Shown here: one piece after another, positions 1 through 64,000 of the stretch
How the letters are laid out: each line of letters begins with the position of its first letter
How positions within the stretch are numbered: position 1 is the stretch's first letter
Source of the DNA: Siphonodentalium dalli
Taxonomy: Eukaryota > Mollusca > Scaphopoda > Gadilida > Siphonodentaliidae
Assembly (NCBI GenBank): GCA_032622095.1
Contig: CP136061.1
Span: 84,046,324-84,110,323 of the forward strand
Length of the DNA stretch: 64,000 nt
Reading direction: 5' to 3'
Notes under the pieces: model-generated
Told to the model about the DNA's origin: nothing
Databases searched by the model: none
Seen by the model: the letters and a program-made list of their open reading frames with translations, nothing else
Made by a program: the position numbers and the translations under genes

Positions 1-128
1 CTTACAAGGACAGGGTAAATATTGTTAGGCCAATGCATTCTCTTATATATGGGCGACTCGCATATATCAGAGAATCCATTGGCACAGGGTTTTTTGCAAA
101 AATTCAGGAAGCTCCAGTCATGACAGTG
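1..128. mobile_element. TTAA-target hairpin MITE, left end cut by window edge
   Basis: The stretch matches 39678-39802 closely, including the imperfect hairpin built on TGCATTCTCTTATATATG and its complement. The right end reads GTCATGACAGTG followed by TTAA (129-132), like the right ends of sister copies. The LINE that follows starts about 26 bases further on. Confidence 0.7.
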
Positions 129-298
129 TTAAACCTGCTTCAACCATTACTTATTAATTCAAATTCAAATTCAAAATTCTTTATTGGATATGACCATATT
201 GTAGCGTAATCCAAGAATAAAATAAAAATAACATATAATATAATACATAAATAAGTATAGTCTCACATATAATATAATAGTACTGCCTATAGACTACA

Positions 299-323
299 TT
301 AATATATATATATACATATATAC

Positions 324-398
<75 letters not shown>
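299..398. repeat. (TA)n microsatellite
   Basis: About 100 bases of nearly pure TA dinucleotide, with one short break (tacggta), in the 3' untranslated part of LINE-A. Likely length-polymorphic and prone to assembly collapse. Confidence 0.95.
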
Positions 399-402
<4 letters not shown>

Positions 403-493
403 TTAATGTGTTGGCTAACTCACCCTATACCAACCTCTTGTTAATATTTCGTAATATGAGCTATAGCTCTAGTCGTTAATATATAATAATAGA

Positions 494-3400
494 TTAATTC
501 GAGGGTATGTTTGATTTACGTTTATCTAGGGCTTCTTTGATGAAATTACATATTTGCTTTGTTGCAGAGAAGGTTTTTGGATTCAGCAGCATCTTGGGGT
601 TGTTAATATTTTCTCCCAGTTGAAATATGTCATATTTTCTTCTCAAGTCTTTATACATAGTACAATAGTATAAAAAAGTGTATTTCGTCTTCAACTTGTT
701 TGGGACAAAAGTTGCACAATCTGTCCGAAACATCTTTTTTGGTCTAGTATATCTTCCTGTTTCAATATGTAGGCCATGAGCACTAATCCTCAATTTAGTC
801 AATTCTCTTCTATTTGCCTTTGGAATGTTATATGTGAGATAGTCTTGGAGTTTGGTGGTTCCATAAATTTTGCTGTAAAACCTTAGTTTACCTTCATTGA
901 GATTCATCATTCTTTTATAATAATTTTCAACTTTTAAGTTATATGTAACTGTTATAAAGTTTTTTAATTCCGATCCATTCATAATTGTGAGTTTTTGGCC
1001 CACAAATTTCTCTATTTGAGTCAACGAATTAGCCCATGACATTTTTGGCCTGATTTTCTGAATTAGGTTATCTTCATTGAATGCAGAGATTAATAATTTA
1101 TGTCTATAAGATGAGTCCCCAGATTTACTGACCTCCATCAACCTCCTCTGAAATTTGAATGCTGAGTGAAACATTTTTAAGCATGTTGGTATAGTATTGA
1201 GTTCTGAGTATACTGCAATATTTGTAGCTTTACTGTTAACACCTAGTATGTCTTTCATGATTGAAGTATAAGTCTTATCAACACGTGAACTAAATATGTG
1301 TTTCATTGAGTTAGGGTTAATATTTAAATCAGAAATCCATATTTCTGATCCATATGTCATTATTGGAATTATCATAGAATTGACTATTTGCATCCATGTT
1401 TTCACTGATAAATTTGGGTAATCCTTTAGTTTGCTTTTTATGGCATAATATGCTTTCTTAGCTTTGTCTGATAAGCTATCAGCAGCTTTGATTAAGGTTC
1501 CACCTTTGTGAAAAATAATACCTAAATATTTATATTCATCCACCATCTCCAATTCAAGAGGTCCAAAATAGAAATGTTGTTCACTGTGATCTATATTAAC
1601 ATTTTTTGAAAATATCATTGTCTTAGTCTTATTAGTGTTAACAGTTAGCTTCCAATCATTGCAATATCTTTCAAGACTATCAAGGCAGTTTTGCAGACCA
1701 TCTTGAGTCTCAGAAATGAGGACCAAATCATCTGCATATAGTAGATGGCTAAAGTTAGTTTCATGTAATAATATTGGTGCAGACAGATGGGAGTGCATAT
1801 ATTCTGTGATATCATCAACATATAAATTAAATAATATTGGACTAAGACTATCACCTTGCTTCACACCAATATTTGCTTTAAATGGTTCACTGTAACCATT
1901 GTCCAATTTACAAGCATACATAGTGTTAGAGTACATGCTTGTTATTATGTTATAAAATTTCCCGTTTATACCTTTCGCTTGTAATTTTTTGAATAATAAT
2001 GGTCTTGATACACTATCAAAGGCTTTCCTCAAGTCAACAAATGCAGCATATAATTGCTTTTGATCACATAAAATGTATTTATTTAAAATTGTTTTCAGAA
2101 CAAATATGTGGTCACTTGTTCTACTTCCTTGGCGGAATCCTATTTGGTTCATAGATAACTTATCTTCAGTTTCCAAGTATTCACTGAGTCTCTTTTGTAG
2201 AATATTTGTGAACAATTTACCCAAACAGCTGGTTATACTTATTCCCCTATAATTATTACAGTCAGTTGGGTCACCAGATTTTTGGATAGATGTGAGTAAA
2301 GACAGGTTCCATTCTTCTGGAAAAGTTCCGCAATCAAGTATTTTATTAAATAGTTTAGTTATAGTTAGTGACAGAATGTCTGAACTGCTTTTTATGAATT
2401 CATTTAGTATAAGATCGGGTCCTTCTCTCTTGCCTGATTTAAGGTTTTTTATTCCTTTCTTAATTTCAGAACATGTGAAGGGTTTATTTAGAAATTGATT
2501 TTCTATTGGTGTATCTTTATCGACTTGAATTGTATCAGATATATTTTTTTCAGTAGATATTTGTTCAGATGTCATTGATTGATCATCATGGGTAGTTAGT
2601 AATTTGGTGTAGTGTTCTATCCATTGTTTGTCTGTAATTGGCGATTTTGCTACAGTTTTTGTTTTCTGTAAATTATTAAATACTTTCCAAAATTGTTTGG
2701 AGTTGTTCGGATTTATGTTGTTCATATCTTCAGTTAGAGACTCAGTGAATTTTTTTCTCAGTTTCTTTCTTAATCTGTTATATTGTCTACGTGTGGAGCA
2801 AAATGATTGTCTTAATGCATAATTCTGTGGTTCCTTTTGTAATTTTTTCCCAAGTGATCTTACCTCTCTTCTTGTACTGAAACATTCATAGTTCATCCAC
2901 TCTTTTTTGTATTTCTTAAGTATTTCTTTTTCTTCTGATTATTAAATTGAACAAAATGAATACAAGCATCTGCAGTAGTTTTTAAAATGTCTCCAAGTTC
3001 AGAAACAAGTAGGTTTATATTTCTTTCATTTTTATCTTCAATCATATCATTAAGGTTGAGAATTTTTTCAATGTTATCTGAGGTAGCAAACGCCCTCTTG
3101 AAGTTATTTGTGGATTCACAATCCCAAATATATTTTCCAGGTAAGATGAAATTTGTTAAGTTTGAGTTAATGACATCTTTATTACGTGTTTTCAAAATAA
3201 CTGATATAATAATATTTTGGCGTGTGATCAGAATATTCATTTGGTGGATGAACTTTGAAATGTAAAACTCTGTAAAATAAATTGACAGATGCAATCATGT
3301 AGTCAACAGTACTTTGCCCATTCGTGCTGAAAAAGGTATTATATCCCAAAGAGTCCCCAATATATCTACCATTCAATATTCTTAGCTGCATATTCTTACA

Positions 3401-3997
3401 TATGTTAGTCAAGAGTTCACCATGTATATTATTCTTTTCATCCATGTTGTATCGTTCAATTTCATGATCTGGTACATAATAGTCAGTAATTAGTTGTTCA
3501 TTTGAAACGTGCTTTATAGAATCATTTTTGATGAAATCATGTAAACCAGCTGTTCTAGCATTAAAATCACCACAAAGAAGAATTTCGCCTTGATTTTGAA
3601 AAGATAATATTTCATCACGGATGCCTTCAAAAACACATTCGGATGTAGTTCTATTGATGATCGGTTGTATATACATAAAACCGATAAAAATAGGCTTATC
3701 AGAATCATTTTCAAGTTTTAACCACATGGAATTGTCTGTTAGTTTTACTTGTGTGATATGTTTCCTTAAAGATGGTTTACAATACACTAACATGCCACCT
3801 GAATTTCTTCCTCGCTTCTTTTTTCTTTTGGATGTAGAGGAAAATGGTGTACAGAAACCATCAATATTATCAGGTGACCCATTATACATGGTTTCTGTCA
3901 GACAAATTACATCATATTTTTTTTAAACTGAAATGAAACTATTATCAGATAGTTTCTTGCCTAAGCCATGAACATTCCAATAACCAATTGTGATCAT
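494..3997 (-). pseudogene. LINE-A ORF2: APE endonuclease + reverse transcriptase, broken
   Basis: Reading from the ATG at 3997, the protein starts MITIGYWNVHGLG and has the APE endonuclease blocks CLTET (catalytic Glu), LLCGDFNAR, STVDYMIAS and SDHTP. The reverse transcriptase follows: KREGPD, NNYRGISITSCLGKLF, FVDLRKAFDSV (first catalytic Asp), GVKQGDSLSPILFNLYVDD and LLYADDLVLIS (catalytic Asp pair). The RT part is one open frame of 800 codons (494-2896). Breaks: an in-frame TAA at 3923-3925, a frameshift near 3200 at the end of the endonuclease, and another near 2895. With these it cannot make full-length protein. No RNase H domain is seen after the RT. Confidence 0.85.
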
Positions 3998-4010
3998 ATT
4001 TCATCCAAAT

Positions 4011-4650
4011 TAAATCGGTGGGGAGATGCCTTGAAATGAATAACGTTAAATGTATTATCATTAAAGATAAACCAATATAACTTAGATTTTCAAGTATAAT
4101 TCTGAATCAAGTAATGTTATAATAGTTATTTGACTTTCATAGATCTGATATCTCAACTCCAGTACATTTAATTCTTGAAGTAAAAATTATGAGTTATTAT
4201 CTTTTGTTTTAGATATGTGTATATACTGCCAGTTTCATATATATTATGATTAAAGAATCTTCACAAATATGTGTTTCACAAATAACTGATAAATGCATAC
4301 TATGTTGTAATTTGGATCTGTAGTAAAAACCATATACTACTTTTTAATTTATAACACAATGCGTAACTATGGAACAATAGTAATAAAGGTAAATGTATTG
4401 TTCTGTCCCATGTATGGATACTTTAACATTCGCATACGACTGATTGAATGAATTTGAAAGTAAAGCTGAAGCTCTGAAAACAAATGTGATCTTATGATGG
4501 ATCATGAACTAAATGCTTTGTGTATAAGTGAGTGATTATATGGAACCATGAATGATGGTGTGGGATTGGAGGGTGGGGGAGTTGTAAACTCTGTATTTAT
4601 CTAGTGAGCTCGGTTGACAAATCCCGAACAAAACAGTAACTCATTTGAGA
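4011..4650. other. Non-coding, nothing recognised
   Basis: AT-rich sequence between the LINE-A ORF2 start and the CA-rich microsatellite. No open frame or repeat could be supported. Confidence 0.5.
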
Positions 4651-4654
4651 TCCT

Positions 4655-4965
4655 CTATATACACATACATACACACATACATATATCCACACATTACACA
4701 TACATATACATGCACACACATCCTTACCTACTTACACACATACCTTCATATACATACATACACACTCTCACAAACATACACACACCCTCCCTCACACACA
4801 CACACACACTCACATACCCACTATTATACCCACATACATACTTACACACCTTCATATACATACATACACACTCTCACACACATACATACCTACTATTATA
4901 CCAACATACATACACATACATATGTATACATATACATACACACATATACATATATATTTATTTTT
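4655..4965. repeat. CA/CATA-rich microsatellite block
   Basis: Mixed (CA)n, (CATA)n and CACAC runs, strictly pyrimidine/A-biased on the plus strand. The His/Thr/Tyr-rich open frames here are artefacts of the repeat. Confidence 0.9.
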
Positions 4966-5496
4966 TTTAAAGGAAAAAAAATAAGACACCCACACAGTCA
5001 GTCACTCATGAGACAATTGTTGTATTCACTCAAAAACCATAGATAAATATTCTTTATGAATAAGATGTATTAAACTGAAGAAGGAGAAAAAGGTGATTGG
5101 ATATACTTACTACCGGCTCAATGAAGTTCTTAATGGTGTTGATGAGTCTAATGTAACGATGCAAATTGAATAATGAAATGTGCCAGCCGCATCTGAACAA
5201 ACATAAGAATCAAGTTGAGATGAAAATGTGTTTTGCAAGTCCAAGTGAGAATATTGAACTATATTGAAATTGTCTGATTATTAATTTCTATAACTTTGAT
5301 ATCATATCTTAGTTTTCATTTGTTATGTGACAGTTTTGAAAAGTTAAATTTGAAATTAGTTTATATGCAAACATGTAGACGCATGTAAATTCCTCTAATT
5401 CATTGAGACCATTAGAGAGCCTTTTATTTATCTAACAAATCATGTGTACACAAAATCAAAACTTACAGTATCCATACATGAGAACAAACATAAATA
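4966..5496. other. Non-coding, nothing recognised
   Basis: About 530 bases without a recognisable gene or repeat, between the CA-rich block and the esterase-like fragment. Confidence 0.45.
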
Positions 5497-5935
5497 TTAG
5501 TATTCTCTATATGAAAGATTTTTGTTTCTGATGTTCCCTGAATTCTTCATATGTAAAAATTCAAGAAATTCAGAGTGTACATTATTGCCATTATGATTAT
5601 CAAACATATAATTTGTAGATAGATTGTTGTTGTCAACATTTGGATAGTCATTAATCCTTGAATTTGTGTTGAATCTTTGACTTAGAACTTCCGGCCTGTC
5701 ATACTCGTCATAATTTTTCATTCCTAAACATGGATTGAGGTGTGACTTTAACATTCTAACAATATATTTTCTTCCTTTGGCATTAAAATGAATGCCATCT
5801 CCGACAAACAAGCTTGAATTTGCGGAGAAAATGTAACTGTTTTGTATAAAGTGAATGCATTTATATCTCTCAATTAAGTTTGCAACCTTGCTGTTGTATT
5901 CGGCCACTTGATTGTTATAATCATCCTGATGTACC
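5497..5935 (-). pseudogene. SGNH/GDSL-esterase-like C-terminal fragment, probably LINE ORF1
   Basis: An open frame of about 146 codons with an N-terminal alpha-helical part (YNNQVAEYNSKVANLIERY) followed by the block GDGIHFNAKGRKYIVRML. That block is the last (Asp-x-x-His) motif of SGNH hydrolases. Esterase domains of this kind occur in ORF1 of some LINEs, which is my preferred reading. The upstream part is missing: at about 5935 the frame runs straight into the composite repeat. The tail (about residues 75-146) is Asn-rich and unrecognised. Minus strand, like LINE-A. Confidence 0.55.
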
Positions 5936-7540
5936 AATTAAAATGCTGATCAGCAGATTTCCAAATTTCAGTTTAACTCAAATATACCGACGGTAGTCGG
6001 TCGCGGGTTGTGTAAATGATACGTAATATAAGTGTTATACAGGAAGGGGACACATTTTGACCGCCTGCCATGCCCCTTCAACAGTTCAAAATCCCGTTCA
6101 GCAGTACGGCGGCTGCAGTTCGACATGGTCGTTCAACAGTTCAAAATCCCGATCAGCAGTAAGGCGGCTGCAGTTCATCAGATTATCGCGAACGCAGTTT
6201 ATCTCAATTATAACAAAGTTAGTCGAGTTTAATGATGACTTGTAATCGATGGGCCATAACCATATACAGGGGAGGAAAACCATTCGACGGACATTCACCC
6301 CCAGTTTAGCAGTTCAAAATCCCGTTCAGCAGTTCATAAGGAGCAGCTCATGCAGCTGATTCCCCGAACGCAGTTTAACTAAATTATAAAGAAGTTATTC
6401 GGGAATAGTTTATGCAAACGACATGATCGACGTGCCTTAACTAAATACAAAGAGAGAACACCATTTGACCGACCTCCACCCAGGTAGTTCAACAGTTCAA
6501 AATCCCGTTCAGCACGTTATTCAGCAGATTCCACCGAACGCAGTTTAAACGATTTTTAACGAGGATTGCCGGGTATATGTTGTGCAAATGACTATCGATG
6601 GAACATAACCAAATACAGGGATGGAACACCATTTGTCCCATTTTGCTGGGACAGACACACAGACATGCTACTATTTTGTGTCTATTTTGGAACGATCTTG
6701 GTAACCTGTCGTTAACCAACATGGATTACTGTACCCTACAGTAGATCAAGATTCATCATACTAGTAATTATGCATGATATGATCCAGCGATGTATATATG
6801 TATGCATGTCGTGCATGATCTAATAAAAGTTAAACCTACCTTCTACAATTTTTGGAAATACCAATGTGCTATCTGCATCGCTACCAACACATTTTTGGTT
6901 GACTGTTACCCATTCATTCGGCCTATCTCTTGGAGACAAGAACGTTCCAGCATAATATTTCGCGGAAATGTAACCACGTGATACCGATTCCTGGTATTTC
7001 CAAGTGAAAGTGAAAGTGAATGCATATAACGGGAGTACCTAAAACCAGCGATGTATATGCGTCCATGCTAAAACGCTGAATCAGCTGCTGATAAGCAGGT
7101 TACCAATTAAAATGCTGATCAGCAGATTTCCAAATTTCAGTTTAACTCAAATATACCGACGGTAGTCGGTCGCGGGTTGTGTAAATTGTCATGTATTGAT
7201 CTGGGCTTCCGTACTTTTGTACTGAGTTTGTGACGTCATCGAGCTGGTTGTATGTTATGAGCTGAATAGAATAAATCGATCTCTTTCGCTCTAAACTGTG
7301 TCGCTGTCAACATGTCCAACAATTACAATCAGGGACCCAATATGTAACATAAATGACACGTAATATAAGTGTTATACAGGAAGGGGACACATTTTGACCG
7401 CCTGCCATGCCCGTTCAACAGTTCAAAATCCCGTTCAGCAGTACGGCGGCTGCAGTTCGCCATGGCCGTTCAACAGTTCAAAATCCCGATCAGCAGTAAG
7501 GCGGCTGCAGTTCGTCAGATTATCGCGAACGCAGTTTATC
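5935..7540. repeat. Composite repeat, copy I (blocks A-B-C-A-B)
   Basis: Block A starts taccaattaaaatgctg (5935 and 7101). Block B carries two or more copies of cagttcaaaatcccg (6021 on and 7354 on). Block C runs from about 6205 to 7100. Blocks B and C are themselves three or four diverged tandem units of about 180 bases, each ending near 'cgaacgcagttta' and containing 'accatttgacc'. The architecture resembles bivalve satellite-bearing elements, but I cannot assign a family. The partner copy is at 27936-29007. Confidence 0.7.
7187..7349. mobile_element. Solo LTR, 163 bp, 5-bp target duplication
   Basis: The insert begins TGTCATGTATTGATC and ends CCAATATGTAACA, so it has TGT...ACA ends typical of LTRs, and it contains an internal AATAAA. 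It is flanked by TAAAT on both sides (7182-7186 and 7350-7354). The same composite-repeat site occurs uninterrupted at 6012-6020 and 28890-28898, which defines both edges exactly. No internal retroelement sequence remains, so it is a solo LTR. The short length fits compact Ty3-type LTRs; family unknown. Confidence 0.85.
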
Positions 7541-7915
7541 TTGTAGTGTTTTTGGGTATCAATTAATTATCGTGGATGACAAACAAAACACCGAAAAGCC
7601 CGTGATCGGAAGATATACAAATGAGGTCACATTTGACCCCGTCAACAACCGCGGGAGAGACAATCACGAAGTCAAACGAACACGGCTCGGCCAATTCCGG
7701 AACTGCACGGCGATGCTCTCCCGATGACGAACTTCCATCACTCGATCCACAATCTCCAAACCAACAACATGTCTTACAAATATCGTCTATTCTATTGCCT
7801 GTTATTCTACATGTAAATGTTCCTGTTATATTATAAAGGTTAGTTAAACTTGTATGTTCGTATTTAATTAATAATGTAGTAATATACAAATAACCCCTCT
7901 TTAAAAATACGACAA
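7541..7915. mobile_element. Small TIR element D, copy I
   Basis: It starts TTGTAGTGTTTTTG and ends AAAAATACGACAA, imperfect terminal inverted repeats (TTGTmGTrTTTTT). Its left flank is block B (gcagtttatc) and the matching right flank (tctcaattataac) is found after the other copy at 27935. The empty site gcagtttatctcaatt is at 6193-6208, giving a 2-3 bp target duplication (TC or TCT). The interior has a GC-richer stretch with a short open frame in copy II but not here. Confidence 0.7.
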
Positions 7916-8440
7916 TGGCGTTGTTAGCTAAAAACGAACACGTGCGAGGAATTAGACGATCATGGCGGAAAATATTTTGAAGTGGACCCCCACGTGGGTT
8001 CAGTCAAAAAATCGCCGCCGGCGATTCCAAATGATTCCACATCATGGAATTAATCGTACTTTCTTGGCTACGACAAATTGTTAGTATTTTCTGGAAAATT
8101 TATGTATTTTTGACTGTTTGATTAAAATTTCACAAACATTTTTGCTTTATATCAAAATAATTTTTCCATTTTTATGCCCAATTATTGAATGTTATTTTTG
8201 CCATAATTATATCCCTATTTCAAAAATAGTTGTTAATTTAATTACCTTTTGATTAAAATTATATCATTTTTTTATTTTTTTTATTTTCACCTGTTCACAT
8301 TTTTTCATAAATATTTCGTTTTTGATTGAATTTCTCCAGTTTTTGTCCTATATTGCATTAATTAAATCTTTTGTTATAAATTAATATTTTTCTTGTCACT
8401 TTTTGTTGAAATATCCATATATTTGATACATTGTCCACTT
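7916..8440. other. AT-rich non-coding stretch
   Basis: Sequence between element D and the 3' target duplication of LINE-B. No open frame of note and no recognised repeat. Confidence 0.5.
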
Positions 8441-8631
8441 TTGGTTGGTTGGTGTATCTTTGAAGTTCTTTAAAGGAGACTTCGCTCTGTAAGGTAGCTC
8501 CAAGGTCACTGGTGCAATTGAGCCCTCAATGCTTATTCCACTTTAGTGCTGTACACTGTTGCTAGAGTGTGTGACGTCAGATGGTGCTGTAAAAAGAACA
8601 GTACCCATACAGTGAATGAAGCTGAGCTTTC

Positions 8632-11600
8632 TTATAGTGAAATGTTTGTATCACTGATGAACCGGAGTACTTCCATAGGAGTGTTTGGGTTGGTTTGGTA
8701 ACCCACAAGTGTCTGAAGGTCCATTAATGAGTTTGTAGAATTGTCTTTTGTATCATTTAGAGAGGAAATGTTACTATACAGGGCTTCTCTTTGTGTGGAA
8801 TATAACTGGCAGTCAAAGAAGAAATGTTTAATAGTATCAGCATAACCGCATGCACATTTTGGAGATTCTGATAAGCCTAGTTTGTGTGCATTAAGTAATG
8901 TATGTCCAATAATGATTCTGTTGATCATTATTTCAGTCTTTCTGTTAGGATGCTGCTTAGCCAGGAGACCCTTAAAGTCATGTTGAACGGAAGGAAACAG
9001 GTCGTATGAATGTCTGGCAGTTTCACTTAGATCCCATTTAAATTGCCATTTGTTTTTAATGACTTCAGATACAAACAACTTGAATTCCTTTACAGATTTT
9101 CCGTCCGATGGTACAAGGTCCTTGTTTGAAATGTGTGTGTTTTTTGCTGCTCTTTTAGCAGCCTGATCGGCTAGTTCGTTGCCTTTAACACCAATATGAC
9201 TGTTAGTCCATTTAATCTTGATAGATATTAATGGCTTGAGGAGTTCCAATTGGTGAATAGTGTGCCAGCAGTCGCGTATAATTGAATAAGATTTGTCACT
9301 AGGTTTGAATTCGAAAATGGATGTGATAGCCAATTGAGAGTCACATAATATGTGCGCAGTGTTGATTGATGCTGATTTGGAACCTTCTAGTGCCATTTCT
9401 ATGTGTTTTAATGCTAGAAGAATGCCCTTGATTTCAGCGCTATTGTTGAGACCATCAGTGTGAATGGTTTCCGAGATAGTTATGGGTTCACTAAGAATAC
9501 CGGATGGATAGATCACAGCTGATGCTCCACTAATAAGAGAGTTGGGAAAAGTAGAACCATCAGTGAAAATTATTATATCTTGATCCAGAGTTTGCTCAAG
9601 ATATGTTAAGATGTCCTTCACTGCATTGTCACGAGAAACTGATTTGGATGAGCAGGGTCCAATATCACCGGCTGGAGAAGCGTATATAGTGACACTGGTG
9701 TGAAAATTGTAGCACTCAAGTTCATATTGTGGTTCATCTATCACTTGAGTGAAGTTCTTGCTCAATAAATATTTATTGTCTTGGAACATCCTTTTTATAG
9801 GGGTTTCATATGATTTATTTATGGCACTGATTAGGATGACTTATTGTTTTTTGATTTGAGCCTGAGGTACTCTAAACAGTTCACCTCCTTCATTTTGAGG
9901 AGAAGTGGTGGTGTGCTACATAAAACTTCCATTGCCTCTGTACTGGATGAATGAATAGCCCCAGTTGTGTTTAGTAGGGCAGATCTTTGAACATTCAGAA
10001 GCTCCTGGATCACACCCTCTTTGACGGTACACCATGATGGGTATCCATAAAGTAGAATGGGAACTATAGCTGCTTTATACAGTCTAATAGATTTGTCCAT
10101 GTTTATGCCAGATTCACTAACAAATTTCCCAATCTTGTATAGACCAGCACGAGCTTTTAAAACAGTTTTTTCAATGTGTGGTTTAAATGATAAATCACTA
10201 TCAATAGTAACACCTAGAAGTTTTTTGTCGTTTATCAGTTCTATTGGTTTATTGTTTATGAACACATTGGGAATGAAATTCGCCATGCAGTTATTCACAG
10301 GAGGGATGTGCATGAAGTCGGTTTTGTTGGTATTGAGACATAGGTGCCATCTGTTGCACCAAGAAGTGACTGATTGTAGGCATTCATTCATCTCTTTCTC
10401 TGCTTGTTTCGGGTCGTAGTTAGTGGTGATTATGGTAATATCATCGGAGTATCGGAATTTTGCTCTGAACGACCAGACATAATGCTATCAGTATAGAGAG
10501 TGAACAGAATGGGACTGATGACAGATCCATGTGGTGCCCCTATTTCAGTTGGAATCCAGTCGCTTTGGTATGTGTTTACAAAGTTTTTGCTCGTTCGGTT
10601 AGTTAGGAAGTTGTGGATATATTTTAGGATTCTTCCATCAAGGCCATGTTGGAGGAGTTTATATACAATGCCTTCTCTCATGATGGAGTCAAAAGCACCT
10701 TCGAAGTCAATATATGTGACGAGAGCATGCTTCCCTTCGTTTTTGGCTGTGATAAGGGATTCAGTTACTTCAACTAGTGCACTTGTGGTACTGCGGTGCT
10801 TACGATAAGCATATTGGGCATCGTTCAGCCATTCGCACGTCTCGCTTTTCCATATCAATCTCCAAGTTATGATTTTCTCGAAGGTTTTACCAATAATAGA
10901 GCTCAAGCTGATTGGACGATAGTCCAAGTCTTCTCGTACTAAAGCCGGCTAAGATATTGGGATGGAGGTGCCGGTCTTTAGTCCGAGTTCGTCCCGTATA
11001 GTCTCTTGTGACACGACTTAAGCGTTATTGACCCGCTCAAATAAAACCACAATTATATGAAATAAAATATCACAATTGCGACAATAAACGGATATTTTCA
11101 ACAGAAGACATGCTATTTGATCTGAAACCCACATCAGTTGTGAATTGAAAGCGGTAATTTAATGCGAAAAGAGACATTTATCGCAATGTTTACAATTTTT
11201 TTTTTAAAGTATGCGAACTCAGTTGACCTCGCGAACTGTGTTCGGCATTTTCCGTTGAAAATATTCCGTAGATTTTGGACTAACAACGCAAATTACGATG
11301 AATTCTCCATTGTAATCGTAATTATGTGTGTCAATAAATAAAAAATAAATAGATTAATTAAACATTGGAGATATAAATGTAATACATTAAATAAATTACG
11401 GGAATTATAACCCTCTCAAAGTTTAAAACAGTGTAAACACAACGAGCATTAGAATAAATAATATGCCTTATATGGTGCTACATTTCACCCACATTTGGTG
11501 GACTTCCGCGAAATTAAGATATATACTAAGCGAACAGGGCAATATATTGCTCTTGTTATGCACACAAAAAATCAAACAAAATTTGTATAAATTTTGAACC

Positions 11601-13881
11601 ATAAGTTTGAAAAGTCCCACTGAAACGGAAGAACTATATTTCGAAACTGTGTGATTCGGTTCTCCGATTATGTTATCAACACACAAATCAAAATGCACAT
11701 CACACGCATGGCAAGTCAGACATAAGAGTTCAAATTTGCTCCAATTTTGACAAGTTGCTTGCGAAAATTGTCAACAAAACTACCGTTCTGATCCTCCATT
11801 ATGTCATTAAGTTTTTAGTGCGGGAATTGTTCTCAAAGCACATAGGAAACTGGACTTTGGGGCGATCGGTTTTCGCCATTTTGTTCGGAAAACCCCGCGC
11901 TATATATAGAAACGGAAACTAGAATACCCAGCGGACAATGCCGGAATTCTTCGGAACCTGACTTCGGCTTTCAGTTAAGTAAACAAAATATAAAAACAGC
12001 GATGTTGGTGACAATCAACCGGAATATTCTATGCGTAATGTAACATGAAAGTTAGATTATTATACACCATTATGACCATAAGATGTCTCTCTTTCCGATG
12101 TATATAGCATCATGTATTGATTTATTAAGTAAATCGAGTAAAATACAACACAGAGTCCCGCCACAGATCGTGGGCGTAAGTCGTGTCATAAGAGACTATA
12201 CGGGACGAACTCGGACTAAAGACCGGCACCTCCATCCCAATATCTTAGCCGGCTTTAGTACGAGAAGACTTGGACTAATTGGACGATAGCACTTTTCAGA
12301 GTCGTACACTGATTTTCCGGGGTTTTTTATGTAGATTTTATTGTCCTTTTTGAAGGCTGATGGAATGTCACCTTGTTCCCAGAAATATTGAAATAACAGA
12401 TGGATGCATTTAACCATGATGTCCCCAGATTTAGTGATCATTAGAGGATGAATATCATCCGGTCCAGGAGCAGAACTGTTGTTCATGGCTTTCAGAGCAC
12501 TCAGCACTTCACTTTCACTGATATCACTATTTTCTGGTTTTTCTATGTTATTTTTGAGAATATTATTGTTGTCAGTGATGTTAGTTTTAATTGAAGTATT
12601 TATTACTTCTTTCCACTGCATGTCAAAACCTGATGTATCTGCGTGTTTACGGTCAATGTGCACATATTGCAGTCTTTTTGATATGTCTTCATCAGAACGT
12701 GCGTAGTCTTTATCAGCATTTTGAATTTTAATTGGCTGAATGGTGTTGTCTTGGTTGTGTTTATGATCGCTATTAAGTTGAATAAGTTTCCAGAAATCGC
12801 GTTGATTTGCTCTGCTTATTTTTTCACATGTTTGGTCCCAGTGTGTTGATTTTTCTTTCTCTATGGCTGATCGGAGTTCGCAAAGAGCATTGTCAAGAAT
12901 GGCTTTATTGTGTGGATCAGATCGTTTGTGGAACATCTTATTCGCTTTTTTACATTCAATTGATTTTAGTTTAATATCCTCGTTCCATACATGTTTTGAA
13001 TGTTTTGTGATGTGTTTTTTACCAATGTGGGTTTCTGCAGTGTTGAGAATAACTTTGCAGAAGCTGTCGTATTTGGAATCTGCGCCTTCAAATGTTTTGA
13101 ACTGTGTACACCAGTTGTTTAATTCGCCATTGATTGCAGATTTCCAGTCTGTCCAGTCACAGTTTTTGAAGTTCCATAATGTTTTATCTACGGATTGTTC
13201 TGAATCTTTGAGCACAAAATTTATAATGGAGTGGTCTGTGCGAACATACCCCTCCCGATCAATAAACCAAGTGGTTTCTACATTATCTAGACCACGTGAA
13301 AAAGTTATGTCAATAGCGCTATGGTATTCATTTCTTGTCCAAGTGTATAAGCCGGCATTGTGTGTTTTGAGGTTGTGGCTGTCTGTTATATTAAGTAGAG
13401 TTTTTCCCATACGAGCCGATTGAGATTTCCTATTTAGCTTGCAGGTATCATTTTGTATTTCCCAGGCAATGTTCCTACAGTTGAAGTCGCCCAGCACTAT
13501 GAGTCTACTGTTGCGAAATTTGTCCAATGCTAAATTAAGTTTGAGGATATCATTTATCTGTTTAGGCGGAATATATACATTGACGAGGACAAAACTGCCC
13601 AATGGATGCACTATTTCAGTCCAGATTGATTCGATGTCAAGTTGTGGATTGTCTATTTGTATAAACTTGATACCAGGCCTGATGATTGTGGCGACCCCAC
13701 CACCACGCTTGCCCGTTGTCCTATTTCGAAAAGCAGAGTTCCAATTTAAGAAGTTAATGGATTTATTTTTGTTCCACGTTTCCTGGATGCAAACTATGTC
13801 GACATTATTCTTCTTGACATAATTTTCCAAGAGAGTACAAGAAGTGTTGTATGAGTTAATGTTAATTTGTACAATTTTCAT
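8632..13881 (-). pseudogene. LINE-B ORF2: APE endonuclease, RT, RNase H (broken)
   Basis: The ATG is at 13881. The endonuclease has MKIVQININSYN, DIVCIQETW (Glu), KRGGGVATI, VLGDFNCRN and the terminal DHS block. The RT starts with SSAPGPDDIHP and reaches YRPIS, where a foldback element (10920-12277) interrupts it. It resumes with SLSSIIGKTFEKI, YIDFEGAFDSI and IGAPHGSVISPILF. A frameshift near 10465 separates this from the catalytic YSDD (10440-10451), a variant of YADD. A second frameshift near 9840 precedes the RNase H region (8632-9789) with FTDGSTFPNS, NNSAEIKGILLALKHIE, LCDSQLAI and HIGVKGNELADQAAK. All four RNase H acidic positions look present. Confidence 0.88.
10920..12277. mobile_element. 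Mutator-like foldback element, copy 1 (9-bp TSD)
   Basis: It begins TAGTCCAAGTCTTCTCG and ends with the exact inverse; the terminal inverted repeats run about 105 bp. It is flanked by ATTGGACGA on both sides (10911-10919 and 12278-12286), a 9-bp duplication typical of Mutator-like elements. The duplication encodes the RPI of YRPIS in the LINE-B reverse transcriptase. There is no transposase; the interior is non-coding apart from a 76-codon frame (11468-11698) of no recognisable kind. A second copy is at 29733-30666. Confidence 0.88.
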
Positions 13882-13897
13882 TTTGGCTAACTGGGAT

Positions 13898-15715
13898 TTA
13901 GAAGCACAGTTGGCTGCGTTTCAGCAGTAGGGTTTGATATTCTGTGAATTTAGGGCAAGTCCTTGAACGTGCATCATGTTTTCCTGAACAGTTTATGCAG
14001 CAAGGAAAAAGGCTGTTACAATCTTTTACATCATGAGAGCTGCTCGTACATTTGGCACATGTGGGTTTGTTCATACAGAGAGCTGAAATGTGACCAAAGC
14101 GTTGACATTTGAAGCAACGAATGGGTTTTATCTGATTGTATTGTTCGCACTGATACTGTTTGTCAAGAATGTTAACACCGTTTAACAAACATCTGTCAGT
14201 AAAATATTTGTCAGAGGCTGTGATTTTGATTATGCGCATTTGTTTGCCGGTGTCTGTGAAACAATATCTTTTAACTTCAGTTTTGATATTGTATTCATTT
14301 TCAATAGATTGTTGAATATCCTGAGAATCAATTTTAACGTTGATGTTTTTAACGATGATTGATTTGCCTTCCGAAGGACTATGGGCTATTAAAGTTCCAC
14401 CACTGTTGTTTAAAGCATTGTGAGGCCATTCCTGTTTGAGAAGTTTAGCAGATTATTTGTCTTTTACATGAACGGCAATTCCACCTCGGGGAAGGGAATA
14501 GGCATATTCTATATTCACTTGAGGCTTGAATTTATTAATCTCTTTCTTAATGCTAGAGGAGTTTTGAAAGAGTTTTGGTTCTGTGAGTTTGTCGATTATG
14601 ATGTTAGACTCTGACCCTTGTGACACTTTTACTTGACTGAGTTTGTCATCGACTTTCCCTGCAGAGATGATTGTCTTCTGTACACTGTTCACGTTCTTCC
14701 TGGTGGTGTTAGTTTTGGTTTTCTTCCCAGTCTTGATTGATTTTGGTGTCTCGATGTTAGAGGTAGGTGATTTGGTTTGGAGTGGTTTTTGTGGACTTTG
14801 TTTGGATTTGCATGTTTTTGATAGTGTCAACCACAGATTGTTGTTAGATTGCAATTGAGATATGTTGCAGAAAATACATTTGAAATTGATATTGTGTTTG
14901 TTGAGCTTTTTCTTGTCTGCCGCTTCAAAACTGGAACACTTGATATGCCAAGCTTGGTCGCAGAGATTATTGGTCCCACATGGACACTTAATTTTGCTGT
15001 TTACTATATCGCACTCTTTGCATAAGAAAGATCTCTTTTCTACGAGTTTATCCCGATTGTTCGATTCTCGAAATGTTTTGGATTTTAACAGGTTGGAACA
15101 CACATAGTGGGACCATTTGTCACATGCTAGGCATTGAATGCCCCTATCTTCAGGTGTCACGCTTTTGTCACAGACTGTACATTGACAGTTAGTAAGAAGA
15201 TCATCTATGTCAGATTCAGAGAAGGTATTTTCATTAATGACAGTTGAGTGTATGCTTTCTACATGCGGTGATGAACCTCCTTTATTGATAGATGTAGAGG
15301 AGTTTATGGCATCTGAGTAGCTAGCTTTCCTTGGAGAAATGATTTTAATTTCAGGAGTAGAGTAAATTTCGTTATCACTTCCTGGAGATTCTGGAGTGGC
15401 AGATTGAATGATCTGCAGCGTAATTGGGGTCCTGTTTCTGTTTTCACTTTCAGTGTAAAGTTTTGTGTGGCATGGGCCAGTTTTTAGTTTGGTGGTATCT
15501 GATACGACATTAGCACAGTGTGCATAGCAGGCTGCATCTTCAAGTTCAATGTTTGTTTTTGAGTTTTTTGTTTTTGAACTTTTGCCAGATTTTGGTGTTT
15601 CAACGATAGAATCAGGAATTGTTTTGACATGTACCTGTTTATCTTTCGATCTAGTATTGTATTTGTGATTTCCGCAATCTTCTCGAGGCGATAGAGCGTT
15701 GTTTTGTTTAGGCAT
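13898..15715 (-). pseudogene. LINE-B ORF1: PHD finger + CCHC zinc knuckles
   Basis: One frame of 606 codons from ATG 15715, interrupted by a single premature TAA at 14453-14455. The first 200 residues are Ser/Thr/Lys-rich and low in structure. A PHD-type Cys4-His-Cys3 domain follows (CQCTVCDKS, CLACDKWSHYVC, FLCKECD, WHIKC, FKCIFC). After the stop comes an RRM-like stretch (IIVKNINVKID) and then knuckles CFKCQRFGHISALC, CAKCTSSSHDVKDC and CCINCSGKHDARSRTC. The role in the family is binding the element RNA; the PHD could target chromatin. It ends 16 nt before the ORF2 ATG. Confidence 0.85.
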
Positions 15716-15975
15716 ATTCGCAAAACACTGGAACGGTTTCCATTTTGAAAGAAATATTGGTTTTCACTTCCGGTGGAATGAATAATTGGAACAATTTCCG
15801 TTGCAAACGAAACGAAACGCACAGAAACGCACAAATTAAAATTCCATCGAACACCTAGGAATTACCGAATTTACACACGCGTGTAGTGATGCACAATCCT
15901 TAGAATTAGGTTACTTATACATATTCGCGCACAGATTGAATGAGATTTTCGCGCACAGACAGATTTGGTTGGTTG

Positions 15976-16652
15976 AGAAGTGGCTCCCCTTTTCGCCTCC
16001 CTGCATGTACAAGATGTTGTCATCTGCTGCTATCAGAATGAACTATTTTGTATAACAGGGGGATATTGTTGGCCTCCCCGGTACAGCCTTAATTGCACAA
16101 GAGCCTACCGCGATTTACAGAGTTAGCCCTCTGCTTGGCGATCATGGTGAATTTCTCTTCATTAGTTAATTGGGGTACACGGGAGGGTTTTATTTAGCCA
16201 CCTGCTCCCACTGGCTCTGAAATTCCTCTTTGAAAGACACAAGAATATGTTCTAATACCACTTTAATTATTGTGTGTGTGTGACCTAAAACTAAATTAAC
16301 TGAGTTGTCAGCTTCTTTTCCAGCAGTGTTTTGCAGGAAAATTCATCTGCTTGTCGAAACATTTTCGAGCACGTGATCGTCCGAAATTAGAAGTCATGCA
16401 GACGACTATTCATTATTAATTTCCATATAATTGATTAATTTTTACTCTCAAATTGTTTGATATAATATTTTTGTCATTTTCATTGCCAAATGCCCATTTA
16501 GGTAATGACGTGGATGCTCTAGTGTCCACTTTTTAGAAAAATAATTCCATTTCTTGGAGTTTGTTTTGTATTCAACTAGTGTACTTTACTTTTTGGATCA
16601 AATGAAAGAGGGTGTAGGTGTGATCACTGAAAAATAAATCAACATCAACAGA
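15976..16652. other. Non-coding region upstream of Q-rich ORF
   Basis: No coding content seen. It continues the sequence interrupted by LINE-B and may hold the promoter or leader of the Q/P-rich frame. I could not establish an LTR here. Confidence 0.4.
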
Positions 16653-18329
16653 ATGAATGATCAGCCACCACATTATAATCAGACTGTGTGTCTGAAATAC
16701 ATGGACTGTAGTCAAAAGGAGAACAAAAGTTCTTCATTAACATCGAATGGTCAAATGCAATTAGTTTTTGCTCAGAACAAACCACATCATAATTCACAAG
16801 AACAGTCCCCATATTATCATGACATTAGACCAGAAGGTTCGAATTGCCAAACCTCAAACTGGTGTCTTCAGCAACCTATTCAAGGCCAAAATGTCACAAG
16901 TCAATATTTAGTAGATGCAACAGTAGCATCAAGCTCACCAAAAGTCACCCAGTGTTTTCAACAAAATGTTCAAATTCAACAAGGGTTTCAACCAAATATT
17001 CAACCCCAAATAACACCTCAACCGGGTGTTCAATTTCAACAAAATATTCTACCCCAAATAACATCTCAACCAGGTGTTCAATTTCAACCAAACAATCAAC
17101 CCCAAATAACACCCCATCTGGGTGTTCAATTTCTAAATAATGCTCAATTGCAAATAACACCCCAACCGGGTGGTCAATTTCAGAATAATGCTCAACCACG
17201 GATAACACCCCAACCAGGTGTTCAATTTCAACAATATGTTCAACCGAAAACAACACCACAACCAGTTGGTCCATATCAAAGTCAAACTCAACCAGTTCCT
17301 AATCAGGTTCAACCTCAACCAGTTGCTCCAAATCAAGGTCATTCTCAACCAGTGACTCAACCACAAGTGAACACTCAAACAGGTGTTCAAAATCATCAAT
17401 GCATATCTCAAATAGGTATGCAGTTTCAGGCTATGCCACAACCACAATACCAACCACAGTACCAACCTCAACCAGGTACTCAATATATGTCCCAGCAACA
17501 TATTCAACCTCAAATAGTACCTCAACCTCAAACTATTTTCCAACAAGGTACTCAAACAACTCAACCTCAAATAGTACCTCAACCAAGTGGTCAACATAAA
17601 AATATGTTCCAACAAGGTACTCAAACGTCTCAATCTCAAATAGTACCTCAACTAAGTGGTCAATCTCAAAATGTGTTCCAACATGGTACTCAAATTCAAA
17701 TGGCTCAACATAATGGGCAACCCCAATCAACTCAAAAAGGCACCCAAAATCAATCCATACCTCAACCAGGTATGCAGGTTCAACCAAATTCTCAACTGAG
17801 TAAGCAATTTCAAATAATGCCCCAAAAGGGTATTCAAACTCAACTATTGTTCCACCAGGGTGTTCAAACTCGTGGAATGCAACAACCTCAATTTGTTCAA
17901 CCTCAATTTTCTCAAACTCAAGTTGGTCAACCTCAAGTTATCCAACAACAAATGTGTTCCCCAAAGGTACACAATCAAATAATTATACCAGAGGTACATC
18001 ATACAGTTCAGACTCAAAAAGCACCTCTTGATATTGAAATCCAAAAATCACAGACTGAGAATGTGATACCAGAAGTTGACTTACATGTTCATAACCATTC
18101 AAGTTGTACAAAAAATGAACAACTGCCCCAAAATATACCACAACATCTAGTTTATGATGGTATAGAAGACTGGCTGAAATACAGACTCAGATTTTCTAAT
18201 TTTGTGATCGATGCCAACTTCAGTGAAAATGAGCGAATAAACGCTCTTCGTCATTGTTTGTCTCAAGATGATTTCAAGATTTTTAATGCCATTAACAACC
18301 CTGGCTTATCAACAACTTATATTCTGTAA
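16653..18329 (+). CDS. Q/P-rich repeat protein with gag-like C-terminal block
   Basis: A 558-codon open frame. Residues about 110-450 are a tandem low-complexity region of degenerate units such as QPQITPQPGVQFQQ, rich in Gln and Pro. The last 60 residues change character: VYDGIEDWLKYRLRFSNFV, then FSENERINALRHCLSQDDFKIF. That resembles the start of the capsid N-terminal domain of Ty3-type gag proteins (hydrophobic, W, 'ekl..L...L' spacing). The frame stops where the capsid fold should continue. It may be a retrotransposon gag with a long Q-rich extension, or a gene derived from one. No protease, RT or integrase follows. Confidence 0.5.
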   Translation: MNDQPPHYNQTVCLKYMDCSQKENKSSSLTSNGQMQLVFAQNKPHHNSQEQSPYYHDIRPEGSNCQTSNWCLQQPIQGQNVTSQYLVDATVASSSPKVTQCFQQNVQIQQGFQPNIQPQITPQPGVQFQQNILPQITSQPGVQFQPNNQPQITPHLGVQFLNNAQLQITPQPGGQFQNNAQPRITPQPGVQFQQYVQPKTTPQPVGPYQSQTQPVPNQVQPQPVAPNQGHSQPVTQPQVNTQTGVQNHQCISQIGMQFQAMPQPQYQPQYQPQPGTQYMSQQHIQPQIVPQPQTIFQQGTQTTQPQIVPQPSGQHKNMFQQGTQTSQSQIVPQLSGQSQNVFQHGTQIQMAQHNGQPQSTQKGTQNQSIPQPGMQVQPNSQLSKQFQIMPQKGIQTQLLFHQGVQTRGMQQPQFVQPQFSQTQVGQPQVIQQQMCSPKVHNQIIIPEVHHTVQTQKAPLDIEIQKSQTENVIPEVDLHVHNHSSCTKNEQLPQNIPQHLVYDGIEDWLKYRLRFSNFVIDANFSENERINALRHCLSQDDFKIFNAINNPGLSTTYIL

Positions 18330-18332
18330 GAA

Positions 18333-18851
18333 ATGGAACAAATAATGCCAAAGTCTGAGAATACTCAGATGGCATTTGATGATGAAGAAAATTACTGTGA
18401 TAGTGATTCTACTGATACTTGTCTAAATGAGACAAAATCTGCAAGCATAGGGAACAAACAATACCAACCACATATGGTTGAAGCACCAGTAAACAATGAA
18501 TTTGAAAATCTCATTCCTGGAATACCAACTCTGGACTCAAAAAGTAAGGAATTATCAATTGAAAATCCTCCACGGCACATGGACCTGGGATATCAACAAG
18601 AGTTGTCGGATATTACCTACCCAGAGTCAAAAGTCAACCCCCATAAATTATCAGATAAATACTTGTGTTCAAACTCATATTACTCAGAATATCCATCCGT
18701 TTTTGAAGACTCAGATTCACATGGTGAGTTATCTGACAAAACATCTCCAGGTAAGGAGATGGAAACGTGTATATCAAACCCTGATATATGTGATAATAAG
18801 GTTGACAACATATCCGAATTGTACCATGAAATAATCACAACGACAGCATGA
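18333..18851 (+). pseudogene. Continuation of Q-rich gene region after a stop
   Basis: In the same frame as the Q-rich ORF and separated from it by a single TAA (18327-18329). About 172 codons, acidic and Ser-rich (DDEENYCDSDSTDTC), with no domain I know. The stop sits in 'ttctgtaagaaatgg', which contains a usable donor-like GTAAGA, so either a real stop or an intron edge. It ends in ATGA overlapping the next frame, which suggests a one-base frameshift in a formerly longer coding region. Confidence 0.4.
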
Positions 18852-19162
18852 ATAATATCCCACATGTGAACGATTACATACCATTAAATGACGCAGATAA
18901 CTCGTGTGGGATAGCCTCATCTGAATCAAACACCACATACTTCAGCCACTCCACAAATAATGTCAATGAAAAGTGGGAATGGTTAGATATTTTAATAGAG
19001 ATTTCAGAAACTATTCCCAGTGAAGACATTCATGAAATTGAAGTTATTCATCCAATAGAAGGTGGTATACTCAATGGCACAAGGGAAGCACTAAATATGA
19101 TTGAAATAACAAGCCATGATAGCAAGACTATCGCAAACTATGACAAAATGTGTCATATATGA
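18848..19162 (+). pseudogene. Further continuation, cut by hAT insertion
   Basis: 104 codons starting at the ATGA overlap with the previous frame; acidic (EDIHEIEVIHPIEGG). Two bases after its stop the hAT element begins (CAGGGGCG at 19165). The reading continues in character on the far side of the hAT element (25957-26157), so the stop may be created by the insertion. Confidence 0.4.
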
Positions 19163-19396
19163 TCCAGGGGCGTAGGAACCGGGGGGGGGGGGGCAATTAC
19201 CCCCCCCCCCAATATTTTCCAAAGGTTAGTAAAAATATTTGGCAAACCAATGAAGTATCGCTGACGATCGCGGCAAAGCGGAAAATAAATAGAAGAAGAA
19301 GATTTGTGTTGTGATTACGAAAAGTAAAAACGTAACCAAAATGCGCCTCGCTCTATTTTCGTATTCGTAAACGGAAGTTAGTAATACAAGTCGTCA

Positions 19397-21292
19397 ATGT
19401 CAATATGTTTGAAAATGCCGAAGTCAAAATCATCTTACAAAGGACAGTCAACAAGTTCTGAAACATCGACTAGGCCTAAACAAATAAAATTTACATCTTT
19501 GTTTTGCGTCAGAGAAACCGACAATGACACTACAACTTCTAGTAGCGAACAAAACAACAATTCTTCTAGGACTTCTACTTCATTCACGACGCCAATCGTT
19601 CCACCGGCACCAGAACTTGAAATTGAACCTCAGGACGAACGGCTCGAACCTGAACCTTCACTGACTTCAACCTCGTCAGATCAGACAGTGAGAAGTCAAC
19701 CAAATCAGCCGGACAATTACACATTTCCTCAGCGTGTATTCAAAAAATCTGATCTGTCTAATGGCAATGATGACGGAGATCCCCCAGACCGGCCAGATGA
19801 TCATGCTGATAAATCAACTAAGAAAAAAGATTCCAAGCAAGCTGGTTCCAGAAATGGCGGTGGTTGCACTACCTCGAATCGAATGATGCGGTGCTGTGCT
19901 TTTACTGTTCGAAGGCCGACCAGATGAATTTATCATGCGAATCCAAAGGTGAATCAGCGTTCGTCACTGATGGCTTCTACAATTGGAAACACGCTACCGA
20001 ATCTAAAAAAGGATTCAACAAACACGAACATTCCAAATATCATGCGCTTGCGGTTCAAATGGTGACCATTCCGAATACGTGTGAGGATGTCGGCGAACTG
20101 CTCTCACAAACACACAAGGTTGAAAAGGAACTCAATCGGACAATCTTGATGGCACTCCTGACAACCACCAGATACCTCGCTCGTCAAGGGATAGCCTATC
20201 GCGGGCACAAGGAGATCGACTCAAACTTTCTACAACTGTTAAAACTCAGGTGTGACGACACTACCGGTATGGACAGTTGGTTAGAACACAAACGGAAATA
20301 TATATCATCTCAGATCCAAAACGAATTTCTCGAAACGATGGCCTTAAATGTGCTTAGGCAGGTGGTGGCTGATGTCAGGACATCACCGTTTTATTCGATT
20401 CCCGCGGACGAGACGACAGATGCATCCAACAGACAGCAGCTAGTCGTCTGCTTAAGATGGATCGATGATCAACTGCATCCACAGGAGGACTTTGTCGGAC
20501 TATATGGAATCGAGAGGGCGGACGCCAAAATGATCAGCAGTCTTATCCGGGATGTCCTTGTTCGATCACACATGACACTAGCGAAATGCAGAGGACAGTG
20601 CTATGATGGGTGTAACACCATGTCGGGACAAAAGAATGGAGTTGCGGCGAACATCAAGCGTGATGAACCAAGAGCGTTATACACTCATTGCTATGGGCAT
20701 GCCCTGAACCTGGCATGCAGCGATGCTATAAAGAAAAGTAAAATAATGGAAGACGCATTAGATACCGCAAATGAGGTGACTAAACTCGTCAAGGCATCTC
20801 CAAAACGGGAGAGCGAATTTAGACACATCAAGGATGACCATACTCAAGCAAGTCAAATGAAAACGCCAAATGTCCGACTCTTATGTCCAACTCGATGGAC
20901 TGTACGCCACAAATAGCTGGATAGTATTCTCGAACTACAAATCGTTGTTAAACTTGTGGGACTGGACACAAGCAACAACTGACAACACAGAGACCAAGGC
21001 CAAGTTCCAAGGCGTTGACTGCCAGATGAAGAAGTTCGATTTTTTCTTTGGTGTCTCTCTTGCTACACTAGTGCTCTCCCATGCAGAATCTCTCAGCGAG
21101 ACACTCCAGAAGCGCAGCCTGTCCGCATGTGAGGCTACCATGACAACAACGGCATTGTCGTCCACCAGGACTGATGATGCATGGAAGTTATTCTGGGCCA
21201 AAACATGTAAATTGGCGAAAACCATCGAGGAAGTAGGGAGCCTGTGTTACCCCGACGGCGACAAGCACCTAAGAGGCTAGAGGAGTGTCTAG
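19397..21292 (+). pseudogene. hAT transposase, first exon (broken)
   Basis: An N-terminal Ser/Thr-rich region is followed, after a frameshift near 19865, by a TTF-type zinc finger (WLHYLESNDAVLCFYCSKA ... GFNKHEHSKYH). The catalytic core follows, with IPADETTDASN (DDE Asp), LAKCRGQCYDG, THCYGHALNLACSD and LCPTRWTVRH. A TAG at 20914-20916 and a frameshift near 20935 break the core. FDFFFGVSLATLVL follows. A further shift near 21255 leads to APKRLEECL and a donor AG|GTATGT at 21293. This is the ZMYM/SCAND3-like hAT lineage. Confidence 0.82.
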
Positions 21293-21543
21293 GTATGTAA
21301 ACAATATGGCAACATAAAACCTACAAAACAAAAAATAATTGTTATTGTAAAATTACCTCTCCACAATGATATCAATTTAACACAACATTATTCAAGGCAT
21401 AGTCTTAAATGTGAAATGTTCCATCATAAAATCCATCCAAACAAAATATGACGTCACTGTTATATGCAAAAACCCACACTTTTGTTGATTTACTGTAGGA
21501 AATTAATTTATAGTTATGACTTGTCATATAATCCATTTCTTAA

Positions 21544-22135
21544 AGGGGTACTGTACCCAAGATGTTGTTGTTGGTTTCTATAATCCCCGAGTCGGAGAAT
21601 AATGTAACAACTTTTCAATTTTTTGAAAGTTTGTTGAGTACGAAGTATTGTTACGGATGGCAAATTTACCGGAATGCAAAAATACAAATTGTCGTTGTCG
21701 AGTAATTTTTGTAAAGTTTTCAACCAAATGAATCAAATAAACATTATATTATATGGTTAGTAGTCCCATATACTCATTTAAGTTAGTGTACCGTCACTAG
21801 TCAATGAATGGCTTGGGTTTTCTCCCCGTATAAGCATAATGTTTCAAACGATCGTGTGTGCAATTGTTTTCCTAATCCGGTATCCCTCAATTATAATTTG
21901 ATTACGTTTTGTACACGGAAATTCGAATTTTAAGAGACGCCATTTTATGGCTGGAGCCATAAAATCAATTTATATTAAATTATTAACTTTTAAATTATTA
22001 AATTTTAAGATAGCCTATTAACCTGAGCGTTTACAGAATACATCTTCGACTCAAATTACTTATATTTCTATATAGTATCGATAATAGATCGTTGTTATCA
22101 CCGGGAATTTATTGAAAATGGCGTACAGTACCCCT
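21544..22135. mobile_element. TTAA MITE 'AGGGGTACTGTAC', copy 1
   Basis: A 592-bp insert with inverted ends AGGGGTACTGTACC, flanked by TTAA (21540-21543 and 22136-22139). It lies in the transposase intron. It is homologous, in reverse orientation, to 27209-27850 (shared ccgggaatttattgaaa). A lone right end of the same family is at 41380-41395. Confidence 0.85.
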
Positions 22136-22154
22136 TTAAATTCTTATTTTCTAA

Positions 22155-23288
22155 TCTACTATATATTTTGAGAACTACGTATAGTTGTTTGTATATTTGT
22201 GTATTCGTCCATTATAAAATCGGAAACGGCTGGACGGATTGAGCTCAAACTTCCCATCTAAGGGTAAATTCCCACGAACTGCGTCGTGTCGCCTTTTCGA
22301 GAAGCTCAGATAACTCCTTGACCCTTAAAGTGCTACCTTCGTTGGATACAATGGGTTTCGCTATCGATTTACGAGCGATCCAAGAGGCGTAACTCTACAT
22401 TTTTTTTATATCTGTATATATATTTGATATCCAAATTGACTTCAAAACTGCTAAACATGTTGAGCCAAAACTTTCTAATACCTTCCAAAATATAGAATTT
22501 ACAATTTCTGATATATACATTTTTTTTGTTACAGCTGAAAGTCTATTTTGGATACATTCATATTTTAATGCTATAATTTTCCACCCCTCAATTAGTGCTA
22601 ACTCGTGCAGACTTATCTGGCTGGTGAAAGTTCACTCATTACGAGGCCCCGATGATGGTATAATCTGACGGGACTTCCACTGCCTTGGGAGGACGATTGG
22701 TCCTGACTGACCATCTCGTAAGGGTGGGTCATCTCTGACAGGGTGCTCAGTCGATAAGAGTCGTCCGCAAAGCTCCGGGTTACTTAAAAAATATCCACTG
22801 TCTAGGTCTGGAATTGGATCAATTTACCTCGGATGGCTTCCAGAATGGCCGAAATTTTTGTTAAAGCTGTGTAACTGATTTTTATGTTTCTTGGCTACAA
22901 GTTTAGTTTATATTCGTTGAAGTTGGTTAATTGGATCCTCTTAAAGTGTCATAATTAATGAGCGTGGGCTATTAAAGAGCGTTTATCTACTTGAGAGAAA
23001 TTCAAATCGGGTGAAACTGGCGGATTTCGACGGACGAAATTTGATACGTATGGTTACTTTTGTCCGGGCAGTGTATTGGACGGGTGAAATCGTTATCCCG
23101 AAGTGATCTTCAAAATGGTCAATTCAAGGTCAAATCGGTTCAAATTTCGCATGCGCCCGTGTCCTTGCTCATATATGCTCATATACGCTTAATAGAGTCA
23201 TGTTTTTGTCAAATAACTTCCTAAATAGCCCTGACGTTCTGTAACAAAGCCATGGGACGAATGCCGCCAGTGGCGGCTAACCTGCTAG
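22155..23288 (+). mobile_element. Non-autonomous Helitron
   Basis: The 5' end TCTACTATATATTTTGAG follows an A. The 3' end has the GC hairpin GCCGCC-AGT-GGCGGC (23263-23277), seven bases, then CTAG, followed by T. These are the Helitron hallmarks: TC start, 3' hairpin, CTRR end, insertion between A and T. 1,134 bp with no Rep/helicase ORF. It sits 15 bp after the TTAA MITE in the transposase intron. Confidence 0.75.
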
Positions 23289-23499
23289 TAATTAATATTT
23301 ATAACAAAATTTGATCAAATTGTGTCTCATGTAGTACTATGTAGACATCCGAATTGTATCCATGACATGTATTTCTCTTTTTCAGAACATTACTGGTCAA
23401 CATGTATGTACATGCTATATAGCATGTACTATTATCAGTATTATGGGCATGATATATCTAAATAAATTATTATTATTGAATATTATTATTTTATTATAG

Positions 23500-24098
23500 G
23501 TGGAACAGCAGCTGCTGAATTCCCGGATACCGTGGATGATCACTTCAGACGAATCTACTTCGAGGTGATCGATCTTGCCACCACGTCGATTACCGGACGC
23601 TTTACCCAGGCAGACTATGAAATATATTCGAAATGTGAGAACCTCTTGTTGGCGGCATCAAAGGGTGAGGAGTATGACGCTATGCTTCATAGTGTCTGTG
23701 ACTTTTTCGGCGACGACTTCGCACGGACAACTCTAAGCACTCAGCTGGGAATCTTCAAATGTGCTTATGATGGTGACTCAGAAACAATTCATGATATTTT
23801 CAAATATTTCCAGCAATTAGGACGCGGCCAATGGCAGTTAATGGGAGAAGTCGTGAAGGTAGTGCAGCTTCTGATGGTGGCTCCTGCCACAAACGCAACC
23901 AGTGAACGTTCTTTCAGTACATTGCGGAGAATAAAAAGTTATCTCCGATCGACAATGAACCAATCTCGCCTGAACCATTTGATGATTTGTGACATTTACA
24001 ATGAACGATTAGACATGCTTGACATGAAGGCGATTTCGAATGAATTCGTTCACAGTTCTGAGAGTCGTTCAGAAGTGTTTGGTCTATACAAACTATAA
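23500..24098 (+). pseudogene. hAT transposase, second exon with dimerisation domain
   Basis: The acceptor is ttattatag|GTGGAACA, joining CTA G to GT GGA in phase 1. It encodes DDHFRRIYFEVIDLATTSI..., then the hAT C-terminal dimerisation block LLMVAPATNATSERSFSTLR and NQSRLNHLMI. This exon is fully open, but the first exon is broken. The intron (21293-23499) was only about 470 bp before the MITE and Helitron arrived. Confidence 0.85.
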
Positions 24099-25819
24099 AA
24101 GGACACTCTTATTGTTGTTGTGATGAAATGTTTTGTTGTTTCACAAATCACAAGTTATAATGTATGTATTATACAGTATTATTATTATAATAGATGAGAT
24201 GATATTGTTTTAGTTATCAGAATTATGCAAATAATGATACAGAAAGCATATGACAAAGTAATAATAAATATAACAATTCTGTATTGAATGGATATTAGGT
24301 AAATGTCAGCCATCTATTACATTATACATAACATGATAACACATATGCAAAGTAAACATTTCATTTCCTTCTGGCTCATGACATGTCACAGGTCTGCTTT
24401 GTAGTCATGTATACCACGGTATTGCTATATAGTTATTGTAAAGTTCTAATTATACCAGTAATTCCCTTCATATCTAGTCCAAAACTTATTTAACTATACA
24501 ACTTTAAATTACACATGAAACTTATTTAAAAATAATGTTAGCTTTGAATTGCTATGATTATTACACTGTAATTTATACAATTTGCATTATAAATAATATG
24601 TTCACTTAAGTCATAGCAGTGAACATCGGTGTGTCACTTTATTGACTTTATAACTTTTAACAGTACTAGTACTGAAGCTCACCTCCACTTTATTGTTCAA
24701 CTTTCAAACTTGTTTAGTATTATTTTGCTGTTTTTAGTGTGCATCTCAAGAAGGTTGGTGGTGTAATACTTCAAGTCTTACATTAATTAATTATGCCCAA
24801 AAATAAGTCATTTTATAATGCAGAATACTTGTTTGATTTTATCACAGTTGTATTTCAAGTTTCTATTTACTATGAATTCCAAGTTCTATCTTGCATTATT
24901 ATTAACATTTTCGTCTTACAATTCCAAAAGATTTAAATTAATTCTCAAATTTCAATCAATTATTATTATTCAGTTGTTATTAAATATGTGTTTATTCATG
25001 TAGCATGTGCCAAACAAAATAGAATGTTCATATTTTCAATGTTTATTCCTGCCAAATGTGTGTTGATTTATGTGTTTACTTTTCTCCAAATAGCATGTGC
25101 CAAACAAAATAGTGTGTTATTAATAAGCGTTTCTCCATATAACATGTACTAAACAAAACAGTATGTTCATATTTTCAATGCCTATTTCTGGAAATTGTGT
25201 GCTGAGTATTTTTATTTTCTTTTTGTTATCCAATAAATGTAAATGAACATTACTTACCTCTTTTCAATGTAGGCTCCTGTGTATATTTAGTCAGGTTTAA
25301 TAGCCTTAACTTCAATAAAGTATGCTGTTGTCAGAAAATTATAATGACATTGACACATATTTAAAGATGTACTGTATTTACAACCTAGTCATTCCATCTA
25401 TAGCCTACCAGCTGACAGAGCTCTGTTTCTGGTGATTTATGTGACAATAGAATTTATAGAAATTCCATCTTCTGTTTATCACTTGGCCATTCCTGGTCTT
25501 TCAAGCTTCTTCTGGTGATGTGTGTATCCATGTAGTCTACTTTATCATGGTTGTTTGTGACATATTTACTTTCTGAATATCTGATCCCAGTTATGGGAGT
25601 AATTTCACATCATTAATGACTTGATAATAACACAACATGAATTCCCATATACATATTTGTTCATTACATTTTCAATCGGCCGACCATTTTATGAAATTAC
25701 AATTGATAAATGATAAGAATGTTGATCTAATCTATGATAATGTAGTGGTGGGAAAACAATGTCAGATGGATCAGAAGCCACCAGAGAGCCACTTTAAGCT
25801 TCCAATGTCAGAAAATTTT
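24099..25819. other. hAT 3' non-coding region
   Basis: AT-rich, between the transposase stop and the GC-rich right terminus. It holds the triple 'catgtgccaaacaaaatag' repeat. No second ORF was found. Confidence 0.6.
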
Positions 25820-25956
25820 CCCGGGGGTGGACCCCCGGACCCCCCCCTAAGAGAGGGGCCGACCCCCTCTCGTACTCTTCCCCCATCGACGTCGGGTCAT
25901 CGCTTCGCGATGAATGGTTATACCCCCCCCAATAAAATTTGCTTGCTACGCCCCTG

Positions 25957-26157
25957 GATATATCTATACCAAGGCATCAATCAGAAGCTCATCATTTTCC
26001 CAATAGCTTCCCAAATGATAAACTTCGCAAAATAAGAAGTTATGACTGTTTGAATGGAAATATCAGCCAAGTTGCCAACCACCATGCAAATACATCCAAA
26101 TGTGATGAATGGCTGTTCACTTTAAATTGGAAGAAAAAACATAATTGGTCAATATAA
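25957..26157 (+). pseudogene. Downstream remnant of the ORF split by the hAT element
   Basis: An open frame beginning directly at the hAT edge (ISIPRHQSEAHHFPNSF...) and ending at 26157. No domain is recognised. Position and coding character suggest it belonged with the acidic frame ending at 19162. Confidence 0.35.
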
Positions 26158-26903
26158 CAATGCCAAAGTATTTGAGGAAACATCATGAATCTTACTTTTA
26201 TTTAGACTGCACCTAAAGTAAATGAAATCATTCACATTGTGAATGTTAATTGTTATATGAATGGTTACTAGATCATTTCCCAAAATATGGTAACATCAAG
26301 GAGATTAAATCATTTCATATTGGTGCAATTCTCAAGTCAATCCAACTGAACGTCACGTATGATATCATAAGTACTATCTTTTTCAGTTTGAAATTAAATG
26401 GAAAAGACTAAACCATGAAAGATTCTAACATTGAATAAAAAGATGCAAATAGGCTACCCATAGGTAGTCCACATACCAGTGTTAAAAATAGACTGCATTA
26501 TGTAGTCCACATGACAGAAAATACATCTTTTTCACATTATTCAATATACAATCTTATTTAATAAAAGGTTTAATATTTTATTGGCTAGGCCAATTACAAT
26601 AGGCTCATATTAGTGAGCCCCTCAAATTCAATTGTTCGTATATAGGGCATAAATTTATAAAATACAGCGTTACGATCCATTTGGCTAATAGGATTGGCTT
26701 TCTTACTTCTAAATTTAGTAGTCATTGTGAGTTTTTGCTGGATCATAGAAACGCTCACTTTTGGGTGTGGTTTAGCAACACCTTAATCCTAATTTTGCGT
26801 GACTAGGGTTTTTGAGCTCTTATAGTTCAGACTTCTCACCCTTTCTTGGTTCAAAGGTTATGGACCTTCGGATCATATCTTTTCAAAATAAAACAGGGTG
26901 TAG
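26158..26903. other. Non-coding, nothing recognised
   Basis: About 750 bases without gene or clear repeat, up to the second D element. Confidence 0.5.
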
Positions 26904-27935
26904 TGTAGTGTTTTTGGGTATCAATTAATTATCGTGGATGACAAACAAAACACCGAAAAGCCCGTGATCGGAAGATATACAAATGAGGTCACATTTGACC
27001 CCGTCAACAACCGCGAGAGAGACAATCACGAAGTCAAACGAACACGCTCGGCCAATTCCGGAACTGCACGGCGATGCTCTCCCGATGACGAACTTCCATC
27101 ACTCGATCCACAATCTCCAAACCAACAACATGTCTTACAAATATCGTCTATTCTATTGCCTGTTATTCTACATGTAAATGTTCCTGTTATATTATAAAGG
27201 TTAGTTAAAGGGGTACTGTACCCCAATTTCAATAAATTCCCGGTGACAATAGCGATCTAATATGAATATTATATTATAAAATAACTCATTTGAGTCGACG
27301 ATGTCTACCGAAAACGTTCCGGTTAACAGGCTATCGTAAAAGTAAAATTGAATTATTTAATATAAATTCATTTATGGCTGGAGTCATAAAATGGAGAATT
27401 ATGCCATTACGAGTTACCGTTCTTGAAATCGCATATGTTGCGTGTCTTTTATCGACGGCCGTTCGCGAACATTATTGAGTTGCAAACAAAACATGTTACC
27501 TGCAAAAGAAGGCCCGTTATATCCGATTCGGAAAAAAGGAGAAAGAAACAAGAGTCATAGAGCGTCAAGTATTGTATAGGGAGTGAGATTGTTGGATGGA
27601 AGAGATTGAATGCATCAATCGAAGCTGTGAGCAATGAACTTCCGGTTCTTCCTGCGACCTGCGTCTTCTCCGGTGAAGGTCAAAAACATGGCGCGTAGTT
27701 TGAAATCGTAATATTTTGTTTCCAAGATCAATATTTTCTTCGCTAAATTAGGTTTATACGAAACTCATATAACACGAACACAATCTAACTTGAAAGTTAT
27801 TTCAATGGGAGTAAATAAAAATAACGCCTATCTTTGTGTACAGTACCCCTTTAACCTTCAAATTATTAATTGTATGTTCGTATTTAATTAATAATGTAGT
27901 AATATACAAATAACCCCTCTTTAAAAATACGACAA
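26904..27935. mobile_element. TIR element D, copy II (with MITE inside)
   Basis: Same element and orientation as 7541-7915, interrupted by a TTAA MITE. Its right flank is tctcaattataac, block C of the composite repeat. Here a frame of 87 codons (26934-27197, VIGRYTNEVTFDPVNNR) is open; in copy I it is broken by single-base changes. It might be a captured host fragment, unrecognised. Confidence 0.7.
27209..27850. mobile_element. TTAA MITE 'AGGGGTACTGTAC', copy 2
   Basis: 642 bp, ends AGGGGTACTGTACCCC and GTACAGTACCCCT, TTAA at 27205-27208 and 27851-27854. It is inserted into D copy II; D copy I shows the uninterrupted sequence (ttagttaaacttgtatg), with a few extra bases on the right side here. 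Confidence 0.85.
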
Positions 27936-29007
27936 TCTCAATTATAACAAAGTTAGTCGAGTTTAATGATGACTTGTAATCGATGGGCCATAACCATATA
28001 CAGGGGAGGAAAACCATTCGACGGACATTCACCCCCAGTTTAGCAGTTCAAAATCCCGTTCAGCAGTTCATAAGGAGCAGCTCATGCAGCTGATTCCCCG
28101 AACGCAGTTTAACTAAATTATAAAGAAGTTATTCGGGAATAGTTTATGCAAACGACATGATCGACGTGCCTTAACTAAATACAAAGAGAGAACACCATTT
28201 GACCGACCTCCACCCAGGTAGTTCAACAGTTCAAAATCCCGTTCAGCACGTTATTCAGCAGATTCCACCGAACGCAGTTTAAACGATTTTTAACGAGGAT
28301 TGTCGGGTATATGTTGTGCAAATGACTATCGATGGAAGATAACCAAATACAGGGATGGAACACCATTTGTCCCATTTTGCTGGGACAGACACACAGACAT
28401 GCTACTATTTTGTGTCTATTTTGGAACGATCTTGGTAACCTGTCGTTAACCAACATGGATTAATGTACCCTACAGTAGATCAAGATTCATCATATATACT
28501 AGTAATTATGCATGATATGATCCAGCGATGTATATATGTTATGCATGTCGTGCATGATCTAATAAAAGTTAAACCTACCTTCTACAATTTTTGGAAATAC
28601 CAATGTGCTATCTGCATCGCTACCAACACATTTTTGGTTGACGAATGTGAATATAAAGGTAATAATATTTCGCGGAAATGTAATCACGTGATACCGATTC
28701 CTGGTATTTCCAAGTGAAAGTGGAAGTGAATGCATATAACGGGAGTACCTAAAACCAGCGAGGTATATACGTCCATGCTAAAACGCTGAATCAGCTGCTG
28801 ATAAGCAGGTTACCAATTAAAATGCTGATCAGCAGATTTCCAAATTTCAGTTTAACTCAAATATACCGACGGTAGTCGGTCGCGGGTTGTGTAAATGACA
28901 CGTAATATAAGTGTTATATAGGAAGGGGACACATTTTGACCGCCTGCCATGCCCGTACGTTCAACAGTTCAAAATCCCGTTCAGCAGTACAGCGGCCATG
29001 GCCGTAA
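27936..29007. repeat. Composite repeat, copy II (blocks C-A-B)
   Basis: Block C (27936-28530) matches 6205-6795 nearly base for base, then block A (28812) and part of block B (28898-29007). It shows the site of the solo LTR without the LTR. It ends abruptly at a palindromic TTAA element. Confidence 0.75.
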
Positions 29008-29378
29008 CTATTTATTTGGCTTCGGGGGTGAATATATTTGATTCGAGTCGAGGAACCCACCCATCAAAGTTCAGAGTGATCTGATATCGATTTTTAAAAT
29101 TTGTCATTTCTTGAAATGTGTAATCATTTGTGGCCCAGAAACGAGTCGTCAAACCGATTGTCTTGGATAAAATAACTCTAAAATCAAGTGGTAGTTCGGC
29201 CAAATTTAGTTGAACAACATGTTGATAAATAACACGTTTTGGGAAATTTTATACCATAATTGACAGACTGACAGCGGTTAGCATTATTTTGTTGTAATCA
29301 ATCGATTCTGATAACAAAAGCATATTTTAAAGAAATATTGTTGTTGTTCTAAGGGGGCACTGATCTGATTTAGTACCT
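29008..29378. mobile_element. Palindromic TTAA element (GGTACTCAATCC family), partial
   Basis: It shares 'tatttgattcgagtcgagga' with 44360 and 63630 and ends gatttagtacct + TTAA (29379-29382). The left end is missing. Confidence 0.6.
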
Positions 29379-29382
29379 TTAA

Positions 29383-29723
29383 TTTAGAACATCTTAAATG
29401 TATCCATTTCTTACAGACATTACAGAACATCCTAAACGGGTTTACATCATTTGGAGGATTTGTTTTATTGGCATCACAAACAAATTGATTAATTAATATT
29501 AATAACAATAATTTAATGAAAAATACAATGCAATATATAGAGTGGAGAGGAATTGCTTCATTGCAGACATTTATATTTGTCATATTTTAAATCTTATGCA
29601 TGATGGCTTTTGAAAAATAATATTTTTTTACCTACCCACCCAGCCCCAAAAGTATGGGTCGGGAGAGAGGAACACAACATGGCTCATGGTTCAGATCTAA
29701 TAAATCTTTGGTTTTTGGAAGAT
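29383..29723. other. Non-coding, nothing recognised
   Basis: Short AT-rich stretch ahead of the second Mutator-like element. Confidence 0.5.
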
Positions 29724-29732
29724 GGTTTTATG

Positions 29733-30666
29733 TAGTCCAAGTCTTCTCGTACTAAAACTAGCTAAGATTTTGGGATGGAGATGCTAGTATATAGTCCGAG
29801 TTCCAGGCCCATGCATTCCTATGACACGACTTAAGCGTTAGTGACCCGCTCAAATAAAACCACAATTATATGAAATAAAATATCACAATTGCTACAATAA
29901 ACGGATAGTTTCCGCAGAAGACATGCTATTTGATCTGAAACCCACATCGGTTGTGAATTGAAAGCGGTAATTTAATGTGAAAAGAAACATTTGCCGCAGT
30001 GTTTACATATTTTTTAAAGTATGCGAACTCAGTTGACCTTGCGAACTGCGTTCGGCATTTTCCGGTGAAAATATTCCGTAGATTTTCAATCAACCACGCA
30101 CGATGAATTTTCCATTGTAATCGTAATTATACGTGACAATAAATAAATAAATACATAGATTAAATACATAATGAAGATATAAATGTAATACATTAAATAA
30201 ATTACGGGAATTACAACCATCTCACAGTTTAAAACAGTGTAAACACAATGAGCATTAGAATATCATGGGGGCCGCCATTTTGTTTGTATCGAAATTCGTC
30301 TCGGCCAAAACAAACACCGGACAATGCCGAAGTTCTTTGGAACTTGAGTTCGGCTTTCAGTTAAGTAAACAAACAGAAAAAAACAACGATGTTTGTTGCA
30401 ATCAACCGGAATATTCTATGTGTAATTTAACATTAAAGTTAGATTATTATACACCATTATGACCATAAGATATGTCACTCTTTCCGATGTATATAGCATC
30501 ATGTATTGCTTTGTTAGGTAAATCGAGTAAAATACACCACAGATTCCCGCCACAGATCCTGGGCGTAACTCGTGTCATAGGAATGCATGGGCCTGGAACT
30601 CGGACTAAATACTAGCATCTCCATCCCAAAATCTTAGCTAGTTTTAGTACGAGAAGACTTGGACTA
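29733..30666. mobile_element. Mutator-like foldback element, copy 2 (9-bp TSD)
   Basis: Same ends as copy 1 (TAGTCCAAGTCTTCTCG). It is flanked by GGTTTTATG at 29724-29732 and 30667-30675. 934 bp; it lacks about 420 bp of the copy 1 interior. Its two arms agree with each other but differ from copy 1 at a sub-terminal stem (CTAGC/GCTAG instead of CCGGC/GCCGG). It inserted at the edge of the 29-bp minisatellite. Confidence 0.87.
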
Positions 30667-30673
30667 GGTTTTA

Positions 30674-31375
30674 TGGTGTAAAATCAGACAGACCACCTTA
30701 AATGGTGTCAAATCAGACAGGACATCTTTAATGGTGTCAAATCATACATGACATCTTTAATGGTGTCAGATCATACAGGACATCTTTAATGGTGTCAGAT
30801 CATTCAGGGCATCTTTAATGGGATCAGATCATTCAGGGCATCTTTAATGGTGTCAGATCGGTCAGGACATCTTTAATGGTGTCGGATCAGACAGGGCATC
30901 TTTAATGGTGTCAGATCAGACAGGACATCTTTAATGGTGTCAGATCATACAGGACATCTTTAATGGTGTCAAATCATTCAGGGCATCTTTAATGGTGTCA
31001 GATCGGTCAGGGCATTTTTAATGATGTCAGATCATACAGGGCATCTTTAATGATGTCAGATCATACAGGGCATCTTTAATGATGTCAGATCATACAGGGC
31101 ATCTTTAATGGTGTCAGATCATTCAGGGCATCTTTAATGGGATCAGATCATTCAGGGCATCTTTAATGGTGTCAGATCAGTCAGGGCATCTTTAATGGTG
31201 TCAGATCATACATGGCATCTTTAATGATGTTAGATCATACAGGACATCTTTAATGGTGTCAAATCATACATGACATCTTTAATGGTGTCAGATCATACAG
31301 GACATCTTTAATGGTGTCAGCAGATCATACAGGACATCTTTAAAGGCATCAGGTCAGACAGGGCATCTTCAATAA
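30674..31375. repeat. 29-bp minisatellite, about 24 units
   Basis: Unit 'tttaatggtgtcagatcata' + 'caggacatc' with point variants. It begins 28 bases past the DCLRE1B stop codon, so it probably lies in the 3' untranslated region or polyadenylation zone of that gene. Confidence 0.9.
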
Positions 31376-31403
31376 AAATTGGCCTGAAGCACTCAATAGA
31401 ATT

Positions 31404-32917
31404 TTAGGATATCACATTTTCTAAAGATTCATAAAAGGCTTTGAGTCTGGCCCTCTTTGTGGCCCTCCTCGATGGGACGACACTTATAGTCTGCAGGTCT
31501 GACGGAAGACTCAGAAGAGTACTATTTATATCTAAGTTAGTCATCCTCGCTGCCATCTTGCATCTAACACTTTCTGATTGGTTGAGCACATTGTTACGAT
31601 AATTTGTAACATTTAAATTTTGAGACACATCTGGTGAGGACTTGCTTGTTTTGAAATTGTCACAGATTTGTTCAGCAATTTCTTTTCCCTCTTCATCCAT
31701 ATGAGTTATAAAATCAGCATGACTCTTATGGCGTTTTGAACTTGTCTCAGCACTAGAACTGTCCCGAATACAATCCAATTTATCTTTACACGTTTTCTCA
31801 CTGGAATTTTCAACACGTTCTTCATTGTTGAAATTATAATTTTCATTGTATTTTGTCAAAAAAGAGCAGTGAGAAGTGCTCCTTTTTAATTTCAATTTTT
31901 GTTCATCACTAGAATCAATCAGAACACAGTTAGGTTTATGTTCTGCCTCATGTTCATGTTCGGAGTCAACATACTCGACACCTCTCTTCTTATGAATATG
32001 TTTCGGCAATTTACCTGATGTCCTTTTTGATTTGGAATAAACCTTCCTTCTGGTATCGCATGACTGAAATTTCATCCTATCTCTGTGATAATACTCTGGA
32101 CATTTTAAGCATGTTCTCGGTGAAGTGTTCAGGAATCTGTTGAAACATGTCAGGTCTCCAGAAAGTTGTCCTGGTTTCGACTTAACAATAGGCCTCATTG
32201 CTCTTGGCTTAATGAAGGAAATAAAGTCAGCTAATTCTGAGAAACTACTGTGGTCAGAATACGGAACTATATACACATGAGAGTAATGATGATACGGTTT
32301 GCGTTCCAGAATATGATAGAGAGCTGTAGGCCAAATGACTATGGAATCAGATTTCGTTCTTTCCAAAAAATGTTTTGACACTGCCGATTGATTTTTTATG
32401 ATGATACGGCACTGCGACTCGCATTGTTCATCTTTGAAAACATCCGGCAACTGAAGAATTTCGGCTATTTCAAGCACAGATTTCGGTACACATACCCACT
32501 GTTTGAATTTTAAGCCAATTCTGGCAAATAACTCCTCTTTTCCAAGATTTCGAGAAATGATGAACACCGTTTTATGAGGATTAGAAGAGATAATTTCACA
32601 GATTTTATCAGAAGCTTCTCCTCGACTTGGAAACAAACATTTTGGTTCGCAGTATGTATTATCGACATAGAGCATATCGATGTCTTTTAGTCTGTTCTGA
32701 ATAACATGTTCCATATTGATTTTCAGGTTTGTGGACCATCTAAAATCGCCAGAATGTAAGATCGATCCAAAATATCCTTCGAAGAGGAACATGACGGCAC
32801 CAGGACAATGATCAGCATCCAGGAGAGTCACAGTTATCGTCTGCCGTCCATCACTGTCGAGCGGAATCACGTGACCTCGCGATAACTCTAAGGAGTGAAT
32901 CAGCTCCCGAGACACAC
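31404..32917 (-). CDS. DCLRE1B: DCLRE1B/Apollo (SNM1B 5' exonuclease), exon 2
   Basis: Metallo-beta-lactamase/beta-CASP DNA nuclease; in vertebrates it processes telomere leading ends and crosslinks. The exon starts after the acceptor tttgtgtctttacag. It carries LLDADHCPGAVMFLFEGYFG (metal His, residue 99 of the joined protein), SILHSGDFRW (metal Asp, 120), YVDNTYCEP, and the beta-CASP end VPYSDHSSF (His about 285). After residue about 310 it is a Ser/Lys-rich, poorly conserved tail ending at the TAA 31404-31406. The joined protein is 566 aa, close to the family's about 530. The TRF2-binding YxLxP motif of vertebrate Apollo is not visible. All core residues are intact, so likely functional. 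Confidence 0.9.
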
Positions 32918-33839
32918 CTGTAAAGACACAAAATGTGGTGAAAATGTCTTGTGCTGAATATCAATTTGTTATTTTGTGTATACTGCACTTAATTAATGAC
33001 TTGCGAGAAAACTATATCCAAAAGTATTACTGGGAAAATCCTAACAGAAATAAATTCTACAGATTGCTGTCACTGCTAAATATAAGTATGTTGAAGAGTA
33101 AGTAAGAGTGAGAATTTACTTAAAATTATCATTTAAATAGTTACCATGACAAGAGTAATTTATATTATATATCATATAGAATTTTTTTTTTGCGTCAAAC
33201 AATTTAAGAATACACTCATAGCAATAGCAGCCAATTCTGATGCTTGATAGTTTCAAATCTATCTAGGGCACCTATTATACAAAAATTTAATATATGCATA
33301 TGATACTTCATAGTACCCAATATAGACCTCAGCTTCAAAAGCACACCTTTTTCAGTTATCTTCCCCTGTTCTATCAAATGACATCTGACCAGGGGCCCGG
33401 AGCAGCACCAGGGGCCCGGAGCAGTCTTGATTACAGAAAATAGCGGATGCACCTTGATTCTGGAATTTAGAACGCGTTTGCAAATGGCTGAGTGTTATTG
33501 GGTTCGCATCAATTGTGCCATTATTCAAAAGTATGTATTAGTTTAGAGGGTTTGTATTTTAAAATTAATATGGTGCAATTTTGTTCACTTCTTTCAAACA
33601 AAGAATTAGCGTAACTCGTGAGAATTCAGAATAGTGAATACCTCGACTAGTAAGAGGTTAATGAGTAGTCTATTATAGCCGTGGAGTCGATGAGATCATC
33701 TGGACCATGGGGATGTATCGGGTGATTGAATCATATTTTCAAGTTCCCAAGCAGTATATCACACATAAATTTACATTCACATTTTACATTGAGTACCACC
33801 AAGTTGGTACTGCATAATACCAACATTTGGTACTACATA
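32918..33839. other. DCLRE1B intron, 3' part
   Basis: Intronic, non-coding. Contains the acceptor-side polypyrimidine tract (32918-32935) and no recognised repeat before the foldback element at 33840. Confidence 0.6.
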
Positions 33840-34330
33840 CAATAATGCCATAAATAATCGACTCCTTAACCACAGCAGAATTATGGGTGACTTTTCAGGA
33901 TTTAGTCGGAAATATGGCTTGTTGCTATTCATCGGAAATTAAGCTCTCAATGAGAGCTTTCCGATGAATGCCAACAAGCCATATTTCCGACTAAATCCTG
34001 AAAAATTACCCATAATTCTGCTATGGTTAAGGAGTCGATTATTTAGGGTTTTACTGTACCATCAGCATTTGGTACTAGATAGTACCTATTTAGATTGAGT
34101 ACCAACAATTTGGTACCACATGGTACCAACATTTGGTACGACATGGTATCAATATAAACAATTTGGTACTATCTAGTACCAAAATTGATACTCCAAAGCA
34201 CCAAACTTGAGTACCAAGTTTGGTACTATATAGTACCCATAAGTAGTTGATGTTCTAGAGTATCAGTATGTTGGTACTCCCCACGGGTCAAGGATAGCAT
34301 CAAATGTTGGTACTATGTAGCACCCCGGTT
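33790..34330. repeat. Degenerate TTTGGTACTA-motif cluster
   Basis: At least ten spaced occurrences of '(t)ttggta(c)ta' and its inverse 'agtacca' flank and follow the foldback element, at irregular spacing. Not a clean tandem array. Confidence 0.6.
33840..34056. mobile_element. Foldback element, CAGTAATGCCC family (near-perfect palindrome)
   Basis: The left arm runs to 'cggaaattaagctctc' and the right arm returns with only a few mismatches; arms about 100 bp. Ends CA(A/G)TAATGCC, flanked by TA. Five more full or half copies are at 36986, 38426, 41626, 60287 and 61274. Confidence 0.8.
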
Positions 34331-34504
34331 ATTAAGAGTGTACCAAGTGATTTATACCTTATGACTTAAACCTGAATGTATCAACATTATTTGACTTTAT
34401 TATTAATATGATGGAATCATTTATTGATTTACATGTATGTGTTGTATTGTTTGTATATACAAGTATATATATAGGTTGTAGCATGTTGCAACTTCGATGT
34501 TGCT

Positions 34505-35190
34505 TATAAATAATAATAATAATAATAATATATAGCATTTGTATAGCGCTTCATCCCTGGTGTAGCTCGAAGTGCTTGGGACTCTATATGCAGGTTATAT
34601 ACATGTACAGACATTAGAATATTTACTATCAATGGATACGGAGAATGATGCAATGTTGCTATCTACGGCTAGTTGTGTGCGGGTAAATATTGAACAGGTG
34701 CGTCTTAAGTCGTTGCTTGAAGATGTCGATAGAGTGTGAACGACGAATGTCGAGAGGGATGGAGTTCCAGACACTTGGTGCGGCGTGTGTAAACAGACGA
34801 CGTTCAATTTTCTTATATTTACCCATGTGAACAGCCAGAAGCTGTTTTTCCTTTGAACGGAGGTTATCACGGCCTGGTACATACAACGTAAGAATGTCCG
34901 AGATATATGCTGGTGCAGATGAATTAAAGTAACGATAGCAGAACGTTGCTAACTTGAAATCAATTCGCGCGCGCAATGGGAGCCAATGTAGGTTTTTCAA
35001 AATTGGAGAGACATGGGTTGATTTCGGAACACGCACTACAATCCTCGCGGCTGAGTTCTGTAGACATTGCAGACGACTTAATTGTTCTTGTGAACTTCCC
35101 ACGAAAAGCGCATTGCAATAGTCCAATCTTGACATAATATTACAAGAAGCAACCTTTTATCGCCGCAGGCATTGTTAAGTATGAACGAAG
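34505..35190 (-). mobile_element. 5'-truncated CR1/L2-like LINE 3' fragment
   Basis: It encodes the end of an RT ORF (34659-35135): SRLDYCNALFVG, LQCLQNSAARIV, ILKNLHWLPLRARIDFK, RLFTHAAPSVWNSIPLDIR, all typical of the CR1/L2/Rex group. A 3' UTR with 'agcgctatacaaatgc' and a (TTA)n tail at 34508-34530 follows. It lies in the DCLRE1B intron, in the same orientation as the gene. Confidence 0.8.
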
Positions 35191-35299
35191 ACGACTAAGG
35201 CGCATAAGTTCAATTAGTATGGTACGGGAAATGTGTTGTACTTGAGCGTCCATGGATAACGAATTAGAAATAAAATAAACAATTCAGTTCAATGATGAA

Positions 35300-35753
35300 C
35301 AAGCCTGCAAATAGTGTGTCTGACTGTCTGTCATTTGCAGAATGAGGTCCCCAGATGGTGAATTTATTGATACTATCCAACATAGCAGGCTAGCATCACC
35401 AAATACACCCTCTGGGAACTTCACTCTGCTTAGGTTTCAACATCTATGGGAGACCTAGGATCAGATTGAAGTTCCCCAGATGAAATTGGTCATTTTCACC
35501 CATTAGTCACCTTGTATATGGATTTTATCTTCTGCAAATTAGGGGATATAGAAACTGCCCAGAAGGTGCAAAAGTAACTAAAACAATGTTAACTTGAGAC
35601 AGATACTTCCCAGAAGATGAAGCCTAAGCAGACTGAGGTCCCCAGAGGGTGAGTTTGGTTACGCTAGTCCGTGTGGGATCCCGGATAGTATGGCTAAAAT
35701 TCACCCTCGGGGGCCTCATTCTGCAAACGACAGACACACTATTTGCAGGCTTG
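35300..35753. mobile_element. Two-hairpin element in DCLRE1B intron
   Basis: Ends caagcctgcaaatagtgtgt and the inverse, 23 bp TIR. Flanks atgatgaa / atgatgca, a 7/8 match to an 8-bp duplication. Each end holds a hairpin on GCAGAATGAGGTCCCCAGAG. The right edge is 26 bp from the DCLRE1B 5' splice site. Confidence 0.8.
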
Positions 35754-35779
35754 ATGATGCATAAGCTCACGAGACACAC

Positions 35780-35966
35780 CTAGTCGCATGGTCAGTAATT
35801 TTCCTGTGACTTCTGAGCAGTAAATCGGATGTTGCCATGTTGACGAGAGACCCACCGTGTGGTCGCCATGTAAATGGGTCAAGAAGAAAATTTTCTTCTC
35901 TGTTATACTTCTGATTTTCCAGTAATCGACTGCGATCGGTGTGCCAGGAATTAACACGCCATTCAT
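35780..35966 (-). CDS. DCLRE1B: DCLRE1B/Apollo, exon 1
   Basis: The ATG at 35966 opens MNGVLIPGTPIAVDYW, the conserved N-terminus of Apollo. HLHGDHTVGLSSTW follows with the metal-binding HxHxDH (residues 31-36). The donor is CTAG|GTGTGT; joining it to exon 2 restores a Leu-Gly codon pair in phase 1 and continues in VSRELIH, matching family spacing. Past the donor, the intron repeats the first 24 nt of exon 2 with four third-position changes (see findings). An out-of-frame ATG upstream overlaps this start. Confidence 0.88.
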
Positions 35967-36425
35967 TATGTCCTCTCACTTGTGTCATGAGTTCTGAAAT
36001 GTGAACAAAATATATCGTATAACATATCATTTCTTAGGCCAACATTTTCAACTGGTGGACATTTCAGTCTAAAAAAATTAATGAAAGTAGGAAGATTTCA
36101 CTCTTAGAGGGTTTCAAGTTCTTTGATGTATTCTCATGAGTATAAAATACAACTTCACGTAAGGTAAATTCATGTAACTAGAACACTGTTAATTTTAGAC
36201 AATAGATATTTCCCAGAAGATGAGGCCTAAGTAGAATGAGGTCCTCAGAGGATGAATTTACTGATGCTAGCCCACCGTGTGGGGATAGTCAATAAATTCA
36301 CCCTCTTCACCCTCTGGGGACCTCATTTTGCAAATGGCAGGCAACTAAACTCAGGCTTGGTAAGAGATATACCAACTTTAGGAATACAAGAGATTGAACA
36401 TAAATACACAAGTGTCGTTGTTTAA

Positions 36426-36945
36426 AGATGGATTATCTCTTTAAATAACAAATTTTAAATAGTTGCGTGGGTATAAAATAATAGATATGAACTGAAGACC
36501 TATGTCCGGAAAAGCTTCTATCAATTAATATTGATTTTATTTTGAATATTAAATCGGGCCCATTTATGTTACTATTTTTAGAACCGACCATTCGGATGAG
36601 ACCCTATTGCGATATAGAGCACTGGGGTGTTCCTACGGCTACGCAACGAATGTCAAATGTCACAGATTGGTTGTTTGTACTGTTTTGTTCCACATATATA
36701 AGCGATAATGAGTATAATTAACGTTTATTTGTGACGAAATTGCACAATATAATTTCTGGTCTCTGTTAACAGTAACCAATATTGTTCGTTAGCTGAACAA
36801 ACACACCTGTTTAGACCAGAAAATATTAGAAATAATATTAATATTAATCGATAGAAGCATTTCCGGACAGGAGTCTTCGATTCAGATATAATATTTTATA
36901 CCCCGGTAACTATATAATACATGTTTACAAAGAGATAATCCACCT
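36426..36945. mobile_element. TTAA MITE 'AGATGGATTATCTC'
   Basis: 520 bp; inverted ends AGATGGATTATCTCTTT / AAAGAGATAATCCACCT; TTAA at 36422-36425 and 36946-36949. Unit 2 of the duplication shows the empty site gttgtttaaatgattg at about 38383-38398. Half copies are at 44742-44870 and 57725-58137. Confidence 0.88.
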
Positions 36946-36985
36946 TTAAATGATTGTAAGATTCCATGCAGCTGAAACAATGATA

Positions 36986-37151
36986 CAGTAATGCCCTATA
37001 TAATCGACTCCTTAACAACAGCAGAATGAAATATGGGTAACTTTTCAGGATTTATTCGGAAATATGGCTTGTTGCCATTCACCGACTAAATACTAAAAAG
37101 TTACCCATGATTCTGCTGTGGTTAAGGAGTTGATTATTTAGGGCATTACTG
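36986..37151. mobile_element. Foldback element, CAGTAATGCCC family
   Basis: Shortened palindrome with ends CAGTAATGCCCTA and GGGCATTACTG, TA-flanked. Confidence 0.75.
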
Positions 37152-37218
37152 TAAGTCACCCTGGGGTTATACCAATTACCATCGTCCCAATGAAACCGGG
37201 ACATTATAGAACACAATG

Positions 37219-37640
37219 ATGTGAGACCCGATAACCCAAGGCAGGCTACACGACAAGGCCTCACAATATGATGTGAGACCCGATAACTCAAGGCAGGCTA
37301 CACGAAAAGGCCTCACAATATGATGTGAGACCCGATAACTCAAGGCAGGCTACACGAAAAGGCCTCACAATATGATGTGAGACCCGATAACTCAAGGCAG
37401 GCTACACGAAAAGGCCTCACAATATGATGTGAGACCCGATAACTCAAGGCAGGCTACACGAAAAGGCCTCACAATATGATGTGAGACCCGATAACTCAAG
37501 GCAGGCTACACGAAAAGGCCTCACAATATGATGTGAGACCCGATAACTCAAGGCAGGCTACACGAAAAGGCCTCACAATATGATGTGACACCCGATAACT
37601 CAAGGCAGGCTACACGAAAAGGCCTCACAATATGATGCTG
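37219..37640. repeat. 52-bp minisatellite, 8 units (unit 1)
   Basis: Unit gatgtgagacccgataactc + aaggcaggctacacgaaaag + gcctcacaatat. Each unit has TGTGAG and its inverse CTCACA near its ends, so each can form a stem. Units are contiguous and without spacers. Confidence 0.92.
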
Positions 37641-37644
37641 GACA

Positions 37645-38030
37645 TTTGCAGAATGAGGTCCCCAGAGCAGGCTAGCATCACCAAAGTCATCCTTTGGGGA
37701 CCTCATTCTGTATGGCCTCATCTACTATGCAAGTCCTAGACATACGTCCAAGTTCCCAGATTTTGATGATAGCGACGTACAACACCCATTGGGCACCTCG
37801 ATTATGCATTGTGTCATCTGCCAATTTGGGGATATTGAAAAACTAAACTAAAAAAGAAAAAGAAACTTTCTAAAGAAACTAAAAAAAAACTTTGATAAAG
37901 ATACAGGTACTTTCCAGATAAGATGAGGCATATGCAGAATGAGGTCTCCAGAGGGTGATTTTAGTGATGTTAGCATCACTAAATTCACCCTCTGGGGGTC
38001 TCATTCTGCAAATAACCAGCACCATGTTTT
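37645..38030. mobile_element. Two-hairpin element
   Basis: Left hairpin at 37645-37711 (apex deleted), right at 37935-38010, with the usual spacer between (gataagatgaggc, tttctaaagaaac). Confidence 0.7.
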
Positions 38031-38425
38031 GTAGCCTGGAATACATACATGCTCATTTCTTTATTACTTCCTGTCCTTTAACTTTGGTTCATGGCCTCAG
38101 CTGAAAGTTCCATGGTTAATTGTATAGGGTCCTTAACCCTTTCATGCTGGTGCAGCATTAAACATCCTGTGACAGTGCATTAGATGAGGCCTAAGTAGAA
38201 TGAGGTCCTCAGAGGATGAATTTACTGATGCTAGCCCACCGTGTGGGGATAGTCAATAAATTCACCCTCTTCACCCTCTGGGGACCTCATTTTGCAAATG
38301 GCAGGCAACTAAACTCAGGCTTGGTAAGAGATATACCAACTTTAGGAATACAAGAGATTGAACATAAATACACAAGTGTCGTTGTTTAAATGATTGTAAG
38401 ATTCCATGCAGCTGAAACAATGATA

Positions 38426-38591
38426 CAGTAATGCCCTAAATAATCGACTCCTTAACAACAGCAGAATGAAATATGGGTAACTTTTCATGATTTATTCGGA
38501 AATATGGCTTGTTGCCATTCACCGACTAAATACTAAAAAGTTACCCATGATTCTGCTGTGGTTAAGGAGTTGATTATTTAGGGCATTACTG
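38426..38591. mobile_element. Foldback element, CAGTAATGCCC family (unit 2 copy)
   Basis: Duplicate of 36986-37151. Confidence 0.75.
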
Positions 38592-38658
38592 TAAGTCACC
38601 CTGGGGTTATACCAATTACCATCGTCCCAATGAAACCGGGACATTATAGAACACAATG

Positions 38659-39080
38659 ATGTGAGACCCGATAACCCAAGGCAGGCTACACGACAAGGCC
38701 TCACAATATGATGTGAGACCCGATAACTCAAGGCAGGCTACACGAAAAGGCCTCACAATATGATGTGAGACCCGATAACTCAAGGCAGGCTACACGAAAA
38801 GGCCTCACAATATGATGTGAGACCCGATAACTCAAGGCAGGCTACACGAAAAGGCCTCACAATATGATGTGAGACCCGATAACTCAAGGCAGGCTACACG
38901 AAAAGGCCTCACAATATGATGTGAGACCCGATAACTCAAGGCAGGCTACACGAAAAGGCCTCACAATATGATGTGAGACCCGATAACTCAAGGCAGGCTA
39001 CACGAAAAGGCCTCACAATATGATGTGACACCCGATAACTCAAGGCAGGCTACACGAAAAGGCCTCACAATATGATGCTG
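38659..39080. repeat. 52-bp minisatellite, 8 units (unit 2 copy)
   Basis: Same eight units, including the variant last unit (gatgtgacaccc), as in unit 1, which shows the array was copied whole and has not changed since. Confidence 0.92.
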
Positions 39081-39084
39081 GACA

Positions 39085-39470
39085 TTTGCAGAATGAGGTC
39101 CCCAGAGCAGGCTAGCATCACCAAAGTCATCCTTTGGGGACCTCATTCTGTATGGCCTCATCTACTATGCAAGTCCTAGACATACGTCCAAGTTCCCAGA
39201 TTTTGATGATAGCGACGTACAACACCCATTGGGCACCTCGATTATGCATTGTGTCATCTGCCAATTTGGGGATATTGAAAAACTAAACTAAAAAAGAAAA
39301 AGAAACTTTCTAAAGAAACTAAAAAAAAACTTTGATAAAGATACAGGTACTTTCCAGATAAGATGAGGCATATGCAGAATGAGGTCTCCAGAGGGTGATT
39401 TTAGTGATGTTAGCATCACTAAATTCACCCTCTGGGGGTCTCATTCTGCAAATAACCAGCACCATGTTTT
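39085..39470. mobile_element. Two-hairpin element (unit 2 copy)
   Basis: Duplicate of 37645-38030. Confidence 0.7.
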
Positions 39471-39576
39471 GTAGCCTGGAATACATACATGCTCATTTCT
39501 TTATTACTTCCTGTCCTTTAACTTTGGTTCATGGCCTCAGCTGAAAGTTCCATGGTTAATTGTATAGGGTCCTTAA

Positions 39577-39802
39577 CCCTTTCATGCTGGTGCAGCATTA
39601 AACATCCTGTGACAGTGCATTCTCTTATATATGCGAGTCTCCCATAGGGAGCCTCGCATATATAAGAGAATGCAGTGGTTTACAAGGACAGGGTAAATAT
39701 TGTTAGGCCAATGCATTCTCTTATGGGCGACTCGCATATATAAGAGAATGCATTGGCACAGGGTTTTTTGCAAAAATTCAGGAAGCTCCAGTCATGAAAG
39801 TG
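39577..39802. mobile_element. TTAA hairpin element, CCCTTTCATG end type
   Basis: Left end TTAA + CCCTTTCATGCTGG, right end GCTCCAGTCATGAAAGTG + TTAA. It holds two hairpins (39615-39675 and 39708-39762) built on TGCATTCTCTTATATATGCG. Confidence 0.8.
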
Positions 39803-39971
39803 TTAAAGCTGCTTCAACCATTACTTATTATCCTCCAACAGAAAATCAATATTGTTAAGAGTGTAGACTGCATCATTATTGTTAAGAATGTAGACTGCAT
39901 CATTATTGACGGAGATGTAATGTAATTCATTAGACTAGATGCGAGTGGCTTAAACATTATGTCTGTGTTGG

Positions 39972-40225
39972 CAAGCCTTGAAATAGGGTGTCTGTCATTT
40001 GCAGAATGAGGTCCCCAGAGGGTGAATTTAGTGATGCTACCCCGCATAGCAGGCTAGCATCACCAAATTCACCCTCTGGGGACCTCATTCTGCTTACACC
40101 TCAGCATAATGAGGTTCCCAGAGGGTGAATTTGGTGATGCTAGCCTGCTATGCGGGGTAGCATCACTAAATTCACCCTCTGGGAACCTCATTCTGCAAAT
40201 GACAGACACACTATTTCAAGGCTTG
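39972..40225. mobile_element. Two-hairpin element, short spacer
   Basis: Ends caagccttgaaatag / ctatttcaaggcttg. The two hairpins (40001-40092, 40105-40197) are nearly adjacent, so the 250-bp element is itself a large palindrome. Confidence 0.8.
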
Positions 40226-40238
40226 TATATACATTTAA

Positions 40239-40522
40239 CCCTTCAATGAGTGATCATGACTGGAGCTTCCTGAAATTTTGCGAAAACCCTGTGCCAAAGC
40301 ATTCTCTTAATATAGGCGGGTCTCCCATAAGGATCCTCGCATATATAAGATACATTGGCCAAGCCCACCTAGCAATATTTACGTTGACTTTGTAAGCCAG
40401 TGCATTCTCTTATATATGCGCGGCTCCCTATCCGTATCATATACTCGATTATATATAAGAGAATGCACTGGCCAACACAGGATCTTTAATGCTGCACCAG
40501 CGCAGCTCCCGTCATGAAAGGG
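40239..40522. mobile_element. TTAA hairpin element, CCCTTTCATG end type
   Basis: Left TTAA at 40235-40238; right flank is TCAA, a one-base change. Two hairpins (40302-40355; 40398-40473). Confidence 0.7.
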
Positions 40523-40528
40523 TCAACA

Positions 40529-41315
40529 GATTATTTTCCATTATAATTACCATGTTGATTACATTGTTTGTAGAGCACATGAGTTTATTTTCCATTATAA
40601 TTACCATGTTGATTACATTGTTTGTAGAGCACATGAGTTTATTTTCCATTATAATTACCATGTTGATTACATTGTTCGTAGAGCACATGAGTTTATTTTC
40701 CATTATAATTACCATGCTGATTACATTGTTCGTAGAGCACATGAGTTTATTTTCCATTATAATTACCATGTTGATTACATCGTTCGTAGAGCACATGAGT
40801 TTATTTTCCATTATAATTACCATGTTGATTACATCGTTCGTAGAGCACATGAGTTTATTTTCCATTATAATTACCATGTTGATTACATCGTTCGTAGAGC
40901 ACATGAGTTTATTTTCCATTATAATTACCATGTTGATTACATCGTTCGTAGAGCACATGAGTTTATTTTCCATTATAATTACCATGTTGATTACATCGTT
41001 CGTAGAGCACATGAGTTTATTTTCCATTATAATTACCATGTTGATTACATCGTTCGTAGAGCACATGAGATTATTTTGATTACCATGTTGATTACATCGT
41101 TCGTAGAGCACATGAGTTTATTTTGATTACCATGTTGATTACATTGTTCGTAGAGCACATGAGTTTATTTTGATTACCATGTTGATTACATTGTTCGTAG
41201 AGCACATGAGTTTATTTTGATTACCATGTTGATTACATTGTTCGTAGAGCACATGAGTTTATTTTGATTACCATGTTGATTACATCGTTTGTAGAGCACA
41301 TGAGTTTATTTTGCA
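40529..41315. repeat. 54-bp then 47-bp minisatellite
   Basis: About ten 54-bp units with ttattttccattataattacc, then five units lacking 7 bp in that segment (ttattttgattacc). Units share catgttgattacat and gtagagcacatgag. 54 is a multiple of three, so both strands stay open for about 600 nt without being coding. Confidence 0.93.
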
Positions 41316-42046
41316 CTCATTTGTTGCATACATTCTTTTGAGTAAAATAGGAGATAGTCCCAAAAATGGCCGGATTTAGTGTGCAGTACCCCTTTAATAT
41401 GAGGTGATTATGTGTGGGTTTTTGTGTGGGTAGCATGTATACATATATAGGTCATTGCAGCAGGGAAAATTATTAAGTTCTTGATTCTTTACAGAGTGTT
41501 TCCGCTATAGGGGCAGCGGGTCCCTTTACACAGTGTTTTCATTATAGGGGCAGTGGGTCCCTTTACACAGTGTTTCCGCTGTAGGGACAGTGGGTCCCTT
41601 TACACAGTGTTTCCACTATAGGGGAGAGCTTTCCGATGAATGGCAACAAGCCATATTTCCGACTAAATCCTGAAAAGTTACCCATAATTCTGCTGTGGTT
41701 AAGCAGTCGATTAATTAGGGCATTACTGTATGTGGTTAATTCTGGTTACATGTATGTCGCGATTATGTTCTGTTCTATGATTATATAGATACAGTCCAGA
41801 GGTCTATACAATATCAATATATATAGGCAGTGCCAAATGACAACACCTTCAGTACATTTAATTACAAATCCTTCAAATTGTTAAAAATAACACACATTTG
41901 ATGGGACTGAGATTTGTCCCCAGTGGATACAGTGGTACCGTTACCCCCAACCCCTAGCGGAAACCCTGCTAAAGCATATAATTTTTATGCACTTGCAATG
42001 TGTCTCAAGAGATTGCCTGATAAACATGGCATTGATATTAAGCCTC
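41316..42046. other. Patchwork of repeat ends
   Basis: Right terminus of the AGGGGTACTGTAC MITE (41380-41395), four units of a 39-bp repeat around 'cagtgggtccctttacacag' (41480-41620), and the right half of a foldback palindrome (41626-41733). No gene. Confidence 0.65.
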
Positions 42047-42050
42047 TTAA

Positions 42051-42308
42051 CCCTTTGAGTGCCAGATCCGATTTTTTTATCAACCCATATACCCTGTGCC
42101 AATGCATTCTCTTATAGGTCGCCTCGCATATATAAGAGAATGCATTGGCCTAACAATTTTTCATCATTTGTTATTATTTTTTACAATTTTTTACAATTTT
42201 AATAATTTTTTAAAAATCTAAAACAAAAAAAGTTTTTTATTTTTTTTAGGGCTGATTTTACAGACCGTAAATTAGGGCCGATGAGATCGGACCCTGGCAC
42301 TGAATGGG
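42051..42308. mobile_element. TTAA hairpin element, CCCTTTGAGTGCCAG type
   Basis: 258 bp; TTAA at 42047-42050 and 42309-42312; ends CCCTTTGAGTGCCAG / CTGGCACTGAATGGG; one internal hairpin at 42102-42150. Confidence 0.85.
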
Positions 42309-42312
42309 TTAA

Positions 42313-43104
42313 AGACATATTATGGACTTGTTCGAGTTCGTGAAACTGTTAAGTTAGTATTCAGGCGTTATGCCAACCTGGAGAATGTATAATTCTACTA
42401 ACATCTCCAAAAATTTCAAAGAAATCGACCCAATAGAAAATATCATCAAAACTATGCTCAATTGTAAATATTTACATCTGGATTCGGGACGCAACAATCG
42501 GCGACAAACAAACACAAATGATTTCGCCATCCAGAGTCAGTGCAATTAATTAATATATCAGAATGACGGTGTGTGTTGGCAATTTGGATTAATATTCATA
42601 AAAAGAACAAACTTTGAGCAAGATTATTTTCCATTTCTACTCGATCACTCTACCAGAGTGTTTCACATCACTTTAATGTGTTCACTACCTTGAATTGTAT
42701 GCTTATCACAGCCTGTGATGTTGGGTCTGGTAGAATTGTTCACATTTAAAATTAATGTGCATGTGTGAATTACCATACTATATTTATATTATAAACTAGT
42801 ATTTGATACATCTCATGTGTAATTGTATGTCTAAATGACTGCTATGTGTATTATGTGTTCTATTCACATTTAATATTGATTTGTTCTTGTCATATTTTAC
42901 TTGGGTCTGTTGTTAGACTTTAAGATAAAAATGCTAATTTTCCTTATTTTCCCTAATTTGACCTTCAATTTAATTTGGCAAAATAAAAAATTCATTTGGC
43001 AAAAAAAAATTCATTTGGCAAACATTTTGGCAAGAGAATATTTTGGTCCAGCGCCAACCCTGATCACAGGCAATGAAGTCAGCAAATAAACAAGCAACAA
43101 GAAA
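42313..43104. other. Non-coding, nothing recognised
   Basis: AT-rich; a short run of 'ttcatttggcaaa' repeats near 42990-43030. Confidence 0.5.
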
Positions 43105-43290
43105 GAACAGACTTCAACTAGGGAACTTCAATCTGATCATAGGTCTCCCATAGCAGTTGAGGCCTAAGCAGAATGAGGTTGGCAGAGGGTAAACTTGGTA
43201 ATGCTAGCCCCGCTGTGCAGGATATAATCACTAAATAACCCCTCTGGGAACCTAATTCTGCAAATGTCAGACACACCGTTTCCAGACTTG
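43105..43290. mobile_element. Two-hairpin element, right part
   Basis: Right hairpin 43168-43262 and the terminal 'cagacacaccgtttcc' tail only. Confidence 0.65.
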
Positions 43291-43892
43291 GCTATAATAT
43301 GTACATAAACAAAAATATATGCACATATTATGAAAATATAAATAAAAGAAATATTCTTATTTCAGAGACTTTAATATTTTTATTTCAAAACATACAAGCT
43401 TAAAATACTAACTCAAAACATCAACAGCAAAACAATATTCATAGATTATTATAGAACTTGAACGAACACATAGCACAGAAACAAAATATTTCATATGAAA
43501 ACATTTATTAAAAAAAAAAAACACCATAAAAAGCCCCACATAGAATGGAGCAGACAGCACTCCATACTAGTCCATAGTGCATTCTCTTATATATGTGAGG
43601 CTCTCTAAAGGGCTAATGACTGCCGATGATAATCTTATCAGATTATTAGAATTCATATCTACATACATCCTATTTTTTGGAAGCCAGGGCTTTTCCCCAA
43701 GAAAATAGCTTCCAAATACGAAGCACATGGCAGATGAAGTAAATACTCATGAGAATCGTAGTATTTATTATTAGTTTTAAAATAAGAGCGTCCCTAGGGC
43801 ATGGCATAATACGTCCATGGTAATTTCAACAAAGGGCAATAACTCTGGTGAAAATTGGCGGGCGGAACCCAAATACAAATTTGGCCTGTATT
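43291..43892. other. Non-coding with mollusc-type dispersed repeat
   Basis: It includes a half hairpin (43575-43606) and 'gggcaataactctggtgaaaa' at 43835, a dispersed motif seen also at 47500, 47665, 51655 and 57536. Confidence 0.5.
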
Positions 43893-43896
43893 TTAA

Positions 43897-43966
43897 CCCT
43901 TTACCCAACAGAACGCCCTGTGCCAATGCATTCTCTTATATATGCGAGTCGACCATAGGGCGTAAA
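43897..43966. mobile_element. TTAA hairpin element, CCCTTTACCCAACAG type, left half
   Basis: TTAA at 43893-43896, CCCTTTACCCAACAGAACG, then half of the ATGCATTCTCTTATATATGC hairpin. Confidence 0.7.
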
Positions 43967-44310
43967 AACAACAGGATGCAAACTATCGATAATGTCTCAT
44001 AGATTGCAATGAGCATAATGAATTATGAATATATTCTGTATTATAAAACATGTTTCTCTATGACTGGGATAATTCACCTCCAATTTAGCAATTTAAATAC
44101 AATGATCATGAAGCTGTGTTTGTGACTGTCATCAGCTTTTTAAGGAGACTGGATTCTACTTGCAATGAGCTGTTGCATGCGCAACCAATGAAATTAGTGC
44201 CCAGTCTGAAATATGACAAACAGAAGGAAGGAGATCCCTTTAATACAGAAATGGAAATGGCACACAAAATTATATATGTAAATGTGATAAGGTATCATCA
44301 ACTTTTTACA
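43967..44310. other. Non-coding, nothing recognised
   Basis: A 67-codon frame at 44116-44319 has no recognisable feature. Confidence 0.4.
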
Positions 44311-44741
44311 GATACTTAATCCGATTAAGCGCCCCTCAATTACTATCTATTTGGAGTCGGATGTAAAACATATTTGATTCAAGTCGAGGAACCACCTATC
44401 AAAGCTCAGAGTTACTGTATTAGATATCAATTTTTGAAATCAATTATTTTTCACCATCAAGACTTATTAGTGGCCATATAAAAAGTCAATGAGCCCAGTC
44501 TTGGACCAAATTGCGGATGGATGGGTAACTCTAAAATCAAGAGGCTTTGTGTTGATAATAAGTCCAAATTTCATCGAACAACATGTTGGTAAAACGTTTC
44601 GGGCAATTTTATACTATAGGACAGTGGTTAGCATTATTTTTGGGCAATTAATCGATTCTGATAACTAAAGGAGCATTTCTAAAAATGTTCATGTTGTTGG
44701 AATCTGATGATATGGGGACAATCGAATTGGATTGTGTACCT
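44311..44741. mobile_element. Palindromic TTAA element (GGTACTCAATCC family)
   Basis: It contains tatttgattcaagtcgagga and ends attgtgtacct + TTAA (44742-44745). The left end is decayed (gatacttaatccg). Directly followed by a left half of the AGATGGATTATCTC MITE (44746-44870). Confidence 0.65.
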
Positions 44742-45044
44742 TTAAAGATAGTCTGTCTCTATATAGGTTTTATATAAATTCCAGGGTATAAAATAATAGA
44801 TATGAATTGATGACACATGTCCGGAAAAGCTTCTATCAATTAATATCAATTTTATTTAGAATTGTTTGACATTCGTGTGACAGTTTTATGTAATATTTAT
44901 TGAACAGAAATCGGCATGAAAACTTTCAGAGCGTACCAAGAGAGAGCACTCTATTTTGGTAGAAACCCCAATCTAGGCAAATAACAGATCAGCTAAGGGA
45001 TTTATAGTGAATTACGATTGAAATAAAATGTCAGCCGACCACAG

Positions 45045-45564
45045 TGTCCCCCGAAAACGTGGCAAGTCGATGCCGCTTTGTTAAAGAAATTAAAAAAAAT
45101 GTTGAAATTTTCTAAGTCGAAAAGGGTTAATAACTCCGTAAAAAAATAATTGTTCCATCATCAATATAAATGTTGCACATCTCCAATATGTGTGTAACAA
45201 TACTCTGAAGTTTCAAATATCTACGATCAAAAATGTAGGAGGAATTGATTACACCATGAAAGTACCCTCATACAGAAAATTTTAAAAAATGTTGAAATTT
45301 TCTAAGTCGAAAAAGGTTAATTACTCCGTAACAAATAATTTTTCCGTCATCTATATACATGTTGCACATCTCCAATATGTGGGTAACAATACTCTGAAGT
45401 TTAAATCTCTAGGATGAAAACTGTAGGAGGAGTTGATTACACCGTGAAGGTACTCAAAAGTGTGATGGACGGACGAACGGCACAACAGACGAATGGACAG
45501 TACAACGGACGGACGGATGGAGCCCGTTTCTATAGTACCCAGAAAATTAATTTTTCGGGGGACA
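45045..45564. repeat. TGTCCCCCGAAAA-ended repeat, copy 1
   Basis: Ends TGTCCCCCGAAAA and TTTTTCGGGGGACA, inverted. Inside are two direct copies of an about 180-bp block (tgttgaaattttctaagtcg ... gtaggaggaattgattacac). It carries 'gacggacggatgg' near the right end. A related copy is at 51411-52160. Confidence 0.7.
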
Positions 45565-46879
45565 ATAAATAGATAGAACCGCATCATAGTAAGTTGACTC
45601 ACAATCGTACATCTCCGGTTCAGAAAATGTGAATTTAATTGAGTTTTAACGGCATTTTAAGGTTAACACAACAATCAGACAGGGAGTCTATCTGCGAGTG
45701 ACCTTGACTCATCTTTAATGATGCGTTTGAAAATAAATTCTGTGCCTCGACAAACATATTCTTGAAACGAAACTACTTGAATGAATCATCTCATCGATTG
45801 ATCGCTTATTGTTTCTTTATTGTCGTGATTGAAAAAGTAAAAATAGTAATGGAGAGAACAACACTGAATGAAATAGTTCCGTCGACAGATTGCACTGGTG
45901 CGATTCTGAGAATTATCACACGCCTGGAAACTCGTGCGATCATGCGAATTACGTTAATAGATATGTAATAAACCACTTTATTAGGTCTTTATAGACAAAT
46001 GATATACCCCATCTTCAGTTTAATATGTATTTTATTCACAATACTGTATACCCATTAAACAAGGAAATGTTAAAAACATCATCACAGAATACTAATTAGC
46101 TTATGATTCGGCTGCGGTGGCAATGTTGAAATTACCATGGTTACATCCACACATGGTTTGGTGAGCTGTGTATTAAAATAGGTTTGTCAGAGCCTCACCC
46201 AAAATAAACAATTTAAATAATGGCATTAGCTACATATTCTATATGTTATAATGCTAATTCAAATTCTGGTATCACTAAAGCCTGTTATTCTCAGTGAATT
46301 TGTGATTCTAATGAACGGGATAATAATAACGGCGGGGAATAACGTGGTTTCAAGGTTGGTGAGTACCACGCATTCAAAATGTGCAAATGTACAAAAACAT
46401 AATAAATGAGGAACTGACACAAAACATAGCAGTTTGACTCTTACGTGCATATGCTAGTTTATTTTTAAAACAAGTTGATACATTATTTGTTCAGAAATAC
46501 TCTGTGGTTTTATATAACATTCTTACAAAAGTTTCCAGTCGAGGTTCGCGAAACACAAGTCCATACATCTAGGAGAATCCTTCGACTGACAACTTTGGTC
46601 AGAATGTTAGAGCAAAGGACTGCGAGTTTGGACACAAATGAGGTTATGAGTTTGTTTGAAAAATAGTATAGCATATGCTCGTAGCTGCCAAAATACAATG
46701 TAATATATCATTATCCTAGTTTATTACTTTTTCCTCGTTTCTGGTTGGGTTTGCGGTCACTTCAGCCATTTTGAATGTGTGATACTCGTCAACTCGAAAC
46801 CACAAGATTCCCCACTGTGATAATGGTGCCAAAATACAGGTAAATAATGGTATCAAAGTAAAACGAGGTTGCAAAGATT
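45565..46879. other. Non-coding, nothing recognised
   Basis: Several short frames but none with recognisable domains or splice context. Confidence 0.45.
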
Positions 46880-47325
46880 ATGCCTGAATTTAATGTGTCT
46901 GATATTTGCAGAATGAGGTCCCCAGTGGGTGAATTTAATGACGCTATCCCACATAGTGGGGTAGCATCACAATATTCACCTTCTGGGGACCTCATTCTGC
47001 TTAGCCCTCATCTTCTAGGAAATATCAAAAGTCTCAAATTAACATTGTTTGTAGTAAAAAATTTCCTGGTCAGTTTCTATATCCCCTAATTGCAGAATAT
47101 ACATGTAAATTGCATTATCAAGGTGACTAAAGGTGAACATCACAAACTTCAACTTGGGAACTTCAAGCTATCCTAGCTCTCCCATAGCAATTGAGGCCTA
47201 AGCAGAATGAGGTCACCAGAGGGTGAATTTGGTGAGGCTAGCCCTCTATGCAGGATAGTGTGACTTAAGATTACCCTCTCTGGACCTCATTCTGCAAGCG
47301 GCAGACACACTATTTCATGGTGCAA
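46880..47325. mobile_element. Two-hairpin element, complete
   Basis: Left hairpin 46909-47000 with near-perfect arms (gcagaatgaggtccccag) and apex CCCACATAGTGGG; right hairpin 47205-47296; spacer with 'ctatatcccctaattgcaga'. Confidence 0.8.
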
Positions 47326-47939
47326 ATTCAACCATGGGCAGGTGGGAACCCAAATACTGAAGTGATCACCACAGTGTGGCAAGCAACCTATATACCAACA
47401 ACACAATACTGAAGTGATCACCCCAGTGTGGCAAGCAACCTCATATACCAACAACACAATCGCTTGGGCTTGGCAAAATAAGCCCATGGTAATTCCAACA
47501 AAGGGCCATAACTCTGGTGAAAATTGGCAACTTCGAACTTGACCTGTAGTTTGAGCTAGTAAATTCACATAACAAATTTCATTCCAATCAGTTTAGACAT
47601 AAATGTACTACTAGTACAGTGATAATCCAGAAATGATAATTGAGTGAAAATTGCAAGAAAAAGGGCCATAACTGTGGTGAAAAGTGGCGTGCGGAACCCG
47701 AATTGGAAGTTGACCTGCATTTTGTGCTTGTATACCCACATACCAAATTTCATTCCATTCAATTGAGACTATTTTAAGTTATCATCGGGAAAGCAAATGG
47801 ATGGACGGACATGCATGTACAGATGAAGAGACAAATAACATAATACATGAGCGCTCCTAACGTGATGTCATCTGTATGCAGCCTTAGTCGGTAACATAGA
47901 TATGATCAGCGCTCCCAACCATCGATGTGAAACCACATG
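47326..47939. repeat. Dispersed 'gggccataactctgg' repeat and a 55-bp duplication
   Basis: 'actgaagtgatcaccacagt' + 'gtggcaagcaacct' occurs twice (47356, 47408). Two copies of 'aagggccataactctggtga' follow (47503, 47660), each with 'gacctg' and 'aaatttcattcc'. Confidence 0.6.
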
Positions 47940-47989
47940 AATACTCAGCCAGTAATGACGTTGATGGAATGAGGACTAAATGTGTACAC

Positions 47990-48225
47990 ATGCTCAGTTA
48001 GTAGCGTAACATTGTCAGTAATGACATGGATGTAATGTGAATTACACACGCACGCATTCAGTCAGTAATGACATGGATGTAATGTGAATTACACACGCAC
48101 GCATTCAGTCAGTAATGACATGGATGTGATGTGAATTACACACGCATGCATTCAGTCAGTAATGACATGGATGTAATGTGAATTACACACGCACGCATTC
48201 AGTCAGCAACTATATGGATATGGTG
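47990..48225. repeat. 47-bp minisatellite, about 4-5 units
   Basis: Unit attcagtcagtaatgacatg + gatgtaatgtgaattacaca + cgcacgc. The last, diverged unit (48195-48225) overlaps the end of the proposed UQCC6 exon 2. Confidence 0.88.
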
Positions 48226-48285
48226 AGCACTTGCACTCTCTTTTTCCATCTTCTTTACTTCTTCTGCAAACATTTCATCAAGTCC
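48199..48285 (-). CDS. UQCC6: UQCC6/Brawnin, probable exon 2
   Basis: The acceptor ttaaattgcag opens a phase-0 exon of 28 codons and a stop: GLDEMFAEEVKKMEKESASA then HHIHIVAD. Phase and strand fit exon 1 (53211-53306), giving a 60-aa protein, near the family size (about 60-70 aa). The charged helix after the membrane segment is as expected. The last about 8 codons and the stop lie in a diverged minisatellite unit. Primary sequence similarity to the family is weak in this tail, so this exon is a proposal. Confidence 0.45.
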   Translation of the reverse strand, partial: GLDEMFAEEVKKMEKESASAHHIHIVAD

Positions 48286-50039
48286 CTGCAATTTAATCGA
48301 ACAAAATTAATGCATGGTACTACACCCCCTGTATCCGGCTTCAGGTACATGTATGTTGTGGATACCACAAATCCGGTGTAATAAAAATAGTTTACATATC
48401 GACACGTGGTAAGTACATGTATATGACAATTTTTCACAAAGATATGAAAATTACCAAACTACTCTTTCTCGTCCGTAGATTTAGTTTGTATTCTCATGTT
48501 CAGAGATGAATTTATCAACTCAAAAATGTAGCGATTACATTATATTTCATCACAAATGTTGTCTCACACTAATTGGTTAGGGGTTTCGTCGGTAATTTAG
48601 GCTTCATTCTTGTACATAATTCCCCAAGTAGTGCTGCATTTATAGAATATTATATTCCCCAGACCCATTTTCTTACAGACATTGTTTATAAAAGCTGAAC
48701 AAGTACAATTGTTTTGACTTTGTAGAACGGTGCTGGTGCATGTAGTGGGTAAAGTGAGCGCGGGTGTGACAACTTGTTAATGGTACCACAACTTCGGTGT
48801 AGCGACTCCCTTTAGTTCGGTGCCTAATATAGGAAATACTATTTTAAAATCCCCTCACAGCGAGAAATGAATGTGAAAATGACACGTTATAGGCCCACAC
48901 AGGTATACATGTACTTTACTTGCTATTATTATCATCGTCATGATTTCATTCCGGTATACTGCACCATTATAATATAGTATTTCCAGTTTCCTCTGGTCTT
49001 CACATGTCTAATAAACCATATGCATCCCATTGCAATGCTTTGATGGCCATATATTTCAAATATCGGGAAGAACATCTATATTATAGACACGTGCATTGTC
49101 AAGATATAACCGATGTTGAGCAAATAATGCCATGTAGTTCAATCGCCATATCATCCCTTGATTATAAACTGCAAACAGTATACGCTCAATTTGGTTCCGA
49201 ATTAGGGATACATGTATTTTGGGAAACTGAAATATGGTCGCTCAGTCATGCAGGAAAAGATACTTTAATGTTCACTTTATTTGTTTCTCCCAGGCATAAA
49301 CACAATTATGTCAGTACTAGTTAGTAAGTTTCACCATGCCTTACATAACTGCATGCATGCATGGCAGTGGTTATATTAATGTAACCAAATACATTGATAT
49401 AATCGGATCACTGCAATGCGATAGCATGAACCAAACTCTCCCCTAAGTAGGAACCAAATGGTCATAATGTTGTAAATTGTACACGTAGGTGTATATTCCT
49501 CTGCCGTAAAGTAAATACTGTTTGTTGTATATAGTTTCAGTGATATATGGCTCCAAAAATTGCAATAAAGAGGTGGCTTACATGCACCCCCCCACCTCAG
49601 TGATGCATGATGTACTTACATGTATGGGGATTCATTACGCTGGTTCTGCATGGTGCCTTACATGTATATCGACAACTCTGGGACTAACGGATCAATCTAT
49701 ATATTAATACTGTATATTTACATGGGAACCAACACATTGACAAATCCATATTATCATATATGATTTGATCATGACTCCAAAAGTTGAGATAAGAAAGGTT
49801 GTGCTTATGTACACCAGAATAAGTCCCCCCCCCCCCCCCCCCCCTGTCTTTAAATCTACCTCAAGAACGAGTAAAACTGCAACTGTCAGAACATTTATAT
49901 ACAGGTAGGTAAATATTGTCGTCAATTCACGCATCAATGTGTGCGATTTAAAACAGAGCAAAAAATAATAGGTTGCAATTTAAATACCAGTAAGGCACCA
50001 TGAAATTGAGTAACTTGTTTGGACCACATGGTAATTGCA
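48286..50039. other. Intronic or intergenic, nothing recognised
   Basis: Would be UQCC6 intron if exon 2 is right. Contains a C homopolymer (49826-49845). A 106-codon plus-strand frame (49004-49324) has no recognised domain. Confidence 0.45.
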
Positions 50040-50043
50040 TTAA

Positions 50044-50553
50044 ACCCTTTGAGTGCCAGGGGCCGATCTCATCGGCCCTAATTTATGGTCTGTAGAGTGC
50101 CCTTTTTTCAGATTGTTTTTATTTGGGTTGAATTTTTTTTGGGTATGCTTAAGCATGCTATAGCGAATTTAAAAACAAACTGGATAAAACCTTTGGGGCA
50201 TGTTATAACTCAAAACTATCACCAAGTATTCATAGTAATAATTTTGATGCCCATGATAAATGTAAGATTCCCTGGCGCTAAACCTACAAAATAAGTCTGT
50301 TAGGTAAGGTATATGAGAAAATGAATTCTCCAGGAAAAACACCAGTACAAAACTAATCCTTTGAAATAAGTCTGTTGAAGAATATAAGAAAAAATTATTA
50401 AAATTGTAAAAAATAATAACAAATGAAAAATTGTTAGGCCAATGCATTCTCTTATATATGCGAGGTGACCTATGGTCGACTCGCATATATAAGAGAATGC
50501 ATTGGCACAGGGTATATGGGTTGTTACAAAAATCGGACTTGGCACTCAAAGGG
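50044..50553. mobile_element. TTAA hairpin element, CCCTTTGAGTGCCAG type, 510 bp
   Basis: TTAA at 50040-50043 and 50554-50557; ends ACCCTTTGAGTGCCAGG and TTGGCACTCAAAGGG; hairpin 50438-50515. The interior matches 54060-54300 in reverse orientation. Confidence 0.85.
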
Positions 50554-50557
50554 TTAA

Positions 50558-51226
50558 AAGAAATTTGTGTTCTGAGAAGTGTTCTGAACACTTGATTTTA
50601 GCCAATAGCTCCACTCAGCTAACTGAACAAGCTAAACAAGAGTATCGTGGGCGTGGCTACGCCCGTTAGTTTACTTGTAAATTGTTATTAAATCAGGTGA
50701 ATTAAGTTAAAAAAAATGACTATATAATTGGAAGAAACACATATTTGAACTTGGTCTGTATTATTTGCTGAGATACATATAGCAACAGTGGTTCAGATCA
50801 AATTATCCAAACTGGAGTTATCAGTCGGAAACCAAAACGTTATGAAATGAGACAAATACTGAGTCAAAAAGGGCTGTAACGCATGTATAAAATAAGTGTA
50901 TGGAACCTATATTCGAAAGTGGCATGTATTCTTGTCTAATAATGACACAACGCAACTTTGGTTCAAATATAATGATCCAAACTGGAGTTATCGGTCAGAA
51001 AACAAAATATTTAATTGATGGATGAACGGACAGATGGTTATACCAACGATACATGTACATGTAGGTACCCACTGGAAATAACTCATATTTTGGTGCCTGT
51101 CAAAATGGTAGGCACCAATTGGTTGTCATGACGGTCATTCATAAATTTGTGCCAGTCATATATATTTTCAAAAAGAATACAATATCTGTTACAGGGCACT
51201 TTTATAGGCATTTAATAAATCAATTA
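50558..51226. other. Non-coding with dispersed mollusc-type repeat
   Basis: Two blocks around 'ccaaactggagttatc' (50808, 50970); no gene. Confidence 0.5.
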
Positions 51227-52972
51227 CAGTAAAACCTCTCCAAACCGAACACCCTTCGGACCAACCCTTTTGTTTGGTTTATAGAAAATAGCACTACGAT
51301 CGGAATGTATTGATGTCATTGTCGAAGAACAACTGACTCATTATTGATTATTTAAAATTTATTCAATAAAGTACCATATCAAATATAAATAAAAGGTCAG
51401 CCGACCACAGTGTCCCCCGAAAACATGGCAAGTCGACGCCGCTTTGTTAAAGAAATTAAAAAATATGTTGAAATGTTCTAAGTCGTAAAGAAATAATTTT
51501 TCCGTCATCTATATACATGTTACACATCTCCAATATGTTGGTAACATTACTCTGAAGTTTCAAATATCTACGATCAAAACTGTAGGAGGAGTTGATTTCA
51601 CCATGAAGGTACCCTCATACAGAAAATTATAAAAAATGTTTTTCAAAGTCGAAAGGCCCATAACTCTGGGAAAAATCATTGGATCAAACTCAAATTCGAC
51701 CTTGACCTGTATTTTGATATGAACGACCCACAAAAAAAAACAGATTTCCAATTAAACAATCCAAACTTGAGTTTTCATCCAGAAACCAAAGAAAAAACAA
51801 GAATATTTAATTTTTCTATTGTCGAAAAAAGTCCATAACTCTAGGAAAAATCATCGGATCAAACTCAAATTCGAACTCATCCTCTATATTGATATGACTG
51901 ATCCACATACATTAAAGGATCCAAACTTGAGATATCATCCGGAAACCGAAAAAGTGAGAAATTTTCAAAGTGAAAAAAAAGTTGAAAAAAGGGAAATAAC
52001 TCCTTAAAAGAATATCGGATCAAACCCAGAATTGCAGAGCACCTGTGTTCTTGGTTGAGACACCTACATACCAAGTTTCAATCAAATCATTACTGGAGTT
52101 ATTACTCCGGAGGGACGGACGCGGCTGATTACAATAGTCGTCCGAAAATTTCGGGGGACAATAACAATAGATAAAACATCATGTTAAAATATGAATTAAA
52201 AACATGGTATATTAAGACATAATACATGTATAGATAAAACAGGACACATGGAAACGATAAATGTTACAGTGATTGAAAATGTCACTTAAAAATGTTGCAT
52301 CTTTAGTATACATGTAGTTGATTCGTACTCTTAAATAATCGTAACTATTAATTAGCGGTATTTTGTTCGGCGACATCTTTGAACCGGATTATAACAACAG
52401 GTGTCTGATTAGATAACTGAATGCTTATTTAACACATTGAGTGAACAATGGTGACTTCACAGCACTGACATTTTGTTTTCAAATCAATCATTGTGCTGAA
52501 TTGGACTCTTATTTTTACGACTTTTACGACTTCTGTCCAAACTAAACAAAATTAGCTAAATTTACACGATGGTAGTGTATTGTCACCAGTACAGTTTTAA
52601 TTAACCTGTCACACCAAATGAGCCATCACGAAAATGGCACTCAGAGTTGATTGTATAGACTAGAAATTTAAAATCATTAAAGATACCCAGTCTATACACT
52701 ATTTAAAGCCAAAACAAGTTCACCATCAAGTATGTCAAATCAACAGAATGTGCGTTTGATTGTTATCGCTTTCCACGTTCGGATTTCGGAGGTAAAAATT
52801 AATGTATTCGTTTTGGACTAGAAAAGCCGTCCGATGTTCGGAATAGAGAGTTTCCGGATTACAGAGGTAATTTTTAGTGAGAACACACTTTGGTGAATTC
52901 GGGACCGGACAATTTGGTCGGTATGGAGAGGGATTCGGTTTATAGAGGGTCCGGTTTGGAGAGGTTTTACTG
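51227..52972. mobile_element. Pogo/Tigger-like non-autonomous element
   Basis: TIR CAGTAAAACCTCTCCAAACC at both ends, flanked by TA (51225-51226, 52973-52974). Sub-terminal repeats of 'aaaccgaa' and 'ggattacagagg' occur near the right end. 1,746 bp without a transposase; 750 bp of it is the nested TGTCCCCCG element. Confidence 0.85.
51411..52160. repeat. TGTCCCCCGAAAA-ended repeat, copy 2 (nested)
   Basis: Same ends and shared 'gtcagccgaccacag' left context as copy 1. The interior includes two 'cataactctgggaaaaatca' blocks and 'gagggacggacgc'. Nested in the pogo-like element. Confidence 0.7.
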
Positions 52973-53054
52973 TACCAGCACTAAACCTAAAAAAAGTAAT
53001 AGAATCTATGTGAAGAAGTTTCTATAGAAATTTGTTAAAAAAGAAACTTTCAAG

Positions 53055-53190
53055 AGAAGATTAGGCCAAAGCAGAATGAGGTCCCAGAAGGTGAATTTAG
53101 TTATGCTAGCCCGCAATGCGGGATAGCGTCACTAAATTCACCCTCTGGGTACCTCATTCTGCAAATGACAGCCACACTAAACTCAAGACT
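53055..53190. mobile_element. Two-hairpin element, right half, at UQCC6 splice donor
   Basis: Hairpin 53072-53163 (gcagaatgaggtcccagaagg) and tail gccacactaaactcaagact. Its edge is about 20 bp from the UQCC6 exon 1 donor. Confidence 0.75.
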
Positions 53191-53210
53191 TCATGTGGGA
53201 TAAATCTCAC

Positions 53211-53306
53211 CTCCAGAGGCTTGTAGTACCAATGAACGGTCTGAGAACCGAGTAACATGGCCGACAGGGCTGACATCTGGAACAACAGGTAGCGAGTCCA
53301 CCTCAT
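53211..53306 (-). CDS. UQCC6: UQCC6/Brawnin (complex III assembly microprotein), exon 1
   Basis: The ATG at 53306 opens MRWTRYLLFQ, MSALSAMLLG, SQTVHWYYKPLE, then a donor GAG|GTGAGA at 53210. The family signature YL(x9)AM(x2)G(x3)VHxYYxP of Brawnin (human C12orf73) is matched without gaps. Residues about 6-22 form the single membrane segment for the mitochondrial inner membrane. The family protein assists cytochrome b/complex III assembly together with SMIM4. If not spliced, the frame reads 19 more residues and stops inside the hairpin element. It lies 154 nt after the SMIM4 stop on the same strand. Confidence 0.75.
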
Positions 53307-53460
53307 CTTGTAGTCATAGAAATGCTTGAGTGAAATTTAGTCTATTGTTCGTAAGTGTAGCCTATTGCTTGTTATTCCTGTCTAATGTTCGTTATTGTCG
53401 CTTTCTTCTAGTAAAACTCTCGATATGAATTTTGCTGTCTTTGTTGTGCCTCTTTTAGTT
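53307..53460 (-). promoter_or_regulatory. Intercistronic spacer SMIM4-UQCC6
   Basis: 154 nt between the stop of SMIM4 and the start of UQCC6. The only ATG on the coding strand is at 53317; it opens a 4-codon frame (M-T-T-R) whose TGA overlaps the UQCC6 ATG. An AATAAA overlaps the SMIM4 stop (53460-53465) and could act as a poly(A) signal, the main argument against one shared mRNA. Confidence 0.6.
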
Positions 53461-53540
53461 TTATTGGGATTGTTGTTGTTGTTGTCTTTGTTGTACTTCT
53501 TTTAGTCTTCGTTCTAGTTCTTTGCGTTTGTAGACATTGT
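53461..53540 (-). CDS. SMIM4: SMIM4/UQCC5, last exon
   Basis: The acceptor tttttgtttcttcag joins a phase-1 exon: the T left by the first coding exon plus AC gives Tyr. NVYKRKELERRLKEVQQRQQ and QQQSQ follow, then the stop. This reproduces the family's FY-x-VYRRK...RRL tail in sequence and position. The Gln run is a CAA repeat. The joined protein is 77 aa (human about 70). Confidence 0.82.
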
Positions 53541-53900
53541 CTGAAGAAACAAAAACAACAAAACCTGCACCCGTCAGAAAAAAAACTTTAATCTGACATT
53601 AATAACTGCATGACATAAAACCTGAGTGTTTAAATTCAGCATTATGTGAGTACAATGCTTTATATTGTGTTCATGAATACAATGTGTTAGGTAGTGTCCA
53701 GTCGAATAAATATGACTGCTTCTAACATATAACAAGCTAGAAACTACATTATTGTACACAAATTTCATGCCTTGGGGTAGAATAGCTAGATTGTGTCTTT
53801 TCAACAGCAAGCAGGACTATTCCCGCCAGAATTACAACAATTCTGGCATCGTGGCAATTTCTGGCCAGATTGTGACTTCAGCTGGAGGGTAATAGTTTTA

Positions 53901-54346
53901 GCTCTTTTCAGTGCCAGGTCCGATTTTTGTATCAACCCATATACCCTGTGCCAATGCATTCTCTTATATATGCGAGTCGACCATAGGTCACCTCGCAAAT
54001 ATAAGAGAATGCATTGGCCTAACAATTTTTCATCATTTGTTATTATTTTTGACAATTTTAATAATTTTTTCTTATATTCTTTAATAGACTTATTTTGTAG
54101 GTTTAGTGCCAGGAAATCTGACGTTTTTCATGGTCATCAAAATTATTACTCTGAATACTTGGTGATAGTTTTGAGTTATAACATGCCCCTAAGGTTTAAT
54201 CCAGTTTGTTTTAAAATTCGCTATAGCATGCTTAAACATACCCAAAAAAATTGAACCCAAAAAAATCTTTAAAAAAAAATAATTTAGGGACGATTTTACA
54301 GACCGTAAATTAGGGCTGATGAGATCGGCCCCTGGCACTGAAAGGA
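53901..54346. mobile_element. TTAA hairpin element, GTGCCAGG type, in SMIM4 intron
   Basis: Right TTAA at 54347-54350; the left flank is degenerate. Ends TTTTCAGTGCCAGGTCC and CCCCTGGCACTGAAAGGA; hairpin 53948-54022. Confidence 0.75.
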
Positions 54347-54350
54347 TTAA

Positions 54351-55674
54351 AGACAATAGCCGGCGATAGTCGGGTATTAAATGGTCAAAACTACTTTCCG
54401 ACATGTATTAATGGTGCTTCATCCAAATAAATAAAGGACAATATGAGTATATACATTGAGTTCATTGAGTCTCAATGTACAAATGTATATAATCATTCTC
54501 GATATTTTACCCAAAGGCAGTCAACATGAATACACATGTATACTATAATACGTATATACATCAATGGTGTTTTGTTTTCCAAACACATAATGAGCCATGG
54601 TCAATGGTTAAAAACTCGCAGGTACATGTAGCTCCAGTGACCATCACGAGGCCCCAACGGGCCACAGTGCCATGCATCCATGGTGTATTTGTTTTAATGT
54701 CTGCATAACGAATCCTCGTTGACAATCACAACACCTCCATGTTACATTTGTGTTTACACACAGCCTCACCTCTCCTACATTATATAGGATATTCCAATGA
54801 TTTATGAGCTGAAAATCACAGTGCAAGATATTCGCCTACATGTATACGCACATGTCTTAGATAATGCAAAACCATTACAATTTAAATGGAATTATCAAGG
54901 GTTTTATTCAGTGCACCAATTTTTTGTTGAAAGTACCTGACTAGTGAACAGGATATCTACATACACGGCGCCATCTACACCCAATCGACGGCCTATACAT
55001 GTTTGAGAAGGGTCTCCCCACTGGGCTAATGAACAAATGTTATTATTTACAAGTCTATTATCAAGTACCATATTTACCAACTTTGTATGAGTTACTACAT
55101 TTTAATAGTAAATAAATGCAGCAAAAAATGCTCGAACCCTCATTGGAATCACTTTGGTAGGGTGATCAATAGAAAGGGAGAATAATCTTGCTCAAAGTAG
55201 TTATTGTTACAAAGAATATAGCCAAATTGGCAACATCCACTGTCATATATTAATTAAATGTAGTGACACTCGATGATGAAATTGATTTCATTCGTTTATC
55301 GCCAATAGTTGCATCCTATCGAGAAGTATATATTTACAATCGAGCATACATGTGTAATTCAGACGATGTTTTCTATGGAGTGGTACAGTCCATTTGCTTG
55401 AGATTTTCTACGATGTTAGTAGAATGCTAAATTTCTCCAGTACATGTAGGCATAGTGCCTGAATCCTAACATATCCCGAACAAGTCCATAATATGATAAT
55501 AATGATCCGTTTCTATACCGGTATGTGAACATTGATTCTATTCTGATGTGAGAAAACAATCAATCTCTTAATTAATGGAGAATATGAACAACAATCACTG
55601 AACATTTCACAGTAAATTGCATGCCAATCTGAAAAAGGATCATGCTTAAACACTGCTTTGTGTACTAAAAATAT
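54351..55674. other. SMIM4 intron, nothing recognised
   Basis: AT-rich with frequent 'acatgta' words. No open frame or repeat could be supported. Confidence 0.5.
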
Positions 55675-56090
55675 TTTCTAACATTTGCAGAATGAGGTGA
55701 CCAAATTTTGAATTCAGTGATGCTACCCTGCACACCGGGCTAGCAAAACACAAATTCACCCTCAGGGGACCTCATTCTGCTTAGGCCTCAATTTCTGGGA
55801 CATATCTATTTGTCACAAATAAACATGTTTTATTACTTTTTCCCTTCTGGGAAGTTTTTATAACCCATAATTTTCAGAAGATAAAATGCATAATCGAGAT
55901 GACTAATGGGTAATATCACCATATTCAACTGGGGAACTTTAATCTGATCCTAGGTCTCCCATAGTAGTTGAGGCCAAAGCAGAATGATGTTCCCAGAGGA
56001 AGGAATTTTGTGACGATAGCAGGCAGTGCGGGATACCATCACTAAATTCACTCCCTGGAGACTCGCTGTCCCAAGTTCTAGAGTCAAATG
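55675..56090. mobile_element. Two-hairpin element, diverged
   Basis: Left hairpin 55688-55779 (apex CCCTGCACACCGGG), right hairpin 55980-56070, spacer with 'gatgactaatgggtaatatc'. Confidence 0.7.
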
Positions 56091-56600
56091 TGACAAGAAT
56101 AAATTACTGTACTAGACTTATTTAAACTTTTCAATATATCATGCACCTACAAGTACACATGTATGTTAAGCCTAAAAGATGCCTTTCCCAAAATCCCATC
56201 AGCCCAATCCCATGAACAGGTATCGGATAATTTCATAAACAGTGCCCATACATAGGCGTCAATGAGCGTTGCTAGATTATTTTCACATCTAGGCTCATTA
56301 TACAACAGTGCACATACTGTCATACATTAAATTTTTATGGGGAATTGGGCTGGGGTAATTCAATATTGGCTGTGTCTGCAAGAGTGATGCGATTTATGAT
56401 CCAAATCTTATTGATAAACGAGTGATCGAGGAAGGAAAATACCATTGTTGCTGGACCAAAATTTTCTCTTGCCTAAAGATTTGACAAATTTTTTTTGTTG
56501 TAAATTTAATTGAGGGTATGGTATAATTGGAGAAATTGAAGGAAATTCTTATTTTTTTTTCATTTGTTATACAATAATACAAGAGCATCGCTAGAGCATG
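56091..56600. other. SMIM4 intron, nothing recognised
   Basis: No gene or clear repeat. Confidence 0.45.
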
Positions 56601-56604
56601 ACCA

Positions 56605-57040
56605 AAATATACCCTAACCCTAACCCTAGAGTGTGACCAAAATATACCCTAACCCTAACCTTAACCCTAGAGCATGACCAAAATATACCCTAACGGTTCT
56701 AACCCTAACCCTAGAGCATGACCAAAATATACCCTAACCCTAACCCTAGAGCATGACCAAAATATACCCTAACCCTAACCCTAGAGCATGACCAAAATAT
56801 ACCCTAACCCTAACCCTAGAGCATGACCAAAATATACCCTAACCGTAACCCTAGAGGATGACCAAAATATACCCTAACCCTAACCCTAGAGCATGACCAA
56901 AATATACCCTAACCCTAACCCTAGAGCATGACCAAAATATACCCAGGGGCGCCGGAAGCATCCAAGGGCATGGGGTGGGGGCAGAGCATGACCAAAATAT
57001 ACCCTTTAGCCAGAGCATGACCAAAATATACCCTTTAGCC
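56605..57040. repeat. Telomere-like 35-bp minisatellite
   Basis: Units of ccctaaccctaaccctag + agcatgaccaaaatata, about ten copies, interrupted at 56945-56985 by a GC-rich segment. Each unit holds two to three CCCTAA hexamers, the metazoan telomere motif in C-strand orientation. Confidence 0.88.
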
Positions 57041-57724
57041 ATTTTCAATTGTTGTACTACAAAATACAATAACAAAGAAAATCTGATGTTCCCCTAATTT
57101 CAATGCCAAAATGTGGTCTACATGTATGTCGAAAACAGGTCATAACTCATGTGAAAATATCTGCATATTGGCATAAGAGACATCAGAAAATAATATAGCC
57201 ATATTAATAGCTAAGTAGTCCAAAGGCATGGGATGGAATTGGTGAAAATATGGCTCCAAACAAATTCACCAGTACATGACAATATTTGGACCGATTTAAA
57301 CCAAATTTGGTGCGCTGACTCGGGGTACCCTTGGCGGAATTATAATAGTGTTAGTTTTTGTAATTTTGTTATTTAAATTTTTTTTTTTTTTTTAATTACT
57401 TAAAAACAAATATTTAATTATTTTGTTTTGTTATTTATTTAATTATTTTATTTAGTTTTTGTTTTGTTAGATTGAGCAAGGAATTAAATCTAATTTTTTT
57501 AATTTTTTTTTTAAGAGTGAATATTTTTTCGAAAAAGGGCCATAACTCAGTTAAAAATAGTCTGATCAAACCCATATTCGAACTCGATCTGTCTTTTACG
57601 CTGAGAAATTCATATACCGAAATCGGTCGGGAAACTAAATTTTGCGATACCGATATCTTGCCGATATCACATATATCGACCCGATTCGATAGCCGATACC
57701 AATAATCGGTACATCACTAATAAA
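57041..57724. other. SMIM4 intron with homopolymer tracts
   Basis: T-rich runs (57378-57393, 57495-57512) and a 'gggccataactcagttaaaa' dispersed repeat (57537). Confidence 0.5.
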
Positions 57725-58137
57725 ATGAGATGATAAAGTGGGACACTTTATTGATCTCTTTTTAGAACAGACCATTCAGGCGATACCATATCGCGATAGA
57801 GATCATTAGGGTGTTCCTATAGTTATGATCCGAATACCGAATGTTCCAGATTGATTGTTTGTATTCTTTTATTACATAGATGTACATGTAGTTATGGGCG
57901 ATAATGAGTCTCATTGTTTATTTGTGACACAATTACACAATACAATATCTGGTCTCTGTTAACAGTAACCAATTTTGTATGTTAGCTAAACAACCACACG
58001 TGTTTAGACCATAAAATATTCAAAATATTATCAATATTAATCGATAGACGCATTTCTAATATCTTCTAATATCTTCTTCTAATATTGTATACCCGGTAAC
58101 TATAAACACATGTTTACAAAGAGATAGACCATCTTTA
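57725..58137. mobile_element. TTAA MITE 'AGATGGATTATCTC', right part
   Basis: It aligns with the right 370 bp of 36426-36945 (gaccattc, gtctctgttaacagtaacca, acatgtttacaaagagata) and ends accatct + TTAA. It ends about 90 bp from the SMIM4 donor. Confidence 0.7.
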
Positions 58138-58225
58138 AATATATTGAAATACTGCCCAGCACAACATGATACTGGTATTATCATAGAAATTGATGTTGCC
58201 ATGCGTGTTACACAAATATACTCAC

Positions 58226-58379
58226 AGAAATTGACGTTGCCAACGTGCCAGTTAATCATCAGAAACTCGATGCCTGCTCCAATCATGAAATACAGAGGAA
58301 GGAACCGGAATACTCCGAATCTTCGCTTTCCTGGGATCTTGTAAATAATATCGCTTAATTTCTGTATAAGTTTTCTCAT
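58226..58379 (-). CDS. SMIM4: SMIM4/UQCC5 (complex III assembly microprotein), first coding exon
   Basis: The exon runs 58226-58408, from acceptor aatttctttgcag to donor TTCT|GTGAGTAT. The ATG at 58379 is in A-rich context. The protein begins MRKLIQKLSDIIYK, then IPGKRRFGVFRFLPLYF, MIGAGIEFLMI and NWHVGNVNF. The PGKxRFGxxRFLP block is the signature of SMIM4 (UQCC5). Residues 27-43 form a membrane span; the family sits in the mitochondrial inner membrane and helps mature cytochrome b. Codons upstream of the ATG are open to the acceptor, so a longer start is possible. All three ATGs in this exon are in frame. Confidence 0.85.
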
Positions 58380-58428
58380 TGTATCAGGTGAAAATCTGTT
58401 TAAGAAACCTGCAAAGAAATTGGTTTAA

Positions 58429-58818
58429 CCCTTTACCCAACAGAACGGCCCTGTGCCAATGCATTCTCTTATATATGCGAGTCGACCATAGGTCGCCTCG
58501 CATATATAAGAGAATGCATTGGCTTAACACATTAAAAATTATAAAATTGTTAAAGAATGTAAGAAAAAATGGTAAAAAGTGTTAAAAAAGATTTTTTTAG
58601 GCCAATGCATTCTCTTATATATGTGAGGCGACCTATGGTCGACTCGCATATATAAGAGAATGCATTGGCACAGGGCATAACTGTAACTATCACAATGTGG
58701 TCAAGGAGCCGGTTCCAATGATATCCATATTTGTATGGTTCTATTGAGACAGACCGAAGATATTTTAGGCTGTTGAAGCTTTATTTGGCCGTTTTTGGCC
58801 GTTTTGTTGGGTAAAGGG
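58429..58818. mobile_element. TTAA hairpin element, CCCTTTACCCAACA type
   Basis: TTAA at 58425-58428 and 58819-58822; ends CCCTTTACCCAACAGAACG / GTTTTGTTGGGTAAAGGG; two hairpins (58454-58525, 58598-58675). The left edge is about 20 nt upstream of the SMIM4 acceptor, so it borders the branch-point zone. Confidence 0.88.
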
Positions 58819-58839
58819 TTAAAGCAGACCTCAAAATAT

Positions 58840-59285
58840 AGTACTGGACATCTGAAGAATGAGGTCCCCAAAGGGTGAATTTAGGGACATTACCCTGCAC
58901 AGTGGGCTAGCATAACTAAATTCACCTTCTGGGGACCTCATTCTGCTTAGGCCTCATCTTTTCTGGAAAGTATATTCATTATCAAATTAACGAGTTGTTT
59001 AGTTTCTTTTGAAAGTTTATTTTTCTTTGTCTAGTTTAGTTTCTCTATATCCCAAAATTGGCAGACGACACATAGCATAATCGAGGTTCCCAATGGGTGT
59101 ACATCAACATATTCACCATTTGGGATCTTCAATCTGAGTCTATGTATTAGCAGATGAGGCCATGAAGAATGAGGTCTCCAGAGGGTGAATTTGGTGATGC
59201 TAGCCCACAATGTTGGATAGCGTTACTAAATTCAGCCTCTGGGGAACTCATTCTGCGAATGACAGACACACTAAACTCAGACTTG
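58840..59285. mobile_element. Two-hairpin element, complete
   Basis: Left hairpin 58857-58946 (apex CCCTGCACAGTGGG), right hairpin 59165-59255; spacer with 'ctatatcccaaaattggcag'. Confidence 0.8.
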
Positions 59286-59343
59286 ATCGAACACCTGTTT
59301 TTTAGTTGAATGCAACATTGTCTTAATCCTTGTACTCTCTTAA

Positions 59344-59514
59344 CCCTTTCATGATTGGAGCTGTGCTGGTTCTGCATTAAAGATCCTGTGCCAGTGCATT
59401 ATTATATACATTGTATATGCTAGGCTCCCCATGCCCTATGGAGACTCGCATATATAAGAGAATGCATTTGTACAGGTTTTCACAAAATTTCAGGAAGCTC
59501 CATTCATGGAAGGG
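59344..59514. mobile_element. TTAA hairpin element, CCCTTTCATG type, 171 bp
   Basis: TTAA at 59340-59343 and 59515-59518; ends CCCTTTCATGATTGGAGC / GCTCCATTCATGGAAGGG; one hairpin 59388-59470. Confidence 0.85.
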
Positions 59515-59532
59515 TTAACAGTTTGATCCATT

Positions 59533-60395
59533 GAAATAAGGGGTCCTCCTATATACATGTACCAAGCACAAAGAAAATAAGGGGTCCTACTATATACCAA
59601 GCACAAAGAAAATAAGGGGTACTCCTATATACCAAGCACAAAGAAAATAAGGGGTCCTACTATATACCAAGCACAAAGAAAATAAGGGGTCCTACTATAT
59701 ACCAAGCACAAAGAAAATAAGGGGTCCTCCTATATACCAAGCACAAAGAAAATAAGGGGTCCTACTATATACCAAGCACAAAGAAAATAAGGGGTCCTAC
59801 TATATACCAAGCAAAAAGAAAATAAGGGGTCCTCCTATATACCAAGCACAAAGAAAATAAGGGGTCCTACTATATACCAAGCACAAAGAAAATAAGGGGT
59901 CCTCCTATATACCAAGCACAAAGAAAATAAGGGGTCCTACTATATACCAAGCACAAAGAAAATAAGGGGTCCTCCTATATACCAAGCACAAAGAAAATAA
60001 GGGGTCCTACTATATACCAAGCACAAAGAAAATAAGGGGTCCTACTATATACCAAGCAAAAAGAAAATAAGGGGTCCTACTATATACCAAGCACAAAGAA
60101 AATAAGGAGTCCTACTATATACCAAGCACAAAGAAAATAAGGGGCCCTACTATATACCAAGCACAAAGAAAATAAGGGGTCCTACTATATACCAAGCACA
60201 AAGAAAATAAGGAGTCCTACTATATACCAAGCACAAAGAAAATAAGGGGCCCTACTATATACCAAGCACAAAGAAAATAAGGGGCCCTACATATTTCCGA
60301 CTAAATCCTGAAAAGTTACCCATAATTCTGCTGTGGTTATGGAGTCGATTAATTAGAGCATTACTGTACTATATACCAAGCACAAAGAAAATAAT
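59533..60395. repeat. 35-bp minisatellite, about 24 units
   Basis: Unit aaggggtcctactatatacc + aagcacaaagaaaat, with T/C (ctcc/ctac) and rare ggcc variants. Interrupted at 60287-60369 by the right part of a CAGTAATGCCC foldback element. Confidence 0.93.
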
Positions 60396-61273
60396 AGGAA
60401 ATAGGTGATACAATGTGTATCTTAGGGTGTGTTGATGTGTAAATGGATGAAATTATCTATTTTTGAAATGATTTACATGTAGACTGCAATATTGGAATGA
60501 AGTGAAATAAAATCACAACAACAAAAAATTAGTGATGCTTGCCAGTGTATCAACAGGCAATATAATAGCGACTATAGCGTGCAAACTCCCTTATAGTCCT
60601 TTATCCAGCCTTGGGACCAGCCAATTTTTTTTATCAGAGAGCCTCTGTATATTCATTGTACTTTATATTAATACTTTGTGTGCTGACAAGGCCTACACCA
60701 GAAGCTAACTTGATTGACACATTGTAGTGACCTGTAACCTGTGCCTACTAGACGTAGGCCTATGTACATAAAAAAAAATTATAATCGGTTTCTATTATGC
60801 CAATTTAACTCATTTATTGCTGACGGTTTTTGTCTTGGCAAAAAAAAAATTTCTTGAAATTGCGGAAAAATGAGACATAAAATAGAGAAACCGTACTCAA
60901 TTTTGTTTGGCAAGAAGATTTTGGAGAAAAGTATACGATAGCGTCACAATTTCATTGAAAGATGACAAGATTTCTAAGGTTTATGGTCAAAATTATAGCT
61001 CTATAAATGTGTGATAATTCAATTTTATTTACAATAAATAGCATGCATTGTATACGACATCTATTACTGATAAATAAACAATAAAACAGTAAAGAGCATT
61101 TTGCTCACTTCAAGCTGTGCGGAAAATTTAAAACAGCCTGAAACAGCTTGAAAATTGTACATGTAAGTCTGGTACTACTAAGTGCTGTATTCCATATAAG
61201 GATTGTAAACTTGTACTAGTAAATGTAAAATGTAAAAGTACCACCAATGGAATCAACTATCACTACATGCTTA
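60396..61273. other. Non-coding, nothing recognised
   Basis: AT-rich; no gene or repeat supported. Confidence 0.5.
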
Positions 61274-61495
61274 CAGTAATGCTCTAATTAATCGACTCCT
61301 TAAACACAGCAGAATTATGGGTAACTTTTCAGGATTTAGTCGGAAATATGGCTTGTTGCCATTCACCGGAAAGCTCTCGGGGAGAATTCTGAGAGCTTTC
61401 CGATGAATGGCAACAAGCCATATTTCCGACTAAATCCTGAAAAGTTACCCATAATTCTGCTGTGTTTAAGGAGTCGATTAATTAGAGCATTACTG
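61274..61495. mobile_element. Foldback element, CAGTAATGCTC, best-preserved copy
   Basis: Arms of about 105 bp differ at few positions and the loop is only about 12 bp (ggggagaattct). TTA/TAA flanks agree with TA target choice (Tc1/mariner-like). Confidence 0.85.
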
Positions 61496-61540
61496 TAAGT
61501 GCTAGTGAATGAGTTCACATAATACTATTAGGCATACTAT

Positions 61541-62048
61541 CAGCCCTGGGAATTAGCCTAGGCATTAGGCAATGTCTAGGTAAAAGCAGAGGCAAAATCA
61601 GTTTTCCTAGGCAATTATAGGTAAAATAAGTTCATTAGGTTACCAAAATGACTTCTTTTCGCTCTTACCATATATATGCAATAGCATACATTGGCACTGA
61701 GACATTTAGTATAAGGACTCTTGTTTTGGAGATGGTTGGGGAATTGTACACATATGTTAAGTAGTGGCCTGGAAACAAAGTTCACAAAATAACTAAGAAT
61801 TTGGATGATAATAGTTACTAGTAAGTGAATTAGATTTAGGCATACTAGTACAGTATTGTCTACAATTTATTTGATAACTAATCATAATCAAATAGAATAC
61901 ATGTACCTGGGCTGTATGGTTATTATTGATATGAGATGGCAATATTGTTGCAAAATTGCCAAAGTAAATCTGTTTTTGCCTAGGCCGATTTCTTTCACCT
62001 AGGCAAAAATATTGCCTATTAAGCATCTTTCCTTAATTCCCAGGGTTG
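61541..62048. mobile_element. TIR element CA(G/A)CCCTGGGAATTA, 508 bp
   Basis: Ends CAGCCCTGGGAATTAG and CTTAATTCCCAGGGTTG, flanked by the direct repeat TACTAT (61535-61540, 62049-62054). Sub-terminal gcctaggcattaggcaa repeats occur in both orientations. Superfamily open. Confidence 0.7.
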
Positions 62049-62309
62049 TACTATTCATGATATTTCACTAGGGTATACATACTAGGCTACTATTTAGCCG
62101 GGGATGATTTGACCCAGGTCAGATTCGGCAGGGCAGATTCGGCAGGGACAATTCGGCCGATGGTTTGGACCGAATCTTCTCACCTAAAAATGTTTTTATC
62201 AGTATGATATGACTATATATTCTATTGTATGTTATTTTATTATTATAATAAAACATTTTAAATCTTAATTTAAGTGTATAAAAGGGTATCATTGTTCTAG
62301 TTTATATTA

Positions 62310-62515
62310 TATGTTGATCTTACTTGTATGAGTTGATCTTACCTGTATGAGTTGATCTTACCTGTATGAGTTGAACGTTACCTGTGATTTGTTCTAGTTT
62401 ATTTTATATGTTGATCTTACCTGTATGAGTTGAACGTTACCTGTGATTTGTTCTAGTTTATATTATATGTTGATCTTACCTGTATGAGTTGAACGTTACC
62501 TGTGAATTGTCTGTG
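62310..62515. repeat. About 58-bp minisatellite, 3 units plus partials
   Basis: Unit tatgttgatcttacctgtat + gagttgaacgttacctgtga + 'tttgttctagttta'. Confidence 0.88.
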
Positions 62516-62639
62516 AGAAGGTTGATAATAAAGTTGTACATATGTTTCTATATAGATTGATATCTACCTTGAATAGTTTAGCGTTTTTCACACTCAGAAC
62601 AGCTTCTGACGGCACAGGTTTGTTTGAACAAGATACAAC

Positions 62640-63100
62640 GGTGACAAGCAGAATGAGGTCCCCAGAGAGTGAATTTAATGATGCTACAAGACATACATGT
62701 ACAACATGTAGTGGAGTAGCATCACTAAATTCTCCCTCTGGGGACCTCATTCTGTTTAGGCCTCATTTGCTATGGGAGACATACCCCGGTAGACTCAGAT
62801 TGAAGTTCCCAAAATGGTTAATATTGTGATATACATCCATTGGGAACCTCAATTATGCAATGTGTCGTCGGCCAATTTGGGGATATAGAGAAACTAAACT
62901 AAAAAAGAAATAGAATCTATGTGAAGAAGTTTCTATAGTAAATTTGACAATAAAGATACATCTTTCCAGAGAAGATGAGGCCTAAGCAGAATGAGTTCCC
63001 CAGAGCGTGAATTTAGTGATGGTAGCTTTGCGGGATAGCGTCACTAAATTCACCCTCTGGAGACCTCATTCTGCAAATGACAGACACTCTTTAATCACGC
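62640..63100. mobile_element. Two-hairpin element, complete
   Basis: Left hairpin 62648-62757, with an extra tacatgtacaacatgta palindrome at the apex; right hairpin 62975-63078; spacer shared with 37800-37930 (ggggatatagaaaactaaac-like). Confidence 0.78.
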
Positions 63101-63350
63101 TTTAATGGTGATCGATCCAAGTTGAGAATCACTCAGTGGGTATCATTCATGATACAATTCGATTTATTTTCATAAGCAATTCACAACAAAGCCTGAGTTT
63201 AGTATGCCTGTCATTTGCAGAATGAGGTCCCCAGAGGGTGAATTTAGTGATCATAACCCGCTATGAGAGATAGCATCACTAAATTCACCCTCTGCAGATC
63301 TCATTCTGCAAATGACAAGCACACTAAACTCAGGCTTATTAACAACAAAG
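63101..63350. mobile_element. Single hairpin of the two-hairpin family
   Basis: Hairpin 63214-63312 with tails cctgagtttagtatgcctgt / cacactaaactcaggctt in inverse orientation; no spacer, so a one-hairpin derivative. Confidence 0.7.
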
Positions 63351-63525
63351 GCAGTCTGCTGCCAAAACAATTCATAATAAAACAATAATTTATAAATAGA
63401 TACATGCAAGTGAACATGATATGTCTAGCTACATGTAATTTTATTTCGTGATGGCACGCATAATATTTATTCAGAATGATTATCAAAGACGCACTGCAGC
63501 ACGTTGTACAATTTACAGCAATTAA

Positions 63526-63995
63526 AGGTACTCAATCCGATCAGAGGGTCCCCATCTCAACAGATTCCAACAACAACAATCCGATCAGATGGTCCTATAT
63601 TACTATTTCTTTGGCTTTGGGGTTAAAAAATATTTGATTCGAGTCGAGGAACCCATCAAACAAAGCTCAGAGTTATTAGATATTGATTTTTGAAATTTGT
63701 TATTTTCTCGAGATGAGTACTAATAATTGCCCTTAACTTCGTAATCTGCTCGAGATGTGTACACCAAAACACTATTCAAACAGACAAGGATGGATAACTC
63801 TAAAATCAAGTGGTAATAATAACGCAATTTTGACTGTGTTCTGGGACAGAAAGAATAGAAATAACGAAACTTCAAATATCGATATCTGATCACCCTGAGC
63901 GTTGATTGGTAGGTTCCTCGACTCGAATCAATTATTTTTTACCCCCAAAGCCAAAGAAATAGTAATATAGGACCCTCTGATCGGATTGAGTACCT
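63526..63995. mobile_element. Palindromic TTAA element (GGTACTCAATCC family), complete
   Basis: TTAA at 63522-63525 and 63996-63999; ends AGGTACTCAATCCGATC and inverse. The long arms share tgattcgagtcgaggaaccc and its complement. 470 bp, no ORF. Confidence 0.85.
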
Positions 63996-64000
63996 TTAAT

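What the first reader, a model, noticed from the sequence alone, without database searches (positions are those of the whole stretch)
53211..58379. Possible bicistronic SMIM4/UQCC5-UQCC6 locus in a mollusc-like genome (sloth1/sloth2 layout)
Seen: SMIM4 (77 aa over two exons) ends at 53461 and UQCC6 starts at 53306 on the same strand, 154 nt apart. Known: in Drosophila the homologous pair sloth1/sloth2 is translated from one transcript, and both proteins act in complex III assembly. Inference: the same coupling exists here, outside insects, with a wider spacer. The exons are too short to appear as long ORFs, so annotation pipelines could well miss both.
Basis: partly seen in the sequence, partly recalled or inferred. 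Interest (0 to 1): 0.88.

Follow-up and report, generated by a model that had tools for sequence, protein, structure and literature searches.

The report
Animal SMIM4–UQCC6 gene pair, likely bicistronic
Two tiny genes whose proteins help build mitochondrial respiratory complex III sit 154 bases apart in a large animal genome, probably on one shared messenger RNA, an arrangement already reported in flies, a choanoflagellate, a sea squirt and lamprey.

Summary
On the minus strand a two-exon, 77-aa SMIM4/UQCC5 (58379-58226, 53540-53461) matches Pfam PF15114 (93.2 bits, cut-off 27), and UQCC6/Brawnin exon 1 (53306-53211) matches PF14990 (45.7 bits, cut-off 27). In the 2.23-Gb genome each family has one match over its cut-off, both here, so the linkage is not chance. 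I propose exon 2 at 48285-48199 (60-aa protein), but its acceptor is mediocre and Pfam does not favour it over decoys. A shared mRNA is the most likely reading but untested: no RNA was available, and an AATAAA overlapping the SMIM4 stop keeps separate polyadenylation open. The layout outside insects is not new: the 2022 eLife Sloth1/2 paper reports it in choanoflagellate, sea squirt and lamprey. Differences from the fly: a 154-nt spacer instead of 5, A at -3 of both starts, a four-codon mini-ORF overlapping the UQCC6 start, a tail duplication in the spacer, and an intron after the first stop. Verdict: new member of a known kind. That the animal is a mollusc was not established.

The parts
58226..58379 (-). 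SMIM4/UQCC5 coding exon 1 (51 codons plus 1 base; ATG at 58379). A candidate 3' splice site at 58410-58409 would start this exon at 58408, implying a non-coding 5' exon upstream that was not looked for further.
   Evidence: PF15114 match; donor at the 94.4th percentile; upstream acceptor at the 95.3rd percentile.
53541..58225 (-). SMIM4 intron, 4685 bp; 50.6% covered by sequence repeated locally
53461..53540 (-). SMIM4 coding exon 2, with TAA stop 53463-53461
   Evidence: PF15114 match spans the junction (protein residues 6-66); acceptor at the 99.6th percentile
53460..53465 (-). AATAAA hexamer overlapping the SMIM4 stop codon: a possible poly(A) signal and the main basis of the rival reading
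   Evidence: 88 AATAAA on the minus and 79 on the plus strand of the window, so about 0.2 expected in a stretch of this length (my arithmetic)
53307..53460 (-). Intercistronic spacer, 154 nt, stops in all three frames, no local repeats; it opens with a diverged, frame-shifted second copy of the SMIM4 tail-coding DNA (53462-53432)
   Evidence: 27 of 31 bases identical, offset 47 nt, 0 of 1000 dinucleotide shuffles of the spacer side reach the score (42; best shuffle 34)
53303..53317 (-). Four-codon mini-ORF (MTTR, stop) whose TGA overlaps the UQCC6 start as ATGA: a possible termination-reinitiation site
   Evidence: could be chance
53211..53306 (-). UQCC6/Brawnin coding exon 1 (32 codons, membrane segment), ending at donor GAG|GTGAGA
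   Evidence: PF14990; donor at the 99.8th percentile
48286..53210 (-). Proposed UQCC6 intron, 4925 bp, phase 0; an inverted-repeat element abundant in the region begins within about 20 bp of the donor
48199..48285 (-). Proposed UQCC6 exon 2 (28 codons and TGA 48201-48199); a 47-bp minisatellite (48014-48206) starts in its last codons
   Evidence: Acceptor only at the 77.1st percentile, 13th of 836 candidates on a combined score, not favoured by Pfam over decoys, 24.1% overlapped by local repeats: probable, not proven

Best explanation
The locus is the animal SMIM4 (UQCC5)-UQCC6 (Brawnin) pair, kept together from an old arrangement and most likely transcribed as one capped, spliced, bicistronic mRNA: a possible non-coding 5' exon, SMIM4 exon 1, a shared middle exon carrying the SMIM4 end, the spacer and the UQCC6 start, then a UQCC6 3' exon. 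SMIM4 is read first. UQCC6 is read by ribosomes that resume scanning after the short SMIM4 ORF or pass its start, probably helped by the mini-ORF whose stop overlaps the UQCC6 start. Both products are inner-membrane assembly factors for newly made cytochrome b of complex III. Shown here: the two families, coordinates, one over-cut-off place per family, orientation, spacing. Inferred: one mRNA, UQCC6 exon 2, the translation mode, and function (from the human and fly orthologues).
For: Pfam matches over curated cut-offs. One over-cut-off place per family in 2.23 Gb, adjacent on C1. A 154-nt same-strand spacer in which no donor and no acceptor passed my thresholds, and only a weak AG (52.5th percentile) just before the UQCC6 ATG. 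SMIM4 exon 2, spacer and UQCC6 exon 1 lie in a 691-bp island (53195-53885) free of local repeats, while 38.4% of the window and 50.6% of the SMIM4 intron are repeated locally. The homologous pair is bicistronic in Drosophila, with similar architecture reported in choanoflagellate, sea squirt and lamprey (PMC9681215). Human SMIM4 and C12ORF73 depend on each other and act with UQCC1/UQCC2 on new cytochrome b (PMC8719881, passages).
Against: No RNA, protein or ribosome data. AATAAA overlaps the SMIM4 stop, whereas past the proposed UQCC6 stop the first ATTAAA is at 46939 and the first AATAAA at 46725, over 1.2 kb away. Unlike the fly, both AUGs have A at -3 and four other AUGs lie between them, so leaky scanning of the fly type is not favoured by context. 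Two moderate acceptor-like sites lie inside UQCC6 exon 1 (53276, 53240). A junction about 250 nt after the SMIM4 stop could expose the mRNA to nonsense-mediated decay if UQCC6 were not translated (general knowledge, not tested). UQCC6 exon 2 is not favoured by Pfam.
Confidence: 0.72

Rival explanations
1. Two adjacent but separate genes: SMIM4 is polyadenylated at the AATAAA overlapping its stop, and UQCC6 has its own promoter in the spacer or upstream within the SMIM4 intron. Their closeness is only ancestral linkage.
For: Canonical AATAAA at 53465-53460. In the Sloth paper a 'linked' line can also mean adjacent separate transcripts (Figure 1C legend).
Against: The sequence after the hexamer is A-rich with little T/GT-rich content (by eye). 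About 0.2 such hexamers are expected by chance in a stretch this long. It lies at the junction of a tail duplication, so it may be recent. A promoter plus 5' UTR would have to fit in about 130 nt or in a repeat-rich intron. No promoter scan was run.
Confidence: 0.18
2. An operon-like pre-mRNA resolved into two mRNAs: alternative polyadenylation after SMIM4 plus splicing or spliced-leader trans-splicing just before the UQCC6 ATG.
For: The UQCC6 ATG is directly preceded by AG; the spacer length is compatible with trans-spliced operons (general knowledge); an AATAAA is present.
Against: That AG is a poor acceptor (52.5th percentile). Whether this animal uses spliced leaders was not tested.
Confidence: 0.08
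3. A decayed or chance copy: one or both ORFs are pseudogene fragments.
For: SMIM4 has a diverged, duplicated tail and the UQCC6 3' end adjoins a minisatellite.
Against: Open, well-scoring frames with splice sites and no other over-cut-off copy in the genome. Loss of either fly peptide causes lethality (PMC9681215 abstract).
Confidence: 0.02

Closest known systems
Drosophila sloth1/sloth2 (CG32736/CG42308)
   Same: SMIM4 orthologue first and UQCC6 orthologue second on one strand, different frames, similar sizes (fly 79 and 61 aa; here 77 and a proposed 60 aa).
   Different: Spacer 154 nt here against 5 nt; SMIM4 start has A at -3 here, against ACACATG in the fly; a mini-ORF overlaps the second start; a donor interrupts the UQCC6 CDS here. 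One transcript is shown in the fly (cDNA, RT-PCR) and only inferred here.
Lamprey, sea squirt (C. intestinalis) and choanoflagellate (Salpingoeca urceolata) sloth1/sloth2 orthologues
   Same: Similar bicistronic architecture reported outside insects.
   Different: Their sequences are in a supplementary file; the cap on supplementary files was 0 and I did not read it, so no detailed comparison was made.
Human SMIM4 (chr 3) and C12orf73/UQCC6 (chr 12)
   Same: Same two families; act together early in complex III assembly.
   Different: Unlinked in jawed vertebrates; adjacent here.

Membership tests
SMIM4/UQCC5 (Pfam PF15114, UPF0640) | Match over the curated cut-off | tested here: met
   93.2 bits against 27, profile positions 4-64 of 67
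SMIM4/UQCC5 (Pfam PF15114, UPF0640) | One membrane segment | tested here: inconclusive
   Best 19-residue Kyte-Doolittle window 1.58 at residues 24-42; no dedicated membrane predictor was run
UQCC6/Brawnin (Pfam PF14990, DUF4516) | Match over the curated cut-off | tested here: met
   Exon 1 alone 45.7 bits against 27; 44.8 bits in the genome search
UQCC6/Brawnin (Pfam PF14990, DUF4516) | Complete ORF with the C-terminal part | tested here: inconclusive
   Candidate exon 2 at 48285-48199; Pfam score 45.6, while 7 decoy joins gave 43.7 to 51.3, four of them higher
sloth1/sloth2-type bicistronic locus | Both ORFs adjacent, same strand, SMIM4 first, short spacer | tested here: met
sloth1/sloth2-type bicistronic locus | One mature mRNA carries both ORFs | not testable with these tools
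   No RNA data on hand
sloth1/sloth2-type bicistronic locus | Leaky scanning past a weak first start (the mode supported in the fly; not needed for the layout) | tested here: inconclusive
   Sequence context speaks against it: A at -3 at both starts and four intervening AUGs; translation was not measured
Complex III assembly factors | Inner mitochondrial membrane, bound to UQCC1/UQCC2 and cytochrome b | not testable with these tools
   Known for the human orthologues (PMC8719881, passages)

The most novel reading that the evidence does not exclude
Here the pair is coupled by termination-reinitiation rather than leaky scanning: the mini-ORF stop overlapping the UQCC6 start (ATGA) passes ribosomes on to UQCC6, and the exon junction inside UQCC6, about 250 nt past the SMIM4 stop, makes mRNA stability depend on UQCC6 being translated, which would hold the two partner proteins in balance. 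The AATAAA in the SMIM4 stop may add a SMIM4-only form.
Probability: 0.15. Interest if true: 0.5.

Novelty: new member of a known kind. Interest (0 to 1): 0.28.

Why it matters
It adds an animal with a large, repeat-rich genome to the species in which the SMIM4 and UQCC6 genes remain linked, which fits the published view that the linkage is ancient and was lost on the way to jawed vertebrates. It also gives a version with a wide spacer and an intron in the second cistron, where leaky scanning is less obvious than in the fly, so the translation mode could be tested. Both genes are made of exons short enough for gene finders to miss; whether they are annotated in this genome was not checked.

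Tried and rejected
Search for further relatives: SMIM4 against genome contigs (88 pattern matches) and viral contigs (20) gave no relative by tblastn. PDB sequences gave nothing convincing for SMIM4 (2 matches, best E 0.55) and none for UQCC6 at E up to 1. Rfam over the whole window at gathering thresholds: no match.

Completing UQCC6: a strict filter missed the candidate; a looser one (665 candidates) showed it. It ranked 26th of 836 by codon score and 13th of 836 on a combined score, with a small training set of codons from this window. Pfam does not support it over decoys; exon 2 alone matches nothing. Reading through the donor instead gives a 50-aa ORF (46.1 bits) whose end lies in a dispersed repeat (about 53055-53191); I think it less likely because the donor is so strong.

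Paralogy of the two peptides, reported for the fly at 27%, is not visible in this pair: 686 of 1000 shuffles of UQCC6 scored as high against SMIM4.

Taxon: PF14830 not found, uninformative because no control rang; Hox query unanswered.

Literature: 7 searches. Among the papers listed (capped lists) I saw none whose listing described this pair in a mollusc or annelid. The library holds open-licence PMC papers only, so this is weak. [quoted passage not shown] passages of PMC13303939 matched only in its reference list.

Corrections made: the 5' UTR acceptor was scored at a wrong coordinate (58411) and again at 58408. The mRNA model began at 58411, three bases early; this changes no ORF. One search failed on a file name and was redone. 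My notebook gives the tail duplication as 26 of 31; the alignment shows 27 of 31.
Full report
OBSERVATION. The sequence is as described. On the minus strand, 58379..58226 spliced to 53540..53461 encodes a 77-aa protein, and 53306..53211 encodes 32 residues ending at a GT donor; the spacer is 154 nt and the two frames differ by one. Pfam names them without ambiguity: PF15114 at 93.2 bits and PF14990 at 45.7 bits, both against a cut-off of 27.

CHANCE. The window is C1:84046324-84110323 of a 2.23-Gb, nine-contig genome. At E up to 10, PF14990 has six listed places there and PF15114 four; in each case only the place in this locus passes the cut-off. The searches work exon by exon and score only their best candidates, and no control genome rang over the cut-off, so absence elsewhere is likely rather than proven. 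Two single-copy genes of one pathway on the same strand 154 bases apart would arise by random placement with a probability near 3.5e-8 (my arithmetic). About 38% of the window is repeated locally, against none of SMIM4 exon 1, SMIM4 exon 2, the spacer or UQCC6 exon 1; the last three share a 691-bp repeat-free island (repeats sought only against the window and seven 10-kb stretches beginning 3.7 kb beyond its end).

THE REST OF UQCC6. The finding stops at 53211, but that is a strong donor (99.8th percentile), 32 codons in. A phase-0 exon at 48285..48199 would complete a 60-aa protein with a charged tail; the fly protein has 61 aa. The case is fair, not strong: the acceptor is at the 77th percentile, the exon ranks 13th of 836 candidates on a combined codon and acceptor score, and Pfam gives 45.6 bits, within the 43.7-51.3 range of seven decoy joins, four of which score higher. 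I put it at about 0.6. A 47-bp minisatellite of 4.1 copies begins in its last codons.

THE SPACER. It opens with a diverged copy of the SMIM4 tail-coding DNA: 27 of 31 bases identical at an offset of 47 nt, 0 of 1000 shuffles as good. Because 47 is not a multiple of three, the second copy lies in another frame, in which it reads on to a stop at 53410-53408. My inference is that SMIM4 formerly ended there, about 101 nt before UQCC6, and that a duplication moved the stop upstream and widened the spacer. The AATAAA at 53465 lies at the junction of this duplication and may therefore be young. The UQCC6 ATG overlaps the stop of a four-codon ORF, 53317..53303. All of this is from one genome and could be partly chance.

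MECHANISM. In the fly, both ORFs are on one transcript, the SMIM4 orthologue has a weak start context, and reporter tests support leaky scanning (PMC9681215, section 5 and Discussion). Here both starts have A at -3, and four further AUGs lie between them: two in frame inside SMIM4, one opening a seven-codon and one a four-codon ORF. Sequence context therefore leans towards reinitiation after short ORFs, if the mRNA is shared. A junction about 250 nt after the SMIM4 stop would be expected to attract nonsense-mediated decay where that pathway uses exon junctions, unless UQCC6 is translated; this is general knowledge and a prediction, not a result.

FUNCTION. In human cells SMIM4 and C12ORF73 depend on each other, bind new cytochrome b and act with UQCC1 and UQCC2 (PMC8719881, abstract and passages). 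In the fly, loss of either causes lethality, and the human cDNAs gave similar rescue results (PMC9681215, abstract and passages). Nothing functional was tested here.

WHAT IS KNOWN. The same paper states that choanoflagellate, sea squirt and lamprey orthologues show a similar bicistronic gene architecture, and that the genes are on different chromosomes in jawed vertebrates. The layout outside insects is therefore published. This locus adds one more animal, so it is a new member of a known kind with some differing details. The taxon is not established: the molluscan haemocyanin test was negative but had no positive control, and a Hox query did not complete.

VERDICT.

Noticed in passing
31407-32960 (-): Downstream on the same strand, a 518-codon open frame matching the DNA-repair metallo-beta-lactamase family PF07522 (34.8 bits, cut-off 22), by its look (recalled) a DCLRE1C/Artemis or SNM1-type gene or large exon.
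   Followed up: partly
48014-48206: 47-bp minisatellite, 4.1 copies at 97% matches, beginning inside the last codons of the proposed UQCC6 exon 2.
   Followed up: partly
53055-53191 and many other places: Short inverted-repeat, MITE-like element present many times in the window and in fetched stretches upstream, one copy beginning within about 20 bp of the UQCC6 donor.
   Followed up: partly
53950-54018, 58455-58523, 58601-58669: A second palindromic repeat of about 70 bp, also dispersed, in the SMIM4 intron and upstream of SMIM4 exon 1.
   Followed up: no
56591-56944: 35-bp tandem array (9.7 copies) in the SMIM4 intron whose unit contains runs of the 6-bp motif ACCCTA, the telomere-type repeat.
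   Followed up: no
494-2938, 9831-10948, 12196-13920 (-); 19822-20913, 23466-24095 (+): Mobile-element remains: retroelement-like frames by eye, and frames matching DUF4371 (PF14291, 64.6 bits) and the hAT dimerisation region (PF05699, 28 bits).
   Followed up: partly
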